Assembly (NCBI GenBank): GCA_036768485.1
Contig: JAVLUZ010000338.1
Coordinates: 62,001-126,000 of the forward strand
Source of the DNA: Mermis nigrescens
Lineage: Eukaryota; Nematoda; Enoplea; Mermithida; Mermithidae
Length of the DNA stretch: 64,000 nucleotides
Direction of reading: 5' to 3'
Shown: piece by piece, positions 1 through 64,000 of the stretch
Layout of the letters: every line of letters starts with the position of its first letter
Numbering within the stretch: the stretch's first letter is position 1
Program-made: the position numbers and the translations under genes
Notes under the pieces: generated by a model
Databases searched by the model: none
Seen by the model: the letters and a program-made list of their open reading frames with translations, nothing else
What the model was told of the DNA's origin: nothing

Positions 1-1690
1 TTCCTAGAATCCAACCAAAAATTGAAAAGGCGATAAAATGCAGCATTATATTTCGCAAAATCTGCACAAACATGGGATTTTCTGGTGGAAAAGTAATAGT
101 CTTGGACAAATCAACCCAAACTAATGTATCCCCAGAAATTTGTCTAAAATCTTATGAAAAATTGGAAAATATGGGTACAAAGGTAACAAAAAGTACTATT
201 TTTGTATTTTGGAGTACCAATTTTCCATTAAGTATTAATTTTAAGTGGTGCTGCAAGGACGTATGCAATGACGTTTCAAATTTTATTGTGGAGGAAGGAA
301 AAATAGCAAGTTGAGATGGAGATACCATCACTAGTGACCTCTGGGATGTAGGACATTGTCGCCCCCAGAGTGGAAAATGTATTACCTCTCAAACCACTAT
401 AGTTTGGCAAAACATAACTTTTTCTGACGTTTGCCCATTTGTCAGGGAACATAGGTAGCGCTGATAAGTAGCACATATATAATTGTTGATGATTTACAAG
501 CCGTGTTTGTTATACAGAAACGATTTATCAAATGCAGAGAAATAACAAATGCATTTGTCTCTAAACAAGGAGTTGTCATCATACGTGGGCAGCAAGAAAA
601 TTCTGGGGAAGGGTCCAAGATTTTTTGAAGGTCAAAAAATGGCCTTAAAAATGGTGATATGGCGATAAAAATACCATTTTTCAACGTTTCTCATCAAGCA
701 CTATCCATTGGCATCAAAAAATTGTAAAAAAACGAAAAAAATTTTTAAAAATTGATTTCTGGGGGGTCTTTTGATTTCTGGGGGGTCTTTTGGTTTCTGG
801 GGGGTCCAGACCCCCTACGCCCATGTGTGCTTGTCATTCAATTTCAAAATATGTACTCAAAATTTAATCTAAAACAAAACAAAACTAAAAAATTAATGAT
901 TTCTGAATATGATCCTATTAATTTGAAATTAAATTATCTAGAATTACGCTTATTGAAAAATGAAGCTGAAAATTTCCGGAGAATCTGGATTGAGCCCTGT
1001 AGTCAATTACAAAATCATTTAAATGTTGTTTGGCAACTTCTTTACATCGACCCTACGATTGGTGCTTGTGTCTTCTTTCAAAGAATGGATATCTCGGCCG
1101 ACATTACAGGTGAGGCACTAACAATTTGGGAATGCAGGAAAGTCAATGTTACACACATATATACGGATCGAAAAATAAATAACACGTGCTATAAGCATTT
1201 ACCTGTGTTATATGAGCAAGAAATTTGGTTTGCTTTACCTCCCACTTATGACCTTATTCCCTATTCCGAAACAATTGATTGTTTGCATAAAACAGTCAAA
1301 ATTTATAATCAGGGACCATTTTGGATTATCTCATGTTGTGGACATTCCTTTTGAATTGAATTGGAAAGTTAACACGTCTTACTTTCAATTTAATACTCCT
1401 ACAGTCTTTCATAATAATTTTAATCAACCTATTTTCGGATTTTTTAAAAATTATTTATACAGAACTGATCATTTGGAGAAAGCCTTACATAATTTGATAG
1501 ATTATACCTCGGAAATGTCATTAGATCCGAATACCCTGTATGAAGTTCTTGCAGGTACCGGAACCAGAATTAAAAATATAATAGAAGGAAGTGGACTGGA
1601 AACGCTCTTGGGAATTTTGCTACTCAAACTCAGGTTAGTTTTACAACTAACTTAAATGCGCTTTTAAAAGGCCCTTTTCAATTAATATTC
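1..1690 (+). pseudogene. Envelope-like glycoprotein remnant of E1
   Basis: The frames at 1-314, 752-1354 and 1212-1655 match, in order, the glycoprotein part of the young element at 53560-55130. Shared landmarks are an ICTN motif near 60-72, a WCCKDVC cysteine cluster near 246-266, a C...GKC...TTIVW block near 355-405 and the NLIDYT/LSLDPN-type stem near 1492-1535. As a family trait the protein would be a virion surface glycoprotein with a paired-cysteine ectodomain; its viral source was not identified. It is broken by a stop at 312-314, a frame change near 1325, a second near 1600 and the MITE at 580-829. The first and last frames are both the frame of the downstream anchor and protease, so the ancestor probably read from envelope into protease without interruption. 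Confidence 0.6.
580..829 (+). mobile_element. hAT-type MITE, copy 1
   Basis: This 250-bp element starts CATACGTGGGCAGC and ends CCATGTGTG. Flanking octamers GTTGTCAT (572-579) and CTTGTCAT (830-837) are a target duplication with one mismatch. It has no coding capacity, an A-rich centre and G-runs near the right end. It interrupts the E1 envelope remnant. Confidence 0.8.
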
Positions 1691-2364
1691 AATTTATTAC
1701 TTGTAGCCCATATTTTACTCATTTTTAGTTATTTTGTTTATTTGTATATTACAAAGAGACAACCTAGTCCAGAATTGCCCACCAAATCAATAAATTCAAC
1801 CCCAAGAAAATTGCAAAATGGGTTATTTCAATTTTTGAGACCAAAGAGACAGAAGTTGAAAGTGTCTAAATTGATTCCAGATCGTCAAAAGTTGGTAAAA
1901 TGGACAAAAACAGCTAAGAACAGTGAGCTCAATGAATCTCAAGTCACCATTGGTCTGATTCATAATACAAATAAGAAAACACCACATATTGAAGTAATTA
2001 TTAATGAACAAATTAAAATACTCAGATTAATTGATACTGGCGCAGTCTCTTCATTACTTGACTTGAAAATTGCTAATTTAATTAAACCTAAATTAAAAAT
2101 ACAACAGACGCATATTAAACCAATAGCAGCAAATGGAGGCAATTTCCTATTATTGGATCAGCAATTATTTCAGTGCAATGCCAAGATATTTATAAGAAAA
2201 TTATACTCTACATTCAAGGAAATTGTTCTGCCCAATTGATTTTGGGCTCAAATTTCTTATCTTGTTTTCATACTATTCAGCTAAACTGGCAAAATTCTAC
2301 CATAAAATTTAGAGAAATTTCAGTACCATGCTATGGAATGGCCTTAAAACCAGCTGAAATGTGA
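1691..2364 (+). pseudogene. Membrane anchor plus retroviral-type aspartic protease of E1
   Basis: A hydrophobic stretch at about 1676-1752, rich in Leu, Ile, Val and Phe, is followed in the same frame by a basic tail and then a protease with the active-site triad at LIDTGA (about 2030-2047). The protease would mature Gag-Pol as a dimer, with one Asp per subunit. The frame breaks near 2200 and continues in another frame to a stop at 2362-2364, so it is inactive. The anchor is placed directly before the protease, matching the young element, which argues that the envelope tail and protease were translated together. Confidence 0.65.
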
Positions 2365-2388
2365 AATACCGCAATTTTAACACATAAT

Positions 2389-3830
2389 ATGATAATTCCT
2401 GCACGAGCAATGGCAATAGTGGAAGCGAGAATCCCTGCACTTTATCCCAAAAACAAAACAGTTGTTTTTCACCCTAAAACCTTAAACACTAAGGACATCA
2501 TTTATTTAGCAAATTCTCTATGCATTACTGAGAATCATACTATCCCCGTACAAGTCTTAAATACTAATAAGTTTCAAGTTTAATTGTATGAAGGTATACG
2601 CCTAGGTACAATATGCATGCACCTACAGGATCCAACTGATGTGCATACAAAAAGAACAACTGACACCCAACAAATGAGTGTTCAGACAGCAGACAGTGGA
2701 ATAATGAACCTAAAATGGATCAAAGAAAATGCCAATATTTCTCCATCATTAAATAAAGCACAAAAAGAGCAATTAATCCTACTATTAACTCGATATCCGC
2801 ATTTATAGGCAAAAAGTGAAATGGACAGTGGAAAAACTGATATAATGGAAGATGAAATTGATACTAGAGACAGTAAGCCAATTAGAAGATATGCATTTCG
2901 AACCTCCCCCAAAGAAAAGGAAATAATAATGAATGAAGTAAGAAATTTAGAGAAAAAGCAATAATTAGACCAAGTACTTCTCCCTGGTCTACAAATGTTG
3001 TATTAGTACAAAAGAAACAAGGAAAACACAGAATGTGTATTGATTTTTGTGGTTTAAATGCAGTTACTAAAAAGAATGATTATCCATTACCCAGAATTGA
3101 CGATGTTTTGGATACACTAAATGGAATGAAATATTTTACAATGTTGGATCAGGCCAATGCATATTTTTCAATTCCTATTAGAGAATCTGATAAAGAAAAA
3201 ACTGCTTTTATGTCCCCAATTGGACTTTTTGAATATAATTTTTTACGGTTTGGTCTTTGTAATGCCCCCACATTGTTTTCACGCTTAATGGACATAGTTT
3301 TAGCTGGACTACAATGGTCAATCTGTCTATTATATTTGGATGATATACTAATTTTTGCAAAAGATCTTACACAGATGAAGGAAAGATTAGAAATCCTTCT
3401 AAATAAATTAAATGATAATCATATGAAATTGCGCTTGTCAAAGTGTAAATTTATGTATGAAGAGGCAAATTACTTAGGATATCAAATATCTGCACATGGT
3501 GTACTTCCAGATAGCAAAAAGACGGAAGCAATTAAAGACATGCCATGGCCCAAAACAATAAAAGATATTAAATCTTTTCTTGGCTTGATTTCATACTACA
3601 GAAAATTTATAGAAAATTGTTCTAAAATCGCTGAATTGCTGAATAAACTATTGAGAAAAATTTCAACTTTTATTTGGCAAGAAGAGCAAGAGGAAGCTTT
3701 TAAGCTACTTAAAGAAAAGTTGATGAACCTCCCCTATTTTGGCACATCCAGATTTTTGAAAACCCTTTATTTTGCAAACCGATGCATCCATAAAAGGAAT
3801 AGGAGCTGCCCTTTCTCAAATTTATGATGA
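2389..3830 (+). pseudogene. Reverse transcriptase of E1 (Ty3/gypsy type)
   Basis: The RT palm and fingers are clear at 3033-3780: the MCIDFCGLN motif, the YPLPRIDDVLDTL block, TMLDQANAYFSIP, the FGLCNAP block and the catalytic YLDD at 3333-3344, followed by the thumb motif SFLGLISYYRKFI. The linker from the protease runs through 2389-2583 and 2584-2808, with stops at 2581-2583 and 2806-2808. The catalytic residues are present but the reading frame is broken upstream and at about 3770, where RNase H changes frame. The family converts element RNA into cDNA. Confidence 0.85.
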
Positions 3831-4245
3831 TGACAAAGAGCATCCAATAGCTTACGCTAGTCGCAGTTTAAAGCCGACTGAGAAAAATTATCCAAATACT
3901 GAATTAGAAACTTTAGCCGTAGTAGAATTTGTAAAATATTTCCGCCCTTATCTATATCAGCAAGAAGTGATCATAAAAACTGACCATACGCTGTTAAATC
4001 TATTCTTAGAAAAAGGAAATCCTTTGCCTAGAATTGCTCGTAGGGGATTAGCCCTTGCCGGAACTAAAATTTTGGTACAACCAAGAAAAGGCATTAGGAA
4101 TCAAAATGCTGATACCTTATCAAGGCTTCCAAATGAAAACAAAAATCCATACTTTGACATAAATGAGAATGAACTCTCTGAAGAAAAGCAAATAATTCTT
4201 CCCAAACACACAAATAAGCCAGAAATAACTAACCTCGAAAAGTAA
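3772..4245 (+). pseudogene. RNase H domain of E1
   Basis: The frame begins with the first catalytic Asp in QTDASIKGIGAALS, followed by the NTELETLAVVEF segment with the catalytic Glu and the KTDHTLL segment with another Asp. This is the RNase H module that follows RT in Ty3/gypsy Pol and removes the RNA strand of the hybrid. It is in a different frame from the RT at about 3770 and stops at 4243-4245, so it is a broken part of one former Pol polyprotein. Confidence 0.8.
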
Positions 4246-4289
4246 TACGTTTGTCAAAATAAAAATATGCAAGTTAGTTTAACCTACAA

Positions 4290-5826
4290 TCAGCAAGCAG
4301 AAATACAAACGGATAAGGAAAAGCTCAAAATCATTAATGAGAAACCTATTGATTTGTTTGATTTACAAATTAAGGATGAAGATCTACTACATTTTCGAAC
4401 AAATATGCCCTGATAAAAATGCCAATTATATAATTGAAAACAATTTACTTTACAAAATTGAGAAAAATGGCTAAAAATTACTGATAATTCCAAAAATTTT
4501 ACAAAATTTGATAATTCAGACACATCATGATAATAATCATAGCCGGACATTTTGGTGCCCGTAATACAATCAAGCTGATCACCCAAAAATATTATTGGGA
4601 TACTTTAAACAAAGATGTTAGTCAATACTGCAATACTTGTGATAAATGTCAACAATATAACGCAACTAGAAAGAAAATGGTCGCTAAATTACAACCGATT
4701 GCATGCACCGCACCATTTGAAAGAATGGCAGTAGACTGCATGGGACCCATAAGTATGATAGAATCTGGTAATCAATTTATTGTGGTATTTATAGATTACT
4801 TTACTAAATATATAGAAGCGTTTGCTACTCGAAATATAACTGCACAAACTATCACAGAACTTTTTGTCTCCAAAATTATATGTAAACATGGTGCTGCTAG
4901 GATACTCCAATCCGACAGAGGAAGCAATTTTACATCAGCTTTAATGAAAGAAGTTACTGAGATTTTTAATACTCAAAGAGTATACACAACTGCTTATCAT
5001 CCAATAGTGAATGGTGAAGTAGAATGTGCAAACCAAACGCTGAGTACTAGATTGCGCATATTCACTGAATTGAACCCATATGAGTGGGATACACACATTC
5101 CTTATGCGGTTTATGCATGTAACACACACATGAATGAAAGTACAGGACATACACCTTTTGAATTAGTTAATGGGAGAACCCCTAGACCATATGTGGGCAG
5201 CAAAAAATTCTGGGGGGGGGTGCAAGATTTTTTGAGAGTCAAAAAATGGCCTTAAAAATGGTGGTAGGGCAATAAAAACACCATTTTTTGACGTTTCTCA
5301 TCAAGCACTATCCATTGGCATCAAAAAATTGCAAAAAAAACCAAAAAAATTTTCCAAAAATTGAATTCTGGGTGGGGTATTTTGATTTTTGATTTCTGGG
5401 GGGTATTTTGGTTTCTGGGGGTGCATACCCTAAAACCCCCACGCTCAGGTGTGTCCTAAACTACCCATTGATTCCATTCTGGAATATAAAAAACCGTTTT
5501 ATTTGGTAGATCTCAAATCTTATGACCAAGAAATAAAACGTCATTTCTCTGAAGCTTTAGGAAGAATTCAAAATCAGATCAAAATTTCCCAGGAAAAATA
5601 CAAGAAATTTTACAATATAAAAGCAACTGAAACGGATATCCAAGAAGGAGATCTTGTATTATTGGAAAATAAAACATTTAAAAGGGGAATATCTAAGAAA
5701 TTGCAACAAATTTACTTGGGTCCGTACAAGGTGACAAAAATCAAGTATCCTAACTTGATTATAGAAATTAACAAAGATACACAACAAACGATTCACATGA
5801 ACCGTACAAAGAAATACAAAAGTTGA
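4290..5826 (+). pseudogene. Integrase of E1, split by a MITE
   Basis: The frame 4527-5187 holds the zinc-binding H..CNTCDKC region (about 4545-4660), then the DDE core: AVDCMGP (about 4730), LQSDRGSNF (about 4909) and the Glu in YHPIVNGEVE (about 4998). The MITE at 5188-5453 then cuts the gene. Coding resumes at 5449-5826 with the tail of the core and a GPY/F-type C-terminal module (YLGPYKVTKIKYPN). The family inserts element cDNA into host DNA. Residues before 4527 are scrambled by stops, and the gene is inactive. Confidence 0.85.
5188..5453 (+). mobile_element. hAT-type MITE, copy 2
   Basis: This 266-bp member begins CATATGTGGGCAGC and ends CTCAGGTGTG. The flanking octamers CCCTAGAC and TCCTAAAC agree at six positions, consistent with an old target duplication. 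It splits the E1 integrase, so it inserted after E1. Confidence 0.75.
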
Positions 5827-5991
5827 GTCAAAGAAGAAAACGTCAAATTGAAAAATGAAGGAAGAAATACTGAGAAGCAAAATCAACATGAACTTGTAAA
5901 GAAAGAAGAATCAAAACATGGATATTCCCTTTGAAGTTGAGCCAAGGACTTGTTTTCAAACAAGGACGTTTGAGTTTCAGAAGAGCGGGTG

Positions 5992-6500
5992 TGTCAGCAA
6001 TGAATGACAGTTTTGAATCTTTTTTAAAATTTTTTAGCAAATTGTAGTGCATAGGTAATTTTTGTAATCATTAATCCTTAAGTTAATTACTAGAGTGCTT
6101 TAGTAATAGAGTTTTCCGTAATTTGCATAGCGGTTTTACATTGATTCTTATTGTGGTTAGGGCTTAAACGTGTAGACTAATGCTTTAGTTTGTCATACTG
6201 TATGTTTTAAAATCTGATTTTTATTTTTGCATGCCAGTCAAAATCTCTGAATTCCAGACACATTTGGACACCCGAAATTAATTGTTTCAATCCAAATTCT
6301 ACATTAAAACCCCAGAAATACTTCTCACAATGATGTAAATCATCACTTTAATAGCAACAATTGAACACCTTTCTACCCTTATCATTGGCATATGCGAGTG
6401 TAGAGCATAAACCTCTTATTACTTAAGCACAAACTTTATGATACAAATGCAAAGCTATCAAAATAATATGAAACTTATGTTACAAAGTCCAAACAAATTA
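5992..6500 (+). repeat. Candidate 3' LTR of E1 (start only)
   Basis: A purine-rich tract GAAGAGCGGG ends just before TGTCAGC at 5992, which is the expected arrangement of polypurine tract and LTR start downstream of integrase. The 5' LTR is outside the window, so neither the sequence nor the right end can be verified; the end given is arbitrary. From here to 6900 no other gene is recognised, and short open frames at 6438-6822 match nothing I know. Confidence 0.3.
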
Positions 6501-6899
6501 CGAGCAAGTCTTATCCTAAAGTATAAAGAGACCGACTGGAAATTACTCAAAATAAGAACAATTGCGTTTAAGAGAATGAGAAGTGACAAGGAGAATACCT
6601 CTGAGGAGAATCGGAGATAGTTTGGAAAAAGGAAGTCTGGTTTTAATTTTGGAGTACTTTATTTTTCTTTTTGTCCCAGATTATTTGTATTCTTTGACGC
6701 TGCGCATACAATTAGGTAAACTTAATATTTATTTGGTGAAATCATTTTTGTGTGCTGTGTTAAAAAATAATAAAATCAACCCAAAAGATTACATAAAATC
6801 TCAACTTGAATGTCAGGTCTAGTGGGAGGTGACAAAGCATATCTTTCTCTAATTACAAAAAACTCTTCTATCAAGTTAAACCTGAAATCCTTTTTCAAA

Positions 6900-7712
6900 A
6901 GTGCGCTTAACTTTACTTAGTCAGACTTTATTGCCAATATTAAATCTAAAGACAGTGTTCTGTTTATCAATCCTAAATGTTCTATTAAAAATTTCCATAT
7001 CATTTTTAACGGTTACATTAGCTGGCAATGTACCTAACATACGAAGCTTACAGTGATTATAATTTTTCATCAAGTTGGGTAATACGTCAATAAATTTATA
7101 TGAATCGCTCTTGGTGAAGTACCGCCACATATGCTCTTAATGTGTGTGATTAAAACTTTTAACTATGCTAGCTTTTGTTTTGCTTCTGGTTGTGAAAAAT
7201 TGATAGATTCAGATTTTAGAAATTTCTGGGACTCCTTGTTTAAAAATTTTGTCACTGCATCTATTTGCAGCTTATACAGTTTTTGATTGGATGAATTTAA
7301 AATGCTTTGAAAAGCGGTCATAACATCTTTTGAACTTTTGGATTTTAGAGGAAGAGACCATGCGTATTTTGAAAAATCTCTATGCAATTCAAGAGACACT
7401 TGAAATTATTGTCAAACTTGCTTAACACTGCAGATCTACAATATCTGCTTGCCATTTTTCATCAATGCTACTTACTAACACTTTATTTTGAGAATACCGC
7501 TTAAGGGCGGGTTTGTGTGAATCCTGAGCAAAAATTCCAAAAATGTCCTTTTTCTCAGCCTCCTTTTGTTCTGCCTTAAAGTCAGGACTCATTAATGACC
7601 AAAAGAATGTGCCTATTTTTTTGTGTATCCCTAACATGAATGAATTGCGCATTGGCCATTTCAACTAGCTTTAGAACCATGTGATGATACAATAGTCCGC
7701 CTGAGACGCCAT
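6900..7712 (-). pseudogene. Polinton/Maverick integrase remnant
   Basis: Three minus-strand frames (7422-7664, 7163-7399, 6921-7130) follow one another in the order of the Polinton retroviral-like integrase. Visible are VLVSSIDEKWQADIVDLQ with the first core Asp, YAWSLPLKSKSSKDV, a degraded second-Asp region (LQIDAVTKFLNK, where the usual G and E are lost), and a C-terminal MWRYFTKSDSYKFIDVLP block with an ANVT motif. A possible start ATG is at 7710-7712, behind the TATA motif at 7748-7767. In Polintons this enzyme inserts the element. Frame changes between the blocks make this copy inactive. Confidence 0.7.
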
Positions 7713-7747
7713 TGTTAAATATGCAAATGGCTAAAAGTAAAATGCAG

Positions 7748-7767
7748 TCATATTTATAGACTTCTAG
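7748..7767 (-). promoter_or_regulatory. TATA motif upstream of the Polinton integrase
   Basis: On the minus strand the site reads AAGTCTATAAATATGA, about 40 bases before the candidate integrase ATG at 7710-7712. The same AAGTCTATAAATAT word precedes two genes in the Polinton segment at 62-64 kb, which is why it is called a promoter element. Confidence 0.5.
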
Positions 7768-7769
7768 TT

Positions 7770-8160
7770 AGCAGATTTGGTCTTATCATCCTTGACCAGC
7801 TGCTCAGAGTAGCACTTTAATACTTGCTGCCCTGCTTCTTGCATTGCCCTGTTGAAATCACAACATCTGGGGCATAACTGAATGTTAGCGTACCAACAGC
7901 CACCATTGGTTTCAAAAAATTCTTGCTCCAAAGATACTTTTGACAAAAATAACATAACTGAATCATAAGAGGGTGCATGGCAATATCTCTAAATTTCTTC
8001 CAAAAAGCTCAATAGGGAGCCTGATAAACCTTCCATATGGCTTTTTTCAGTATTGGTAAAAGGATGTTTTAACTGCTCCTTAACATCCATAATAGGACGT
8101 TTTGGCTGCTCCTTAATTTCCAAAATAGGCCGTGCTGACTGTTCCTTAATTTCCTTAATT
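7770..8160 (-). pseudogene. Small Cys-rich Polinton gene, decayed copy
   Basis: The minus strand from about 8050 to 7770 encodes, across two or three frames, a PYGRFIRLPIEL block, a PLMIQLCYFCQ block with one CxxC pair, and then a frame (7955-7764) with CWYANIQLCPRCCDFN containing a second CxxC pair. The first part matches the small ORF at 62051-62215 in the other Polinton segment, in the same orientation and behind the same kind of divergent promoter. Paired CxxC motifs suggest a zinc-binding protein. The function is unknown to me, and it is broken by frameshifts and a stop. Repeated CTGCTCCTTAA-like words occur upstream at 8070-8150. Confidence 0.5.
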
Positions 8161-8195
8161 TTTTTGATTTAAGAAAACATTAGTTTAATCAACTC

Positions 8196-8226
8196 AAGAT
8201 TACTAGTATTTATGGACTTTCTTCAT
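8196..8226. promoter_or_regulatory. Degenerate divergent TATA pair in the Polinton remnant
   Basis: The plus strand has TTCATAAATATT and the minus strand AAAGTCCATAAATACT, back to back. This matches the layout of the divergent promoter at 62251-62279, with the first T of each TATAAATA core mutated to C. Confidence 0.4.
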
Positions 8227-8369
8227 AAATATTGGTGAGTATTGCATTTAAAAATCACATTATAAAAAATGGTATCTAAATCAAAAGTATTTACAAACAC
8301 ATTTCTTTACACCTTGTCAAGTACGGTAGAGTAGACAAAGAAAAACTAGGGAGGTACTTTTGGCCAAAA

Positions 8370-8992
8370 ATGAGACAAGCATATAGAGAAAAACGCAAAA
8401 GATGCATAGAGACTGAAATTTTAAAAGCACTATGCAACCTATGGCACAACTTTAACAATAAAACAAAAGAGCATTATGAAAACTTCTTTGAAAATGTATT
8501 GACGATCATATTATTTACAATATACCATTGGGGTGAAGCCCCATTTTTTAGAATACATAAATGGAAAAAACAGAAAACAAGGTCATTGTCCATTAGTTTT
8601 CCACACTGAGAAGTCGGTTCTTCAAAAATGAAGTCCTTTATTGTTTTTGTACTCAACTTGGATTCATTCACACTTATGAAAACAAAGACTTGGTACACAT
8701 AGCCACATATTTTTGGAACCGATTTACCAATTACCACAATTGTCAATGGAAAATAGACACAGAATCATACAGTCAAGCCAGAAATCTGACTGGAAAAAGA
8801 AAAATTTGCGGTTTTTGGCACTTTGCGGGTTCCCTACAATGCACATGGACAAATTACAATGAAGGAATTTTCTACTACATTTGGGAAGGACGGCATCCGG
8901 ACTACTCAGTCAAATGGACACAGAGCAACCCACAGATTATTGATTATGAAATTGATTGTTTAGTAAATTTGTTTAAAAGTTTGATGTTATAA
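8370..8992 (+). other. Unidentified open frames beside the Polinton remnant
   Basis: Two plus-strand frames (8370-8609 and 8690-8992) lie downstream of the degenerate divergent promoter, where the other Polinton segment has its packaging ATPase. They show no Walker motif and no motif I recognise. The second begins in the middle of a more continuous but stop-broken frame. They may be the decayed remains of another Polinton gene, or chance frames. Confidence 0.2.
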
Positions 8993-9917
8993 TAAAAGAA
9001 AAAAGTGGAAAGAAACAAATTGGGCCTGTTGACCTAATCATTGCAGAACAGTGATGGTTTTCTGGGACCCTATTGGACAGAAATTTGAATTTTTGTTTGG
9101 TGAAAAAACTGGTAGTAAAATATTTAGAAAATAGAATTTTTGAAATTCCGGGGGTGAAAAGCCACAAATCTTTTCTGTCCACATATTGTGTAAAGTAAAA
9201 AATGGTTAGCTATTGGTTGACTGCACTTAGGCAGCTTAAGCCCATTAGGCATTGTCAAGCCTGCTAACTGCAAATGGGTACTCACCTTTCTTTGTCCCAC
9301 TCTTCTTCCTAAATAATGGAAGTGTAAACACTTTGAACAAAATTACACATTACACACTGGTTTTCTGGACCCCTCCTTGGGATCCCCTGGGGGCCTTTGG
9401 GCACGCCTGGGCTAGGCTGGTTCCCCCACGCTTTATACACTGGTCCTTAAAATTGCATATTACACTGCCCCTTAATTTAGAACCCCCCTCCAGGACAGCT
9501 GAGTATTACGGGCAGGTACACAGGACTATTTAGGCCTGTGGGTAGGTTTAGGCACGTCTTACCACCACTCCTACCCGGGAATATCAGTGCAGGCCTGGGT
9601 GGGCCATACTCCTATCTTATAACACTACAAGGCTATAAGATAAGGGTCTAGGAAGCAGGGTATACTACTCTTATTCTTTTACAATTTTATTCCAATTAAA
9701 AACATAGATTCTTTTCAAACATGCTGTTTGCTTCCCCCATGTGCAAAGATGCATAGGTAGTTTCTCAATACTAACTCAACAGAATTTGTAGGAAATTGGT
9801 TAAAGTCATAAAAACATAAATACTATGCATTTAATGTTTTCATGCCTTAAGAGCTAAAGTAGGAAAAAATTTGTATATGGCTGTGAAGCCAAAAATAGCA
9901 ACGCCTCATCAAAATAG
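8993..9917. other. No recognised gene
   Basis: A short GC-richer patch at about 9361-9600 (CCTGGGGGCC, CTGGGCTAGG) stands out from the AT-rich background, but it has no gene-like frame. Confidence 0.4.
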
Positions 9918-10181
9918 TTTGGGGAAAATTTGCTCAAAATTTGTGGCAAAATAATTGAACTAGATGTCATAGAATTGAAAAAGATGTGCATCACTGATCC
10001 TAAGAAATGTATCTCTTCCAATCATTTGGTTCTATTTTTCAAGGAGAATTCTGATTTGTTTGAGTTCTCTCAAGAATTATGCAAGAAGAAGGAGGCTTGC
10101 AATTCTTTGTTGTGCAATGCTGTGGGCATTGAGCCAGCTTGTTCTTCAAACTTGAAGATAGGAAAGCATTGCAGGAAATAA
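9918..10181 (+). CDS. Cys-rich open frame, possible exon, unidentified
   Basis: The frame is open from 9918, just behind a TAG at 9915-9917 that could be a splice acceptor (CAAAATAG), to the stop at 10179-10181. It encodes about 87 residues with nine cysteines, lysine-rich, including MCITDPKKC, ELCKKKEACNSLLC and PACSS. There is no clear initiating ATG at the left end, so an internal or terminal exon is more likely than a complete gene. The composition is protein-like compared with surrounding noncoding DNA. I do not recognise the family; chance is possible. Confidence 0.3.
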   Translation, partial: FGENLLKICGKIIELDVIELKKMCITDPKKCISSNHLVLFFKENSDLFEFSQELCKKKEACNSLLCNAVGIEPACSSNLKIGKHCRK

Positions 10182-12832
10182 TTTAATTTTCAGTCTCTTT
10201 CTCCCGTTTTAGAATGTAAAAGTTAATGGTAGGCGTTTTCTTGTATTTACCTCATTTTAAAAATGTAAACAGTCAATGCTGCAACGTTTTCCCACATCTC
10301 AGTCATTTTACAGTAAATTGTAAAGTAAAAATATATGTTGCACTAATATTCCTGAGCATACACTGTACTTAGCATGGCTGTCATACCCCATACAACCTTT
10401 GGGGTGGTGGTGCCTCATTCCTTAATTAATGCAGAATTAATCAGTACTTACATCTCATGGGCAGCCCCTTAGATCATCATTCTCCCTTATGTAAGTACCT
10501 ACCTATATCTAAGGTACCTACTGTATGTTTATCTAGGTATACTGCATACATAGGTACCTATATACTAAATTATTGTAAAAAAAATAGATTGAGACATCTA
10601 CTTATTTTAAAAAGGGAAGCTCTATCCCCCTCCCCCTATTACATGTCATTAATAATGGACATCACTCCAATTCTTTTTGGGTAGCTCATGCACTGTGTAT
10701 ATGTGCATCTAATATAAGCTCTTTTCAATCTGTCATTAGGTGCTTGTGTTTCAGAAAGATGCATGCCTAAAGTGTAATGGGGGCAATTAAAAACAATTCA
10801 AAATTATATAAACAAGCAAAGCAAGATAACATGTCAGCACATTGTAATAAAAAAGTTAAGATTACTGTAGCATGTAAAGAATAAAAAAATGTGACATTGA
10901 CAAATGAAAGAAAAAGAAGATAAAAGCACAGTTACATAGTTAGGTTTATTAGCTGTACAACATTAGTGGGCACAAAGTTAACATCTACAGTTATCAAGTT
11001 GCTGGCAAAATAAAAGCTGGTAGCGTAAACTACACAATTGAAAAACTGCCTCATGCAGGCTTAAAACATTTTCACCACTGCGTCAGCGTAACCCAATTCA
11101 AGCAAATAGTACTTCAAAAGTAATGGCTTTTCACATGTAATCAGATGAGCTACTATGTGTCTGAACATAAATAAAGCAGCAGAATGCAAAACATTGCCAT
11201 TAAATGTCACACTTGACTCACTTTTATTCTTTAAACATCCTAACATCCTAGGAACAAGTCAAAATCAGATGATATTGAGGCAATTTTTAAAAATTTAACA
11301 TTGCATGTGTTTAACGGCTTCATTCTATTGGCCAGCACCTATTGCATTCCACAATGATTGTCCCAATGGTGCACTTCAATGCGCTTCCTATTTGGGGTAC
11401 ATTTTCCAGCACCAAGATTCTTGACTCACCATTGTTTCTCAGAAAACTATTGATCAATTGCACTGCTTTTTTGTTGAAACATTCTGGATATGGGCCTGGT
11501 TGAGCAGACTAAAATTCACTAAATGGAAGCAGTAGTGGACCTAGAATTTCATAGACCTAGAATTTTCATATGTAGAGTGTATCATAAGCTTCTCAAAAAG
11601 TTAAAAACAGGTCCAAAAATTTTCCCTTTGTTTGTAAATCACTATTTTTGATGTTTCACATTGCTTACTTATGGGTATTTTAAATCTCTTCAAGAGCAAA
11701 CTTTTTTCAAAAATCTTCAAATTTTTGACAATTTTGAGCAAAAATCTGGTGCAAAGCACTGACAAATTTGTAAAATTAGAGCAAAGGACATTTAGAAGCT
11801 TGAAATTCTCATCAATCTCTTGTATTTGTAGCAACTGATGCAAGGCATCAGAAATTTTAAAAGGCTATGCATGAAGGTCAAAGAAAATTATGCTAAAATA
11901 GCTGGTTCTGATCTTGAGATCATTTCAAAGCCTGCACCTTGTGCAGAAAGATAGCTTTTGGCCCATTGGGCCAATGTGGGGATGGCCGCCCTCCCTTAAA
12001 TCCACTTATGAATATGACAAATCAATCAAATACCAAAGCAACAGCAGCAGCACAGCGGTGAGAAATAATACAGTAACAAAGAAGGACAATTTTTAACCTA
12101 CTCATTTAGAAGTGTCAATAACTAAGTTGTTAAACATTATTAATTTTAAAATAACCCTTGAAAAATATTGTTTATTTATATGTAGATTATTAAAAGGTCA
12201 AATGCGCGTTAATCATATTTAAATTATATTGTGAAAATTATTGTAAGCAAAACTAGCGTATTTTGCGCTAATTTTATATGTATAAAATTGCAAATATGAA
12301 ATCAGAGTCTGAAGCATAAGATGGGCTAAAAGCGTCTGGAAAAAGCCATAAAAAAGACCTTTAAGAAAAACAATCAAAAAGATTGTTAAGGTAACAGGCT
12401 TGATTAATAGCCTGAAAGGGCAATTAAAGACGATCAGTTCAAGGTGATAAAGAAGGGAAGAAATCATTTAAATGTTTTGCTAAGCTAGCATAAAACTCGT
12501 GTGAACGTACAGAAAGTGCGGTCAAAAATCTAGCTACGTAAAATGAATGAAAGCATGTAGAAACAATACAAAGAAGCTAAAAACCCGTAGAATGAACAAG
12601 AACATGTTGAAATAATGCAAAAAGATTGGTTCATATGAAAGCATGATTAAAAGGTCAAAAGACACAAAAAATTGCTGACCTCGATAAAAAAGGCAGATTG
12701 CCCAGGGTCAAAGCATACGAAAGAGTGCAGAAAGTATGCATTTCTACAAAACTAAGCTAATGCGTAAAAATAAGTCCATAGAGTACAAATCATGGACAGA
12801 AAATAAGAGATAAACAAACCCATTTACCCTGA
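10182..12832. other. No recognised gene
   Basis: The sequence is AT-rich and unique within the window. A patch at about 10490-10560 repeats TAGGTACCTA-like words. No protein motif, RNA gene or transposon end was recognised. Confidence 0.4.
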
Positions 12833-13165
12833 AATATGACCCATTGATGAAGCTCATGATAGCCGAAAACAAGCTGTTTTTCAGGGAGTCTTAAGCCAAA
12901 AGTGGACGAGGAGGGCGGATTTTTGCTGACAGACTTTTAGCCCAATTGCAGGAAGTGGGGAGCATAAGTGGGTCTTGGGCGGTTGGGCTATTGATTGTGA
13001 ACAGCCCGCTTTCTGTGAATTAATTGAATATATTTCTGCCTACATGATTCTGTATATTTTATTCTGTATACAATATGTATAGATGATTAATTTATGTCAT
13101 CTTTATAATTTGCTAATTATGATTTCTTAATTAAAATATAAACCTTAAAATGACTTCCAATGTAC
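12833..13165 (+). repeat. Dispersed repeat R2, copy a
   Basis: It shares its whole length with 18418-18745, for example AATATGACCCA at the left end, TGAATATATTTCTG in the middle and ATATAAACCTTAAAATGACTT near the right end. Many substitutions separate the copies, so the repeat is old. No ORF or terminal repeat was found. Confidence 0.65.
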
Positions 13166-13779
13166 TGTCCATTACATGTTTGGTGTAGATTCAAGGATGC
13201 CAGGCCTATGGCCTAGACTTAATATTTTCCACGTTTTTAGAGCATTTGTTTTTAGCATCGAATCACATTTGATAATTATTCTTCCAATTTTAAGGTTATG
13301 GCAGTAATTTCCTGTAAGAGTAAAAATTTACATTTTTCAATTTTTCAAGTCCGTAGACAATTCTGACAAACAAAGATTCAGATTGGATGAGGTGGATATT
13401 GGATAGTTTTTATTAGCAGAAATTGCGAATTTGTGGTGTGGTGAGTGAAATACTATAATTTATAATTATAATTTGAGCAGTCATGAAAGTCAGTCTGATA
13501 AATAATTTTGAGATAAGTCTCTAAATAATAGGGAATATAAATCTCCGAGTATTATTATAGCATTAAAGATATATATTCCTCAAATATTTGAAATTTGAAC
13601 ACTATCAATTATAAAGCGTCAAAATTTTATGTCTAATTCTGATTGAGCTGAATAAGAATAGACATAGATAAGTGTGTGGTTATTTTACCTATTTTAATTC
13701 TATCAGAGTAAAGCGAAGATAATGCATATGTGCTAAGAAAATGGCAAGCAATGCATCTGATTTATAAATAATTGCAGAG
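13166..13779. other. No recognised gene
   Basis: AT-rich sequence between repeat R2 and the gag remnant; nothing recognisable. Confidence 0.4.
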
Positions 13780-14520
13780 AGGCTCAAAAATTCTTTTCTC
13801 CCAGAATTAAAAGACTTGAAACAAATGCAGCAAAGCAACAATGAAAATTATCTAAGACTTTTATCAAACTTACTCCTCCCAGTGCCTTTTCTGGTCCATT
13901 TGGACAGAATTTCAATGAATGATTTGATAAATTCAAGAAATTTATGATTTTACAAGGAGTAACTAGAATGCCCTCAGATTATAAAGTCGCTCTACTTGAA
14001 TTATATTTAATGGGGCATGCCCTTTCAACCCTAAGTCATGCTCAGACAATGCTTATAAAAATCAGAGTTTGACATCTTAATCAATTTTGCATACCAAATA
14101 CCCAGAGGGGAAGGATTCTGATATTTTGCAAATTTTTATTCATCACAGAAAGCAAAAGAGCTAATGAGTCAGTTATAGAATTTGCAGAGCGTTTATCAAA
14201 GCTTGCAAAATCAGCTTACCCGAAATTAAGCGTAGAAAATTAAGAAATCATTGTAAAGCCTATTTTGCTGCATGGCTTAACATTTCAGATGTATAAAGTC
14301 ATACAATACAAACCTTTTTCCACCTATTGTGATTTAGTTAGACAATCCACGTTTGTTGAGAAACAAATTTCTCATTAATCAATTTTAGGTACGTAAATGC
14401 AGAGCAAACCAACATTGTTTTTACCATCTGAGGAACGCGCTTGTTGCTGCTACTGCAGAAACTGTGGGCACCTGGCCAAGCGAATGAAATATGAAACCTC
14501 ATGAGTCCATGGCGCCGAGG
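13780..14520 (+). pseudogene. LTR-retroelement gag remnant
   Basis: Across frames the sequence encodes a Retrotrans_gag-like core: PPSAFSGPFGQNFNE (about 13874), FDKFKKFMILQGV, then FAERLSKLAKSAYPKL (about 14181). A degenerate zinc knuckle, CCYCRNCGHLAK, lies near 14448. Gag forms the element capsid and binds RNA through the knuckle. Stops such as the one after FNE and several indels make it a pseudogene. It resembles the minus-strand gag fragment at 33521-33862 in its PFSG start, and more distantly the gag of the young element. Confidence 0.6.
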
Positions 14521-14589
14521 TAAACCATTTACCATATTTAGAGTATGCAAAAAGTCATATTGGAATAATAGACAAAGGGCAACCGTCAA

Positions 14590-15600
14590 ATATATGTAAC
14601 TACTATGATTGATATTGATCAGGATGAAGATGATGGTTTATGAAGTCAAACAGAAATGCAGAAATAAACATACCTGTATTGATCAATAATAATGATGGTA
14701 TTGTAATACCTAATAATAATTTTACGTCTTTGATTTCTGTGCCATGTAATCCCATCACAGCATCTAAATATTAAAATGTGTTCCCTAAGTCTGATTTTGT
14801 GCATTCTGGAATAAATGAAATTGCTCTGAATATGCTGAGTAAGGAAAAATTAAAGGATGGAGAAAATACTAAAATTTATAACAAAACCAATGATAATTCA
14901 CTTATAAATGGTAATAAAAAGGGACAAATGTACATTGAATGTTTATTCAAATGTGCAGAACTGAGAAGCATCGGGCAAGGCAATGTGCCTTTGAACAACC
15001 TTAGGTCCCTAGGATGCAACACCTTGTCCCGCAATACCAATATCTCTCATCTGGATATAGATCAAATTTACATCAATGTCAACCCCAAAAATGGTAACTC
15101 ACCAGAACAAATCTTAGAGATCAACAAAAGACGAGGACTACAGCAGCAAGCACACAAAAATGTCTAACCAAATCACGTACCACCACCTAGTTTCCCACTT
15201 GCCATGACAATATCTCCTGATGGCATTGTTCTACCTTATTTTTACGCACCATGGCTGTCACATGTTCCATTTCCACATTGCCCGAGCCATTTAGCGACTT
15301 GTGACATAGCCACCTGCACTAACAAAGATGCAGCCTGGAACGGCCACATACGCAGCTCCTCATGCCACCCACATAAGAATAATTTTGACTTTATTGTCAA
15401 TAAAGTAAGGGCCATGTCAGGTGAATATATAAAATCACTAAAAAGAAAAACTGTTGCTCTATTTTGGCTGCTATATTTTTGCACCATTTGCGCTTTGAAC
15501 TCAAAGCTTCATGCAAAAAGCATTTTATTTCAACCACATTCACACATGACTATCACAATATTGGAATTCAACCTAAAAGCAATTGAGCACTTATGATAAA
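14590..15600 (+). pseudogene. Gag tail and possible envelope leader remnant
   Basis: Downstream of the zinc knuckle there is an acidic stretch (TMIDIDQDEDDG, about 14605), comparable to the acidic post-knuckle region of the young element. A 130-codon Asn- and Lys-rich frame follows at 14778-15167. A frame at 15204-15596 contains a hydrophobic segment, TVALFWLLYFCTICAL (about 15450-15497), placed like the signal peptide that follows gag in the young element. No cysteine motif of the glycoprotein could be confirmed after it, so the envelope assignment is only suggestive. Confidence 0.3.
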
Positions 15601-17100
15601 GATTGCTTCTAGCATGCTTGATTACATTTTATTGATACTACACAATTACAATTTCACTGTGTATAACTGTTTATTAACAGCATTATATACTCATAGCATG
15701 AATTATATACTTGTGTATTATAAGACTACTTTACATAAATGCACTACAATGACCCTCTTCTCTTCCAAAAAAACGATATGCATAATACAGAGAGTTGTTA
15801 TATTTATACCTAAATTTTTTAAAATTTACCCGACGCTTTGCATTGCAATGGTCTTCAAATTTCTGATCAATTGTGCGATTTTTATTACAAAAGCTTCAAA
15901 AAATTATTTTTTTAAAAGCCTCTTCTTCAACAAAAGTGATTAAACAGATGACAGAAATTTGCCATTTATGCATATCAGACATATTTATTCTATAAAATTT
16001 TGAGAATCCGCCCTGTCTAATGGAGCACCTCAAATCTGCCATTGCCAAAAACTGTGAGAGTAAACCTTGGAAAAAACAGATAAGATAATACACAGAAAGG
16101 ATTATTGCACATAAATAGCTATATAGTTAAAAAATCTCAAATCTCCTCTCATTGAGCTGATGAAAAAAGATAACCACCACAGAAAAGTGATTGGTTGACG
16201 AATACGTAAATAGAAAGGCGCACAAAGCAGCTCGATTATTCAGTTGTGTCTATACAGTAAGTAATTATAACACATGTTTTTTATCACAAAAGAATATGTT
16301 GACTTCAATTTAGCGTTTTTCCGCTTAATTTATTCTTCATCAAAATGATAATTGGTTAAATAACAGTTAGGATGATCTGTTATTTATGTCTTATATTTAG
16401 GAAGCATGCAAAACATCACAAATAAAGTAGACTCTATGCCTAATGGAGATTTGTACTTCTAAATGCCTATTTTAATGAAAGCATGCAGAATAAGCAGCTG
16501 ATGTTATTGCACGACTGTTATAGACTTAATTACAAAACAAGTTGGGAGTCAAATGACTGTCTTACTCTCCAGAGACAAAAGTTTTTGTTCCTTACTCATT
16601 TTTATACATTTTAAATATTTTTATTCATATTTCAATGTTAATTTGAGCAAAACGCGGACAAAAATCCATGGATAAACAGCCAGAAGGATGCTTCTTATCA
16701 TCTGATAGGTGCAAACTTTATTTTGTTTTTGTCTGGATTTATGATCTGCTTTGAGAAATCAAGAGGCAAGACAAAAATATTTTCCATTGGGTATTTGACA
16801 CCGCTGTAGAAAATGCTAAAATTTTTGGTTTAATTGACTTATGCTGGTTGACAAGCCCTGGGGGATCCCTAATCATTCTATGACTGAAAAAATAATAGCA
16901 AGCTTTTCTCTTTTTGTCAATGTCTAGAACAATAAAATGACAAAAAGGAGGTGCTTCAAGCAAGCGAAGTTATAATAAAAAGGCATATTTTATTTAAATA
17001 TGTTAAAATTATTCAAAATAGTTCTTACAACATCACTTGCGTATTTTATGAAACAGAATGCCTACTGTTAGAGCAGGGATTTATAGTAGGTTATGCTTTC
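15601..17100. other. No recognised gene
   Basis: AT-rich, with only short chance frames on either strand. Confidence 0.4.
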
Positions 17101-17365
17101 CATATGTGGGCAGCAAAAAAAATTCTGGGTGGGGTGCACAATTTTTTGAAGGTCAAAAAATGGCCCTAAAAATGGTGGTGTGACAATAAAAACACCATTT
17201 TTTGATGTTTGTCATCAAGCACTATCCATTGGCATCAAAAAAAAATTTGCAAAAAAAACGAAAAAAATTTTCAAAAATTTAATTCAGGGGGTATGTTGAT
17301 TTCTGGGGATTCTGGTTTCAGCAGGTAGCATACCCCCCAAACCCCATCCCCCACGCCCAGGTGTG
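17101..17365 (+). mobile_element. hAT-type MITE, copy 3
   Basis: 265 bp, from CATATGTGGGCAGC to GCCCAGGTGTG. Flanking octamers are ATGCTTTC and ACGCTTTT, with two mismatches. Confidence 0.75.
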
Positions 17366-17738
17366 ACGCTTTTGACCAAGGGGCAAGAGTACAGTCTCAA
17401 AAGCAGCAAAACTCATTAAAATCGAGAAATGGACCTTAACTCTGTTATTTGAAAGTCAAATTGTGTCAAAATTAAGCTTCATCCAAGAAGCGATCTCAAA
17501 TTTTTGAATAATTTGGCTCAAACTTTGCCATCAATTTCAGAATAGAATCATTAATTTAGTGGTTTTATGTTTGCTGAAGGTTAGAGTCAGCATGTTCCTC
17601 TGAGTAGAGACATAAGTGCTGACAATCAAATCTGTCTTAGGGACATGTGGGGCTGTAAAAGGTGAAAGCGACGGAAGTCCGCACAGGACTCAAAACAAAT
17701 TACATATGTTATAAGTACCTATGAACCTTTAGACTAGG

Positions 17739-18417
17739 TACAGTAGTGTGCAAAAGTTTAGGTACACTTTGTTGTGAATTAAATTTTTTGGCTTATTTTC
17801 AACCTTTCTACCTAAAACAGTGATTATAACAAATGAAAACAAAAACTCAACATAAATAAGAACAGGAAATCAACAAATAACATTTCAATATCAATATCAA
17901 AATTTTGTTGCAAATCCTCTGAACTTAATGACAGCTTTCATGCATTCTGGCATGCTCTTAATTAATCGACTGCATTTTTCCTTTGTAATTTGCTGCCAAA
18001 TATCCTTTATCTTATCAGCCATTTCAACTCGTGAGTGTGGGTGAAAGTTAATTTTCCTAAGTTCTTGTTTCATTTGACCAAAAACGTTTTCAATAGAGTT
18101 TAGATCAGGAGGTTGAGGCGGCCACTTCAATAATGGGACACACCTATCCCCAAAATAGGTCATCATAATTTTGGTGACATGTTTAGTGTCATTGTCTTGT
18201 TAAAAATAGAACAACTCTTGTGGAAATTCAAGAGCAGTGTTAATTGACGATACCAGATGCTTCATCAATTAATTGGATATAGTCATTGGCACAAAAAGGA
18301 GGCTTAGAAGGGATAAAAACCAGATCGCCAGTTCCATTTGCACCAAATGACGCCCAGATGAGAATACTACAACCACCTCCATTTTTCACACTTCCTTTCA
18401 TACAGTCAACATTAAAT
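17739..18417 (-). pseudogene. Tc1/mariner transposase remnant with one terminal repeat
   Basis: The left end has a Tc1-type terminus, TA followed by CAGTAGTGTGCAAAAGTTT at 17741. Reading the minus strand, the transposase catalytic half is visible: VKNGGGCSILIWASFGANGTGDLVFI (about 18390-18310), then after a frame break the PPQPPDLNSIENVFGQMKQEL block with the last catalytic residue, and the C-terminal SMPECMKAVIKFRGFATKF ending at 17897. The region of the second Asp (about 18180-18205) is frameshifted. The N-terminal DNA-binding half is missing; at 18418 the sequence changes to dispersed repeat R2. Confidence 0.75.
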
Positions 18418-18745
18418 AATATGACCCACTGGTGAAGCTCACGATAGCCAAAACTAAGCTTCTTTTGGGGAGTCTTTAGCAGAAAGTGGACAAGGAGAGC
18501 AGCTTTTTGCCAAGTGGGCTTTTGCGCTTTTGTATGCGCTTGCTTGTGTGCCCTCATTCTTATACTTTTGAACTATTTATTTTTAACAGCTCGTTTTCTC
18601 TGAATTCATTGAATATATTTCTGTGTACACAATTCTGTATATTTTATTTTGTATGTAATATGTATAGATAATTAACTTATTTCATCTTTATATTCTGCTG
18701 ATTCTGATTTCTTAATCATAATATAAACCTTAAAATGACTTTTGA
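18418..18745 (+). repeat. Dispersed repeat R2, copy b
   Basis: This is the partner of 12833-13165 and truncates the Tc1 transposase. The stretch 18746-19083 after it shows nothing recognisable. Confidence 0.65.
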
Positions 18746-19083
18746 TGCACCATCTGTAACAGAAGATTAATAGAATTGGTAGACAACAGATTTGGTTAAA
18801 TGCACTTGTATCAGGTTAGGTCAACCAGTTGCAAATTGATTTACTATACTGATTTATGAAATAATTGTCTATAACCTGTTGGTCACATGTTTGCAGTGCT
18901 CTAACCTTTATTTAATGGGTTATTCTTACTAAAATTTTCAACAGTGTAGAGATTGGTAAAATTCATTAGGTATGACAAACATTTTGTTGACTATCATTTT
19001 TCAATGCTTCTTGAAGAGCCAAAAATAAATTACAAATAAATTCTGCAGATTCTGTTTCCAGAACTTTTTAAAATTTTTCATAA

Positions 19084-19336
19084 TCATTTTTTAGTAGGTA
19101 TATCAGGTGAAACATAACTGACAGAATTTGGAATCATAAAAGGTGATTTTATAATAATTTGTTTCACACCCATCTCCCATGTGCCTGTAGTTTCTAGAGG
19201 CTTTTTCAATTGGAAAGTATATTTTCCATTGTTTTTCAGTCTTTGTAGATTTAAAAAATAGATAAAAGTCACCAGGACCTGTTCTGAAACCATCCATTTT
19301 GATTGTTACAACATATATGTATATATGACTTTCCAT
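19084..19336 (-). pseudogene. Probable Polinton structural-gene remnant
   Basis: Two overlapping minus-strand frames together resemble the N-terminus of a conserved Polinton protein whose hallmark is an N-x-F-T-V-x-L stretch followed by G-x-W-E-V-x-L-x-E-I. Here the counterparts are NNGKYTFQLKKPLETTGTWEMGVKQI in one frame and MDGFRTGPGDFYLF just upstream in the other. In intact elements the protein belongs to the virion-gene set; its exact role is not certain. The frame change at about 19250 and the lack of continuation below 19084 mark it as a remnant. The assignment rests on one motif. Confidence 0.35.
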
Positions 19337-19339
19337 TTA

Positions 19340-19995
19340 TATTTTCACAATGTTTGACAACCATGAGTCAAATGTAGGAGTATAGCTGCTTTATAGCTGC
19401 TTTCTCATTTTTAATATTTTCTCAATTACAATCATATCCTTAGCAGACATATCAATTTTCTGCATTTCTGTTTCATAGAAAATACCCTCCAATTTTCAGC
19501 TCATCTAATCTTTCAGCATTCAAATGGGGGAGTGTGTGCAAATCTTTCTTTTACAACAAAAAATTCTTCAGTCCAGTAAATACTTCAGTTTATTTATTTG
19601 CACTTTTTGCTATATTAAATTTAAACTTCATGGGCTCAGGCCTTCTAACACAAAGTGGTTGATGATCACTTAAAAAGGTTTTTCATACCTTTTAGAGGTT
19701 TGTTGAGCAAATTTAAGGAACCACTGCTTCAATTTTGGAGAGAGAAAATGTTTCAGATTGAAAGTTTTGAGGTGTAAGTATTTTCCAAAAAATAAAAATT
19801 TCTTCTTTCTGTAGCCTGTCACATTGAGAAAACAATAAAGATTCACTAAGGTTACTGTCTACCCAGTATTGTAAAAATAAAGCTTAATAGTAAGAAAATA
19901 ATTGCATCTTAGGATGGGCTTTTTTTGTACAATAATTGTGGTTAAACAAGTATCACTCTTTCATCGATTTATCCAACAAAGGTTTGTGTCATGAG
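19340..19995. other. No recognised gene
   Basis: AT-rich. It may contain further decayed Polinton sequence, but no motif supports that. Confidence 0.3.
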
Positions 19996-20237
19996 CACAC
20001 CTGGGCGTGGGGGGTTTGGGGGTATCCCCCCCAGAAATCAAAATACCCCCCTCCCCAGAATTCAATTTTTGAAAATTTTTTTGTTTTTTTTTGCAATTTT
20101 TTGATGCCAATGGATAGTGCTTGATGAGAAACGTCAAAAAATGGTGTTTTTATCGCCATACCACCATTTTATAGGGCCATTTTTTGAACTTCAAAAAAAT
20201 CTTGCATCCCCCAGAATTTTCTTGCTGCCCACGTATG
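19996..20237 (-). mobile_element. hAT-type MITE, copy 4
   Basis: 242 bp in minus orientation, from CACACCTGGGCGTGGG to GCCCACGTATG. It has a perfect 8-bp target duplication GTCATGAG at 19988-19995 and 20238-20245, one of the two perfect ones that set the family's target-site length. Confidence 0.9.
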
Positions 20238-23200
20238 GTCATGAGGCGGTCATATTGTAAAAATAATACTTCAAGCTATAGCTATCTATGTACTTCTTAC
20301 AATTCGATAATCAAGTAGATTTTAAACAGAGCAAAAGACCTTTCAGTTGATTGCCTGTTTGATCAATTTAGATAAGTAGACAAAAGGTTCAATATGGCTG
20401 CCATTTTAGTTACTACAATAAAAAAGTGCATTTTAAACACATTATGTTTTACAATTTTTTACTGGGATAATCAGCATGTTTTACATGAATAGATAGAAAA
20501 TTGAATGCTCTTCCCAAATAGGTATGTTTTAGAGCGTATTTTTTGATAAGTCCTAGATCTTGCTATTTTAAACTGAAAAATTATTTATCTTACAGTAAAA
20601 ACAACAATATTGTGCATCTCACAAACTTCTGGTACCATATGGTGCACCTCACATTCTGCACAAACTGCACACAGTCCACTAAAATGTCGATTAGGCATAC
20701 ACTATGTTTATTTAACCTTTTGTTATTGTATTGGCCAGCCACTGATTAGCAATCCCTAATATGGGAGCAAACAGAATTTGCAGAAAACCACTGCATTTTA
20801 CCTCTTTCTACTGTGTTATCAGCAGCAGCAAGTTTACAAAGTAGCCACTTATAACTTTTTAACTTTCATAGCTCACCTATGGTTACTAGCAAGTTGGCAT
20901 TCAATATTCTAAGAATGTGTAATGGACACACTCCTCTGTTCATGCCATTTTCATACAAACTGATAAATTTGGTGCATTTATGCTTATATTTCTTTGATCC
21001 ATTGATACTTATAAAAAACTCAAGAACAATAAATAATCATCATTCAAATGGGCTTGAATACAAAGTAATGCATGCAAATTATATGAATATGACATTATCT
21101 AACTAGTAACTACATGATAACTGCAGGCCAAAGCAGGAACAGCTCTTAATTATTGAATAATGCTGTTCAGTAAATTGAATTTTTGAGAATAATGCAAGAA
21201 TGACTCCAAGGATTCCAATACAATAAAGTGTTCTGGGTAGATTATTTTAAAATTAAAGCATTTCACCAAAAAAGGTTGTGCTAGCTTAGGCAGATGCAGC
21301 AGTGCCACAAAGGACAGTAGTCCAACATCAGAGCTGTCACAGGAAGTGTCGCTAGGTATACTGTGGCACTTAGTTAGACCATAAATATTAGATCTTAATT
21401 ATGTGGCAAAACTGATAAGTTGCTCATGCAGAAATTACCTGAAATTTGTTTTGATACAACCTCATTGTATAGTATTTCTCAAGTGCATTTTTGATTCTAT
21501 TTATGCCGATTCTCTATTATTTTGAAATCTTTGATGTGTATTCCTAATAAAGGACATATTTTTACTTAAAGTCCAAAAAATTGTTATCATTTTCAAAGAA
21601 GGCCAATTGGCCATAATTTAATGATGGTGAGATTTATCATGTTAATTTATCTGAATTAGAGAAAGGATTGCAGACAAACTCTTCATATTGTACAATTTTG
21701 CAAACCTTCAGAGATCAAAGATTGTGCTAATTAATACATCTACCATATTCTTGGCTAGGGTTATGTGTACTGCACATAAATATTGCTATAGATTTAAGCT
21801 GTAGCCCACTTTAACCATGCAACAGGATGGCAAGAGATGCTAAACTATGTTGTCTTCACCAAGAGTTGTAGCATAAAAAGCTTTATCAAAATTATTTTGA
21901 CAGAACTTTATAGTATTATGGCCCAGTAGTACATGGCCTGGGTTTTGTTTGGCTTAAGCAGAGTGCCCAAGGTCAGGTGAAATGTACAAGCTTGGAAGTT
22001 TTTATGGGTTGAGAGGTAGTATTATGATAATTAGCTGATCAATAGCTGTGTGAACATGCATTGTATTTGAATAATATTGTATACTCCACAGAAAGCTATT
22101 TTATAATCAAATTGTATAAAGCAAACAGAATATCTTATTGACCACACAGAACATTAAATTTACTTATGAAAATTAACAATACTTTCTTGAAGCATTACTT
22201 TCAATTTTAGTAAATAATCACCTTGATTTATTAAATACCAAAATGTTGCATGCATTAAGTAAAAAGAAAACATTACAGTTCTTAATTTGAAAGTTTTATT
22301 TATTAAATTTTGTCTACTCATTCAGTTGAATATAGTAACTTCTCTAAAATTTTGACAATGAACAGTATATATGATTTAAACTTACTTTTATTTTGAAGCT
22401 TTACTTTTCAAAGCTGTGCAATGCTTTTTTATATCCTGTTGTCTATATGTCTATGTTTCTGCTCATGTTCTCATTCATTTTAGATGCTGGAATGAATCCA
22501 TTATTCAAAGTCAATGTAGTGGATTTGTTTTGGCTTGCGCTTTTTAGACAGGCCAAAAATATCTACAAGGAACTGGCCCAGCATCATAACATGGAATATA
22601 GACTGACTGGCCCCAAAAAACTGACGGCTTTTGGTTTTTTGCCGGTCAGTTACAAAATTGTTTGACAGAAGAGAAAATTTGCCTTTCATGTACATCCAAG
22701 ATTTATTTAACATTTAGATGGTAGGGTAAAATTTTTTTCTTGATGTATTCATTTATAAATATACTTACAATTACTGTTGCTTTACTTTTGTCAGAATACT
22801 AAACTTATTTTTCTACATAAAAATAATATGACTTATACATTTTGCTTACTTTTAAAATTAAATTTATTTTTACTTATAGAAATATGGTGCATTATTAATT
22901 GTACAGGTACTAAAAATTATATACTGCGTGAGTATTTAACTGAATATTTTACAATTTTGGATATCCTCTCTTAAATATAATGTGTTTAAAATCAATAATT
23001 AATAAAAAAATTATTCAAAAAAAACAAGCAATACATAAATACCATTTACTAAATATGCTGTCTTTCAAAATGAAATATTTATAGACTAAAACTCATTTCA
23101 GGAGTGCAAACAAAATAAGCTCATGGTTCGAAAAATGAGGAAAGGATTTATTAATGATGATGGTGATGGGCTTAATTCTCAATTACACCTTTGAACTGAC

Positions 23201-23706
23201 TTGGGTGCTTGCTAAGCAGTAGTGGAATGTGTCATATTTTATCAGCAAGATTTATTTATAATATAAGTTGGGGAAACCTGTCCATAGCTAAGTACCAAAA
23301 ACATGGAGATACTATAATTTTACATAGCAATTTGCTGATTTTTGCTAAGCAGCACAGTACTGTTTACTTAACATAACAGGTACTGTAAAAAACAGCAAAA
23401 GACACCTGCTACTTATGTCATCATAATTACCTACTGTATTTACCTAATTAATTGATATGTCTGCTTAACCATACACTGCTGCTTACCAATCACATATGTC
23501 AAATATTACACTGTGCAATACTGCTTAAATTACACAAAGACTGCACACAAAACACCTGTACCTATACTTTGCATAGGTATGCTACTATAGACCACAGATT
23601 TGCAGTCTAGAGTAGCATAAGTTGCCACTTGCATGGCTTTCTTCCAGGTCATTTTAGGCATCACCCAACCTGGAATGACTGACTTTTACCTTTAGACCCA
23701 CATATG

Positions 23707-23908
23707 ATTCCGATTGAAGACATGCTGTGTCTGGAAGAAAATGAGGAATTTGAGAAAGAAAGAAATTGAAGACCTTCTAGAGAACTTGGCTTATTTAGGT
23801 TTGAGTAATATGTCAAAAATCAAATTCACCAAAACTTATGAAATCACAGAACATCTATATCTAAATATGGATATTGAATTCAAGTGCGGCGGGTGCAAAT
23901 GGCGATGA
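23707..23908 (+). pseudogene. Unidentified short ORF, frameshifted copy
   Basis: This is the A-copy equivalent of the intact 67-residue frame at 42981-43184. An extra A in a GAAAGAAAGAAATTG run near 23760 shifts the frame, so the ATG-initiated product stops early while the remainder stays open in another frame to 23908. The product is unidentified. Confidence 0.3.
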
Positions 23909-24688
23909 CTTCCAAAATGCCAATAAGGACGGCGGAATGATTAGCACTTAAACTTAAACTTAAGAAATGGTTAGCACTTAAATTTTAAAAGTTTAAAAAC
24001 GGAGTAATTTATAGAAAATCATTATATTGAAAGTTTTAGATCTCAGGTTGCGATTTTTTGAAATAATCGCTTTAACTGTATGATTTGCATATACATGACA
24101 CATTAATCAGTTTTTGCTCATCGGTTTAAACTAAATTTTGTGAAAAGCAATTTCTCTAGTACTTTGTTTTTACAATAAAAATGTACATTTGGTTAACATA
24201 ATGACTTTTTACCTTAAAAAAAATTTTAGCCCAACAAAGTTAAAAACACTGTATATTTTTTCTGAATAATAAACTATCATTTATGATTTCTGAAGCTACG
24301 CTTTCGCATAGACAAAACTTAATACAATATTAACAGTTAGAATCTAATTTGAAAAACAAAGTAATTTACAAAAGATTATTATATTGAAAGTTTCAGATTT
24401 CAGGTTGGCGGAAGTAATTAAGAATTTGTGCATTTTTAAAAGCAAATTTGCAAAAACTGATTAACATGCAGAAACTAGCATGCAGAATCTGCGTGCTACT
24501 TGTGTCCTTTGGCGCCCTGGACGGCAGTCCTTTTCCCCAATTGCCGCGACTACCTCCAGTTGCATTTGGCACTTACTTATTAACTTTAACCATTCATTAG
24601 AATCTTCAGTTGTTTTAACTTTTATTGTGATCGCTTTTAGTGATTATATATTCATTTATTTGATTATCAGCAATTCAACGTCGTTGAC

Positions 24689-25054
24689 ATGGCGGGTGAG
24701 GATCCCATTGACGATATCACAGGTGATGACCCGTTTGTCGTCACCCGCAATAGTCAGCCCACTTTATACGCCATCCTCAAGGCCAAGCGTACATTCCGGA
24801 AGAGGATCGTCCATGCCCTTTTGGGCGAGAAGTTCTGCATTGATGATCGGCTGTCGCGCCGCTTTTGCGCTATTTGCGCAAAAAATGTGTTCAAAACGCG
24901 ACGCAATGGCCACTTTACAGCAGAGAGGCTGACATATTGCGGGCAGCTGCAAATAAAAAATTTTAAATTAGTTTATTGCATATGTTGTTTAATGCGCATT
25001 GTAAATATTGCTAAACAGCTGCAAAATGAGTTGGCACTAGGAGCCGCCTGGTGA
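24689..25054 (+). CDS. Unidentified GC-richer ORF, possible exon (copy A)
   Basis: An ATG in a good context (GTTGACATGG) opens a 121-codon frame that is GC-richer than its surroundings. The first 80 residues look protein-like, with an acidic start (MAGEDPIDD) and a CAICAKNVFKTRRNGH segment that could be a partial zinc-binding motif. The tail after about residue 90 is AT-rich and may be intron. Against function, comparison with the copy at 43968-44342 shows about six amino-acid changes to three silent ones over the conserved part, which is not the pattern of strong purifying selection. No family was recognised. Confidence 0.25.
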   Translation: MAGEDPIDDITGDDPFVVTRNSQPTLYAILKAKRTFRKRIVHALLGEKFCIDDRLSRRFCAICAKNVFKTRRNGHFTAERLTYCGQLQIKNFKLVYCICCLMRIVNIAKQLQNELALGAAW

Positions 25055-25689
25055 CGGGCAGTAGCTGTTTGGCAATTTTTCTCGACATTTTTTTGCACTT
25101 GATTCATGCATGTTTTTTGTTTACTCACAAGTACAGTTGTTTTGTTTTTGTTTTCTAGCGTTTTTGACCTCAATAGCCTCGGGTTGGTCATTGGGGTTCA
25201 CAGTTGTGAGTTATTCAATGTTTAATGAGTGCCCAAGGCATGCAGGCACTATGCATTCCCCAGCATTCCCGTCATTGGGGGAATGTAGCCACGGCTGGCG
25301 GCTGCCTGCCTTGCCTGTTTTGTTTTTTACATTGATGTTTAATGAGTCCAAAATAATGTGTTTGCACTAAATGTTTACCTTGTTTGTGAGTATGTCGTTT
25401 TTTTGTGACAATTTCATTGACAATTAATTGCTGCTTGCTTCCGTAGAACATCATCACTTTGCTTCCTTAGAACATCACTACTTAAAAAATGTTGCAAAAA
25501 AAGTATATTACAAAAAATGTTACTGTAAATATCTGGATAATGACTGTGTGTATTTGTTAGGGCTGTTAATTTCTGCATGTTAATCAATTTTTGCTAATTT
25601 GCTTTCAAACATGCACAAATTCGTAATTACCTAGATTGCAAAAAGATTATTTAGCTTAAACAATTATGTCCCAGAGTTCAAATCATATT

Positions 25690-26225
25690 ATATACAAGAC
25701 TACTTTTTAAAATTTCTAGAACAAAGCAATGTTTTACATCTAGATTTGATATCTTTTTTAAAATCAAAACTATTTACTTTCTCAAAGACATGAGTAGCGT
25801 TTTAGACGGAAGTAATTTATTTTATGGCAGAAGTGATTACAAATTTGTGCATTTTTGAAAACATATTAGCAAAAAATGATTAACACACAGAAATTAGGTT
25901 TGACCGCTCTAATTAGATTTGAAATCTTTTAAAAATCAAAACTGTTCACTTTCTTAAGGACAAAGGTAGCGTTTTAGACAGAAGTAATTTATTTTATGGC
26001 GGAAGTAATTACGAATTTGTGCATTTTTGAAAACAAATTAGCAAAAATTGATTAACACGCAGAAATTAGGTTTGACTGCGCTAATTAGATATGAAATCTT
26101 TTTAGAAATCAAAACTATTTACTTTTTCAAGTGACACAGGTAGCGTTCAGGACAGAAGTAATTTATTTTAAAGCGGAAGTAATTACGAATTTGTGCATTT
26201 TTAAAAGCAACTTAGCAAAAATTGA
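25690..26225 (+). repeat. Tandem array of about 172-bp units (A, unit 1)
   Basis: The word GACRGAAGTAATTTATTTTA recurs at 25805, 25977 and 26151, each followed by GAAGTRATTACRAATTTGTGC and a TTAACACRCAGAAATTAGG segment. A partial unit precedes at about 25690-25804. Inverted relatives occur at 25566-25635 (minus orientation) and a direct one at 24413-24475. Equivalent arrays lie at 28800-29335 and 44955-45505. Confidence 0.75.
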
Positions 26226-27692
26226 TAAACCTTATTTTGGGTCAACAATTTGGAAAAATTGAGGCACAAAGTTTTTTGACAAATATCCATGAGGCAGATG
26301 CAGCAGTGCCATTTAATATTTGTTGGCTGGTTTGTGCATTTTTCTTTGCCAAAAAAATATGAATTAGTTGATGGAACTTTTTGAAATTTATGCCTTAGTT
26401 ATGCAAAACAGACTATAATTCCATCAGTTGGCATTTTTTGACATACATTTTTGGAATTTAGCTCGCTGTTTTATTCGCGAACTTTGTCTATGTTGAAAAT
26501 GAGTTTTTATGAATATGCGGTCTATAAAAAGACTTTGTTTGTCTCTTTATATATCCACTATTCTTTAGCTATTATTTGACAGAGCTCTAACTTCAGATGA
26601 TTCTTCTGTATAGTCAAAGGAAAAGTTGTTATATTTCAAAAGTTTTTATGTTGAATTTAATTCAAAATAACAATGCTTCTCAGCTTGACCTTCCATAGTT
26701 TTGCAAATTGAATAAGCGTCAATCAATAACTTATTTTCTGGCAAGATTTTCAGAGGTGATATTGGATGAATATAGGTGCTGGAATTAATTACGTTCTCTA
26801 CAAAAGACTAGTTTGTTTTTCTTGGTATTCACACTAATGACAAGGATTTATTGTTTATTACGCGATTAAAGTATATGCTGGGATATTTTTTGCATAATCT
26901 ATTAAAATGACCTTGTGTACGACTATTAAGGCGAATTTACAAACAATGATTTAATTTGCTCAATGTCTGATATTTGTTTAATTTCAAATGTCATCTCGCT
27001 CTCGAGCCAATGCATTTGCACTTGGAAATCCATATCAAAAGCCTTGGCAAAGATTGAAATTTCAAAATTTTGTTTTATTTACTATATTATTTTCCAATTC
27101 CTTTAAATTCCAAGTTACATTGACAAATATCCATGAGGCAGATGCAGCAGTGCCATTTAATATTTGTCGGCTGGTTTGTGGCGGCAAAGCGCCAAAAACA
27201 CTACAGTCGAGTACATAAGCCGAAAAAAATTTTTTGCTGTGAGTGCGTTTTTAACATTTTGGCTAATTTTTTGGCAATATCTCAACAACCTTCAAAGATT
27301 GAACAAATCTAAAAACAGATTTGGAATCCTGGATAAAAGCTGCATCAAATAATTAGCTTTAGTGAGACAAAGCAGAAATAAAGCAATGAAACATCAAGAA
27401 AACTCATGATACTTTTGCTAATTTCATGAAAACTGACAGTTTTTCGCTTGTAACTCCATGTGTACCGGATAAAATTCCGGCAAACTTGCAACTTTACATT
27501 CCTCGTGAAAAACTGCATCATGAGTGCATTTAATTGTTATTTACAGACCAAATAATTGAAAATACAGTGATTCATGTATGCACGTGGCTAAACAATACCT
27601 AAAACCTGTACAGTTATGTTTCACAATCATTATATAAGTATACATTGCACTAAGAAGTAAATTACTAACTTCCTTTTTGTTACCTACTAACA

Positions 27693-27752
27693 GGGCGCCT
27701 CTGGTACCCCATGGTAGTTTATATTTGTATATAGGGGTACCAGAGGTGGCCC
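27693..27752. repeat. Strong hairpin (A, unit 1)
   Basis: Arms CCTCTGGTACCCC and GGGGTACCAGAGG, with further partial pairing outside, flank a 22-base loop. The same hairpin occurs at about 30796-30856 and, with one G lost from the right arm, at about 46972-47031. Its role is unknown. Confidence 0.7.
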
Positions 27753-28040
27753 TCAAAGGTAATGGCATAAATATCAATGTTTGCATAATGAAGCAAATAA
27801 TAAAAAAACAATAAAGCTATGTATTTAACCGTGACAAATGTTGATGGTTCTAAATCAAAAAGCCTTAAAAAGTGTTAAACCCGTAGTTTTTGTGTTTTAT
27901 GATTGGTTTTAACAGCGGTTATTACATGCAGAGTCAAGCAGCTTAGACCCTTTTGGTAAACATCACTGCATGTATACTCATATGGGAACCCGCCTAGGAG
28001 GCTGCTGGGTTTGTCCGTGTGAATGGCAAATGCTCCTGCC

Positions 28041-28310
28041 CACACCTGGGCAGTGGGGGGGGTTTGGGGGGTATGCACCCCCTCCCCAGAAACCAAAATA
28101 CCCCCCCCAGAAATCAAAATACCCCCCCCCAGAATTCAATTTTTGAAAATTTTTTTCGTTTTTTTCGCAATTTTTTGATGTCAATGGATAGTGCTTGATG
28201 AGAAACGTCGAAAAATGGTGTTTTTATAGCCATACCACCATTTTTAAGGCCATTTTTTGACCTTAAAAAAAATCTTGCACCCCCCAGAATTTTCTTGCTG
28301 CCCACGTATG
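28041..28310 (-). mobile_element. hAT-type MITE, copy 5, at the tandem-duplication junction
   Basis: 270 bp in minus orientation, from CACACCTGGGCAGTGG to GCCCACGTATG. The flanks CTCCTGCC and GTTGTGAG do not match, so there is no target duplication. It sits exactly between tandem units 1 and 2. Confidence 0.85.
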
Positions 28311-31140
28311 GTTGTGAGTTATTCAATGTTTAATGAGTGCTCCAAGGCATGCAGGCACCACGCATTCCCCAGCATTCCCGTCATTAGGAATGTGGCCACT
28401 GCTGGCGGGTGCCTGCCTTGCCTGTTTTGTTTTTTACATTGATGTTTAATGAGTCCAAAATAATGTGTTTGCACTAAATGTTTACCTTGCTTGTGAGTAT
28501 GTCGTTTTTTTTGTGACAATTTCATTGACAATTAATTGCTGCTTGCTTCCGTAGAACATCATCACTTTGCTTCCTTAGAACATCACTACTTAAAAAATGT
28601 TGCAAAAAAGTATATTACAAAAATGTTACTGTAAATATCTGGATAATGACTGTGTGAATTTGTTAGGGCTGTTAATTTCTGGGTGTTAATCAATTTTTGC
28701 TAATTTGCTTTCAAAAATGCACAAATTCGTAATTACCTAGATTGCAAAAAAGATTATTTAGCTTAAACAATCATGTCCCAGAGTTCAAATCATATTATAT
28801 ACAAGACTACTTTTTAAAATTTCTAGAACAAAGCAATGTTTTACATCTAGATTTGATATCTTTTTTTAAAATCAAAACTATTTACTTTCTCAAAGACATG
28901 AGTAGCATTTTAGATGGAAGTAATTTATTTTATGGCAGAAGTGATAACAAATTTGTGCATTTTTGAAAACATATTAGCAAAAATGATTAACACACAGAAA
29001 TTAGGTTTGACCGCTCTAATTAGATTTGAAATCTTTTTAAAAATCAAAACTGTTCACTTTCTCAAGGACACAGGTAGCGTTTTAGACAGAAGTAATTTAT
29101 TTTATGGCGGAAGTAATTACGAATTTGTGCATTTTTGAAAACAAATTAGCAAAAATTGATTAACACGCAGAAATTAGGTTTGACTGCGCTAATTAGATAT
29201 GAAATCTTTTTAGAAATCAAAACTATTTACTTTTTCAAGGACACAGGTAGCGTTCAGGACAGAAGTAATTTATTTTAAAGCGGAAGTAATTACGAATTTG
29301 TGCATTTTTAGAAGCAACTTAGCAAAAATTGATAAACCTTATTTTGGGTCAACAATTTGGAAAAATTGAGGCACAAAGTTTTTTGACAAATATCCATGAG
29401 GCAGATGCAGCAGTGCATTTAATATTTGTTGGCTGGTTTGTGCATTTTTCTTTGCCAAAAAAATATGAATTAGTTGATTGAACTTTTTGAAATTTATGCC
29501 TTAGTTATGCAAAACAGACTATAATTCCATCAGTTGGCATTTTTTGACATACATTTTTGGAATTTAGCTCGCTGTTTTATTCGCAAACTTTGTCTATGTT
29601 AAAAATGAGTTTTTATGAATATGCGGTCTATAAAAAGACTTTGTTTGTCTCTTTATATATCCACTATTCTTTAGCTATTATTTGACAGAGCTCTAACTTC
29701 AGATGATTCTTCTGTATAGTCAAAGGAAAAGTTGTTATATTTCAAAAGTTTTTATGTTGAATTTAATTCAAAATAACAATGCTTCTCAGCTTGACCTTCC
29801 ATAGTTTTGCAAATTGAATAAGCGTCAATCAATAACTTATTTTCTGACTAGATTTTCAGAGGTGATATTGGATGAATATAGGTGCTGGAATTAATTACGT
29901 TCTCTACAAAAGACTAGTTTGTTTTTCTTGGTATTCACACTAATGACTAGGATTTATTGTTTATTACGCGATTAAAGTATATGCTGGAATATTTTTTGCA
30001 TAATCTATTAAAATGACTTCGTGTACGACTATTATCGCGAATTTACAAACAATGATTTAATTTGCTCAATGTCTGATATTTGTTTAATTTCAAATGTCAT
30101 CTGCTCTCGAGCCAATGCATTTGCACTTGGAAATCCATATCAAAAGCCTTGGAAAAGATTGAAATTTCAAAATTTTGTTTTATTTACTATATTATTTTCC
30201 AATTCCTTTAAATTCCAAGTTACATTGACAAATATCCATGAGGCAGATGCAGCAGTGCCATTTAATATTTGTCGGCTGGTGTGTGGCGGCAAAGCGCCAA
30301 AAACACTACAGTCGAGTAAATAAGCCGAAAAATTTTGTGCTGTGAGTGCGTTTTTAACATTTTGGCTAATTTTTCGGCAATATCTCAACAACCTTTAAAG
30401 ATTGAACAAATCTAAAAACAGATTTGGAATCCTGGATAAAAGCTGCATCAAATAATTAGCTTTAGTGAGACGAAGCAGAAATAAAGCAATGAAACATCAA
30501 GAAAACTCATGATACTTTTGCTAATTTCATGAAAACTGACAGTTTTTCGCTTGTAACTCCATGTGTACCGGATAAAATTCCGGCAAACTTGCAACTTTAC
30601 ATTCCTCGTGAAAAACTGCATCATGAGTGCATTTAATTGTTATTTACAGACCAAATAATTGAAAATGCAGTGATTCATGTATGCACGCGGCTAAACAATA
30701 CCTAAAACCCGTACAGTTATGTTTCACAATCATTATATAAGTATACATTGCACTAAGAAGTAAATTACTAACTTCCTCTTTGTTACCTACTAACAGGGCG
30801 CCTCTGGTACCCCATGGTAGTTTATATTTGTATATAGGGGTACCAGAGGTGGCCCACAAAGGTAATGGCATAAATATCAATGTTTGCATAATGAAGCAAA
30901 TAATAAAAACAATAAAGCTATGTATTTAACCGTGACAAATGTCGATGGTTCTAAATCAAAAAGCTTTAAAAAGTGTTAAACCCGTAGTTTTTGTGTTTTA
31001 TGATTGGTTTTAACAGCAGTTATTACATGCAGAGTCAAGCAGCTTAGACCCTTTTGGTAAACATCACTGCATGTATACTCATATGGGAACCCGCCTAGGA
31101 GGCTGCTGGGTTTGTCCGTGTGAATGGCAAATGCTCCTGC
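28311..31140 (+). repeat. Tandem unit 2 inside copy A
   Basis: Near-identical to 25203-28040. It includes a second 172-bp array (about 28800-29335) and a second hairpin (about 30796-30856). Confidence 0.85.
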
Positions 31141-31386
31141 CCTCTTTTTGTAGGCCTGCATACATAGCAGGTCATTGTGTAATTGCATCTTTGGATTTTG
31201 GATTGCGGCATGATAATTTTGGGTTGAGGATTTTGGCATGATAATGTACGTTTATGTAAAACGTGATGATTCTCATTGACAAACTACTTCAGTATTGACC
31301 GTACAATACAATAAATAGCTAAAGACACAGTCACTTTCTGCACTTTCTGATAGGTCAATTAAGATACAGTCACTCTCTGCACTTTA

Positions 31387-31655
31387 ATTAAGACACAGTC
31401 ACTTTCTGCACTTTCTGAAAGGTCAATTTTGAAGATTTTGGCACGAAAATCAATTTTTGCTCATTGCTTTGCACTAAACTCTTACAAGACTATTTCATTT
31501 CTCAAAGATAAACGTCAATGCTAAGGGAGAAGTAATGAAGCATTTATGCTCTTGTCAAAGTTTAGTGTAAAGCAATGAGCGAGAAATTGATTTTTGTGCC
31601 AAAAATCTTCAAAATTGACTTTTTAGAAAGTACAGAAAGTGACTGTGTCTTAATT
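31387..31655. repeat. Long imperfect inverted repeat (fold-back) in copy A
   Basis: Arms of about 100 bp (31387-31486 and 31556-31655) pair with a few mismatches. The outer end is AATTAAGACACAGTCACTTTC against its complement, and the inner part includes TTGCTCATTGCTTT. The loop is about 70 bases. Two further partial copies of the arm end (GACACAGTCACT...) lie just upstream at 31323-31375. The equivalent in copy B is about 47578-47850. It may be a fold-back transposon or a source of double-stranded RNA. Confidence 0.65.
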
Positions 31656-32149
31656 ACTTCTCCCGTTATTTAAAAGTTAAAAAAGAATTATAGGCTAACA
31701 AAGTAAATAGTTTTAAATTCTGAAAAGATTTTAAATTTAAATAGCTCAGTCAAACATTATTTTGGCATGCTAATACAAAACATTTCATTTATCAAAGATA
31801 AACGTGTATTGTACAATTTGGAAATAAATTGCACAAAGTTTTTTGACAAATATCCATGAGGCAGATGCAGCAGTGCCACAAATCGGGAAAATGGGCCATA
31901 AGATTTGCAAGGTTGTCACCCTGGATGCATGATAACGATGGCAACATATTTGTGTTTTGCATTATACCACCGTTTTATGTCCAATGCTTCTACAGTGTTC
32001 TGCATATTTGCATTCTCGCATTCTAATTCACTCTATTTTATGATCCATGTGCAGATTAACGGTACCTATTCTCTTTTTATATTGCAGAAGTACTTTGTAC
32101 AAATTTGGGTTATGTACTTGAATGGTCATTACTAGCATTGTAAAAGATC

Positions 32150-32275
32150 CAGATTTTTACCCAGATCAAGATAAGGATCGGGTTCAGATTTTTGGCAGAT
32201 CCAGATCAGAAAATAACCAGATCCAGATTGTTTTGCCAGATCAAAATTTAAAAGGATCCAGATCCAGATAAAATT
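32150..32275 (+). repeat. Degenerate GATCCAGATC-type short tandem repeat
   Basis: GATCCAGAT, CAGATCAAGAT and GATCCAGATCAG words recur roughly every 12-30 bases. The copy-B equivalent is about 48330-48455. Confidence 0.6.
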
Positions 32276-32604
32276 ATTTTTTGTGCAGCAATTTGTATTG
32301 CTAAAAAGGAGGGCATAAAGCGTTCAAGCCCACATGGATTGGGGGAAATTTCAAATTCGAAAATTTGAAATTTCTCCTTCAAGAAGCAGTATTCCGAGAT
32401 AATTTAGCTTCAAATTCATGGGATCAGTGTCCATTTTTTTAATTTTAATAGATTTTGGTGTTTCTAGTTTGTGCTCGGACTGGACCCTTGTCCCTTGGTT
32501 GAACCTAAACCCCACCATTACTCCTTGCTGTGATTTATAAGCATTGTGTATTTTGCCACATTTTACAAGCAGCTTGCAGGTGCCTACAATGATGTAATTG
32601 TCAC

Positions 32605-33362
32605 TTACGAGTGAGGAGTATGTGCCCCGGGTGACATAAGGGCAAACCTCTTGAAAAATTCACCCTGCCAAATAATAGTGCTTTCAAGATTTTTACATTT
32701 TCCATAGGTGGGGCGACACAAACTTATATCTCCTAAGTCTGAAATAGCATCTTGTCCATTCCAGCTAGCTACTTGTCTTCCTTCAATCAGAAAATTGGTA
32801 ACTGCAAAGCAGATGTCCCTGCAACACCAACTAAAGTGAATTTCAAGTCTTAGACCAGTAGTCCGAAAACCATCAGCATTTTTATTCAAGTGAATGTCTT
32901 CAAATTCCTTATTTTCATAAGACCTTTTGCAGGTGTTGTAAGAAAGTAACAAATTCTCGCTTTGAAACTATGCCCTCAGAACCAAAAACCAGTATTTGTG
33001 CAGACAGTTTGAGTAATTTTCATGCACTTTATAGCAAAAACATTTATAGGTCGGATTCTGGGGACAAAAATTGTAACATTTTGTTTTTTGGGTTTAGAAA
33101 TTGAGCCCCCAGGTAGAACACATTTGATGGAGCGTAATTTATTCACTACAGGGCCGTTTCTGCTTGTGCCACAAATCTGGGAAACTTGATTACCCGCAGC
33201 ACATTTTAAAGTATATGCAAAGATTAATATAAAAAGGCATATTTTAGATAGTTTTACTGGGTTCCAATGTTTAAGCAATATTTGTGATGACAAATTTAGA
33301 TGATTTGGCTTTACACGCAAAATTTTAGATAGGACAAAAACTTGTAGATAGGTATGATGCAA
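32605..33362 (-). pseudogene. Envelope-like glycoprotein remnant (copy A)
   Basis: Reading the minus strand, the frame 33362-32976 gives a hydrophobic leader (KICLFILIFAYTLKC), an IKCVLPGG motif and a cysteine-spaced block ending TVCTNTGFWF. The next frame (32952-32605) gives FSWCCRDICFAVTNFLIEGRQVASW, then SDLGDISLC and GKC...STIIW. These match, in order, the young element's glycoprotein (leader, KVHCVLP, TICTNFGFFG, SDLGDTGGC, STIIW). The break between the two frames and the loss of the C-terminal half and anchor make it dead. It follows a gag fragment on the same strand. Confidence 0.65.
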
Positions 33363-33520
33363 TCTACATAAACTCTGTTCTGAAAGTTGAGGATAAGCCC
33401 ATCTTGCAACACTTTTTAATCTTTCAGAGAATTCCTAGGACGGACTCAGTTTTCCATTGCTTTGCATCATACACCATGCCCTGATAAATATCACTATCAC
33501 GACCCTCCAAAAACTCAGTT

Positions 33521-33862
33521 TTAAGCGCATTCTACTACGTCATCAAAGGTAGGTCCATGAAGTGTATCTAAAATATTGTTCATAATTGCTATGGCTGTTC
33601 CGGTGCAGTTAGATTCTGAAAATGCAATTTTATATGCATCATCTGCATTTGAATTGCCTTGGAGGACCATATATTTTTGAAATTTTTTAATCCATTCATG
33701 GGATGATTCATCAAAAGCTCCAGAAAATGGCTTAGGAGGCCTTTGAGTCATTAAAGCACCCAGACATTGCAAGGGGTCTCCTATCAGACCTGATACATTT
33801 GGATCAGCACAATGTTGAATTCTTTCCTCCAAATGTGTCACTTTTGGACCAGTGAAGTACAA
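33521..33862 (-). pseudogene. Gag N-terminal fragment
   Basis: The minus-strand frame reads RPPKPFSGAFDESSHEWIKKFQKYMVLQG and continues through a Retrotrans_gag-like helical region ending GPTFDDVVECA. It is truncated before the zinc knuckle and stops about 160 bases before the envelope remnant at 33362. It lies just outside the duplicated segment, so copy B lacks it. Gag builds the particle; this fragment is inactive. Confidence 0.55.
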
Positions 33863-33879
33863 AACTCGTCAAAAGCATT

Positions 33880-36800
33880 TTTAAAAGCTTGTTCTTTTGA
33901 TCATCCGTTTACCTATCATGTTTTTGCAGTCAAAGTGCACCATCATGGCATGAACTCCTAGTGCATATTAAGCTATGACTTCTTAACATTTTCTGACAGC
34001 TATTACTTTCATTTAGTGCAATTTTTTATGTACTTTCTGAATATGTATGATATTTTCTGTGAAAAGTATTTTTGATAGAGGTATAATTAGAAAACTATCA
34101 CAATGCATAAGAATAGGCACTTGTTAGACATTATGCAAAAACAAGAAAAAGTAGATTTCTGGTGTGTTAAACACATCCAGGGGATACATTTAAAAAGCTG
34201 GAAAAGAATAGACCACTAAATTTTCTTATCAGAACCTTATTTTCCCATATTGAGTTCTTGTGATATCATTGTTAATAGGCAAAAAATGCCTATTTCTTAC
34301 TACCCTATAACGCCTCTTCAAGCTGAACCATTAAAAACGATGTAACTGATGCCAAAACAAGGCTAGACAAAGTTTTGGACACATGGATAAGATAGAACAG
34401 AAAAAATGCCACGAAAGCAATTCATTATGCTGCCAGCATAGGACATTGTAAACAGAGGGTCAATTTAGGATTAAATGTCATTTTTCTAGATACCGCTTCT
34501 GTGACTTTTAGATCAAAAATTCTTTAATGAAAGGTGCAAAGCTTTCAGAAAATTTATTTTCTTGCCCCTGTGTTAATTCACTTCCGTTGCCTAATTTGAT
34601 TTGTCCTGACATACTTGGAGCAAGATATATAATATTTCTGAATGAAACAGACTGCACTTGCTGCGGGGTACTTAGATACCTAGGATACTCAAACTGAAGA
34701 ATGCAATGTATCCAAAAATGTTTGATGAGCCTCTAGCGTATTTTCTAAGGCTTTTGAAGCTTCTCAATCAGAGAATCAGTCAGAAGAGTCTAGAGCGCTT
34801 TTTTTGAATAGCCTTTTTGCTTTCAGATATCAGAATTTGAATCCATTCTGACTTTTTTTATAGTTTTTAATTTTTAAGTCTTAAAAAAATCTATCCTGAT
34901 AATCACCCTAGTAAAACACACAATACATGTACTGCTTACCATTTGAAATTAGAATTTGTTTAAGCTTTGACACTTTTTTCTTTTTTATTTTTTTAAAACT
35001 GTTACCCTGTCCAAAAGTACGTAATATTTGATGGAAATGCTCTATAGGGGTGTTGAAATTGTTGCTGGACTATTACAACAGAAAGGTAAAATGAGGTACC
35101 TTGACTGACTCAAAATCACAATGAAAAAGTCAGTAAAATTATAATAATTTTTGGGATGTCTCCAAATATTCAATAAGTTGGCTTTCTCCAGACTAAAATA
35201 TTTACTAAGTCGGCTTTTTCCAGCCTATAAATTAATTTACTTAACGGTCACTCAATTTATTTTATTATTTTTTGGTTACTCCGAACTGAATCTTTAAGCA
35301 ATCTCCATGGATACTCTGGGGTTAAAATAATTAAAATTCAGTAAAATTGTGTTTTTCGAAAAAAATTTTATTGCATGACTTCAAAACAAGTAAGTGGTTT
35401 TAAAAATGAAAGAAAAGTGAATATAATCCAAAGCTAAAACGAATTTCTAAAATTTCTGAACTTAGGTCAAAAGTCCAATTTAGTCCAAAGGTTTGATCCT
35501 TTATTTTCAGTGCCACATCATGTAACAACCATGCTTGGACTTTTCTTGATTTCACTCCTTATGAGATTATTATTAATATTTCCCTAACAAACTTTGATAA
35601 TCTTAGCACGCCTATTCTACTTCACACTTTATACCTCAAATATTGATGTACTTATGTGTGCATATAACAAAATTGAGAAGCTAGAAATTTTGAGTTGTAT
35701 TATTTAATATAATATACCAAAAACTCACATATTCAAATTTGATGAGTAAGACAAATCAAAAGAAAATGAAACGACTGAAACTCATGAGAATCTAGCGCAA
35801 CTGACTTCCAATAGGAAGTAGCAGATTTGTTGAGCCAAAACCAAATTAACTAAGCAATAAATTTGACAATAATATAAATTGAAAGTAGAAGATAGAGTTG
35901 AAAATTGGTAGACACTGAGTGTTCAAAAACAATGGTAAAAACTATGTCATCTTATCAATTTAATCCGAGTTTTAGTTTTCTGCAGTCACACAGGCTGGTG
36001 AGTAAAAGGGATTAAAATAAAGCATAATCCTATTTGTTCCGAGGGAAGTCACTTTGCTTACTTTACTTTTTAATATATTTTTTGTGGAATTTGCTTGTTT
36101 TATATGCATTGCTCTGATATAAACATTGCCCTTTTGACCTCTTTTAATCTCTTACTTCCGCCATACATTTCATGTCTCTTTTAGTCATGCCATTTTTTGT
36201 ATCAATGTCATTGGTGTGCATATTGCAATGTTAATTGGATTTTACACATAATTAGGTGCGAAAAGTTTCATATTTTTCAGCACAGCTCATTAGCTAATTT
36301 ATATATTATTTTGTTAAATTTGTGTATGAACAGCGGATTTAGACTGGGTTCAGTTTTTGGTTACCAGCATTCTGTCTGACTTTTAAATCGCTTAGACCAA
36401 CTTTAAACTTGGTCTGGGAATCTTTTCTTAAACCCTATTCCAAATCCTTTTTGTCTATGATTCGCATAATTTTACCTTATATTTGTTTAATCATCTCAGC
36501 TATGCTATAGTACATAAAACACGAGTATGCATTGATAATTCTTACCTGTTTATAATGAAGCAGAAACTTACCACAATAAGTTATGTGCCAATTTTGCATT
36601 AACATAGTTTAAATAATTTGCAGAATTTTTTTAATATACAATAATGATCAATGTACAGCATTACTTGACAATTTGAAAATTTTGTCACCCTTATTACAAA
36701 ACAAATTGGAGTTTTTATTTAGCACTAATATGTCTATTTTTTCAAAATTTCTGTGCAAAGTCATTTCCATGTTTGAATGATTGTTCACATGCGAAAGGAA

Positions 36801-37121
36801 AATTCATAATTATTGCTGCCTACATATCTTTGTGTACTAACATGGAAGGTCAAAAATATGAATCACGGCTGAAAAATTAAAGTTGAGCAGCCTTGAATGA
36901 AAAATTGTCTAAAACTCTGTTTAAAATTATATCATTCCGCAAATTAAAGTCAATAAAATATACAATTGTAACAAAGATGAAGAGAATGGATTGGCTGCAG
37001 GTCATTTGTATGATCCACCTGATTCATCTGAAATATGTCCTTAAAAATGCATTTCTTGAACTTGCACCTGGGCTTCTTCCCAAGTAATCTTTGAGCAGTA
37101 AGTGATAAACATTGTGAGCGC
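33880..37121. other. No recognised gene
   Basis: AT-rich, unique within the window. Only short frames occur, and none shows a motif I recognise. Confidence 0.4.
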
Positions 37122-37366
37122 CATACGTGGGCAGCAAGACATTTCTGGGGGGGGGGTGCAAAATTTTTTTGAAGGTCAAAAAATGGCCTTAAAAATGGTG
37201 GTATGGTGATTAAAACACCATTTTTCGACGTTTCTCATCAAGCACTATCCATTGGCATCAAAAAATTGCGAGAAAAGCGAAAAAAATTTTCAAAAATTGA
37301 ATTCTGGGGGGGGGTATTTTGGTTTCTAGGGGGTGCATACCCCCAAAACCCCCACGCCCTGGTGTG
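37122..37366 (+). mobile_element. hAT-type MITE, copy 6
   Basis: 245 bp, from CATACGTGGGCAGC to GCCCTGGTGTG. It has a perfect 8-bp target duplication GTGAGCGC at 37114-37121 and 37367-37374. Confidence 0.9.
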
Positions 37367-38011
37367 GTGAGCGCTCCCACCGAGACATTTAAGTTATAGA
37401 AAGAAATTACTGAGGCAAATGGAAATCAAAATATGTTGGCTGACTATTGCTGGGGACTAATTAGAGATGCTCCAGATGCTAAGTACAAACGAAAATCAAA
37501 GTCGAGAAAATTTGAAGGATCATTCTTGGTTGTTTTGCTTATACTTGTCATACACTGTTTAACAGACATTTGATTAAACAATTTTCCATTATATCTCAAA
37601 ATCCTGACATGCTAGAACAAATCTAAAGGCAGATTTGAAATGAGCGCAAAAAACTGCCTCAGAATCACCCTGTATAGATTTAGAAAAAAGTTACAATTTG
37701 TTGTTCAGTGTAATCTTTCATTATATCAGTGTCTTTCATATGTTGTTATGAAAGCCAATGACCTAGCAAGGTTCTCTCTGTTTTATAATTTGGGATCCAT
37801 GCATAATGAAGTTGTAATTTGAATAAAGTTGAAGATACAAAGATGTAGCTGTAAAATTCTTTTTATTTTGTTTGTGCTAGGATTAGTTAATATTAATCTT
37901 GAACTTGTTGAGTGTTGTTTGTATAAATTTGAATCATCTTTTAAAGGTAGATGGATCATACAGTTCTAAAATGATGAAGGGATTCTTGAAATGAAATGGA
38001 GTAGTGGCGAG

Positions 38012-38234
38012 CACACCTGGGCGTGGGGTATGCAACCCCAAGAAAGCAAAATACCCCCCAGAATTCCAAATTCTTGAAATTTTTTCTTTTTTCACAATTT
38101 TTGATGCCAATAGATATTGCTCAATGAGAAACATCGAAAAACTGTGTTTTTTGCCATACCACCTTTTTAAGGCAATTTTTTGACCTTTGGAAAATCTTGA
38201 ACACCCCTCAGAATTTTCTTGCTGCCCACATATG
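38012..38234 (-). mobile_element. hAT-type MITE, copy 7
   Basis: 223 bp in minus orientation, with internal deletions relative to the others. Flanks GTGGCGAG and GTGGCAAA agree at six of eight positions. The 645 bases between copies 6 and 7 hold nothing recognised. Confidence 0.75.
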
Positions 38235-38307
38235 GTGGCAAAACATAAGCGGATAAGTGACTGCTTTTCTGTTAATCCCCAATAATCTTTGCCGCTGAAA
38301 TAAAGGC

Positions 38308-38430
38308 ATGCAGAACCAGGTTAATCCACATGTGTATCATGCAGGGTACTTCAGCTTCAACCTTTATGTGGACCAGAACAAGGAAGTAAGAGAAGAGTAT
38401 TACTCAATCCTTATTTTTGCCAAAATATAA
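38308..38430 (+). other. Short protein-like frame, possible host exon
   Basis: An ATG frame of 40 codons contains NPHVYHAGYFSFNLYVDQNKEV. An acceptor-like ATGCAG lies at its start and a donor-like GAAGTAAGA near 38388. The composition is unlike the flanking noncoding DNA, but it is too short to identify. From 38431 to 39737 nothing else is recognised. Confidence 0.2.
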
Positions 38431-41400
38431 TTACGATCATTGCTAATTCTGCATTAACTATATTTTATTCACAACAGCTTGAGATGTAAGCAGTGTTTGT
38501 TGTAGCCATCAATGGCTCTTCCACGTTCCTTCCTAGCTTCTTGGTTTCAAGTTAGGAGGACATTATTACAATATACAGAGATGTTTTCGAGTGAGCTGCA
38601 TGTGTGGAGGTTGCAGTTTAAAGCGTGAGTAATAATTGTACAAAATTTTGCACTACCGTTTAGAAAGAATAAATAAGGATTGTCTGATCACCTTCACTGA
38701 TTTCTAAAACAATTGTCACTATTATTATCCGGTTTTTTACATATCTCAATGCAAATGTGGCAAAGGAAAGTAATTAGGCTTTCCTTCAATCCAATGTTGC
38801 TTTCAATTTGTACATTACATTTATTTTCCATACTGACACTCAGGTACCTTCAAGATCCTTGAATAGTTCTGTGCATCCAGAAGACTGGGTCATATTAGGC
38901 GCCAGTTAGGGTGCAGTAGTACCAGTTTGTCCATGCATGCTTCTGTAATTTAATAGTATTGACACAATTGCACCAAATACATGATTAGTAGTAATGTTTC
39001 CTTGTAATTGAGTAGTATGATTTGGCATCTAAAGAAATGTAAAAACAATAAATAATAAAATATCAATATATCTAATTATGAAGGTAATCAATGTAATGTT
39101 CTAAGTAAAGCAAATGAGTGCTTCCTAATTATTTCTTAGCTCAATAATCAATAGGTCACGTTCTATATTGAAATAATAGCATCTCAGCAAAGTAATTTAA
39201 TGAGGTTTATGGATCTTAATTTGGATAATTATAATTTTTCTTCATCTGCATTGAAATCATTGTTAAAAACTGTTTCAAGGACGACTCTTAACAACTATAA
39301 AATGTTTGAGCACATTGTTATAGTTCACCACAACAAATTTATTTTGATGCTCTTTGTTCAAGAAATCCTGGCGCCAGGATATGTAATCCTGCTCCTTATG
39401 AACAGGTTCAATCAACAAAAGTAAGTATTTGTACTTTACTTCGATTTTGAAGGTTTTTTTAGTGTCTGAAGTGACTTAATTGAAAGAATATAGAAAAATG
39501 CTTACAAAGTTGAAAGAATTCTTATTTATTTTCAGAATTAATGTGCAATAAAATATAAAGCTCTCCACAAAATGCTTCACTGTAAATTTTTCATTAGCCT
39601 CTGGAGAATTAAGTAAAAATGTGGAAAGATACCATCTTTGATACTACCTGAGGTGAGCATGTAATGAGGATCCTAATTAAGTCTAAAATTTTGGTTCTTA
39701 TCATCTTTGTCAATTAATTTGCTGTTAGAAAAGCATTTGGGATAATCAGCATGTTTTACATGAATAGATAGAAAATTGAATGCTCTTCCCAAATAGGTAT
39801 GTTTTAGAGCGTATCTTTTGATAAGTCCTAGATCTTGCTATTTTAAACTGAAAAATTATTTATCTTACAGTAAAAACAACAATATTGTGCATCTCACAAA
39901 CTTCTGGTACCATATGGTGCACCTCACATTCTGCACAAACTGCACACAGTCCACTAAAATGTCGATTAGGCATACACTATGTTTATTTAACCTTTTTGTT
40001 ATTGTATTGGCCAGCCACTGATTAGCAATCCCTAATATGGGAGCAAACAGAATTTGCAGAAAACCACTGCATTTTACCTCTTTTCTACTGTGTTATCAGC
40101 AGCAGCAAGTTTACAAAGTAGCCACTTATAACTTTTTAACTTTCATAGCTCACCTATGGTTACTAGCAAGTTGGCATTCAATATTCTAAGAATGTGTAAT
40201 GGACACACCTCCTCTGTTCATGCCATTTTCATACAAACTGATAAATTTGGTGCATTTATGCTTATATTTCTTTGATCCATTGATACTTATAAAAAACTCA
40301 AGAACAATAAATAATCATCATTCAAATGGGCTTGAATACAAAGTAATGCATGCAAATTATATGAATATGACATTATCTAACTAGTAACTACATGATAACT
40401 GCAGGCCAAAGCAGGAACAGCTCTTAATTATTGAATAATGCTGTTCAGTAAATTGAATTTTGAGAATAATGCAAGAATGACTCCAAGGATTCCAATACAA
40501 TAAAGTGTTCTGGGTAGATTATTTTAAAATTAAAGCATTTCACCAAAAAAGGTTGTGCTAGCTTAGGCAGATGCAGCAGTGCCACAAAGGACAGTAGTCC
40601 AACATCAGAGCAGTCACAGGAAGTGTCGCTAGGTATACTGTGGCACTTAGTTAGACCATAAATATTAGATCTTAATTATGTGGCAAAACTGATAAGTTGC
40701 TCATGCAGAAATTACCTGAAATTTGTTTTGATACAACCTCATTGTATAGTATTTCTCAAGTGCATTTTTGATTCTATTTATGCCGATTCTCTATTATTTT
40801 GAAATCTTTGATGTGTATTCCTAATAAAGGACATATTTTTACTTAAAGTCCAAAAAATTGTTATCATTTTCAAAGAAGGCCAATTGGCCATAATTTAATG
40901 ATGGTGAGATTTATCATGTTAATTTATCTGAATTAGAGAAAGGATTGCAGACAAACTCTTCATATTGTACAATTTTGCAAACCTTCAGAGATCAAAGATT
41001 GTGCTAATTAATACATCTACCATATTCTTGGCTAGGGTTATGTGTACTGCACATAAATATTGCTATAGATTTAAGCTGTAGCCCACTTTAACCATGCAAC
41101 AGGATGGCAAGAGATGCTAAACTATGTTGTCTTCACCAAGAGTTGTAGCATAAAAAACTTTATCAAAATTATTTTGACAGAACTTTATAGTATTATGGCC
41201 CAGTAGTACATGGCCTGGGTTTTGTTTGGCTTAAGCAGAGTGCCCAAGGTCAGGTGAAATGTACAAGCTTGGAAGTTTTTATGGGTTGAGAGGTAGTATT
41301 ATGATAATTAGCTGATCAATAGCTGTGTGAACATGCATTGTATTTGAATAATATTGTATACTCCACAGAAAGCTATTTTATAATCAAATTGTATAAAGCA

Positions 41401-42980
41401 AACAGAATATCTTATTGACCACACAGAACATTAAATTTACTTATGAAAATTAACAATACTTTCTTGAAGCATTACTTTCAATTTTAGTAAATAATCACCT
41501 TGATTTATTAAATACCAAAATGTTGCATGCATTAAGTAAAAAGAAAACATTACAGTTCTTAATTTGAAAGTTTTATTTATTAAATTTTGTCTACTCATTC
41601 AGTTGAATATAGTAACTTCTCTAAAATTTTGACAATGAACAGTATATATGATTTAAACTTACTTTTATTTTGAAGCTTTACTTTTCAAAGCTGTGCAATG
41701 CTTTTTTATATCCTGTTGTCTATATGTCTATGTTTCTGCTCATGTTCTCATTCATTTTAGATGCTGGAATGAATCCATTATTCAAAGTCAATGTAGTGGA
41801 TTTGTTTTGGCTTGCGCTTTTTAGACAGGCCAAAAATATCTACAAGGAACTGGCCCAGCATCATAACATGGAATATAGACTGACTGGCCCTAAAAAACTG
41901 ACGGCTTTTGGTTTTTTGCCGGTCAGTTACAAAATTGTTTGACAGAAGAGAAAATTTGCCTTTCACTACATCTAAGATTTATTTAACATTTAGATGGTAG
42001 GGTAAATTTTTTTTCTTGATGTATTCATTTATAAATATACTTACAATTACTGTTGCTTTACTTTTGTCAGAATACTAAACTTATTTTTCTACATAAAAAT
42101 AATATGACTTATACATTTTGCTTACTTTTAAAATTAAATTTATTTTTACTTATAAAATATGGTGCATTATTAATTGTACAGGTACTAAAAATTATATACT
42201 GCGTGAGTATTTAACTGAATATTTTACAATTTTGGATATCCTCTCTTAAATATAATGTGTTTAAAATCAATAATTAATAAAAAAAATTATTCAAAAAAAA
42301 CAAGCAATACATAAATACCATTTACTAAATATGCTGTCTTTCAAAATGAAATATTTATAGACTAAAACTCATTTCAGGAGTGCAAACAAAATAAGCTCAT
42401 GGTTCGAAAAATGAGGAAAGGATTTATTAATGATGATGGTGATGGGCTTAATTCTCAATTACACCTTTGAACTGACTTGGGTGCTTGCTAAGCAGTAGTG
42501 GAATGTGTCATATTTTATCAGCAAGATTTATTTATAATATAAGTTGGGGAAACCTGTCCATAGCTAAGTACCAAAAACATGGAGATACTATAATTTTACA
42601 TAGCAATTTGCTGATTTTTGCTAAGCAGCACAGTACTGTTTACTTAACATAACAGGTACTGTAAAAAACAGCAAAAGACACCTGCTACTTATGTCATCAT
42701 AATTACCTACTGTATTTACCTAATTAATTGATATGTCTGCTTAACCATACACTGCTGCTATACCAATCACATATGTCAAATATTACACTGTGCAATACTG
42801 CTTAAATTACACAAAGACTGCACACAAAACACCTGTACCTATACTTTGCATAGGTATGCTACTATAGACCACAGATTTGCAGTCTAGAGTAGCATAAGTT
42901 GCCACTTGCATGGCTTTCTTCCAGGTCATTTTAGGCATCACCCAACCTGGAATGACTGACTTTTACCTTTAGACCCACAT

Positions 42981-43184
42981 ATGATTCTGATTGAACACAT
43001 GCTGTGTCTGGAAGAAAATGAGGAATTTGAGAAAGAAGAAATTGAAGACCTTCTAGAGAACTTGGCTTATTTAGGTTTGAGTAATATGTCAAAAATCAAA
43101 TTCACCAAAACTTATGAAATCCCAGAACATCTATATCTAAATATGGATATTGAATTCAAGTGCGGCGGGTGCGAACGGCGATGA
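42981..43184 (+). CDS. Unidentified 67-residue ORF (copy B, intact)
   Basis: ATG at 42981 follows a pyrimidine-rich tract ending TTTTACCTTTAG, which could be a splice acceptor. The product is acidic at the start (CLEENEEFEKEEIEDLLENL) and ends with a CGGC cluster. It could be the first or last coding exon of a host gene or a transposase fragment; I recognise neither. The A copy is broken by one added base. Confidence 0.3.
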   Translation: MILIEHMLCLEENEEFEKEEIEDLLENLAYLGLSNMSKIKFTKTYEIPEHLYLNMDIEFKCGGCERR

Positions 43185-43967
43185 CTGTCCAAAACGCCAA
43201 TAAGGACGGCGGAATGATTAGCACTTAAACTTAAACTTAAGAAATGGTTAGCACTTAAATTTTAAAAGTTTAAAAAACGGAGTAATTTATAGAAAATCAT
43301 TATATTGAAAGTTTTAGATCTCAGGTTGCGATTTTTTGAAATAATCGCTTTAACTGTATGATTTGCATATACATGACACATTAATCAGTTTTTGCTCATC
43401 GGTTTAAACTAAATTTTGTGAAAAGCAAAATTTCTCTAGTACTTTGTTTTTACAATAAAAATGTACATTTGGTTAACATAATGACTTTTTACCTTAAAAA
43501 AAATTTTAGCCCAACAAAGTTAAAAACACTGTATATTTTTTCTGAATAATAAACTATCATTTATGATTTCTGAAGCTACGCTTTCGCATAGACAAAACTT
43601 AATACAATATTAACAGTTAGAATCTAATTTGAAAAACGAAGTAATTTACAAAAGATTATTATATTGAAAGTTTCAGATTTCAGGCTGGCGGAAGTAATTA
43701 AGAATTTGTGCATTTTTAAAAGCAAATTCGCAAAAACTGATTAACATGCAGAAACTAGCATGCAGAATCTGCGTGACTTGTGTCCTTTGGCGCCCTGGGC
43801 GGCAGTCCTTTTCCCCAATTGCCGCGACTACCGTCCAGATGCATTTGGCACTTACTTATTAACTTTAACCATTCATTAGAATCTTCAGTTGTTTTAACTT
43901 TTATTGTGATCATTTTTTGTGATTATACATTCATTTATTTGATTATCAGCAATTCGACGTCGTTGAC

Positions 43968-44342
43968 ATGGCGGGTGAGGATCCCATCGACGATATCGCA
44001 GGTGATGACCCATTTGTCGTCACCGGCAATAGTCAGCCCACCTTATACGCCATCCTCAAGGCCAATCGTACATTCCGGAAGAGGATCGTCCGTGCCCTTT
44101 TGAGCGAGAAGTTCTGCATTGATGATCGGCTGTCGCGCTGCTTTTGCGCTATTTGCGCAAAAAATGTGTTCAAAACGCGACGCAATGGCCACTTTACAGC
44201 AGAGAGGCTGACATATTGCGGGCAGCTGCAAATAAAAAATTTTAAATTAGTTTATTGCATATGTTGTTTAATGCGCATTGTAAATATTGCTAAACAGCTG
44301 CAAAATGAGTTGGCACTAGAGCCGCCTGGTGACGGGCAGTAG
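43968..44342 (+). CDS. Unidentified GC-richer ORF, possible exon (copy B)
   Basis: This is the partner of 24689-25054: same ATG context, 124 codons, and a different C-terminus because a one-base deletion near 44320 changes the frame. Cys-rich segment CAICAKNVF is conserved. It is unidentified, and the substitution pattern against copy A does not favour a selected protein. Confidence 0.25.
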   Translation: MAGEDPIDDIAGDDPFVVTGNSQPTLYAILKANRTFRKRIVRALLSEKFCIDDRLSRCFCAICAKNVFKTRRNGHFTAERLTYCGQLQIKNFKLVYCICCLMRIVNIAKQLQNELALEPPGDGQ

Positions 44343-44954
44343 CTGTTTGGCAATTTTTCTCGACATTTTTTTGCACTTGATTCATGCATGTTTTTTGTTT
44401 ACTCACAAGTACAGTTGTTTTGTTTTTGTTTTCTAGCGTTTTTGACCTCAATAGCCTCGGGTTGGTCATTGGGGTTCACAGTTGTGAGTTATTCAATGTT
44501 TAATGAGTGCTCCAAGGCATGCAGGCACCATGCATTCCCCAGCATTCCCGTCATTGGAGGAATGTGGCCAATGCTGGCGGGTGCCTGCCTTGCCTGTTTT
44601 GTTTTTTACATTGATGTTTAATGAGTCCAAAATAATGTGTTTGCACTAAATGTTTACCTTGCTTGTGAGTATGTCGTTTTTTTGTGACAATTTCATTGAC
44701 AATTAATTGCTGCTTGCTTCCGTAGAACATCATCACTTTGCTTCCTTAGAACATCACTACTTAAAAAATGTTGCAAAAAAGTATATTACCAAAAAATGTT
44801 ACTGTAAATATCTGGATAATGACTGTGTGAATTTGTTAGGGCTGTTAATTTCTGCGTGTTAATCAATTTTTGCTAATTTGCTTTCAAACATGCACAAATT
44901 CGTAATTACCTAGATTGCAAAAAGATTATTTAGCTTAAACAATTATGTCCCAGA

Positions 44955-45505
44955 GTTCAAATCATATTATATACAAGACTACTTTTAAAAATTTCTAGAA
45001 CAAAGCAATGTTTTACATCTAGATTTGATATCTTTTTTAAAATCAAAACTATTTACTTTCTCAAAGACATGAGTAGCGTTTTAGACGGAAGTAATTTATT
45101 TTATGGCAGAAGTGATTACAAATTTGTGCATTTTTGAAAACATATTAGCAAAAAATGATTAACACACAGAAATTAGGTTTGACCGCTCTAATTAGATTTG
45201 AAATCTTTTTAAAAATCAAAACTGTTCACTTTCTCAAGGACAAAGGTAGCATTTTAGACAGAAGTAATTTATTTTATGGCGGAAGTAATTACGAATTTGT
45301 GCATTTTTGAAAACAAATTAGCAAAAATTGATTAACACGCAGAAATTAGGTTTGACTGCGCTAATTAGATATGAAATCTTTTTAGAAATCAAAACTATTT
45401 ACTTTTTCAAGGACACAGGTAGCGTTCAGGACAGAAGTAATTTATTTTAAAGCGGAAGTAATTACAAATTTGTGCATTTTTAAAAGCAACTTAGCAAAAA
45501 TTGAT
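44955..45505 (+). repeat. Tandem array of about 172-bp units (copy B)
   Basis: Same three-unit structure as 25690-26225. One of its units differs by ACAAATTTGTGC in place of ACGAATTTGTGC. Confidence 0.7.
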
Positions 45506-48500
45506 AAACCTTATTTTGGGTCAACAATTTCGAAAAATTGAGGCACAAAGTTTTTTGACAAATATCCATGAGGCAGATGCAGCAGTGCCATTTAATATTT
45601 GTTGGCTGGTTTGTGCATTTTTCTTTGCCAAAAAAATATGAATTAGTTGATGGAACTTTTTGAAATTTATGCCTTAGTTATGCAAAACAGACTATAATTC
45701 CATCAGTTGGCATTTTTTGACATACATTTTTGGAATTTAGCTCGCTGTTTTATTCGCGAACTTTGTCTATGTTAAAAATGAGTTTTTATGAATATGCGGT
45801 CTATAAAAAGACTTTGTTTGTCTCTTTATATATCCACTATTCTTTAGCTATTATTTGACAGAGCTCTAACTTCAGATGATTCTTCTGTATAGTCAAAGGA
45901 AAAGTTGTTATATTTCAAAAGTTTTTATGTTGAATTTAATTCAAAATAACAATGCTTCTCAGCTTGACCTTCCATAGTTTTGCAAATTGAATAAGCGTCA
46001 ATCAATAACTTATTTTCTGACTAGATTTTCAGAGGTGATATTGGATGAATATAGGTGCTGGAATTAATTACGTTCTCTACAAAAGACTAGTTTGTTTTTC
46101 TTGGTATTCACACTAATGACTAGGATTTATTGTTTATTACGCGATTAAAGTATATGCTGGGATATTTTTGCATAATCTATTAAAATGACCTCGTGTACGA
46201 CTATTATCGCGAATTTACAAACAATGATTTAATTTGCTCAATGTCTGATATTTGTTTAATTTCAAATGTCATCTGCTCTCGAGCCAATGCATTTGCACTT
46301 GGAAATCCATATCAAAAGCCTTGGAAAAGATTGAAATTTCAAAATTTTGTTTTATTTACTATATTATTTTCCAATTCCTTTAAATTCCAAGTTACATTGA
46401 CAAATATCCATGAGGCAGATGCAGCAGTGCCATTTAATATTTGTCGGCTGGTTTGTGGCGGCAAAGCGCCAAAAACACTACAGTCGAGTACATAAGCCGA
46501 AAAAAATTTTGTGCTGTGAGTGCGTTTTTAACATTTCGGCTAATTTTTTGGCAATATCTCAACAACCTTTAAAGATTGAACAAATCTAAAAACAGATTTG
46601 GAATCCTGGATAAAAGCTGCATCAAATAATTAGCTTTAGTGAGACAAAGCAGAAATAAAGCAATGAAACATCAAGAAAACTCATGATACTTTTGCTAATT
46701 TCATGAAAACTGACAGTTTCTTCGCTTGTAACTCCATGTGTACCGGATAAAATTCCGGCAAACTTGCAACTTTACATTCCTCGTGAAAAACTGCATCATG
46801 AGTGCATTTAATTGTTATTTACAGACCAAATAATTGAAAATGCAGTGATTCATGTATGCACGCGGCTAAACAATACCTAAAACCCGTCCAGTTATGTTTC
46901 ACAATCATTATATAAGTATACATTGCACTAAGAAGTAAATTACTAACTTCCTTTTTGTTACCTACTAACAGGGCGCCTCTGGTACCCCATGGTAGTTTAT
47001 ATTTGTATATAGGGTACCAGAGGTGGCCCACAAAGGTAATGGCATAAATATCAATGTTTGCATAATGAAGCAAATAATAAAAAAACAATAAAGCTATGTA
47101 TTTAACCGTGACAAATGTTGATGGTTCTAAATCAAAAAGCCTTAAAAAGTGTTAAACCCGTAGTTTTTGTGTTTTATGATTGGTTTTAACAGCGGTTATT
47201 ACATGCAGAGTCAAGCAGCTTAGACCCTTTTGGTAAACATCACTGCATGTATACTCATATGGGAACCCGCCTAGGAGGCTGCTGGGTTTGTCCGTGTGAA
47301 TGGCAAATGCTCCTGCCCCCTTTTTGTAGGCCTGCATACATAGCAGGTCATTGTGTAATTGCATCTTTGGATTTTGGATTGTGGCATGATAATTTTGGCA
47401 TGATAATTTTGGGTTGGGGATTTTGGCATGATAATGTACGTTTATGTAAAACGTGATGATTCTCATTGACAAACTACTTCAGTATTGACCGTACAATACA
47501 ATAAAGAGCTAAAGACACAGTCACTTTCTGCACTTTCTGATAGGTCAATTAAGACACAGTCACTCTCTGCACTTTAATTAAGACACAGTCACTTTCTGCA
47601 CTTTCTGAAAGGTCAATTTTGAAGATTTTGGCACGAAAATCAATTTTTGCTCATTGCTTTGCACTAAACTCTTACAAGACTATTTCATTTCTCAAAGATA
47701 AACGTCAATGCTAAAGGAGAAGTAATGAAGCATTTATGCTCTTGTCAAAGTTTAGTGTAAAGCAATGAGCAAAAATTGATTTTTGTGCCAAAATCTTCAA
47801 AATTGACTTTTTAGAAAGTACAGAAAGTGACTGTGTCTTAATTACTTCTTCCGTTATTTAAAAGTTAAAAAAAGAGTTATAGGCTAACAAAGTAAATAGT
47901 TTTAAATTCTGAAAAGATTTTAAATTTAAATAGCTCAGTCAAACATTATTTTGGCATGCTAATACAAAACATTTCATTTATCAAAGATAAACGCGTATTG
48001 TACAATTTGGAAATAAATTGCACAAAGTTTTTTGACAAATATCCATGAGGCAGATGCAGCAGTGCCACAAATCGGATAAATGGGCCATAAGATTTGCAAG
48101 GTTGTCACCCTGGATGCATGATAACGATGGCAACATATTTGTGTTTTGCATTATCCACCGTTTTATGTCCAATGCTTCTACAGTGTTCTGTATATTTGCA
48201 TTCTCGCATTCTAATTCACCTATTTTATGATCCATGTGCAGATTAACGGTACCTATTCTCTTTTTATATTGCAGAAGTACTTTGTACAAATTTGGGTTAT
48301 GTACTTGAATTGTCATTACTAGCATTGTAAAAGATCCAGATTTTTACCCAGATCAAGATAAGGATTGGGTTCAGATTTTTGGCAGATCCAGATCAGAAAA
48401 TAACCAGATCCAGATTGTTTTGCCAGATCAAAATTTAAAAGGATCCAGATCCAGATAAAATTATTTTTTGTGCAGCAATTTGTATTGCTAAAAAGGAGGG

Positions 48501-48805
48501 CATAAAGCGTTCAAGCCCACATGGATTAGGGGGAAATTTCAAATTCGAAAATTTGAAATTTCTCCTTCAAGAAGCAGTATTCCGAGATAATTTAGCTTCA
48601 AATTCATGGGATCAGTGTCCATTTTTTTTAATTTTAATAGATTTTGGTGTTTCTAGTTTGTGCTCGGACTGGACCCTTGTCCCTTGGTTGAACCTAAACC
48701 CCACCATTACTCCTTGCTGTGATTTATAAGCATTGTGTATTTTGCCACATTTTACATGCAGCTTGCAGGTCGCCTACAATGATGTAATTGTCACTTACGA
48801 GTGAG

Positions 48806-49564
48806 GAGTATGAGCCCCGGGTGACATAAGGGCAAACCTCTTGGAAAATTCACCCTGCCAAATAATAGTGCTTTCAAGATTTTTACATTTTCCATAGGTG
48901 GGGCGACACAAACTTATATCTCCTAAGTCTGAAATAAGCATCTTGTCCATTCCAGCTAGCTACTTGTCTTTCTTCAATCAGAAAATTGGTAACTGCAAAG
49001 CAGATGTCCCTGCAACACCAACTAAAGTGAATTTCAAGTCTTAGACCAGTAGTCCAAAACCATCAGCATTTTTATTCAAGTGAATGTCTTCAAATTCCTT
49101 ATTTTCATAAGACCTTTTGCAGGTGTTGTAAGAAAGTAACAAATTCTCGCTTTGAAACTATGCCTTCAGAACCAAAAACCAGTATTTGTGCAGACAGTTT
49201 GAGTAATTTTCATGCACTTTATAGCAAAAACATTTATAGGTCGAATTCTGGGGACAAAAATTGTAACATTTTGTTTTTTGGGTTTAGAAATTGAGCCCCA
49301 GGTAGAACACATTTGATGGAGCGTAATTTATTCACTACAGGGCCGTTCCTGGCTTGTGCCACAAATCTGTGAAACTTGATTACCCGCAGGACATTTTATA
49401 GTATATGCAAAGATTAATATAAAAAGGCATATTTTAGATAGTTTTACTGGGTTCCAATGTTTAAGCAATATTTGTGATGACAAATTTAGATGATTTGGCT
49501 TTACACGCAAAATTTTAGATAGGACAAAAACTTGTAGATAGGTATGATGCAATCTACATAAACT
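48806..49564 (-). pseudogene. Envelope-like glycoprotein remnant (copy B)
   Basis: Duplicate of 32605-33362, with the same leader, KCVLP-type block and WCCRDIC cluster, plus additional single-base indels. It ends at the duplication breakpoint at 49564, so no gag fragment follows it; the 49565-49819 stretch beyond is unrelated to the A side. Confidence 0.6.
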
Positions 49565-49819
49565 AAATAAATTTAAGTAAATCGTAAGCAGACATACTTT
49601 AAAAATTTTCTCAGATAGATACAACACAGTTTGCATAATTAGAGGAGCTTGAATAATTTGTGGAAGGAGTTACATAAAAAAACTGTAGATAAATACAAAA
49701 TGATTTGCATAATTTAAATAGATTTGAATAGTTTGCGGATTGCAAACAAATTTTAGTCAGAGTAGTGGCCAGTGTCCTCCCTATTTTTTGCTGGCATTTT
49801 TGGTATCATAGTCGTTCTT

Positions 49820-51043
49820 TCAAACTTCTTCATTGTTGGCAAAAACATTGTCCTCACCTTCGGACATTTCCTGACCCTCAGCATCAGAAATATCTGAGAC
49901 AAAGAACCAAGGCATGAGAATATTTTTAATAAAAAAATTCTTTGAATATTCTTTCGTCAAATATTTTATGCACATCAGGTTTTGCATAAAATTATATTTC
50001 AAAAAATTATAGTTTTGACTAACTTTCTGGTTACTCACAGTCGAAAATTCATAATAGATTGGCCTTTTATAAAGAATTTGGTCACTGTCTTTAGTGATCC
50101 AAAATTTTCTGCATTTAGTGCTTGAATAGGCTCTCAAAAATTCCATTTTTGTGGAATAAAAGAACTTTAGGCAAAAAATAAGAACACCAAAAGTATGTAA
50201 GAATGTTATATGCTCTCAAAGCAAAATTTGGCAACTAGCACAATTAAAAGTAAGTATAATATGAAATTCATAAATAGCATTGCAAGTAAGTTGCTGACAC
50301 AAATGGAATGAACAATTATTGAGAATTTCTATAATTAATCCAAAAAGTTTTATTTTGGTGTGAATCAAGGATAAACTAGAGTATACACAAAATCTGTAAG
50401 ACAATTAGCATCAAGCAGAGGAAAGTTCTCACCCAAATAATGTTCCAAGCACACGTAGGATGGTCTAGGATCCAATGAATCTGGCAAATCTCTGATCTTT
50501 TCCACAGTGGCTGACATTGGGCTGGCCGGTGCTTTGCTAGGCTAGATCCCTCCGGGTGATGCTTCTTATTGCCTTCCGGGCACTGCATGCATAAACATGG
50601 TGGAAAATAGCAGTAGGGATGTCATTGACTGTGTTGGCAATGGTTGCGTTAAAGTAGGCTGGTTGTGGCTGAAACACAGTTGTTGTTATTGGATCTTGAA
50701 GATAAATTGTTGCAGGGTCTGGGTGCTCTATTCCTATAAGCTGCAATTCATCAACTGGGTCACTGAAACCGCACCATTTCCAATAAATTAGTCGACCATT
50801 GATATAACAAAACCTCACATGTTCTCCTGCCCATTGAACGCAATAATGTTCCGAATTTGCTGCTTTTAAGGCCGTATAGTTGTATTGGAGTCATCTTCAA
50901 CTCCACTATCAGTGTTTGAATCCGAGTCATTGTTTGCTCCAAATAGGAAATGGATGTTGGCAGTAGGGTTGACATTCTGCCAGTTTATGTTGCGTTCAGG
51001 CAACTCGAAAGGCAGCACCATGGTCGATCAACTTTCTAGTTGG
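49820..51043 (-). other. Unidentified, possibly spliced minus-strand gene next to the E2 insertion
   Basis: Reading the minus strand from 51023, an ATG in a good context (GACCATGG) opens an acidic frame (ANNDSDSNTDSG). A second frame then runs to about 50537 with SEHYCVQWAGEHVRFCYINGRLIYW and QPAYFNATIANTVNDIPTAIFHH. Consensus splice sites occur: donors at 50432 (GTGAGA) and 50038 (GTGAGTAA), and an acceptor TTCTTTGTCTCAG before an acidic last segment (49893-49820, SDAEGQEMSEGEDN). However, the first two frames need a shift near 50880, and the last donor and acceptor do not join in phase in the frame I followed. It is either a decayed gene or a misread exon structure. No family was recognised. 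Confidence 0.25.
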
Positions 51044-51047
51044 ACAG

Positions 51048-51536
51048 TGTAATTAAGCTAAATTTGCTTAATTCGTATTTTAGTCATCAACGTATTTTGA
51101 ATTCCTTCGCATACTTTTAGACCACCAGCTTGATCTCTAAAAACTTATATTCTTGGAATTTCAGTCGAAACATTCCTTAGAATCATGAGAATTAATTTGT
51201 CGTGTTAATGTCCAAGTTTTTAGGTCATTTCGGAGATCTCTATCTTTCATTCGTTTAGTTTGAATTACCACTGCGCATGACTATCCCAGGAACCGTTCAG
51301 CTATCCCACGCATGTATCCCAGAATCGCTAAGTTCCAGAGATTCCTTTAATATCTATTTAGCAATATATAAGTTCGCTGCATATTTATTATATTCAGTGC
51401 ATAATCTGTTTTGCGCTCATTGTGTACTCCCTACTTATCGTATTACGGGCGCCCGAAACGTCACCTTGCACTATTTAGCTTTCCAATATTCATTACTCAT
51501 ATTAAACCTGAACCGGCCAACAACTTTTTCATTACA
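51048..51536 (+). repeat. 5' LTR of E2
   Basis: 489 bp, TGTAATTAAGC...ATTACA. It matches the 3' LTR at 60821-61309 except T versus G at position 7. The outermost six bases form an inverted repeat. Confidence 0.95.
51365..51398 (+). promoter_or_regulatory. LTR core promoter: TATA box and TCAGT initiator
   Basis: TATATAAG at 51365-51372 is followed by TCAGT at 51394-51398. The initiator A is 31 bases after the first T of the TATA box, which is the canonical spacing. TCAGT is the arthropod-style initiator. The predicted RNA start, and so the U3/R border, is at about 51396. The 3' LTR has the same pair at 61138-61171. Confidence 0.6.
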
Positions 51537-51560
51537 TTTGGTGCGTTAGCTCTAGTGCGC
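51537..51560 (+). other. Candidate primer binding site of E2
   Basis: Just after the LTR end, TTTGGTGCGTTAGC contains the TGG expected opposite a tRNA CCA end at 51539-51541. I could not match the following bases to a specific tRNA. Confidence 0.35.
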
Positions 51561-51740
51561 ATTGTTTTGCGGCTGTACAAACCCGAATAAGCGGCTTATG
51601 CACTTGTATCTGTTTCTTCATTCATGCCGACATTGCGAAACCTGAATAAGCCGCTTGTACTATTTTTATTCTGTTTCTTCGTTCATCCTGGCATTGCAAT
51701 AATTAATTGCGAAGTTGCATAGTGTTATAATAATACATAA

Positions 51741-52049
51741 TCGTTATTGCTTTACGAAACGGCTATCCCATTATCACGGCGATTTGAAGAGATTGTTCTC
51801 GAAGCCCAAAGAGAAGCTAATCAAAGTAATTCGCAACGTGCTTTACGTAGCTCTCGTTTGTCATTACCGAACCTCTTAGATTTGCCTATTTCATTATCAA
51901 CCCAAATCAAAAGTGAAAATCCATTTGGCGTTTTTCCCAAGAGTAACGTTTCAACTCATACGGAAAGTTCGAAAAATTTAGATCCCAAATTAAATAAGAA
52001 AAAATTATCGCAAATCTTGCCTAAAATAAAAATCAAAAATATTTCTAAA
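51741..52049 (+). other. Open frame upstream of the first Gag ATG
   Basis: The Gag frame is open for about 309 bases before its first ATG at 52050, with protein-like composition (for example RRFEEIVLEAQREAN and SSRLSLPNLLDLPISLS), directly after a TAA at 51738-51740. It has no ATG. It may be translated from a non-AUG codon, joined by splicing, or be an inherited N-terminus whose start was lost. Confidence 0.35.
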
Positions 52050-55000
52050 ATGGAAGATCAAGTTGTTGCTCTGTTACAAGAAACTGTCACTCGAATGCAA
52101 GATCTCTATGAACAACGTCCAGTCTCTTTCGTAACATCACCCCCGCTTCAAGTTTTCTGCGGAGATGGGGAGCAAAACTGGACCGAGTGGGAAAGGCAGT
52201 TCAACAACCTTGCGATTTTAGGCGGAGCTACAAATTTTGAAAGAAAAATCGCTCTCTTATCCACTTATCTTAGAGGAGCAGCTTTAACATTTTTTCATGA
52301 CCTCAATCAGCAAACCCCTGCTTTACAAACTTGGAACGAATATTCTCAAAATTTTAGACTTAGGTTCCCCGATAATCAACATATAGACATTAAACGCGAT
52401 CAATTAGTTGCTAGGTACCAATTGCCCCATGAATCTGTTTTGCAATACGCAGCAGAGATTAGGAGGTTGGCCAAAAGAGCCCAGCCGGGGTGGAATGGTA
52501 ATGATGAAAACGATTTCATAAAAAGCCATTTTGTCTCAAAATTGTTATCCCATTTACGAATCTGGGTGAGAAATGCATCCCCAAAAACTTTTGAAGAAGC
52601 CGTTTCGGAGGCATACAAGCAGGAAGTTAATCAAAATTACGACAGTCAGCAAAATTTTACGAACCCCACGATGTTAAAACCTGAAAATTTGCTTGTTTCT
52701 CAATTTCCGTCTATGACTTCTCCTAGTGCACCAAACCTCAGTAGCCAAAGTTCATCCGCAATAAAAAATTATAATAATTCTTTTCGATTGACTCAACCGT
52801 CTGTAGAAAGGCAGTATTCTGGGCAGTATCCCAGTTGGACTAATTTTAACAACAGAAGTCAGGGCCCTGCACAAAGTTCTTCTCGGGATGCTCATATTAC
52901 TTGCTTTTTTTGTGGTAAGCTGGGACATCGAATAGCTAATTGTAGAACGAAACAGCGAGAAAATCAACAAATGTTTCAGAATCGCTTTAATCAAAATCGC
53001 TTTAGTACCCCAGTGAATGATCAAAATAGTCGATCGTACTCAAATCAGTCGAGTGTAAATCAAAATAGACGTTTTTCTCGAAATTTTTCGCAAGGTGAAC
53101 CTCCGTCACATCATCCCCGTGTGAGTAGGCAAAATTTCGTGCGGGCAGCCCATGCGGAGGATGAGGGGTCTTATACTGGGCAAGGCGTTGAAAATGATCA
53201 TGGAGAAGGTTTTGATGCTCTCAATTGCACAGATCCTGACCTTTTTCAAGCCAATTCTCAGTTTTTGCGTTTTCCTTCCATGAGGACGCATAATGTCATT
53301 GCGTCCGCCCTCACTAATGATGAAATTCGGGTCGTTCCCACCTTTGAAACCGGGGTGGAAGGTGGGGTATGTGAAGATGGTGTGTGCAGCACGGTTTCTT
53401 TAAGTGGCAAAATAAGATGTCGTTCCGCGTCCCCACATTGTGCCGTTAGTGAGGAAAGGAGTACACAACTGTTCTCAAAATCACACCATTCTTTTGTCGG
53501 CCGTAGTGTTGTGAAAAGCGTAGGAATAGTGATAAGGTGCGCACCGCTTTTGTACATATCGCCGAAAATTTTCATTTTGCATATTTTTCTTGCGTTTTGC
53601 ATCCCATATTTTTCTGCAACAGAAAATTCACCCTCAAAATCTTACTTTTTATGTCAATCCCATAGAAATGGTCATGCTCTCTCAATACCTAAAAAAGTTC
53701 ATTGCGTGTTGCCTGAAACTTTCGATAGAGCTGCAACTTCAGCGCAGATTAAAATTTGGACAGCAAGAAATAAACCTCTTGAAGCAAAAGCAGCGAAATG
53801 TTATCGTAAAACTCGTACTATATGTACAAATTTTGGATTTTTCGGCTCGAAAGGAATTGTCAGCGATACCTCATTTGAAGTTCCCTCTTCTGTTTGGGAA
53901 TGTAATCGAGTTTTAGAAACAAAAATTCTGGACAATACACCATTAGTAGAACTTCACCCCAATCTTTGGTCGACTAATAATTCCCTAAGTGTTTCTTTTA
54001 TTTATTGCTGCTCAGACCATTGCTTCACTCAGACTAATTTTATTCTTGAATTAGGCACTGTTTCCTCATATGATGGCGAAAAAGTCATGAGCGATCTCGG
54101 TGATACAGGCGGTTGTAAAGCCTCAAATGGTTATTGTAATCATACTTTTAGTACAATAATCTGGGAAAAGGATATTTTTAAATCAGTCTGTCCTCTCATG
54201 AGTAGTGGTCCTCATTTAGCCCAAATTTTGGAAAAGTATGTTACCGTTGAAAAAGTTCAAGCTGCTTTCACTATGTTATATCTGTCTAAAAGATGTAACC
54301 TGCAAAATGCTTATGAAACCGCACAAGGTGTTGTACTTCAATTTGAAAATTCCCAAGATATGAGATTGATTAATGCAAGAAATTCAACCCAAAATTCTGA
54401 TGCCGATCCTGTAAACGCTAAATTACAATTTCTTTTTGAAAAAATTAAGAATTTTGAATCCAAAATATTCAGAAATATATGGCTTGAATTGTGCAGGTCA
54501 GCAGATCGATATTTGCAACTTGTTTGGCAGTTTTTGCAACTTGATCCCACCCTTGGTGCCAGAGCTCTGTTAGGTAGAAAAGATATTCATGCCTCATTTG
54601 CCGGTGAAGCTCTAATTGTTTGGGACTGCTCCATGGTTATCCCTGATAAGATATTTTGGAATTATACTCTAAATAATGTTTGCTATCAATTTTTGCCAGT
54701 TATTTATAATGGAAAAACCTTGTTTGTAATCCCAGGCAGTGATGATTTAGTTTCTAATTCCCCCACTATTGATTGTAGTCGTAAATTAACTGGTATTTTT
54801 AAAAGAAAAAATTCGTGGTTCACAATTTTTGGCTCAGTACACGTCACTTCCGTACCTCTAGAGATTGCATGGCACTCAAATTGGTCCGCCTATACGTTCT
54901 ACGCCCCACCATTATTTCATGAAAGTTTTTTCACTGAAACTTTTCAGTCAATTGGTCTAATTAGAAGTTATATGTTCAAAACAAACATTTTAGAAAACCA

Positions 55001-55130
55001 GCTAAATCGCTTATCAAATTATACCGCTGAATTATCCCTAAATCCAAATGTTATTTCTGAATTTTTAAAGGTACCGGTGAATTCGTTTTTGACTCAGCGA
55101 GAGAATTTAGTCACTCCCTTGAACACTTAA
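52050..55130 (+). CDS. Gag - envelope-like glycoprotein fusion ORF of E2
   Basis: From the first ATG the product is 1026 residues. Residues about 35-180 are a Retrotrans_gag-type capsid region (FCGDGEQNWTEWERQFNNL, TYLRGAALTFF). A CCHC zinc knuckle, CFFCGKLGHRIANC, is at 285-298 (52902-52943). An acidic and Ser-rich linker follows, then a signal-peptide-like hydrophobic stretch at about 507-524 (53568-53621), then a Cys-rich ectodomain: KVHCVLP, TICTNFGFFG, IYCCSDHC, SDLGDTGGC, STIIW, and a stem to 1026. The viral origin of the glycoprotein is not identified. It lacks a membrane anchor in this frame; the anchor is in the overlapping -1 frame. Env in the middle of the Gag frame is not the usual layout. 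Confidence 0.8.
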   Translation: MEDQVVALLQETVTRMQDLYEQRPVSFVTSPPLQVFCGDGEQNWTEWERQFNNLAILGGATNFERKIALLSTYLRGAALTFFHDLNQQTPALQTWNEYSQNFRLRFPDNQHIDIKRDQLVARYQLPHESVLQYAAEIRRLAKRAQPGWNGNDENDFIKSHFVSKLLSHLRIWVRNASPKTFEEAVSEAYKQEVNQNYDSQQNFTNPTMLKPENLLVSQFPSMTSPSAPNLSSQSSSAIKNYNNSFRLTQPSVERQYSGQYPSWTNFNNRSQGPAQSSSRDAHITCFFCGKLGHRIANCRTKQRENQQMFQNRFNQNRFSTPVNDQNSRSYSNQSSVNQNRRFSRNFSQGEPPSHHPRVSRQNFVRAAHAEDEGSYTGQGVENDHGEGFDALNCTDPDLFQANSQFLRFPSMRTHNVIASALTNDEIRVVPTFETGVEGGVCEDGVCSTVSLSGKIRCRSASPHCAVSEERSTQLFSKSHHSFVGRSVVKSVGIVIRCAPLLYISPKIFILHIFLAFCIPYFSATENSPSKSYFLCQSHRNGHALSIPKKVHCVLPETFDRAATSAQIKIWTARNKPLEAKAAKCYRKTRTICTNFGFFGSKGIVSDTSFEVPSSVWECNRVLETKILDNTPLVELHPNLWSTNNSLSVSFIYCCSDHCFTQTNFILELGTVSSYDGEKVMSDLGDTGGCKASNGYCNHTFSTIIWEKDIFKSVCPLMSSGPHLAQILEKYVTVEKVQAAFTMLYLSKRCNLQNAYETAQGVVLQFENSQDMRLINARNSTQNSDADPVNAKLQFLFEKIKNFESKIFRNIWLELCRSADRYLQLVWQFLQLDPTLGARALLGRKDIHASFAGEALIVWDCSMVIPDKIFWNYTLNNVCYQFLPVIYNGKTLFVIPGSDDLVSNSPTIDCSRKLTGIFKRKNSWFTIFGSVHVTSVPLEIAWHSNWSAYTFYAPPLFHESFFTETFQSIGLIRSYMFKTNILENQLNRLSNYTAELSLNPNVISEFLKVPVNSFLTQRENLVTPLNT

Positions 55131-56170
55131 TTGTTAATGGCACGCATTCTATCTTAGGAACTGCAGATAAGATTATCTCTGGACCAATTCAACTAATCCT
55201 CAATGTTGCTATTATTGGTGCAATTATTTTTGCATGTATATATGTGATCATATGGTATCGCTCTATTTGCTCTAAACCATGTAGTTTTTGTAGGAAAAAA
55301 TCTAGACGTAGAAATTCTCACGGACGAGCAACGATTTGCAAAGGAGGTCAGTCATTGTACGTGCGGAAACGAAAAATGGATGAATCTAATCCCGAGGACG
55401 TTGGAGCGAATGTTACGGTAGAAAATCTGAAAGAGGAGACTATTGATGATAAGGAAGAGACTTCACATCAAGTATGTGACTCCCCAAAGTCTTCTGTAGG
55501 ATCACCACTTACTCAGCTCCTAGTGCGTGCATTTACACCTTTTCTTGAACCTCAAATGAATCCGGTAAACCAATCTGTTCAAGTAAAAAAATGTGCAGCT
55601 ATTGAGTTATTAAAAAATTCTACCCCTACAGTGAAAGTCAAAATTTTAAATCGAATGAACCCCCTAGTTTCAACTATTTCACAAGCCTTAATAGATACTG
55701 GTTCAGAAATTACTCTAATCGATGAAAATCTTTGCAGTGAACTTAATCTTACGCTTTATCCTCCCGTTATTAATACTATCACTCAGGCAGGAGGACATCA
55801 AGCCAAAGTTTTAGGTACTGTTTGGTTATGCGTTTGCTTTGAAAGTGAAAAAGGATTTGCAACCCCAGAATTTTTGCAAGCCCAAGTCATTGAGAATTGC
55901 GTGACTAAATTCTTAATCGGGACAGACTATTTGCGTCGTTTTGCTCATCTCATTGTTTCATGGAAGACTGGAAAAGTTTTATTTGGCAAATATGAATTAA
56001 AAATGCCTGAGCCAAACCAATTAAGCGATAAACCTAGAGGAGTTGCTACAATAAAATGTGAAACTATTATCCCTCCACGATCGATGTTTTTTGTTCATCT
56101 CAGTATTAGTAAATCATATGGTAATTTTAATAATCTCATTTTTCGAGCCCAATGCAACCTGTATGCGTAA
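55061..56170 (+). CDS. Glycoprotein membrane anchor and aspartic protease of E2
   Basis: This frame starts with the stem of the glycoprotein, then a hydrophobic anchor at about 55184-55258 (ILNVAIIGAIIFACIYVIIW), a Cys- and Arg-rich cytosolic tail (CSKPCSFCRKKSRRR), an acidic linker and an aspartic protease with the DTGSEITLI active site at 55694-55720. The later ILG-type flap partner is FLIGTDYLRRF at about 55912. The protease would mature the polyprotein as a dimer. No early ATG fits, so expression by frameshift from the upstream ORF (heptamer at 55064) is likely. The topology is self-consistent: Gag and protease on the cytosolic side, ectodomain in the lumen. Confidence 0.75.
   Translation: MFKGTGEFVFDSAREFSHSLEHLIVNGTHSILGTADKIISGPIQLILNVAIIGAIIFACIYVIIWYRSICSKPCSFCRKKSRRRNSHGRATICKGGQSLYVRKRKMDESNPEDVGANVTVENLKEETIDDKEETSHQVCDSPKSSVGSPLTQLLVRAFTPFLEPQMNPVNQSVQVKKCAAIELLKNSTPTVKVKILNRMNPLVSTISQALIDTGSEITLIDENLCSELNLTLYPPVINTITQAGGHQAKVLGTVWLCVCFESEKGFATPEFLQAQVIENCVTKFLIGTDYLRRFAHLIVSWKTGKVLFGKYELKMPEPNQLSDKPRGVATIKCETIIPPRSMFFVHLSISKSYGNFNNLIFRAQCNLYA
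55064..55070 (+). promoter_or_regulatory. Candidate -1 ribosomal frameshift heptamer TTTAAAG
   Basis: T TTA AAG is in the correct phase for the Gag-glycoprotein frame and fits the X XXY YYZ rule. A -1 slip enters the frame that opens right after a TGA at 55058-55060 and holds the membrane anchor and protease. The overlap of the two frames is only 55061-55130. No pseudoknot was folded. A one-base lesion is the alternative. Confidence 0.45.
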
Positions 56171-59100
56171 GCACGCAATGTATGTCTCTTCTTGTATTGA
56201 TAATCCAGTTAATGACTCAATCAGCACTAGTGTAATTAATTTATCTAAAGATCCCTTAATCTTATATCAAGGCACAAAACTAGGAGAAGTTCGCCTACTA
56301 GCTGAACCTACTTTTTCGCAAAATGTGTCGACCATTAAAAAAGGTAATTCTCAAGCCAAATCCGAAAATAAGATTATAAATGAAATACCTGGAAACCCTA
56401 GCTTGGATCCCAAAAAGGCTAGTAAATTGCTCGAACTTTTAAATAAATATTCATATTTATTTGTTGTAGACGATAAGGATCTGGGAAAAACTCATCTCAT
56501 ATCTCATAATATTGATACCGGTGATGCTAAACCTTTTAAACAGCAACCTTACAGAGTACCCTATAAACAAAGAGAAATTATCGACAATGAAATTAAGAAA
56601 ATGCTTGATAATAAAATCATCTCTTATTCGCATAGTCCCTGGGCCAGTCCCATTGTAATGGTCCCAAAGAAAACAGGAGGATTTCGGTTTTGCGTAGATT
56701 ATCGGAAACTCAATAGTTTAACAAAAAGAGATAATTATCCCTTGCCCCGTATTGATGACATTTTGGATACTCTGAATGAAAGCGCCTATTTTACGACTTT
56801 AGACCAAGCCTGGGGTTATTGGCAAATCCCAGTGAGTGAAAATGATAAGGAGAAGACGGCCTTTATCACTTACAACGGTCTCTATCATTTTAATGTTCTC
56901 CCTTTTGGCTTATGTAATGCCCCAGGAACCTTCCAACGTCTCATGGACCTTCTTCTCTCAGGCTTGCAATGGGACATATGTTTAGTTTATCTTGATGATA
57001 TACTGATTTTTAGTAGAACATTTGAGCAACACCTAGAGCGTATATCTCTCATATTTGATAAATTATCTCAAGCTGGTTTAAAATTAAGGCTTGAAAAATG
57101 TAAATTCGCAAAACATGAGACCTCATATCTTGGGTATATAATTTCGTCAGCTGGTATAAATCCCGATCCGTTAAAAATAAGAGCTGTAGAGAATTTTGTA
57201 GTTCCAAACTCTACGGAAAATGTAAAAAGCTTTCTCGGATTAGCTGGTTACTATAGACGCTTTATACCTAATTTTGCATGTGTTGCGGAACCTCTGTACG
57301 CTTTGTTGCGCAAAAATGTCAAATTTTCATGGAATAAAAGTTGTGAGATCGCATTCATCACTTTAAAAAAATTGCTCACTACTGCTCCAGTTTTAATTTA
57401 TCCCGATTATTCTAAGCCTTTTATAATTCACACAGATGCATCTGGTAAAGGATTAGGTGCTATTCTCTCGCAGGAAGTTGATGGGAAGGATCACCCTATT
57501 GCATACATTAGCCGAAAATTGAAACTCGCAGAACAAAATTATCCCGTTTTTGAGTTAGAAGCCTTGGCTGTAGTCTGGGCGGCTAAGCAGTTCCGTACAT
57601 ATCTATTTCAACAGAAAGTTATCATTGTTACTGATCATGCTGCTTTACAGTATATCCTCAAAAAGCCTAACCCTTCCCCAAGAATTTCTCGATGGGGCCT
57701 TGCTCTACAGGAGTATGAACTTGAAATTCGTCATCGTCCAGGTAAAAATCACGGAAATGTTGATGCTCTCTCAAGAATTTTTGTGAGCTCAGTTGTGAAA
57801 ATGAAAGAAATCAATCTCTCCTATGATAATCTAGTGGAAAATCAAAAAGATGATACTTTCTGTTCTACTATGATTAAATTTTTAGTGAGCGGTGAGCTAC
57901 CTGAAAATGACCAAGAAACTCGTCGTATTTTGCATACTCACAATAATTTTGCGTTTTTGGATAATCTCTTATTTTACATTGGACCGCCAAGTCGGAAGGA
58001 TCCGGTTGAACTCATGGTCATCCCACCTGCATTGCGACCCCAAATTTTACACATGTTTCATGATGACATGTTCTCTGGTCATTTTGGCGTTAAGCGTTCC
58101 TACAACCGTATTCGTGAAAGATTTTACTGGCCTAATTGCTATAAAGATGTGAAAGAGCATTGTAATTTGTGTGAAAAATGTTTAAGCCGTAAATCACCAT
58201 CTAAACCAATACGGGCATCTTTGGTTCCCATCCCTGTGAATGGACCGTTTGATAGAGTTGCTACTGACGTTCTAGGTCCCCTACCGTTAATGCAATATGG
58301 AAATAAATATATTATAGTTTTTACTGATTATCTCACAAAATATTGTATGACTGCTTGCCTACCTCAAGCCACGGCGGAGCATACCGCTCAAGCATTTCTC
58401 CTCAAAGTTATTTTAATTCACGGATCCCCTAGACAACTTTTGTCAGATCAAGGAACAAATTTTTTGTCAAATGTCATAACCTCAATTTGTAAATTTTGTA
58501 ACATTGATAAAGTAAATACGACCCCTTACCACCCCCAAACCGATGGTCTTACTGAAAGATTCAATAAAACTCTAGCTAATACTTTATCAATGTATGTTAA
58601 TGATAATCACAATAATTGGGATGAATTTTTACCCTATGCAACGTTCGCATATAATAGTTCTGTTCATGACTCGACGGGATATAGCCCATTTTTCCTCTTA
58701 TATGGCCGAGAAGTGAAATTTCCCATTGAAGCAGCCATAAGCATGAAAATCAGCCGCTATTCTATTGATTTAGATGATTATATCTCCCATTTCTATAAAT
58801 TTATGAATAAGGCTTGGGAAAATGCTCGTATAAATATTCAAAATGCTCAGATCGCTCAAAAATTTTATTATGACCGTAAATCTCATGATGTTGAAATATT
58901 TGTTGGGGACACTGTGTATAAACATAACCCCACACTTAAACCTGGCCAATGTCGCAAGTTTGCTCACTTTTGGGAAGGGCCATACACTGTTGAGGCAATT
59001 AAATATCCCAATGTTTTTATTAGAAACTCGAAAAATCACGTAGAACGAATTCACGTTAATCGGATTAAAAAAGTTCGAAAAATGGACAAAAAAATTGATT

Positions 59101-59213
59101 CAGTTGCAACTTTAGATGATTCAAAAGGTCAAAAATCAGATCTAGCACCCAACGTCCCAATTAAACAGACTCACCCTTACAATTTAAGACCTAGAATTCA
59201 AAACGAAAATTAA
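56055..59213 (+). CDS. Pol of E2: reverse transcriptase, RNase H, integrase
   Basis: RT shows FCVDYRKLNSLTKRDNYPLP, FTTLDQAWGYWQIP, LPFGLCNAPGTF and the catalytic YLDD at 56988-56999. RNase H has HTDASGKGLGAIL, ELEALAVVWA and TDHAAL. Integrase has an H..CNLCEKC zinc region (about 58075-58175), core residues in VATDVLGP, LLSDQGTNF and the Glu of TDGLTERF, and a C-terminal GPY module (FWEGPYTVEAIKYPN). All catalytic residues seen are intact over about 1000 codons. The ORF overlaps the protease frame by about 115 bases and is +1 relative to it; real homology begins near 56145. It ends TAA at 59211-59213. Confidence 0.9.
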   Translation, partial: NVKLLSLHDRCFLFISVLVNHMVILIISFFEPNATCMRKHAMYVSSCIDNPVNDSISTSVINLSKDPLILYQGTKLGEVRLLAEPTFSQNVSTIKKGNSQAKSENKIINEIPGNPSLDPKKASKLLELLNKYSYLFVVDDKDLGKTHLISHNIDTGDAKPFKQQPYRVPYKQREIIDNEIKKMLDNKIISYSHSPWASPIVMVPKKTGGFRFCVDYRKLNSLTKRDNYPLPRIDDILDTLNESAYFTTLDQAWGYWQIPVSENDKEKTAFITYNGLYHFNVLPFGLCNAPGTFQRLMDLLLSGLQWDICLVYLDDILIFSRTFEQHLERISLIFDKLSQAGLKLRLEKCKFAKHETSYLGYIISSAGINPDPLKIRAVENFVVPNSTENVKSFLGLAGYYRRFIPNFACVAEPLYALLRKNVKFSWNKSCEIAFITLKKLLTTAPVLIYPDYSKPFIIHTDASGKGLGAILSQEVDGKDHPIAYISRKLKLAEQNYPVFELEALAVVWAAKQFRTYLFQQKVIIVTDHAALQYILKKPNPSPRISRWGLALQEYELEIRHRPGKNHGNVDALSRIFVSSVVKMKEINLSYDNLVENQKDDTFCSTMIKFLVSGELPENDQETRRILHTHNNFAFLDNLLFYIGPPSRKDPVELMVIPPALRPQILHMFHDDMFSGHFGVKRSYNRIRERFYWPNCYKDVKEHCNLCEKCLSRKSPSKPIRASLVPIPVNGPFDRVATDVLGPLPLMQYGNKYIIVFTDYLTKYCMTACLPQATAEHTAQAFLLKVILIHGSPRQLLSDQGTNFLSNVITSICKFCNIDKVNTTPYHPQTDGLTERFNKTLANTLSMYVNDNHNNWDEFLPYATFAYNSSVHDSTGYSPFFLLYGREVKFPIEAAISMKISRYSIDLDDYISHFYKFMNKAWENARINIQNAQIAQKFYYDRKSHDVEIFVGDTVYKHNPTLKPGQCRKFAHFWEGPYTVEAIKYPNVFIRNSKNHVERIHVNRIKKVRKMDKKIDSVATLDDSKGQKSDLAPNVPIKQTHPYNLRPRIQNEN
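56141..56146 (+). promoter_or_regulatory. Candidate +1 shift site TTT CGA between protease and RT
   Basis: In the protease frame the codons are TTT CGA. A +1 slip of TTT onto TTC would enter the Pol frame exactly where the conserved linker continues. UUU followed by a CGN codon is the type of site used for +1 shifting in influenza PA-X. The older element E1 reads through the same place without a shift (TTTTTCACCC), so a single-base lesion in E2 is equally possible. Confidence 0.3.
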
Positions 59214-59267
59214 TCTATATTGTATATTCATAATATTAATTGATATTTACTTTTAAAATTATTTATC

Positions 59268-59281
59268 CCTGCTATTTTTAG
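59268..59281 (+). promoter_or_regulatory. Candidate splice acceptor for the 3' ORF of E2
   Basis: A pyrimidine-rich CCCTGCTATTTTTAG ends at 59281, and the 3' ORF frame is open from exactly the next base, 59282. The TAG itself is the upstream in-frame stop. This is how env genes of errantivirus-like elements are expressed, from a spliced RNA. Confidence 0.5.
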
Positions 59282-60439
59282 ACAACACCAAGTCAAACCC
59301 CTACGCCGAATGATGACTCGCTTCAAGAGAAAACCCCATCAGAAAATAGTCACAACTGGAAACGAGCCAAACCCAGAAAGGAGGCGATGCCTTCTGTTCT
59401 CGTAGATCAATGGATGCATCATTTGCATCGATGCCCCCTCGATGCGCGATTATTCCCAGTGCCTGGAAAAATCCCAGTGGATTTAGCGTGCGAGATGCTT
59501 CGGAAAGACCCCCATGTGTCGAATGTACTTGGTGTCTACACCATGGATTTCTACGCTCGTGATGCTGACACCTCGGCTGAAAAAAATGAGTCTACCCCTG
59601 ATAACGAGAAACCCTTCTGCTATATGGTGGCCATTGTTCGTCCCGATGGCTATGGCTGCAGCTTCAATATCGATCGGCTAGGTGGTGTCCCACGTCAATT
59701 GCGACTGTTGTTATTCGACCCCAACATTGAATATATCGGCTATGATTTCTCTAGCGGCTTAGCGAATATCGATCAGAATTTCAAAGGGCGCACAGTCGAC
59801 ATCGATATTTTTTCCACAGTGCGTTTTATCGATGAGTACGACGTCTTGCCCGGCATCTTTAGCAAGGTCGGCCCCAATCTTTCGAAGGTGGCCACACAAT
59901 TGTTCCAATGCGAAGACACCGTCGTCCGTCTAATTGGTGGAGAAGATCACACCATTTCGTCCATCTACTATGCTCTTCTGGTGCTCGATATATGCGCATA
60001 TCTCGAGTTGCATTATGATAAGCTAACCGCCGTTGCCAGCAAAATCGATGGTATCCGTCTTTTTCCCTTGAAAAATCCGCGTATTTGGCGTCAACCCGAT
60101 ATGATCGCGGGTCCAAGTGGAGCTCCACCACCGCCGCAGCAGCAAATTGTGCAAAAGCCACTAATTGAGCCGGTAAACAACCCACTTCGTTCGGCAGATG
60201 AGCATCGATTTGCGATCCTGATCAAGGAGATGGTGCAATCGTTCAACATGCGTTTTCGAAATTACCGTCAGTCGTTTTGGACGGTAGGATACAAAGAGTT
60301 CTTCCAAGGCTGGCGTGGTGAGATGTTGAGCGCGTTCCCTGGTCACCCCTACAAAATCAGTAAGCGGGAGAGAAGGATGTGCAAGGCGTTGATGTTGCGC
60401 GTTGAATCGAAGGGCATCTTCAAATCTACTGGTCAATGA
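59282..60439 (+). CDS. Extra 3' ORF of E2, exonuclease-fold-like, in the usual env position
   Basis: The frame runs from the splice acceptor through the first ATG at 59387 (350 residues from there) to TGA at 60437-60439. There is no signal peptide, membrane segment or Cys pairing, so it is not an envelope. Residues about 45-215 follow the pattern of a DEDD 3'-5' exonuclease/RNase H fold: LGVYTMDF as strand 1, FNIDRLGGVPRQLRLLLFDPNIEYIGYD, VDIDIFSTV, NLSKVATQLF, and a YYALLVLDICAYLELHYDKL segment like the motif III helix. The first motif keeps D but lacks E and the second Asp seems replaced, so it may be inactive. A Pro/Gln-rich linker and a basic C-terminal domain follow. A sampled line here is 53% GC against 40% in pol, suggesting capture from elsewhere. 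Fold call is tentative; the ORF is solid. Confidence 0.55.
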   Translation, partial: TTPSQTPTPNDDSLQEKTPSENSHNWKRAKPRKEAMPSVLVDQWMHHLHRCPLDARLFPVPGKIPVDLACEMLRKDPHVSNVLGVYTMDFYARDADTSAEKNESTPDNEKPFCYMVAIVRPDGYGCSFNIDRLGGVPRQLRLLLFDPNIEYIGYDFSSGLANIDQNFKGRTVDIDIFSTVRFIDEYDVLPGIFSKVGPNLSKVATQLFQCEDTVVRLIGGEDHTISSIYYALLVLDICAYLELHYDKLTAVASKIDGIRLFPLKNPRIWRQPDMIAGPSGAPPPPQQQIVQKPLIEPVNNPLRSADEHRFAILIKEMVQSFNMRFRNYRQSFWTVGYKEFFQGWRGEMLSAFPGHPYKISKRERRMCKALMLRVESKGIFKSTGQ

Positions 60440-60810
60440 TTCTGATTTTTTTGGGCCTGAGCTTTTATGTTAGGGTTTTTTCAAGGGCGCCCATACTAAG
60501 TACATCGTATTTATATTTGTTGTTACGCTACATACATTTATGCTTGAACGTAAAGTCTGGCTAAAGTGATTTGCTTAAAATTTATATAAAATTATTTAAA
60601 ATATCCCAATTCTCAGTTAATGGATTTGATTTTTGATTTTTCCCTCTGAATGTGCATGAAAACGAAAAGTTTACACCTCAAATCAGGTTTAATTTCCGGA
60701 TCAATGTGCGATTCATAATATTTCATCCCTGGAATGATTTCTAAACGTCTTCTCTAGGATAAATCCCAAATGTCTACATTAAATAGGTACCCCAGCGGCT
60801 TTGTTTTAAT
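60440..60810. other. 3' untranslated region of E2
   Basis: About 370 bases between the extra ORF and the polypurine tract; no feature seen. Confidence 0.5.
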
Positions 60811-60820
60811 GCGTGGAGAA
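60811..60820 (+). other. Candidate polypurine tract of E2
   Basis: GCGTGGAGAA abuts the 3' LTR start at 60821. It is short but in the obligatory position. Confidence 0.45.
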
Positions 60821-61309
60821 TGTAATGAAGCTAAATTTGCTTAATTCGTATTTTAGTCATCAACGTATTTTGAATTCCTTCGCATACTTTTAGACCACCA
60901 GCTTGATCTCTAAAAACTTATATTCTTGGAATTTCAGTCGAAACATTCCTTAGAATCATGAGAATTAATTTGTCGTGTTAATGTCCAAGTTTTTAGGTCA
61001 TTTCGGAGATCTCTATCTTTCATTCGTTTAGTTTGAATTACCACTGCGCATGACTATCCCAGGAACCGTTCAGCTATCCCACGCATGTATCCCAGAATCG
61101 CTAAGTTCCAGAGATTCCTTTAATATCTATTTAGCAATATATAAGTTCGCTGCATATTTATTATATTCAGTGCATAATCTGTTTTGCGCTCATTGTGTAC
61201 TCCCTACTTATCGTATTACGGGCGCCCGAAACGTCACCTTGCACTATTTAGCTTTCCAATATTCATTACTCATATTAAACCTGAACCGGCCAACAACTTT
61301 TTCATTACA
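60821..61309 (+). repeat. 3' LTR of E2, with ATTAAA poly(A) signal
   Basis: 489 bp, TGTAATGAAGC...ATTACA, identical by eye to the 5' LTR except at position 7. ATTAAA at 61274-61279 lies about 30 bases before the LTR end and is a plausible polyadenylation signal. Confidence 0.95.
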
Positions 61310-61366
61310 ACAGGAAAACTCAATGGATTAACATAATCAGGTTTTATGATTCTTTGGAGCAGGCCT

Positions 61367-61801
61367 TCATCCTCTGTCTGTAACTTCAGAATTCATTTGA
61401 TTTTGGCTTATTTCACCACAATTTTTGATCAAAATATTATTTGTTGGCCTATAATTATCCAAAAAATGAACATTTCTCCATCGTTTTCCTGGGGAAACAG
61501 TGTTTTGGAGCTGACTTGGTTGGGATCCTGGGCTTTGCAGACATGAGTTAGCCCCCAGACTCTGCATTCTAGGTTCTCTTTCTCTGTTATCTACATTATA
61601 CAAACTCTGTCTTGCATTATTTGAGTGATTATAATAGTTACAATTATTTATATTATTTGATGTGTTCCTGTGCTGTCCATCGCTTCTAATACTATTATTT
61701 AAATTATGATTTAGACTACTGTTCAAGCAGCCATAATTATTGCTATAATTATCATTATTACTAAAATTACAGTAAAAACTGCTGCAATTTTGTGAACACA
61801 T
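61367..61801 (-). other. Asn-rich minus-strand frame, unidentified
   Basis: A 144-codon minus-strand frame is unusually rich in Asn, Ser and Tyr (for example NNDNYSNNYGCLNSSLN), with a more ordinary C-terminal third (SPGKRWRNVHF, LIKNCGEISQNQMNS). It lies just outside the 3' LTR on the strand of the possible split gene at 49820-51043, so it may be an upstream exon or leader of that gene or a retroelement gag tail. Low complexity makes coding status uncertain. From 61802 to 62050 nothing is recognised. Confidence 0.25.
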
Positions 61802-62050
61802 AAACGGTGGGTGAAAACCGCCACAACACCAACATTAAATCCTATTTTGGCATTGACGTGTTGCCAACAGTCTGAAATAGCACATTTTGGGTGTGTGATT
61901 GGTCCATCAGCAGATTTTGCACCGACGCATGTTGTGAGTTATAACGCTGTTTCCTGCATCCTGAGACGATCGTTTATATTCTATACATCTTAGACACATT
62001 TGTACAGTAAAATATGTACGCCCTGAATTTGTTTCAAAACAATCTTTTTC

Positions 62051-62215
62051 CTAAACGGTTCTTTGACAATAAAAACATAATTGAATCATGAGAGGAAACA
62101 TTGGCCGTTCTAAGTTTTGCCCACAAAGAGCTATTGGCAGTCTAATCGACCTGCCATACGGCTTCCTTTCCTCATCACTAAAAGGATATTTCTTAATTTC
62201 ATGCACTTCCTCCAT
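62051..62215 (-). CDS. Small Polinton ORF with a CxxC pair
   Basis: The minus-strand ATG at 62213-62215 lies about 40 bases downstream of the minus TATA motif. The 54-residue product contains KPYGRSIRLPIALCG and PLMIQLCFYCQR and ends TAG at 62051-62053. It matches the decayed gene at 7770-8160, which continues past this point with a second CxxC pair, so this copy is probably C-terminally truncated. It is transcribed away from the packaging ATPase. Possibly zinc-binding; function unknown. Confidence 0.5.
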   Translation of the reverse strand: MEEVHEIKKYPFSDEERKPYGRSIRLPIALCGQNLERPMFPLMIQLCFYCQRTV

Positions 62216-62250
62216 CTTCGAAAGGATTCCTAATATTTGGGAACGCTACT

Positions 62251-62279
62251 CATATTTATAGACTTAGTTTATAAATATT
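62251..62279. promoter_or_regulatory. Compact divergent promoter of the Polinton segment
   Basis: The minus strand reads AAGTCTATAAATATG (62251-62265) and the plus strand TTTATAAATATT (62268-62279). The two TATA cores are only a few bases apart and point at the small ORF (minus) and the ATPase (plus, ATG at 62301). Confidence 0.55.
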
Positions 62280-62300
62280 AAAACAAATTACAAAAAGTAA

Positions 62301-62957
62301 ATGCAATCATTAAAAATGCTTCTTGAGCATCCTTTCACGTGTATAGTTTCTGGACCAACAAAGTCTGGGAAGACATCCTTCATTCAACAAATAATTCAAA
62401 ATAGAGAAAGGCTCATAAATACTAAAATATCAAAAATTTGGTGGTGTTTTACAGAGAATCAACCACTCTACCAAAAAGTAAAAAACGTCACATTTGTAGA
62501 AGGTTTTCCAGATTTTAATTGTATTAAGCAATATAGTCCAACACCACAGTTAGTGGTGTTGGATGATTTAATGCAAGAAAGCAAAGGCAAGCCACAGTTA
62601 ATTCAGCTCTTCACTCGTGGTTGTCATCATTGGAATGTCAGCCTTATTCATGTTGTCCACAATTTATTTTTCGATGGTCTTCGAACTTCGCGAGTGAATT
62701 CAGATTATATAGTGCTGCTTAAAAATCCAAGTGATAAACTGCAAGCACAGGTTTTAGCACGCCAGCTTTATCCTTCAAATTCAAAATGTTTCTTAGAAGC
62801 CTTTATTGATGCAACTAGTCAGCCCCATGGTTACCTTTTGATCGATTTGACACAAAATGCTAATGATCTATATAGGCTAAAAACAGACATTTTCAGTACC
62901 CATCCAACTGTTTATATCCCAAAATCTATAAATAATAATAATGCAAGAGATAATTGA
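62301..62957 (+). CDS. Polinton packaging ATPase (A32/FtsK-HerA type)
   Basis: The 218-residue product opens LEHPFTCIVSGPTKSGKTSF, with a Walker A motif GPTKSGKT at 18-25 and a Walker B LVVLDD at 84-89. A sensor-like HHWNVSLIHVVHNLF stretch and a C-terminal PHGYLLIDL block typical of the Polinton and adintovirus family follow. Length is normal for the family. The enzyme powers DNA entry into preformed capsids. No stop or frameshift is seen. It starts 22 bases after the plus-strand TATA core and is followed after 6 bases by the next ORF. Confidence 0.85.
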   Translation: MQSLKMLLEHPFTCIVSGPTKSGKTSFIQQIIQNRERLINTKISKIWWCFTENQPLYQKVKNVTFVEGFPDFNCIKQYSPTPQLVVLDDLMQESKGKPQLIQLFTRGCHHWNVSLIHVVHNLFFDGLRTSRVNSDYIVLLKNPSDKLQAQVLARQLYPSNSKCFLEAFIDATSQPHGYLLIDLTQNANDLYRLKTDIFSTHPTVYIPKSINNNNARDN

Positions 62958-62963
62958 AAAGAA

Positions 62964-63314
62964 ATGGCTCCAAATTGTCTCAAACGCAACATTGGCTGCT
63001 TACATTTATTAAATACAGCTAAGCAAGCTCAGAGGGATGCTATTATAAATACGGCTAGTAAGGATCAAATTTTATGTGTTTGTGACTGTGCGCGTAATTT
63101 TTTGAAGGGTAATATTCCATTTTCCGATCAAGAGATTCGAAAATTACTACGATATCAAAAGCAAATAAGGTACTTGGGTAATAATAAAAAGGCATCAACA
63201 AAGGAAAGGAAAAACGTCATCATTCAAAACGGTGGTTTTTTACCCTTCTTACTTACTCCGATTCTTTCAGTAGTTGGTAGTTTGATAGCAGATGCAATAA
63301 TTGGGAAAAAATGA
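62964..63314 (+). CDS. Conserved small Polinton protein with hydrophobic C-terminus
   Basis: A 116-residue product: a basic, cysteine-containing N-terminal half (ILCVCDCARNFLKGNIPFS), a lysine-rich middle (KKASTKERKNVI) and a Gly/hydrophobic C-terminus (GGFLPFLLTPILSVVGSLIADAI). This pattern is common between the ATPase and capsid genes of animal Polintons, where its role is poorly known; a membrane-active or core-protein role has been suggested for similar adintovirus proteins. The ORF is intact and ends TGA at 63312-63314, overlapping the ATG of the next gene. Confidence 0.6.
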   Translation: MAPNCLKRNIGCLHLLNTAKQAQRDAIINTASKDQILCVCDCARNFLKGNIPFSDQEIRKLLRYQKQIRYLGNNKKASTKERKNVIIQNGGFLPFLLTPILSVVGSLIADAIIGKK

Positions 63315-63884
63315 AGCATACTGAAAAAAACGATTCTCGTCCCAGCTGATATAACTGAGCGTTCTAAGCCAATAGACGCAGTGTTTAATTCACTGAACAA
63401 TGAAATGGAAAAGATTCTCAAGTGCAAAAATATACCAAGTGATATAAAATTAGTCAAATATAATCAAGTTTTACAGACATTTAGTAGATTACAAGAGAAG
63501 AGACGGCAACCTTATGAATTGAATATAGTAGAAAATACAAGCGAGGGAGTCAGTGATGACAAAATATTGGCAGATATTCCTAAAACGCATTTGCAAGTTG
63601 CAGAAAGATTTCTAAATGATATGCGCAAAAATCCTAATATTGAAATAGAGTCCAATGGTGAACTGGTAATTAACGGACAAAAGATTTATGGCTCTAATGT
63701 TGTTGATTTGGTGCATCAGTTTTCTTGAGACCAAAGAATTAGTGGACTTCCAGGTACAAAAGAGTTGTCAGTCATACTTGATTGTTCCAATATACCTCTT
63801 AAAAACGTTGGCAATAAAAAACTTAGACACTCTTTTGCAACAGCACAGACTGATGCAAATTTCAATTGGGATGAAAGTCTATAA
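63311..63884 (+). pseudogene. Conserved Polinton ORF, broken twice
   Basis: The ATG at 63311 (overlapping the upstream stop, ATGA) is out of frame with the conserved body; the offset is one base and an A7 run at 63324-63330 lies between them. The body (about 63327-63728) has the KTILVPADI start, a coiled region (LNNEMEKILKC) and the NGELVINGQKIYGSNVVDLV block. An in-frame TGA at 63726-63728 then interrupts it, while the same frame stays open to TAA at 63882-63884 with the family's terminal PLKNVGNKKLR block. Similar ORFs precede capsid genes in many Polintons; the function is unknown. Confidence 0.6.
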
Positions 63885-63890
63885 ATATCA
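63874..63890 (+). promoter_or_regulatory. TATA motif before the last Polinton gene
   Basis: AAAGTCTATAAATATCA overlaps the stop codon of the upstream gene and ends 34 bases before the ATG at 63925. Confidence 0.5.
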
Positions 63891-63924
63891 ATTAATACAT
63901 TATAAAATCAGAAGAATTATTAAA

Positions 63925-64000
63925 ATGCATGTTAAATTCAATCCGGACAATTTTAATCTGTGGTTAGAGTACTATAGTGGGCAGGCCGCCCAAACAGGCT
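63925..64000 (+). CDS. 5' end of a Polinton gene, probably virion-associated
   Basis: ATG at 63925 opens MHVKFNPDNFNLWLEYYSGQAA and runs off the window. A W-x-x-YY-x-x-QA start is found in the conserved Polinton protein that follows this ORF order and carries a GLG-type processing site further on. Only 25 codons are visible, so the call leans on position. Confidence 0.45.
   Translation, partial: MHVKFNPDNFNLWLEYYSGQAAQTG

What the first reader, a model, noticed from the sequence alone, without database searches (positions are those of the whole stretch)
51044..61313. LTR retroelement with Gag-Env-Pro-Pol order
The glycoprotein lies between the Gag zinc knuckle and the protease. Gag and ectodomain share one uninterrupted frame, and the membrane anchor and tail share the protease frame. 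Errantivirus-like gypsy, nematode Cer and BEL/Tas-type elements place env after pol. Topology supports a single polyprotein: Gag in the cytosol, internal signal, lumenal ectodomain, anchor, then cytosolic protease and Pol. I know of no described family with this layout but could not search.
Basis: partly seen in the sequence, partly recalled or inferred. Interest (0 to 1): 0.9.

Follow-up and report, generated by a model that had tools for sequence, protein, structure and literature searches.

The report
Retroelement with envelope inside its polyprotein
A group of virus-like jumping genes in an unidentified, probably animal, genome carries its virus-entry protein in the middle of its main protein chain, between the shell protein and the enzymes, instead of at the end as in the known relatives.

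Summary
Window 51048-61309 is a young Ty3/gypsy LTR element (489-bp LTRs, 1 mismatch, 4-bp target duplication). Its order is Gag, zinc knuckle, class III fusion glycoprotein, anchor, protease, RT, RNase H, integrase. Its three reading frames are local decay. In the same 524-Mb genome, 26 of 84 glycoprotein match rows lie in open frames of 2,015-2,648 aa. In 9 of 20 fetched loci (7 families) one frame runs from capsid to integrase. The glycoprotein is upstream of RT in 20 of 20 and seen downstream of integrase in 0 of 20. Glycoprotein and RT diverge together (Mantel r 0.75), and the glycoprotein is under purifying selection, so it is no recent insertion. Five proteins from JGI, ENA and NCBI sources support the layout to different degrees. 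The glycoprotein model resembles herpesvirus gB. ICTV states that Metaviridae Env is encoded downstream of integrase, so this arrangement differs. The likeliest mechanism is one membrane-threaded polyprotein, as in flaviviruses; splicing is not excluded. The most relevant paper (Chary & Hayashi 2025) was not readable, and the host was not identified.

The parts
51044..51047 (.). target-site duplication, 5' copy (ACAG); 3' copy at 61310-61313
51048..51536 (+). 5' LTR, 489 bp, TG...CA
   Evidence: 1 mismatch to the 3' LTR
51537..51556 (+). putative primer-binding site next to the 5' LTR (tRNA not identified)
   Evidence: position and TGG motif only
52050..53010 (+). Gag: Ty3-type capsid (about 52230-52649) and CCHC knuckle (52899-52946); first ATG at 52050
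53547..53618 (+). internal signal-like hydrophobic segment before the ectodomain
   Evidence: hydropathy; such a segment in 14 of 15 rows
53619..55130 (+). class III glycoprotein ectodomain (PF24664 at 54231-54866; modelled long helix 54408-54542); the frame ends early in this copy
55196..55252 (+). transmembrane anchor, followed by the presumed cytosolic tail, in the protease frame
   Evidence: the same segment scores KD 2.83 in the near-identical copy L009
55619..55939 (+). aspartic protease
   Evidence: RVP, half a bit under its cut-off
56661..57143 (+). reverse transcriptase
   Evidence: RVT_1 2.7e-34
57405..57716 (+). RNase H
   Evidence: PF17917 1e-39
58020..58535 (+). integrase zinc-binding and core domains
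   Evidence: PF17921, PF00665
59282..60439 (+). accessory ORF of 385 aa after pol, function unknown; a repeated family in this genome
60821..61309 (+). 3' LTR, 489 bp
749..5255 (+). second, decayed element with glycoprotein before RT: glycoprotein 749-1354, anchor region and apparent protease 1574-2239, RT 2937-3827, integrase 4515-5255
   Evidence: no Pfam hit for 1574-2239

Best explanation
This is an envelope-carrying Ty3/gypsy retroelement (endogenous-retrovirus-like) whose class III fusion glycoprotein sits between Gag and protease and has long stayed there. Shown by sequence: the order, the single open frame in intact copies, the co-divergence with RT, and purifying selection on the domains tested. 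Inferred: the genomic RNA is translated into one polyprotein (open frames of about 2,400-2,650 aa, stop to stop). Gag folds in the cytosol, and the internal signal threads the ectodomain into the ER. Signal peptidase cuts behind the signal, leaving Gag briefly tethered to the membrane. The anchor returns the chain to the cytosol, where protease and pol fold. The protease then frees Gag, the Env tail and the Pol enzymes. Shell, entry protein and enzymes are thus made in equal numbers at one membrane site, and particles would bud with gB-like Env for cell-to-cell or germline entry.
For: 20 loci were fetched of 84 env rows: glycoprotein upstream of RT in 20, a protease detected between them in 18 (not in L021, L022), glycoprotein downstream of integrase in 0. 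One frame from capsid to integrase in 9 of 20 loci, 7 families, with no N runs in those frames. 26 of 84 rows have open frames over 2,000 aa. A family that looked two-framed (L021) has Gag and Env in one frame in a 99% identical copy (L029). A signal-like segment lies before the ectodomain in 14 of 15 rows (L021 under threshold) and an anchor after it in 14 of 15 (the window's ORF1 ends before it), 541-558 residues apart in the 13 rows with both. Capsid-Env linkers in 12 loci: no stop in 12, no NPGP (2A) motif in 12, a strong splice donor in 1. Env dN/dS is 0.095-0.130 in the 5 of 9 pairs with finite dS. Env and RT-RNase H distances correlate, r 0.75, 0 of 9,999 permutations. Other sources: P0002 Gag+Env; P0004 Env+protease+RT; P0001, P0003 and P0005 partial. 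Fold: all 50 PDB hits listed are herpesvirus gB.
Against: There is no transcript or protein evidence. Splicing within one long frame is known in Cer1 (passages of PMC10309623). 8 of 12 loci have a Met within 35 residues of the ectodomain start, so internal initiation is not excluded in those. Equimolar Gag and Pol is unusual for retroviruses (recalled). The loci were picked partly for long open frames, so 9 of 20 is not an unbiased rate; the other 11 have frame breaks or are truncated. Only 81 of 2,030 first-look candidates were scored. Weak extra hydrophobic segments occur in several rows. The glycoprotein model is weak in its last third (pLDDT under 50 over most of 337-485).
Confidence: 0.62

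Rival explanations
1. The layout is real, but Env is expressed by splicing. Either the Env block is removed from some RNAs to give Gag-Pro-Pol, or an Env mRNA is made with its own start; the shared frame is then a by-product of keeping an unspliced RNA free of stops.
For: Cer1 makes a spliced product from an element without a stop between gag and pol (passages of PMC10309623). 8 of 12 loci have a Met within 35 residues of the ectodomain start. It would let Gag and Env amounts differ.
Against: A strong donor (at most 1 mismatch to MAG/GTRAGT) is present in the capsid-Env linker in 1 of 12 loci and in the anchor-protease linker in 0 of 12. 4 of 12 loci, the window's family among them, have no Met within 50 residues upstream. 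Weaker sites and acceptors were not tested.
Confidence: 0.25
2. The glycoprotein no longer serves entry; it is kept as a membrane anchor for particles or as a host cell fusogen.
For: The fused position would make Gag membrane-bound regardless of fusion activity (inference).
Against: Selection acts on the whole ectodomain (dN/dS 0.095-0.130 in the 5 of 9 pairs with finite dS), with 57 invariant columns, 14 of them cysteines, across 17 rows, as expected for an active fusogen.
Confidence: 0.1
3. A secondary insertion of a glycoprotein gene into one element, or an assembly artefact.
For: The finding itself rested on one well-kept copy.
Against: 84 match rows over many contigs, a second element in the same window, proteins from JGI, ENA and NCBI sources, trees without supported conflict.
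Confidence: 0.02

Closest known systems
Metaviridae (Ty3/gypsy), genus Errantivirus
   Same: LTRs, Ty3-type capsid, protease-RT-RNase H-integrase order, captured Env
   Different: Env lies between Gag and protease in one frame; ICTV states that Env, where present, is encoded downstream of integrase (PMC7879559, whole text)
Envelope-carrying metazoan gypsy elements of Chary & Hayashi 2025 (eLife 108449)
   Same: Env-bearing gypsy elements widespread in animal phyla; type III fusion glycoproteins are mentioned for some gypsy elements in PMC13172572 (passages)
   Different: Not known: the paper is not held; I saw only citations of it and a meeting report (passages). It may include this clade or its gene order
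Anakin BEL/Pao elements with chuvirus glycoprotein (PMC7642597, passages)
   Same: LTR element with a chuvirus-derived glycoprotein (that it is of the PF24664 type is recalled)
   Different: BEL/Pao pol. For Roo, Tas and Cer-7 the envelope-like gene is said to lie downstream of the polyprotein; I did not see Anakin's own position in the passages
Cer1 of C. elegans (PMC10309623, passages)
   Same: Gypsy element without a stop between gag and pol
   Different: No glycoprotein in the polyprotein is described in the passages seen; the extra protein CERV comes from spliced RNA
Flavivirus polyprotein (recalled)
   Same: Capsid, internal signal, lumenal envelope, anchor, then cytosolic protease and polymerase in one threaded chain
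   Different: Unrelated genome; a likeness of topology only

Membership tests
Metaviridae (Ty3/gypsy) | pol order protease-RT-RNase H-integrase and Ty3-like pol | tested here: met
   best PDB relative is Ty3 Gag-Pol, 2e-123
Metaviridae (Ty3/gypsy) | Ty3-type Gag capsid and CCHC knuckle | tested here: met
   (PF03732, PF19259; zf-CCHC two bits under its cut-off)
Metaviridae (Ty3/gypsy) | LTRs with target-site duplication | tested here: met
   (window copy)
Metaviridae (Ty3/gypsy) | where present, Env downstream of integrase (ICTV) | tested here: not met
   Env upstream of RT in 20 of 20 loci; ICTV text
Errantivirus | RT falls inside the errantivirus clade | not tested
   no named reference RTs at hand; the RT search of the own genome did not complete
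Errantivirus | Env likely from baculovirus (PMC12440569, passages) | tested here: not met
   Env is class III by Pfam and by fold; not decisive, as some insect gypsy elements are said to have type III glycoproteins
Class III fusion glycoproteins | curated family score | tested here: met
   PF24664 61.2 bits, cut-off 27
Class III fusion glycoproteins | gB/G-like fold | tested here: met
Class III fusion glycoproteins | membrane fusion activity | not testable with these tools
   needs a cell assay
BEL/Pao Anakin elements | BEL/Pao pol | tested here: not met
   pol matches Ty3; no BEL/Pao family among the hits
Single polyprotein expression | no stop or frame change from Gag to integrase in intact copies | tested here: met
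   9 of 20 loci; 26 of 84 rows over 2,000 aa
Single polyprotein expression | precursor spanning Gag and Env in cells | not testable with these tools
   needs proteomics

The most novel reading that the evidence does not exclude
An old, widespread clade of envelope-carrying Ty3/gypsy elements makes its whole particle from one membrane-threaded Gag-Env-Pro-Pol polyprotein. This would be a retroelement counterpart of the flavivirus strategy and a further way of expressing a retroviral envelope, besides splicing and a separate promoter.
Probability: 0.5. Interest if true: 0.9.

Novelty: new variant of a known kind. Interest (0 to 1): 0.8.

Why it matters
The gag-pol-env order is part of how these element families are described, and expressing Env from a separate RNA is taken for granted. 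An envelope kept for a long time inside the gag-pol frame shows another route from retrotransposon to infectious element. It also raises testable questions: how one chain is cut on both sides of a membrane, and how a particle is built with equal numbers of shell, envelope and enzyme. Envelope searches that look only downstream of integrase would miss such elements.

Tried and rejected
Programmed frameshifting at the Env-anchor junction was considered, because the window frames overlap there. It was rejected for this copy: near-identical copies read through in one frame. A Gag/Env frameshift in the L021 family was considered; the overlaps of L021 and L022 hold no in-phase slippery heptamer, and a copy 99% identical to L021 has one frame. 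The L022 frame change was not resolved further.

2A-type skipping: no NPGP motif in either junction in 12 of 12 loci.

ORF4 as the true envelope or as an exonuclease like the bdelloid ORF3 (PMC5408684, passages): no hit in Pfam at E 5, NCBIfam at E 1 or the protein search at E 0.001; three PDB matches, none with E under 0.5. Left open.

Relatives in viral contigs and genome contigs: none. These are viral and prokaryote collections, so absence means little.

Folding the glycoprotein without an alignment gave a useless model (pLDDT 32); the model with five relatives was used.

Literature: nine searches showed no paper with this gene order among the titles and abstract beginnings listed; the lists were cut at 3 to 20 papers.

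Not achieved: host identity (SSU rRNA, COX1 and an 18S pattern were asked for) and a search for Env-less RT relatives; the genome machine did not answer these. So which RT clade this is, and whether Env-less sisters exist, is unknown. Only the best 81 of 2,030 first-look candidates were scored, and the 84 rows include copies listed in two pieces, so more distant copies with another order cannot be ruled out. Most fetched stretches end within 2 kb of pol, so what lies further downstream was seen only in the window copy.

Full report
What is there. The element lies between 489-bp LTRs at 51048-51536 and 60821-61309, with one mismatch between them and the 4-bp duplication ACAG outside, so it inserted recently. 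[quoted passage not shown] The glycoprotein passes the curated cut-off of PF24664, viral fusion glycoproteins of Monjiviricetes (61.2 against 27 bits); knuckle and protease fall slightly under theirs. The best solved relative of pol is the yeast Ty3 polyprotein (2e-123).

The frames. In the window copy Gag and ectodomain share a frame, anchor and protease share a second, and RT to integrase is again in the frame of Gag. This is decay of one copy. The genome in which the window lies (524 Mb, 860 contigs) gives 84 match rows for the glycoprotein, from 81 scored of 2,030 first-look candidates; 26 of 84 lie in open frames of 2,015-2,648 aa. Three copies identical in the glycoprotein have a 2490-aa frame. 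I fetched 20 loci of the 84, chosen to span identities and partly for long frames, and mapped window domains by tblastn. The glycoprotein is upstream of RT in 20 of 20 and was seen downstream of integrase in 0 of 20; most stretches end within 2 kb of pol. Capsid was found upstream in 17 of 20; L021 has Gag by Pfam, and L024 and L026 do not show it. Protease was found between glycoprotein and RT in 18 of 20 (not in L021 and L022). In 9 of 20 loci, belonging to 7 families, one frame runs from capsid to integrase (2,397-2,648 aa, stop to stop); these frames contain no N runs. The other 11 have frame breaks or stops, or are truncated. L021 looked as if Gag and Env were in different frames, but a 99% identical copy has both in one; the similar break in L022 was not resolved.

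Age and selection. The alignment of 17 glycoprotein rows has 57 invariant columns, 14 of them cysteines. Pairwise dN/dS of Env is 0.095-0.130 in the five of nine pairs where dS is finite (dS about 1 to 2.5, so rough); dS is saturated in the other four. Trees of Env and of RT-RNase H for 12 loci share the main groups, without strongly supported conflict; the distances correlate with r 0.75, reached by 0 of 9,999 permutations. A single old capture followed by common descent is the simplest reading. Five proteins from other sources match. P0002 has Gag and Env in one ORF, both above cut-off. P0004 has Env, protease and RT in one ORF, all above cut-off. P0001 has Env and a protease under cut-off. 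P0003 has Env and a protease-like motif seen by eye only. P0005 has some 540 residues upstream of Env that look Gag-like by eye, without a Pfam hit. In a tree they do not form one group apart from the own families: P0001 falls with some, the other four with L021 (two long branches, so places are unsure).

Topology and expression. A signal-like segment precedes the ectodomain in 14 of 15 rows (L021 is under the threshold), and an anchor follows in 14 of 15 (the window ORF1 ends before it), 541-558 residues apart in the 13 rows with both; weak extra segments occur in some rows. Linkers from capsid to Env in 12 loci have no stop in 12, no NPGP motif in 12, and a strong splice donor in 1. The nearest upstream Met is more than 50 residues away in 4 of 12, but within 35 in 8 of 12. 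The best mechanism is therefore one polyprotein threaded through the membrane, cut by signal peptidase on the lumenal side and by the element's protease on the cytosolic side, as in flaviviruses (recalled). This is inference; splicing within the frame, as Cer1 does for CERV (passages), remains possible.

Known or new. The ICTV profile, read whole, says Env, where present, is encoded downstream of integrase in Metaviridae. Passages of papers on Anakin BEL elements, bdelloid elements, Troyka and Cer1 describe other layouts. Nine searches showed no paper with this order in their listings. The paper most likely to contain such elements, Chary & Hayashi 2025, is not held, so novelty of the order is likely but not proven.

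The window also holds a second, decayed element with its glycoprotein before RT at 749-5255.

Noticed in passing
window 749-5255 (+): A second, decayed element with the glycoprotein before RT: glycoprotein fragment (PF24664 1.6e-17), anchor region, RT, integrase.
   Followed up: partly
window 59282-60439 (+): 385-aa ORF after pol, no relatives in Pfam, NCBIfam or the protein search; 121 match rows in the own genome, several downstream of the same elements, and more divergent between families than RT.
   Followed up: partly
window about 20460-33000 and 39738-48520: Large repeats with constant spacing near 19.28 and 16.18 kb and an inner 3.1-kb repeat: a segmental duplication or duplicated large element.
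   Followed up: no
window 62301-62957 (+): ORF with weak Pox_A32-type packaging ATPase similarity (7e-5, at its cut-off), next to further ORFs up to the window end; perhaps a Polinton/Maverick-like element beside the retroelement.
   Followed up: no
L017 8846-9901, L018 9032-9901, L024 8727-9901: Another family carries an ORF of at least 290 aa after pol to which the window's 385-aa ORF did not match; no Pfam or NCBIfam hit (L017 tested).
   Followed up: no
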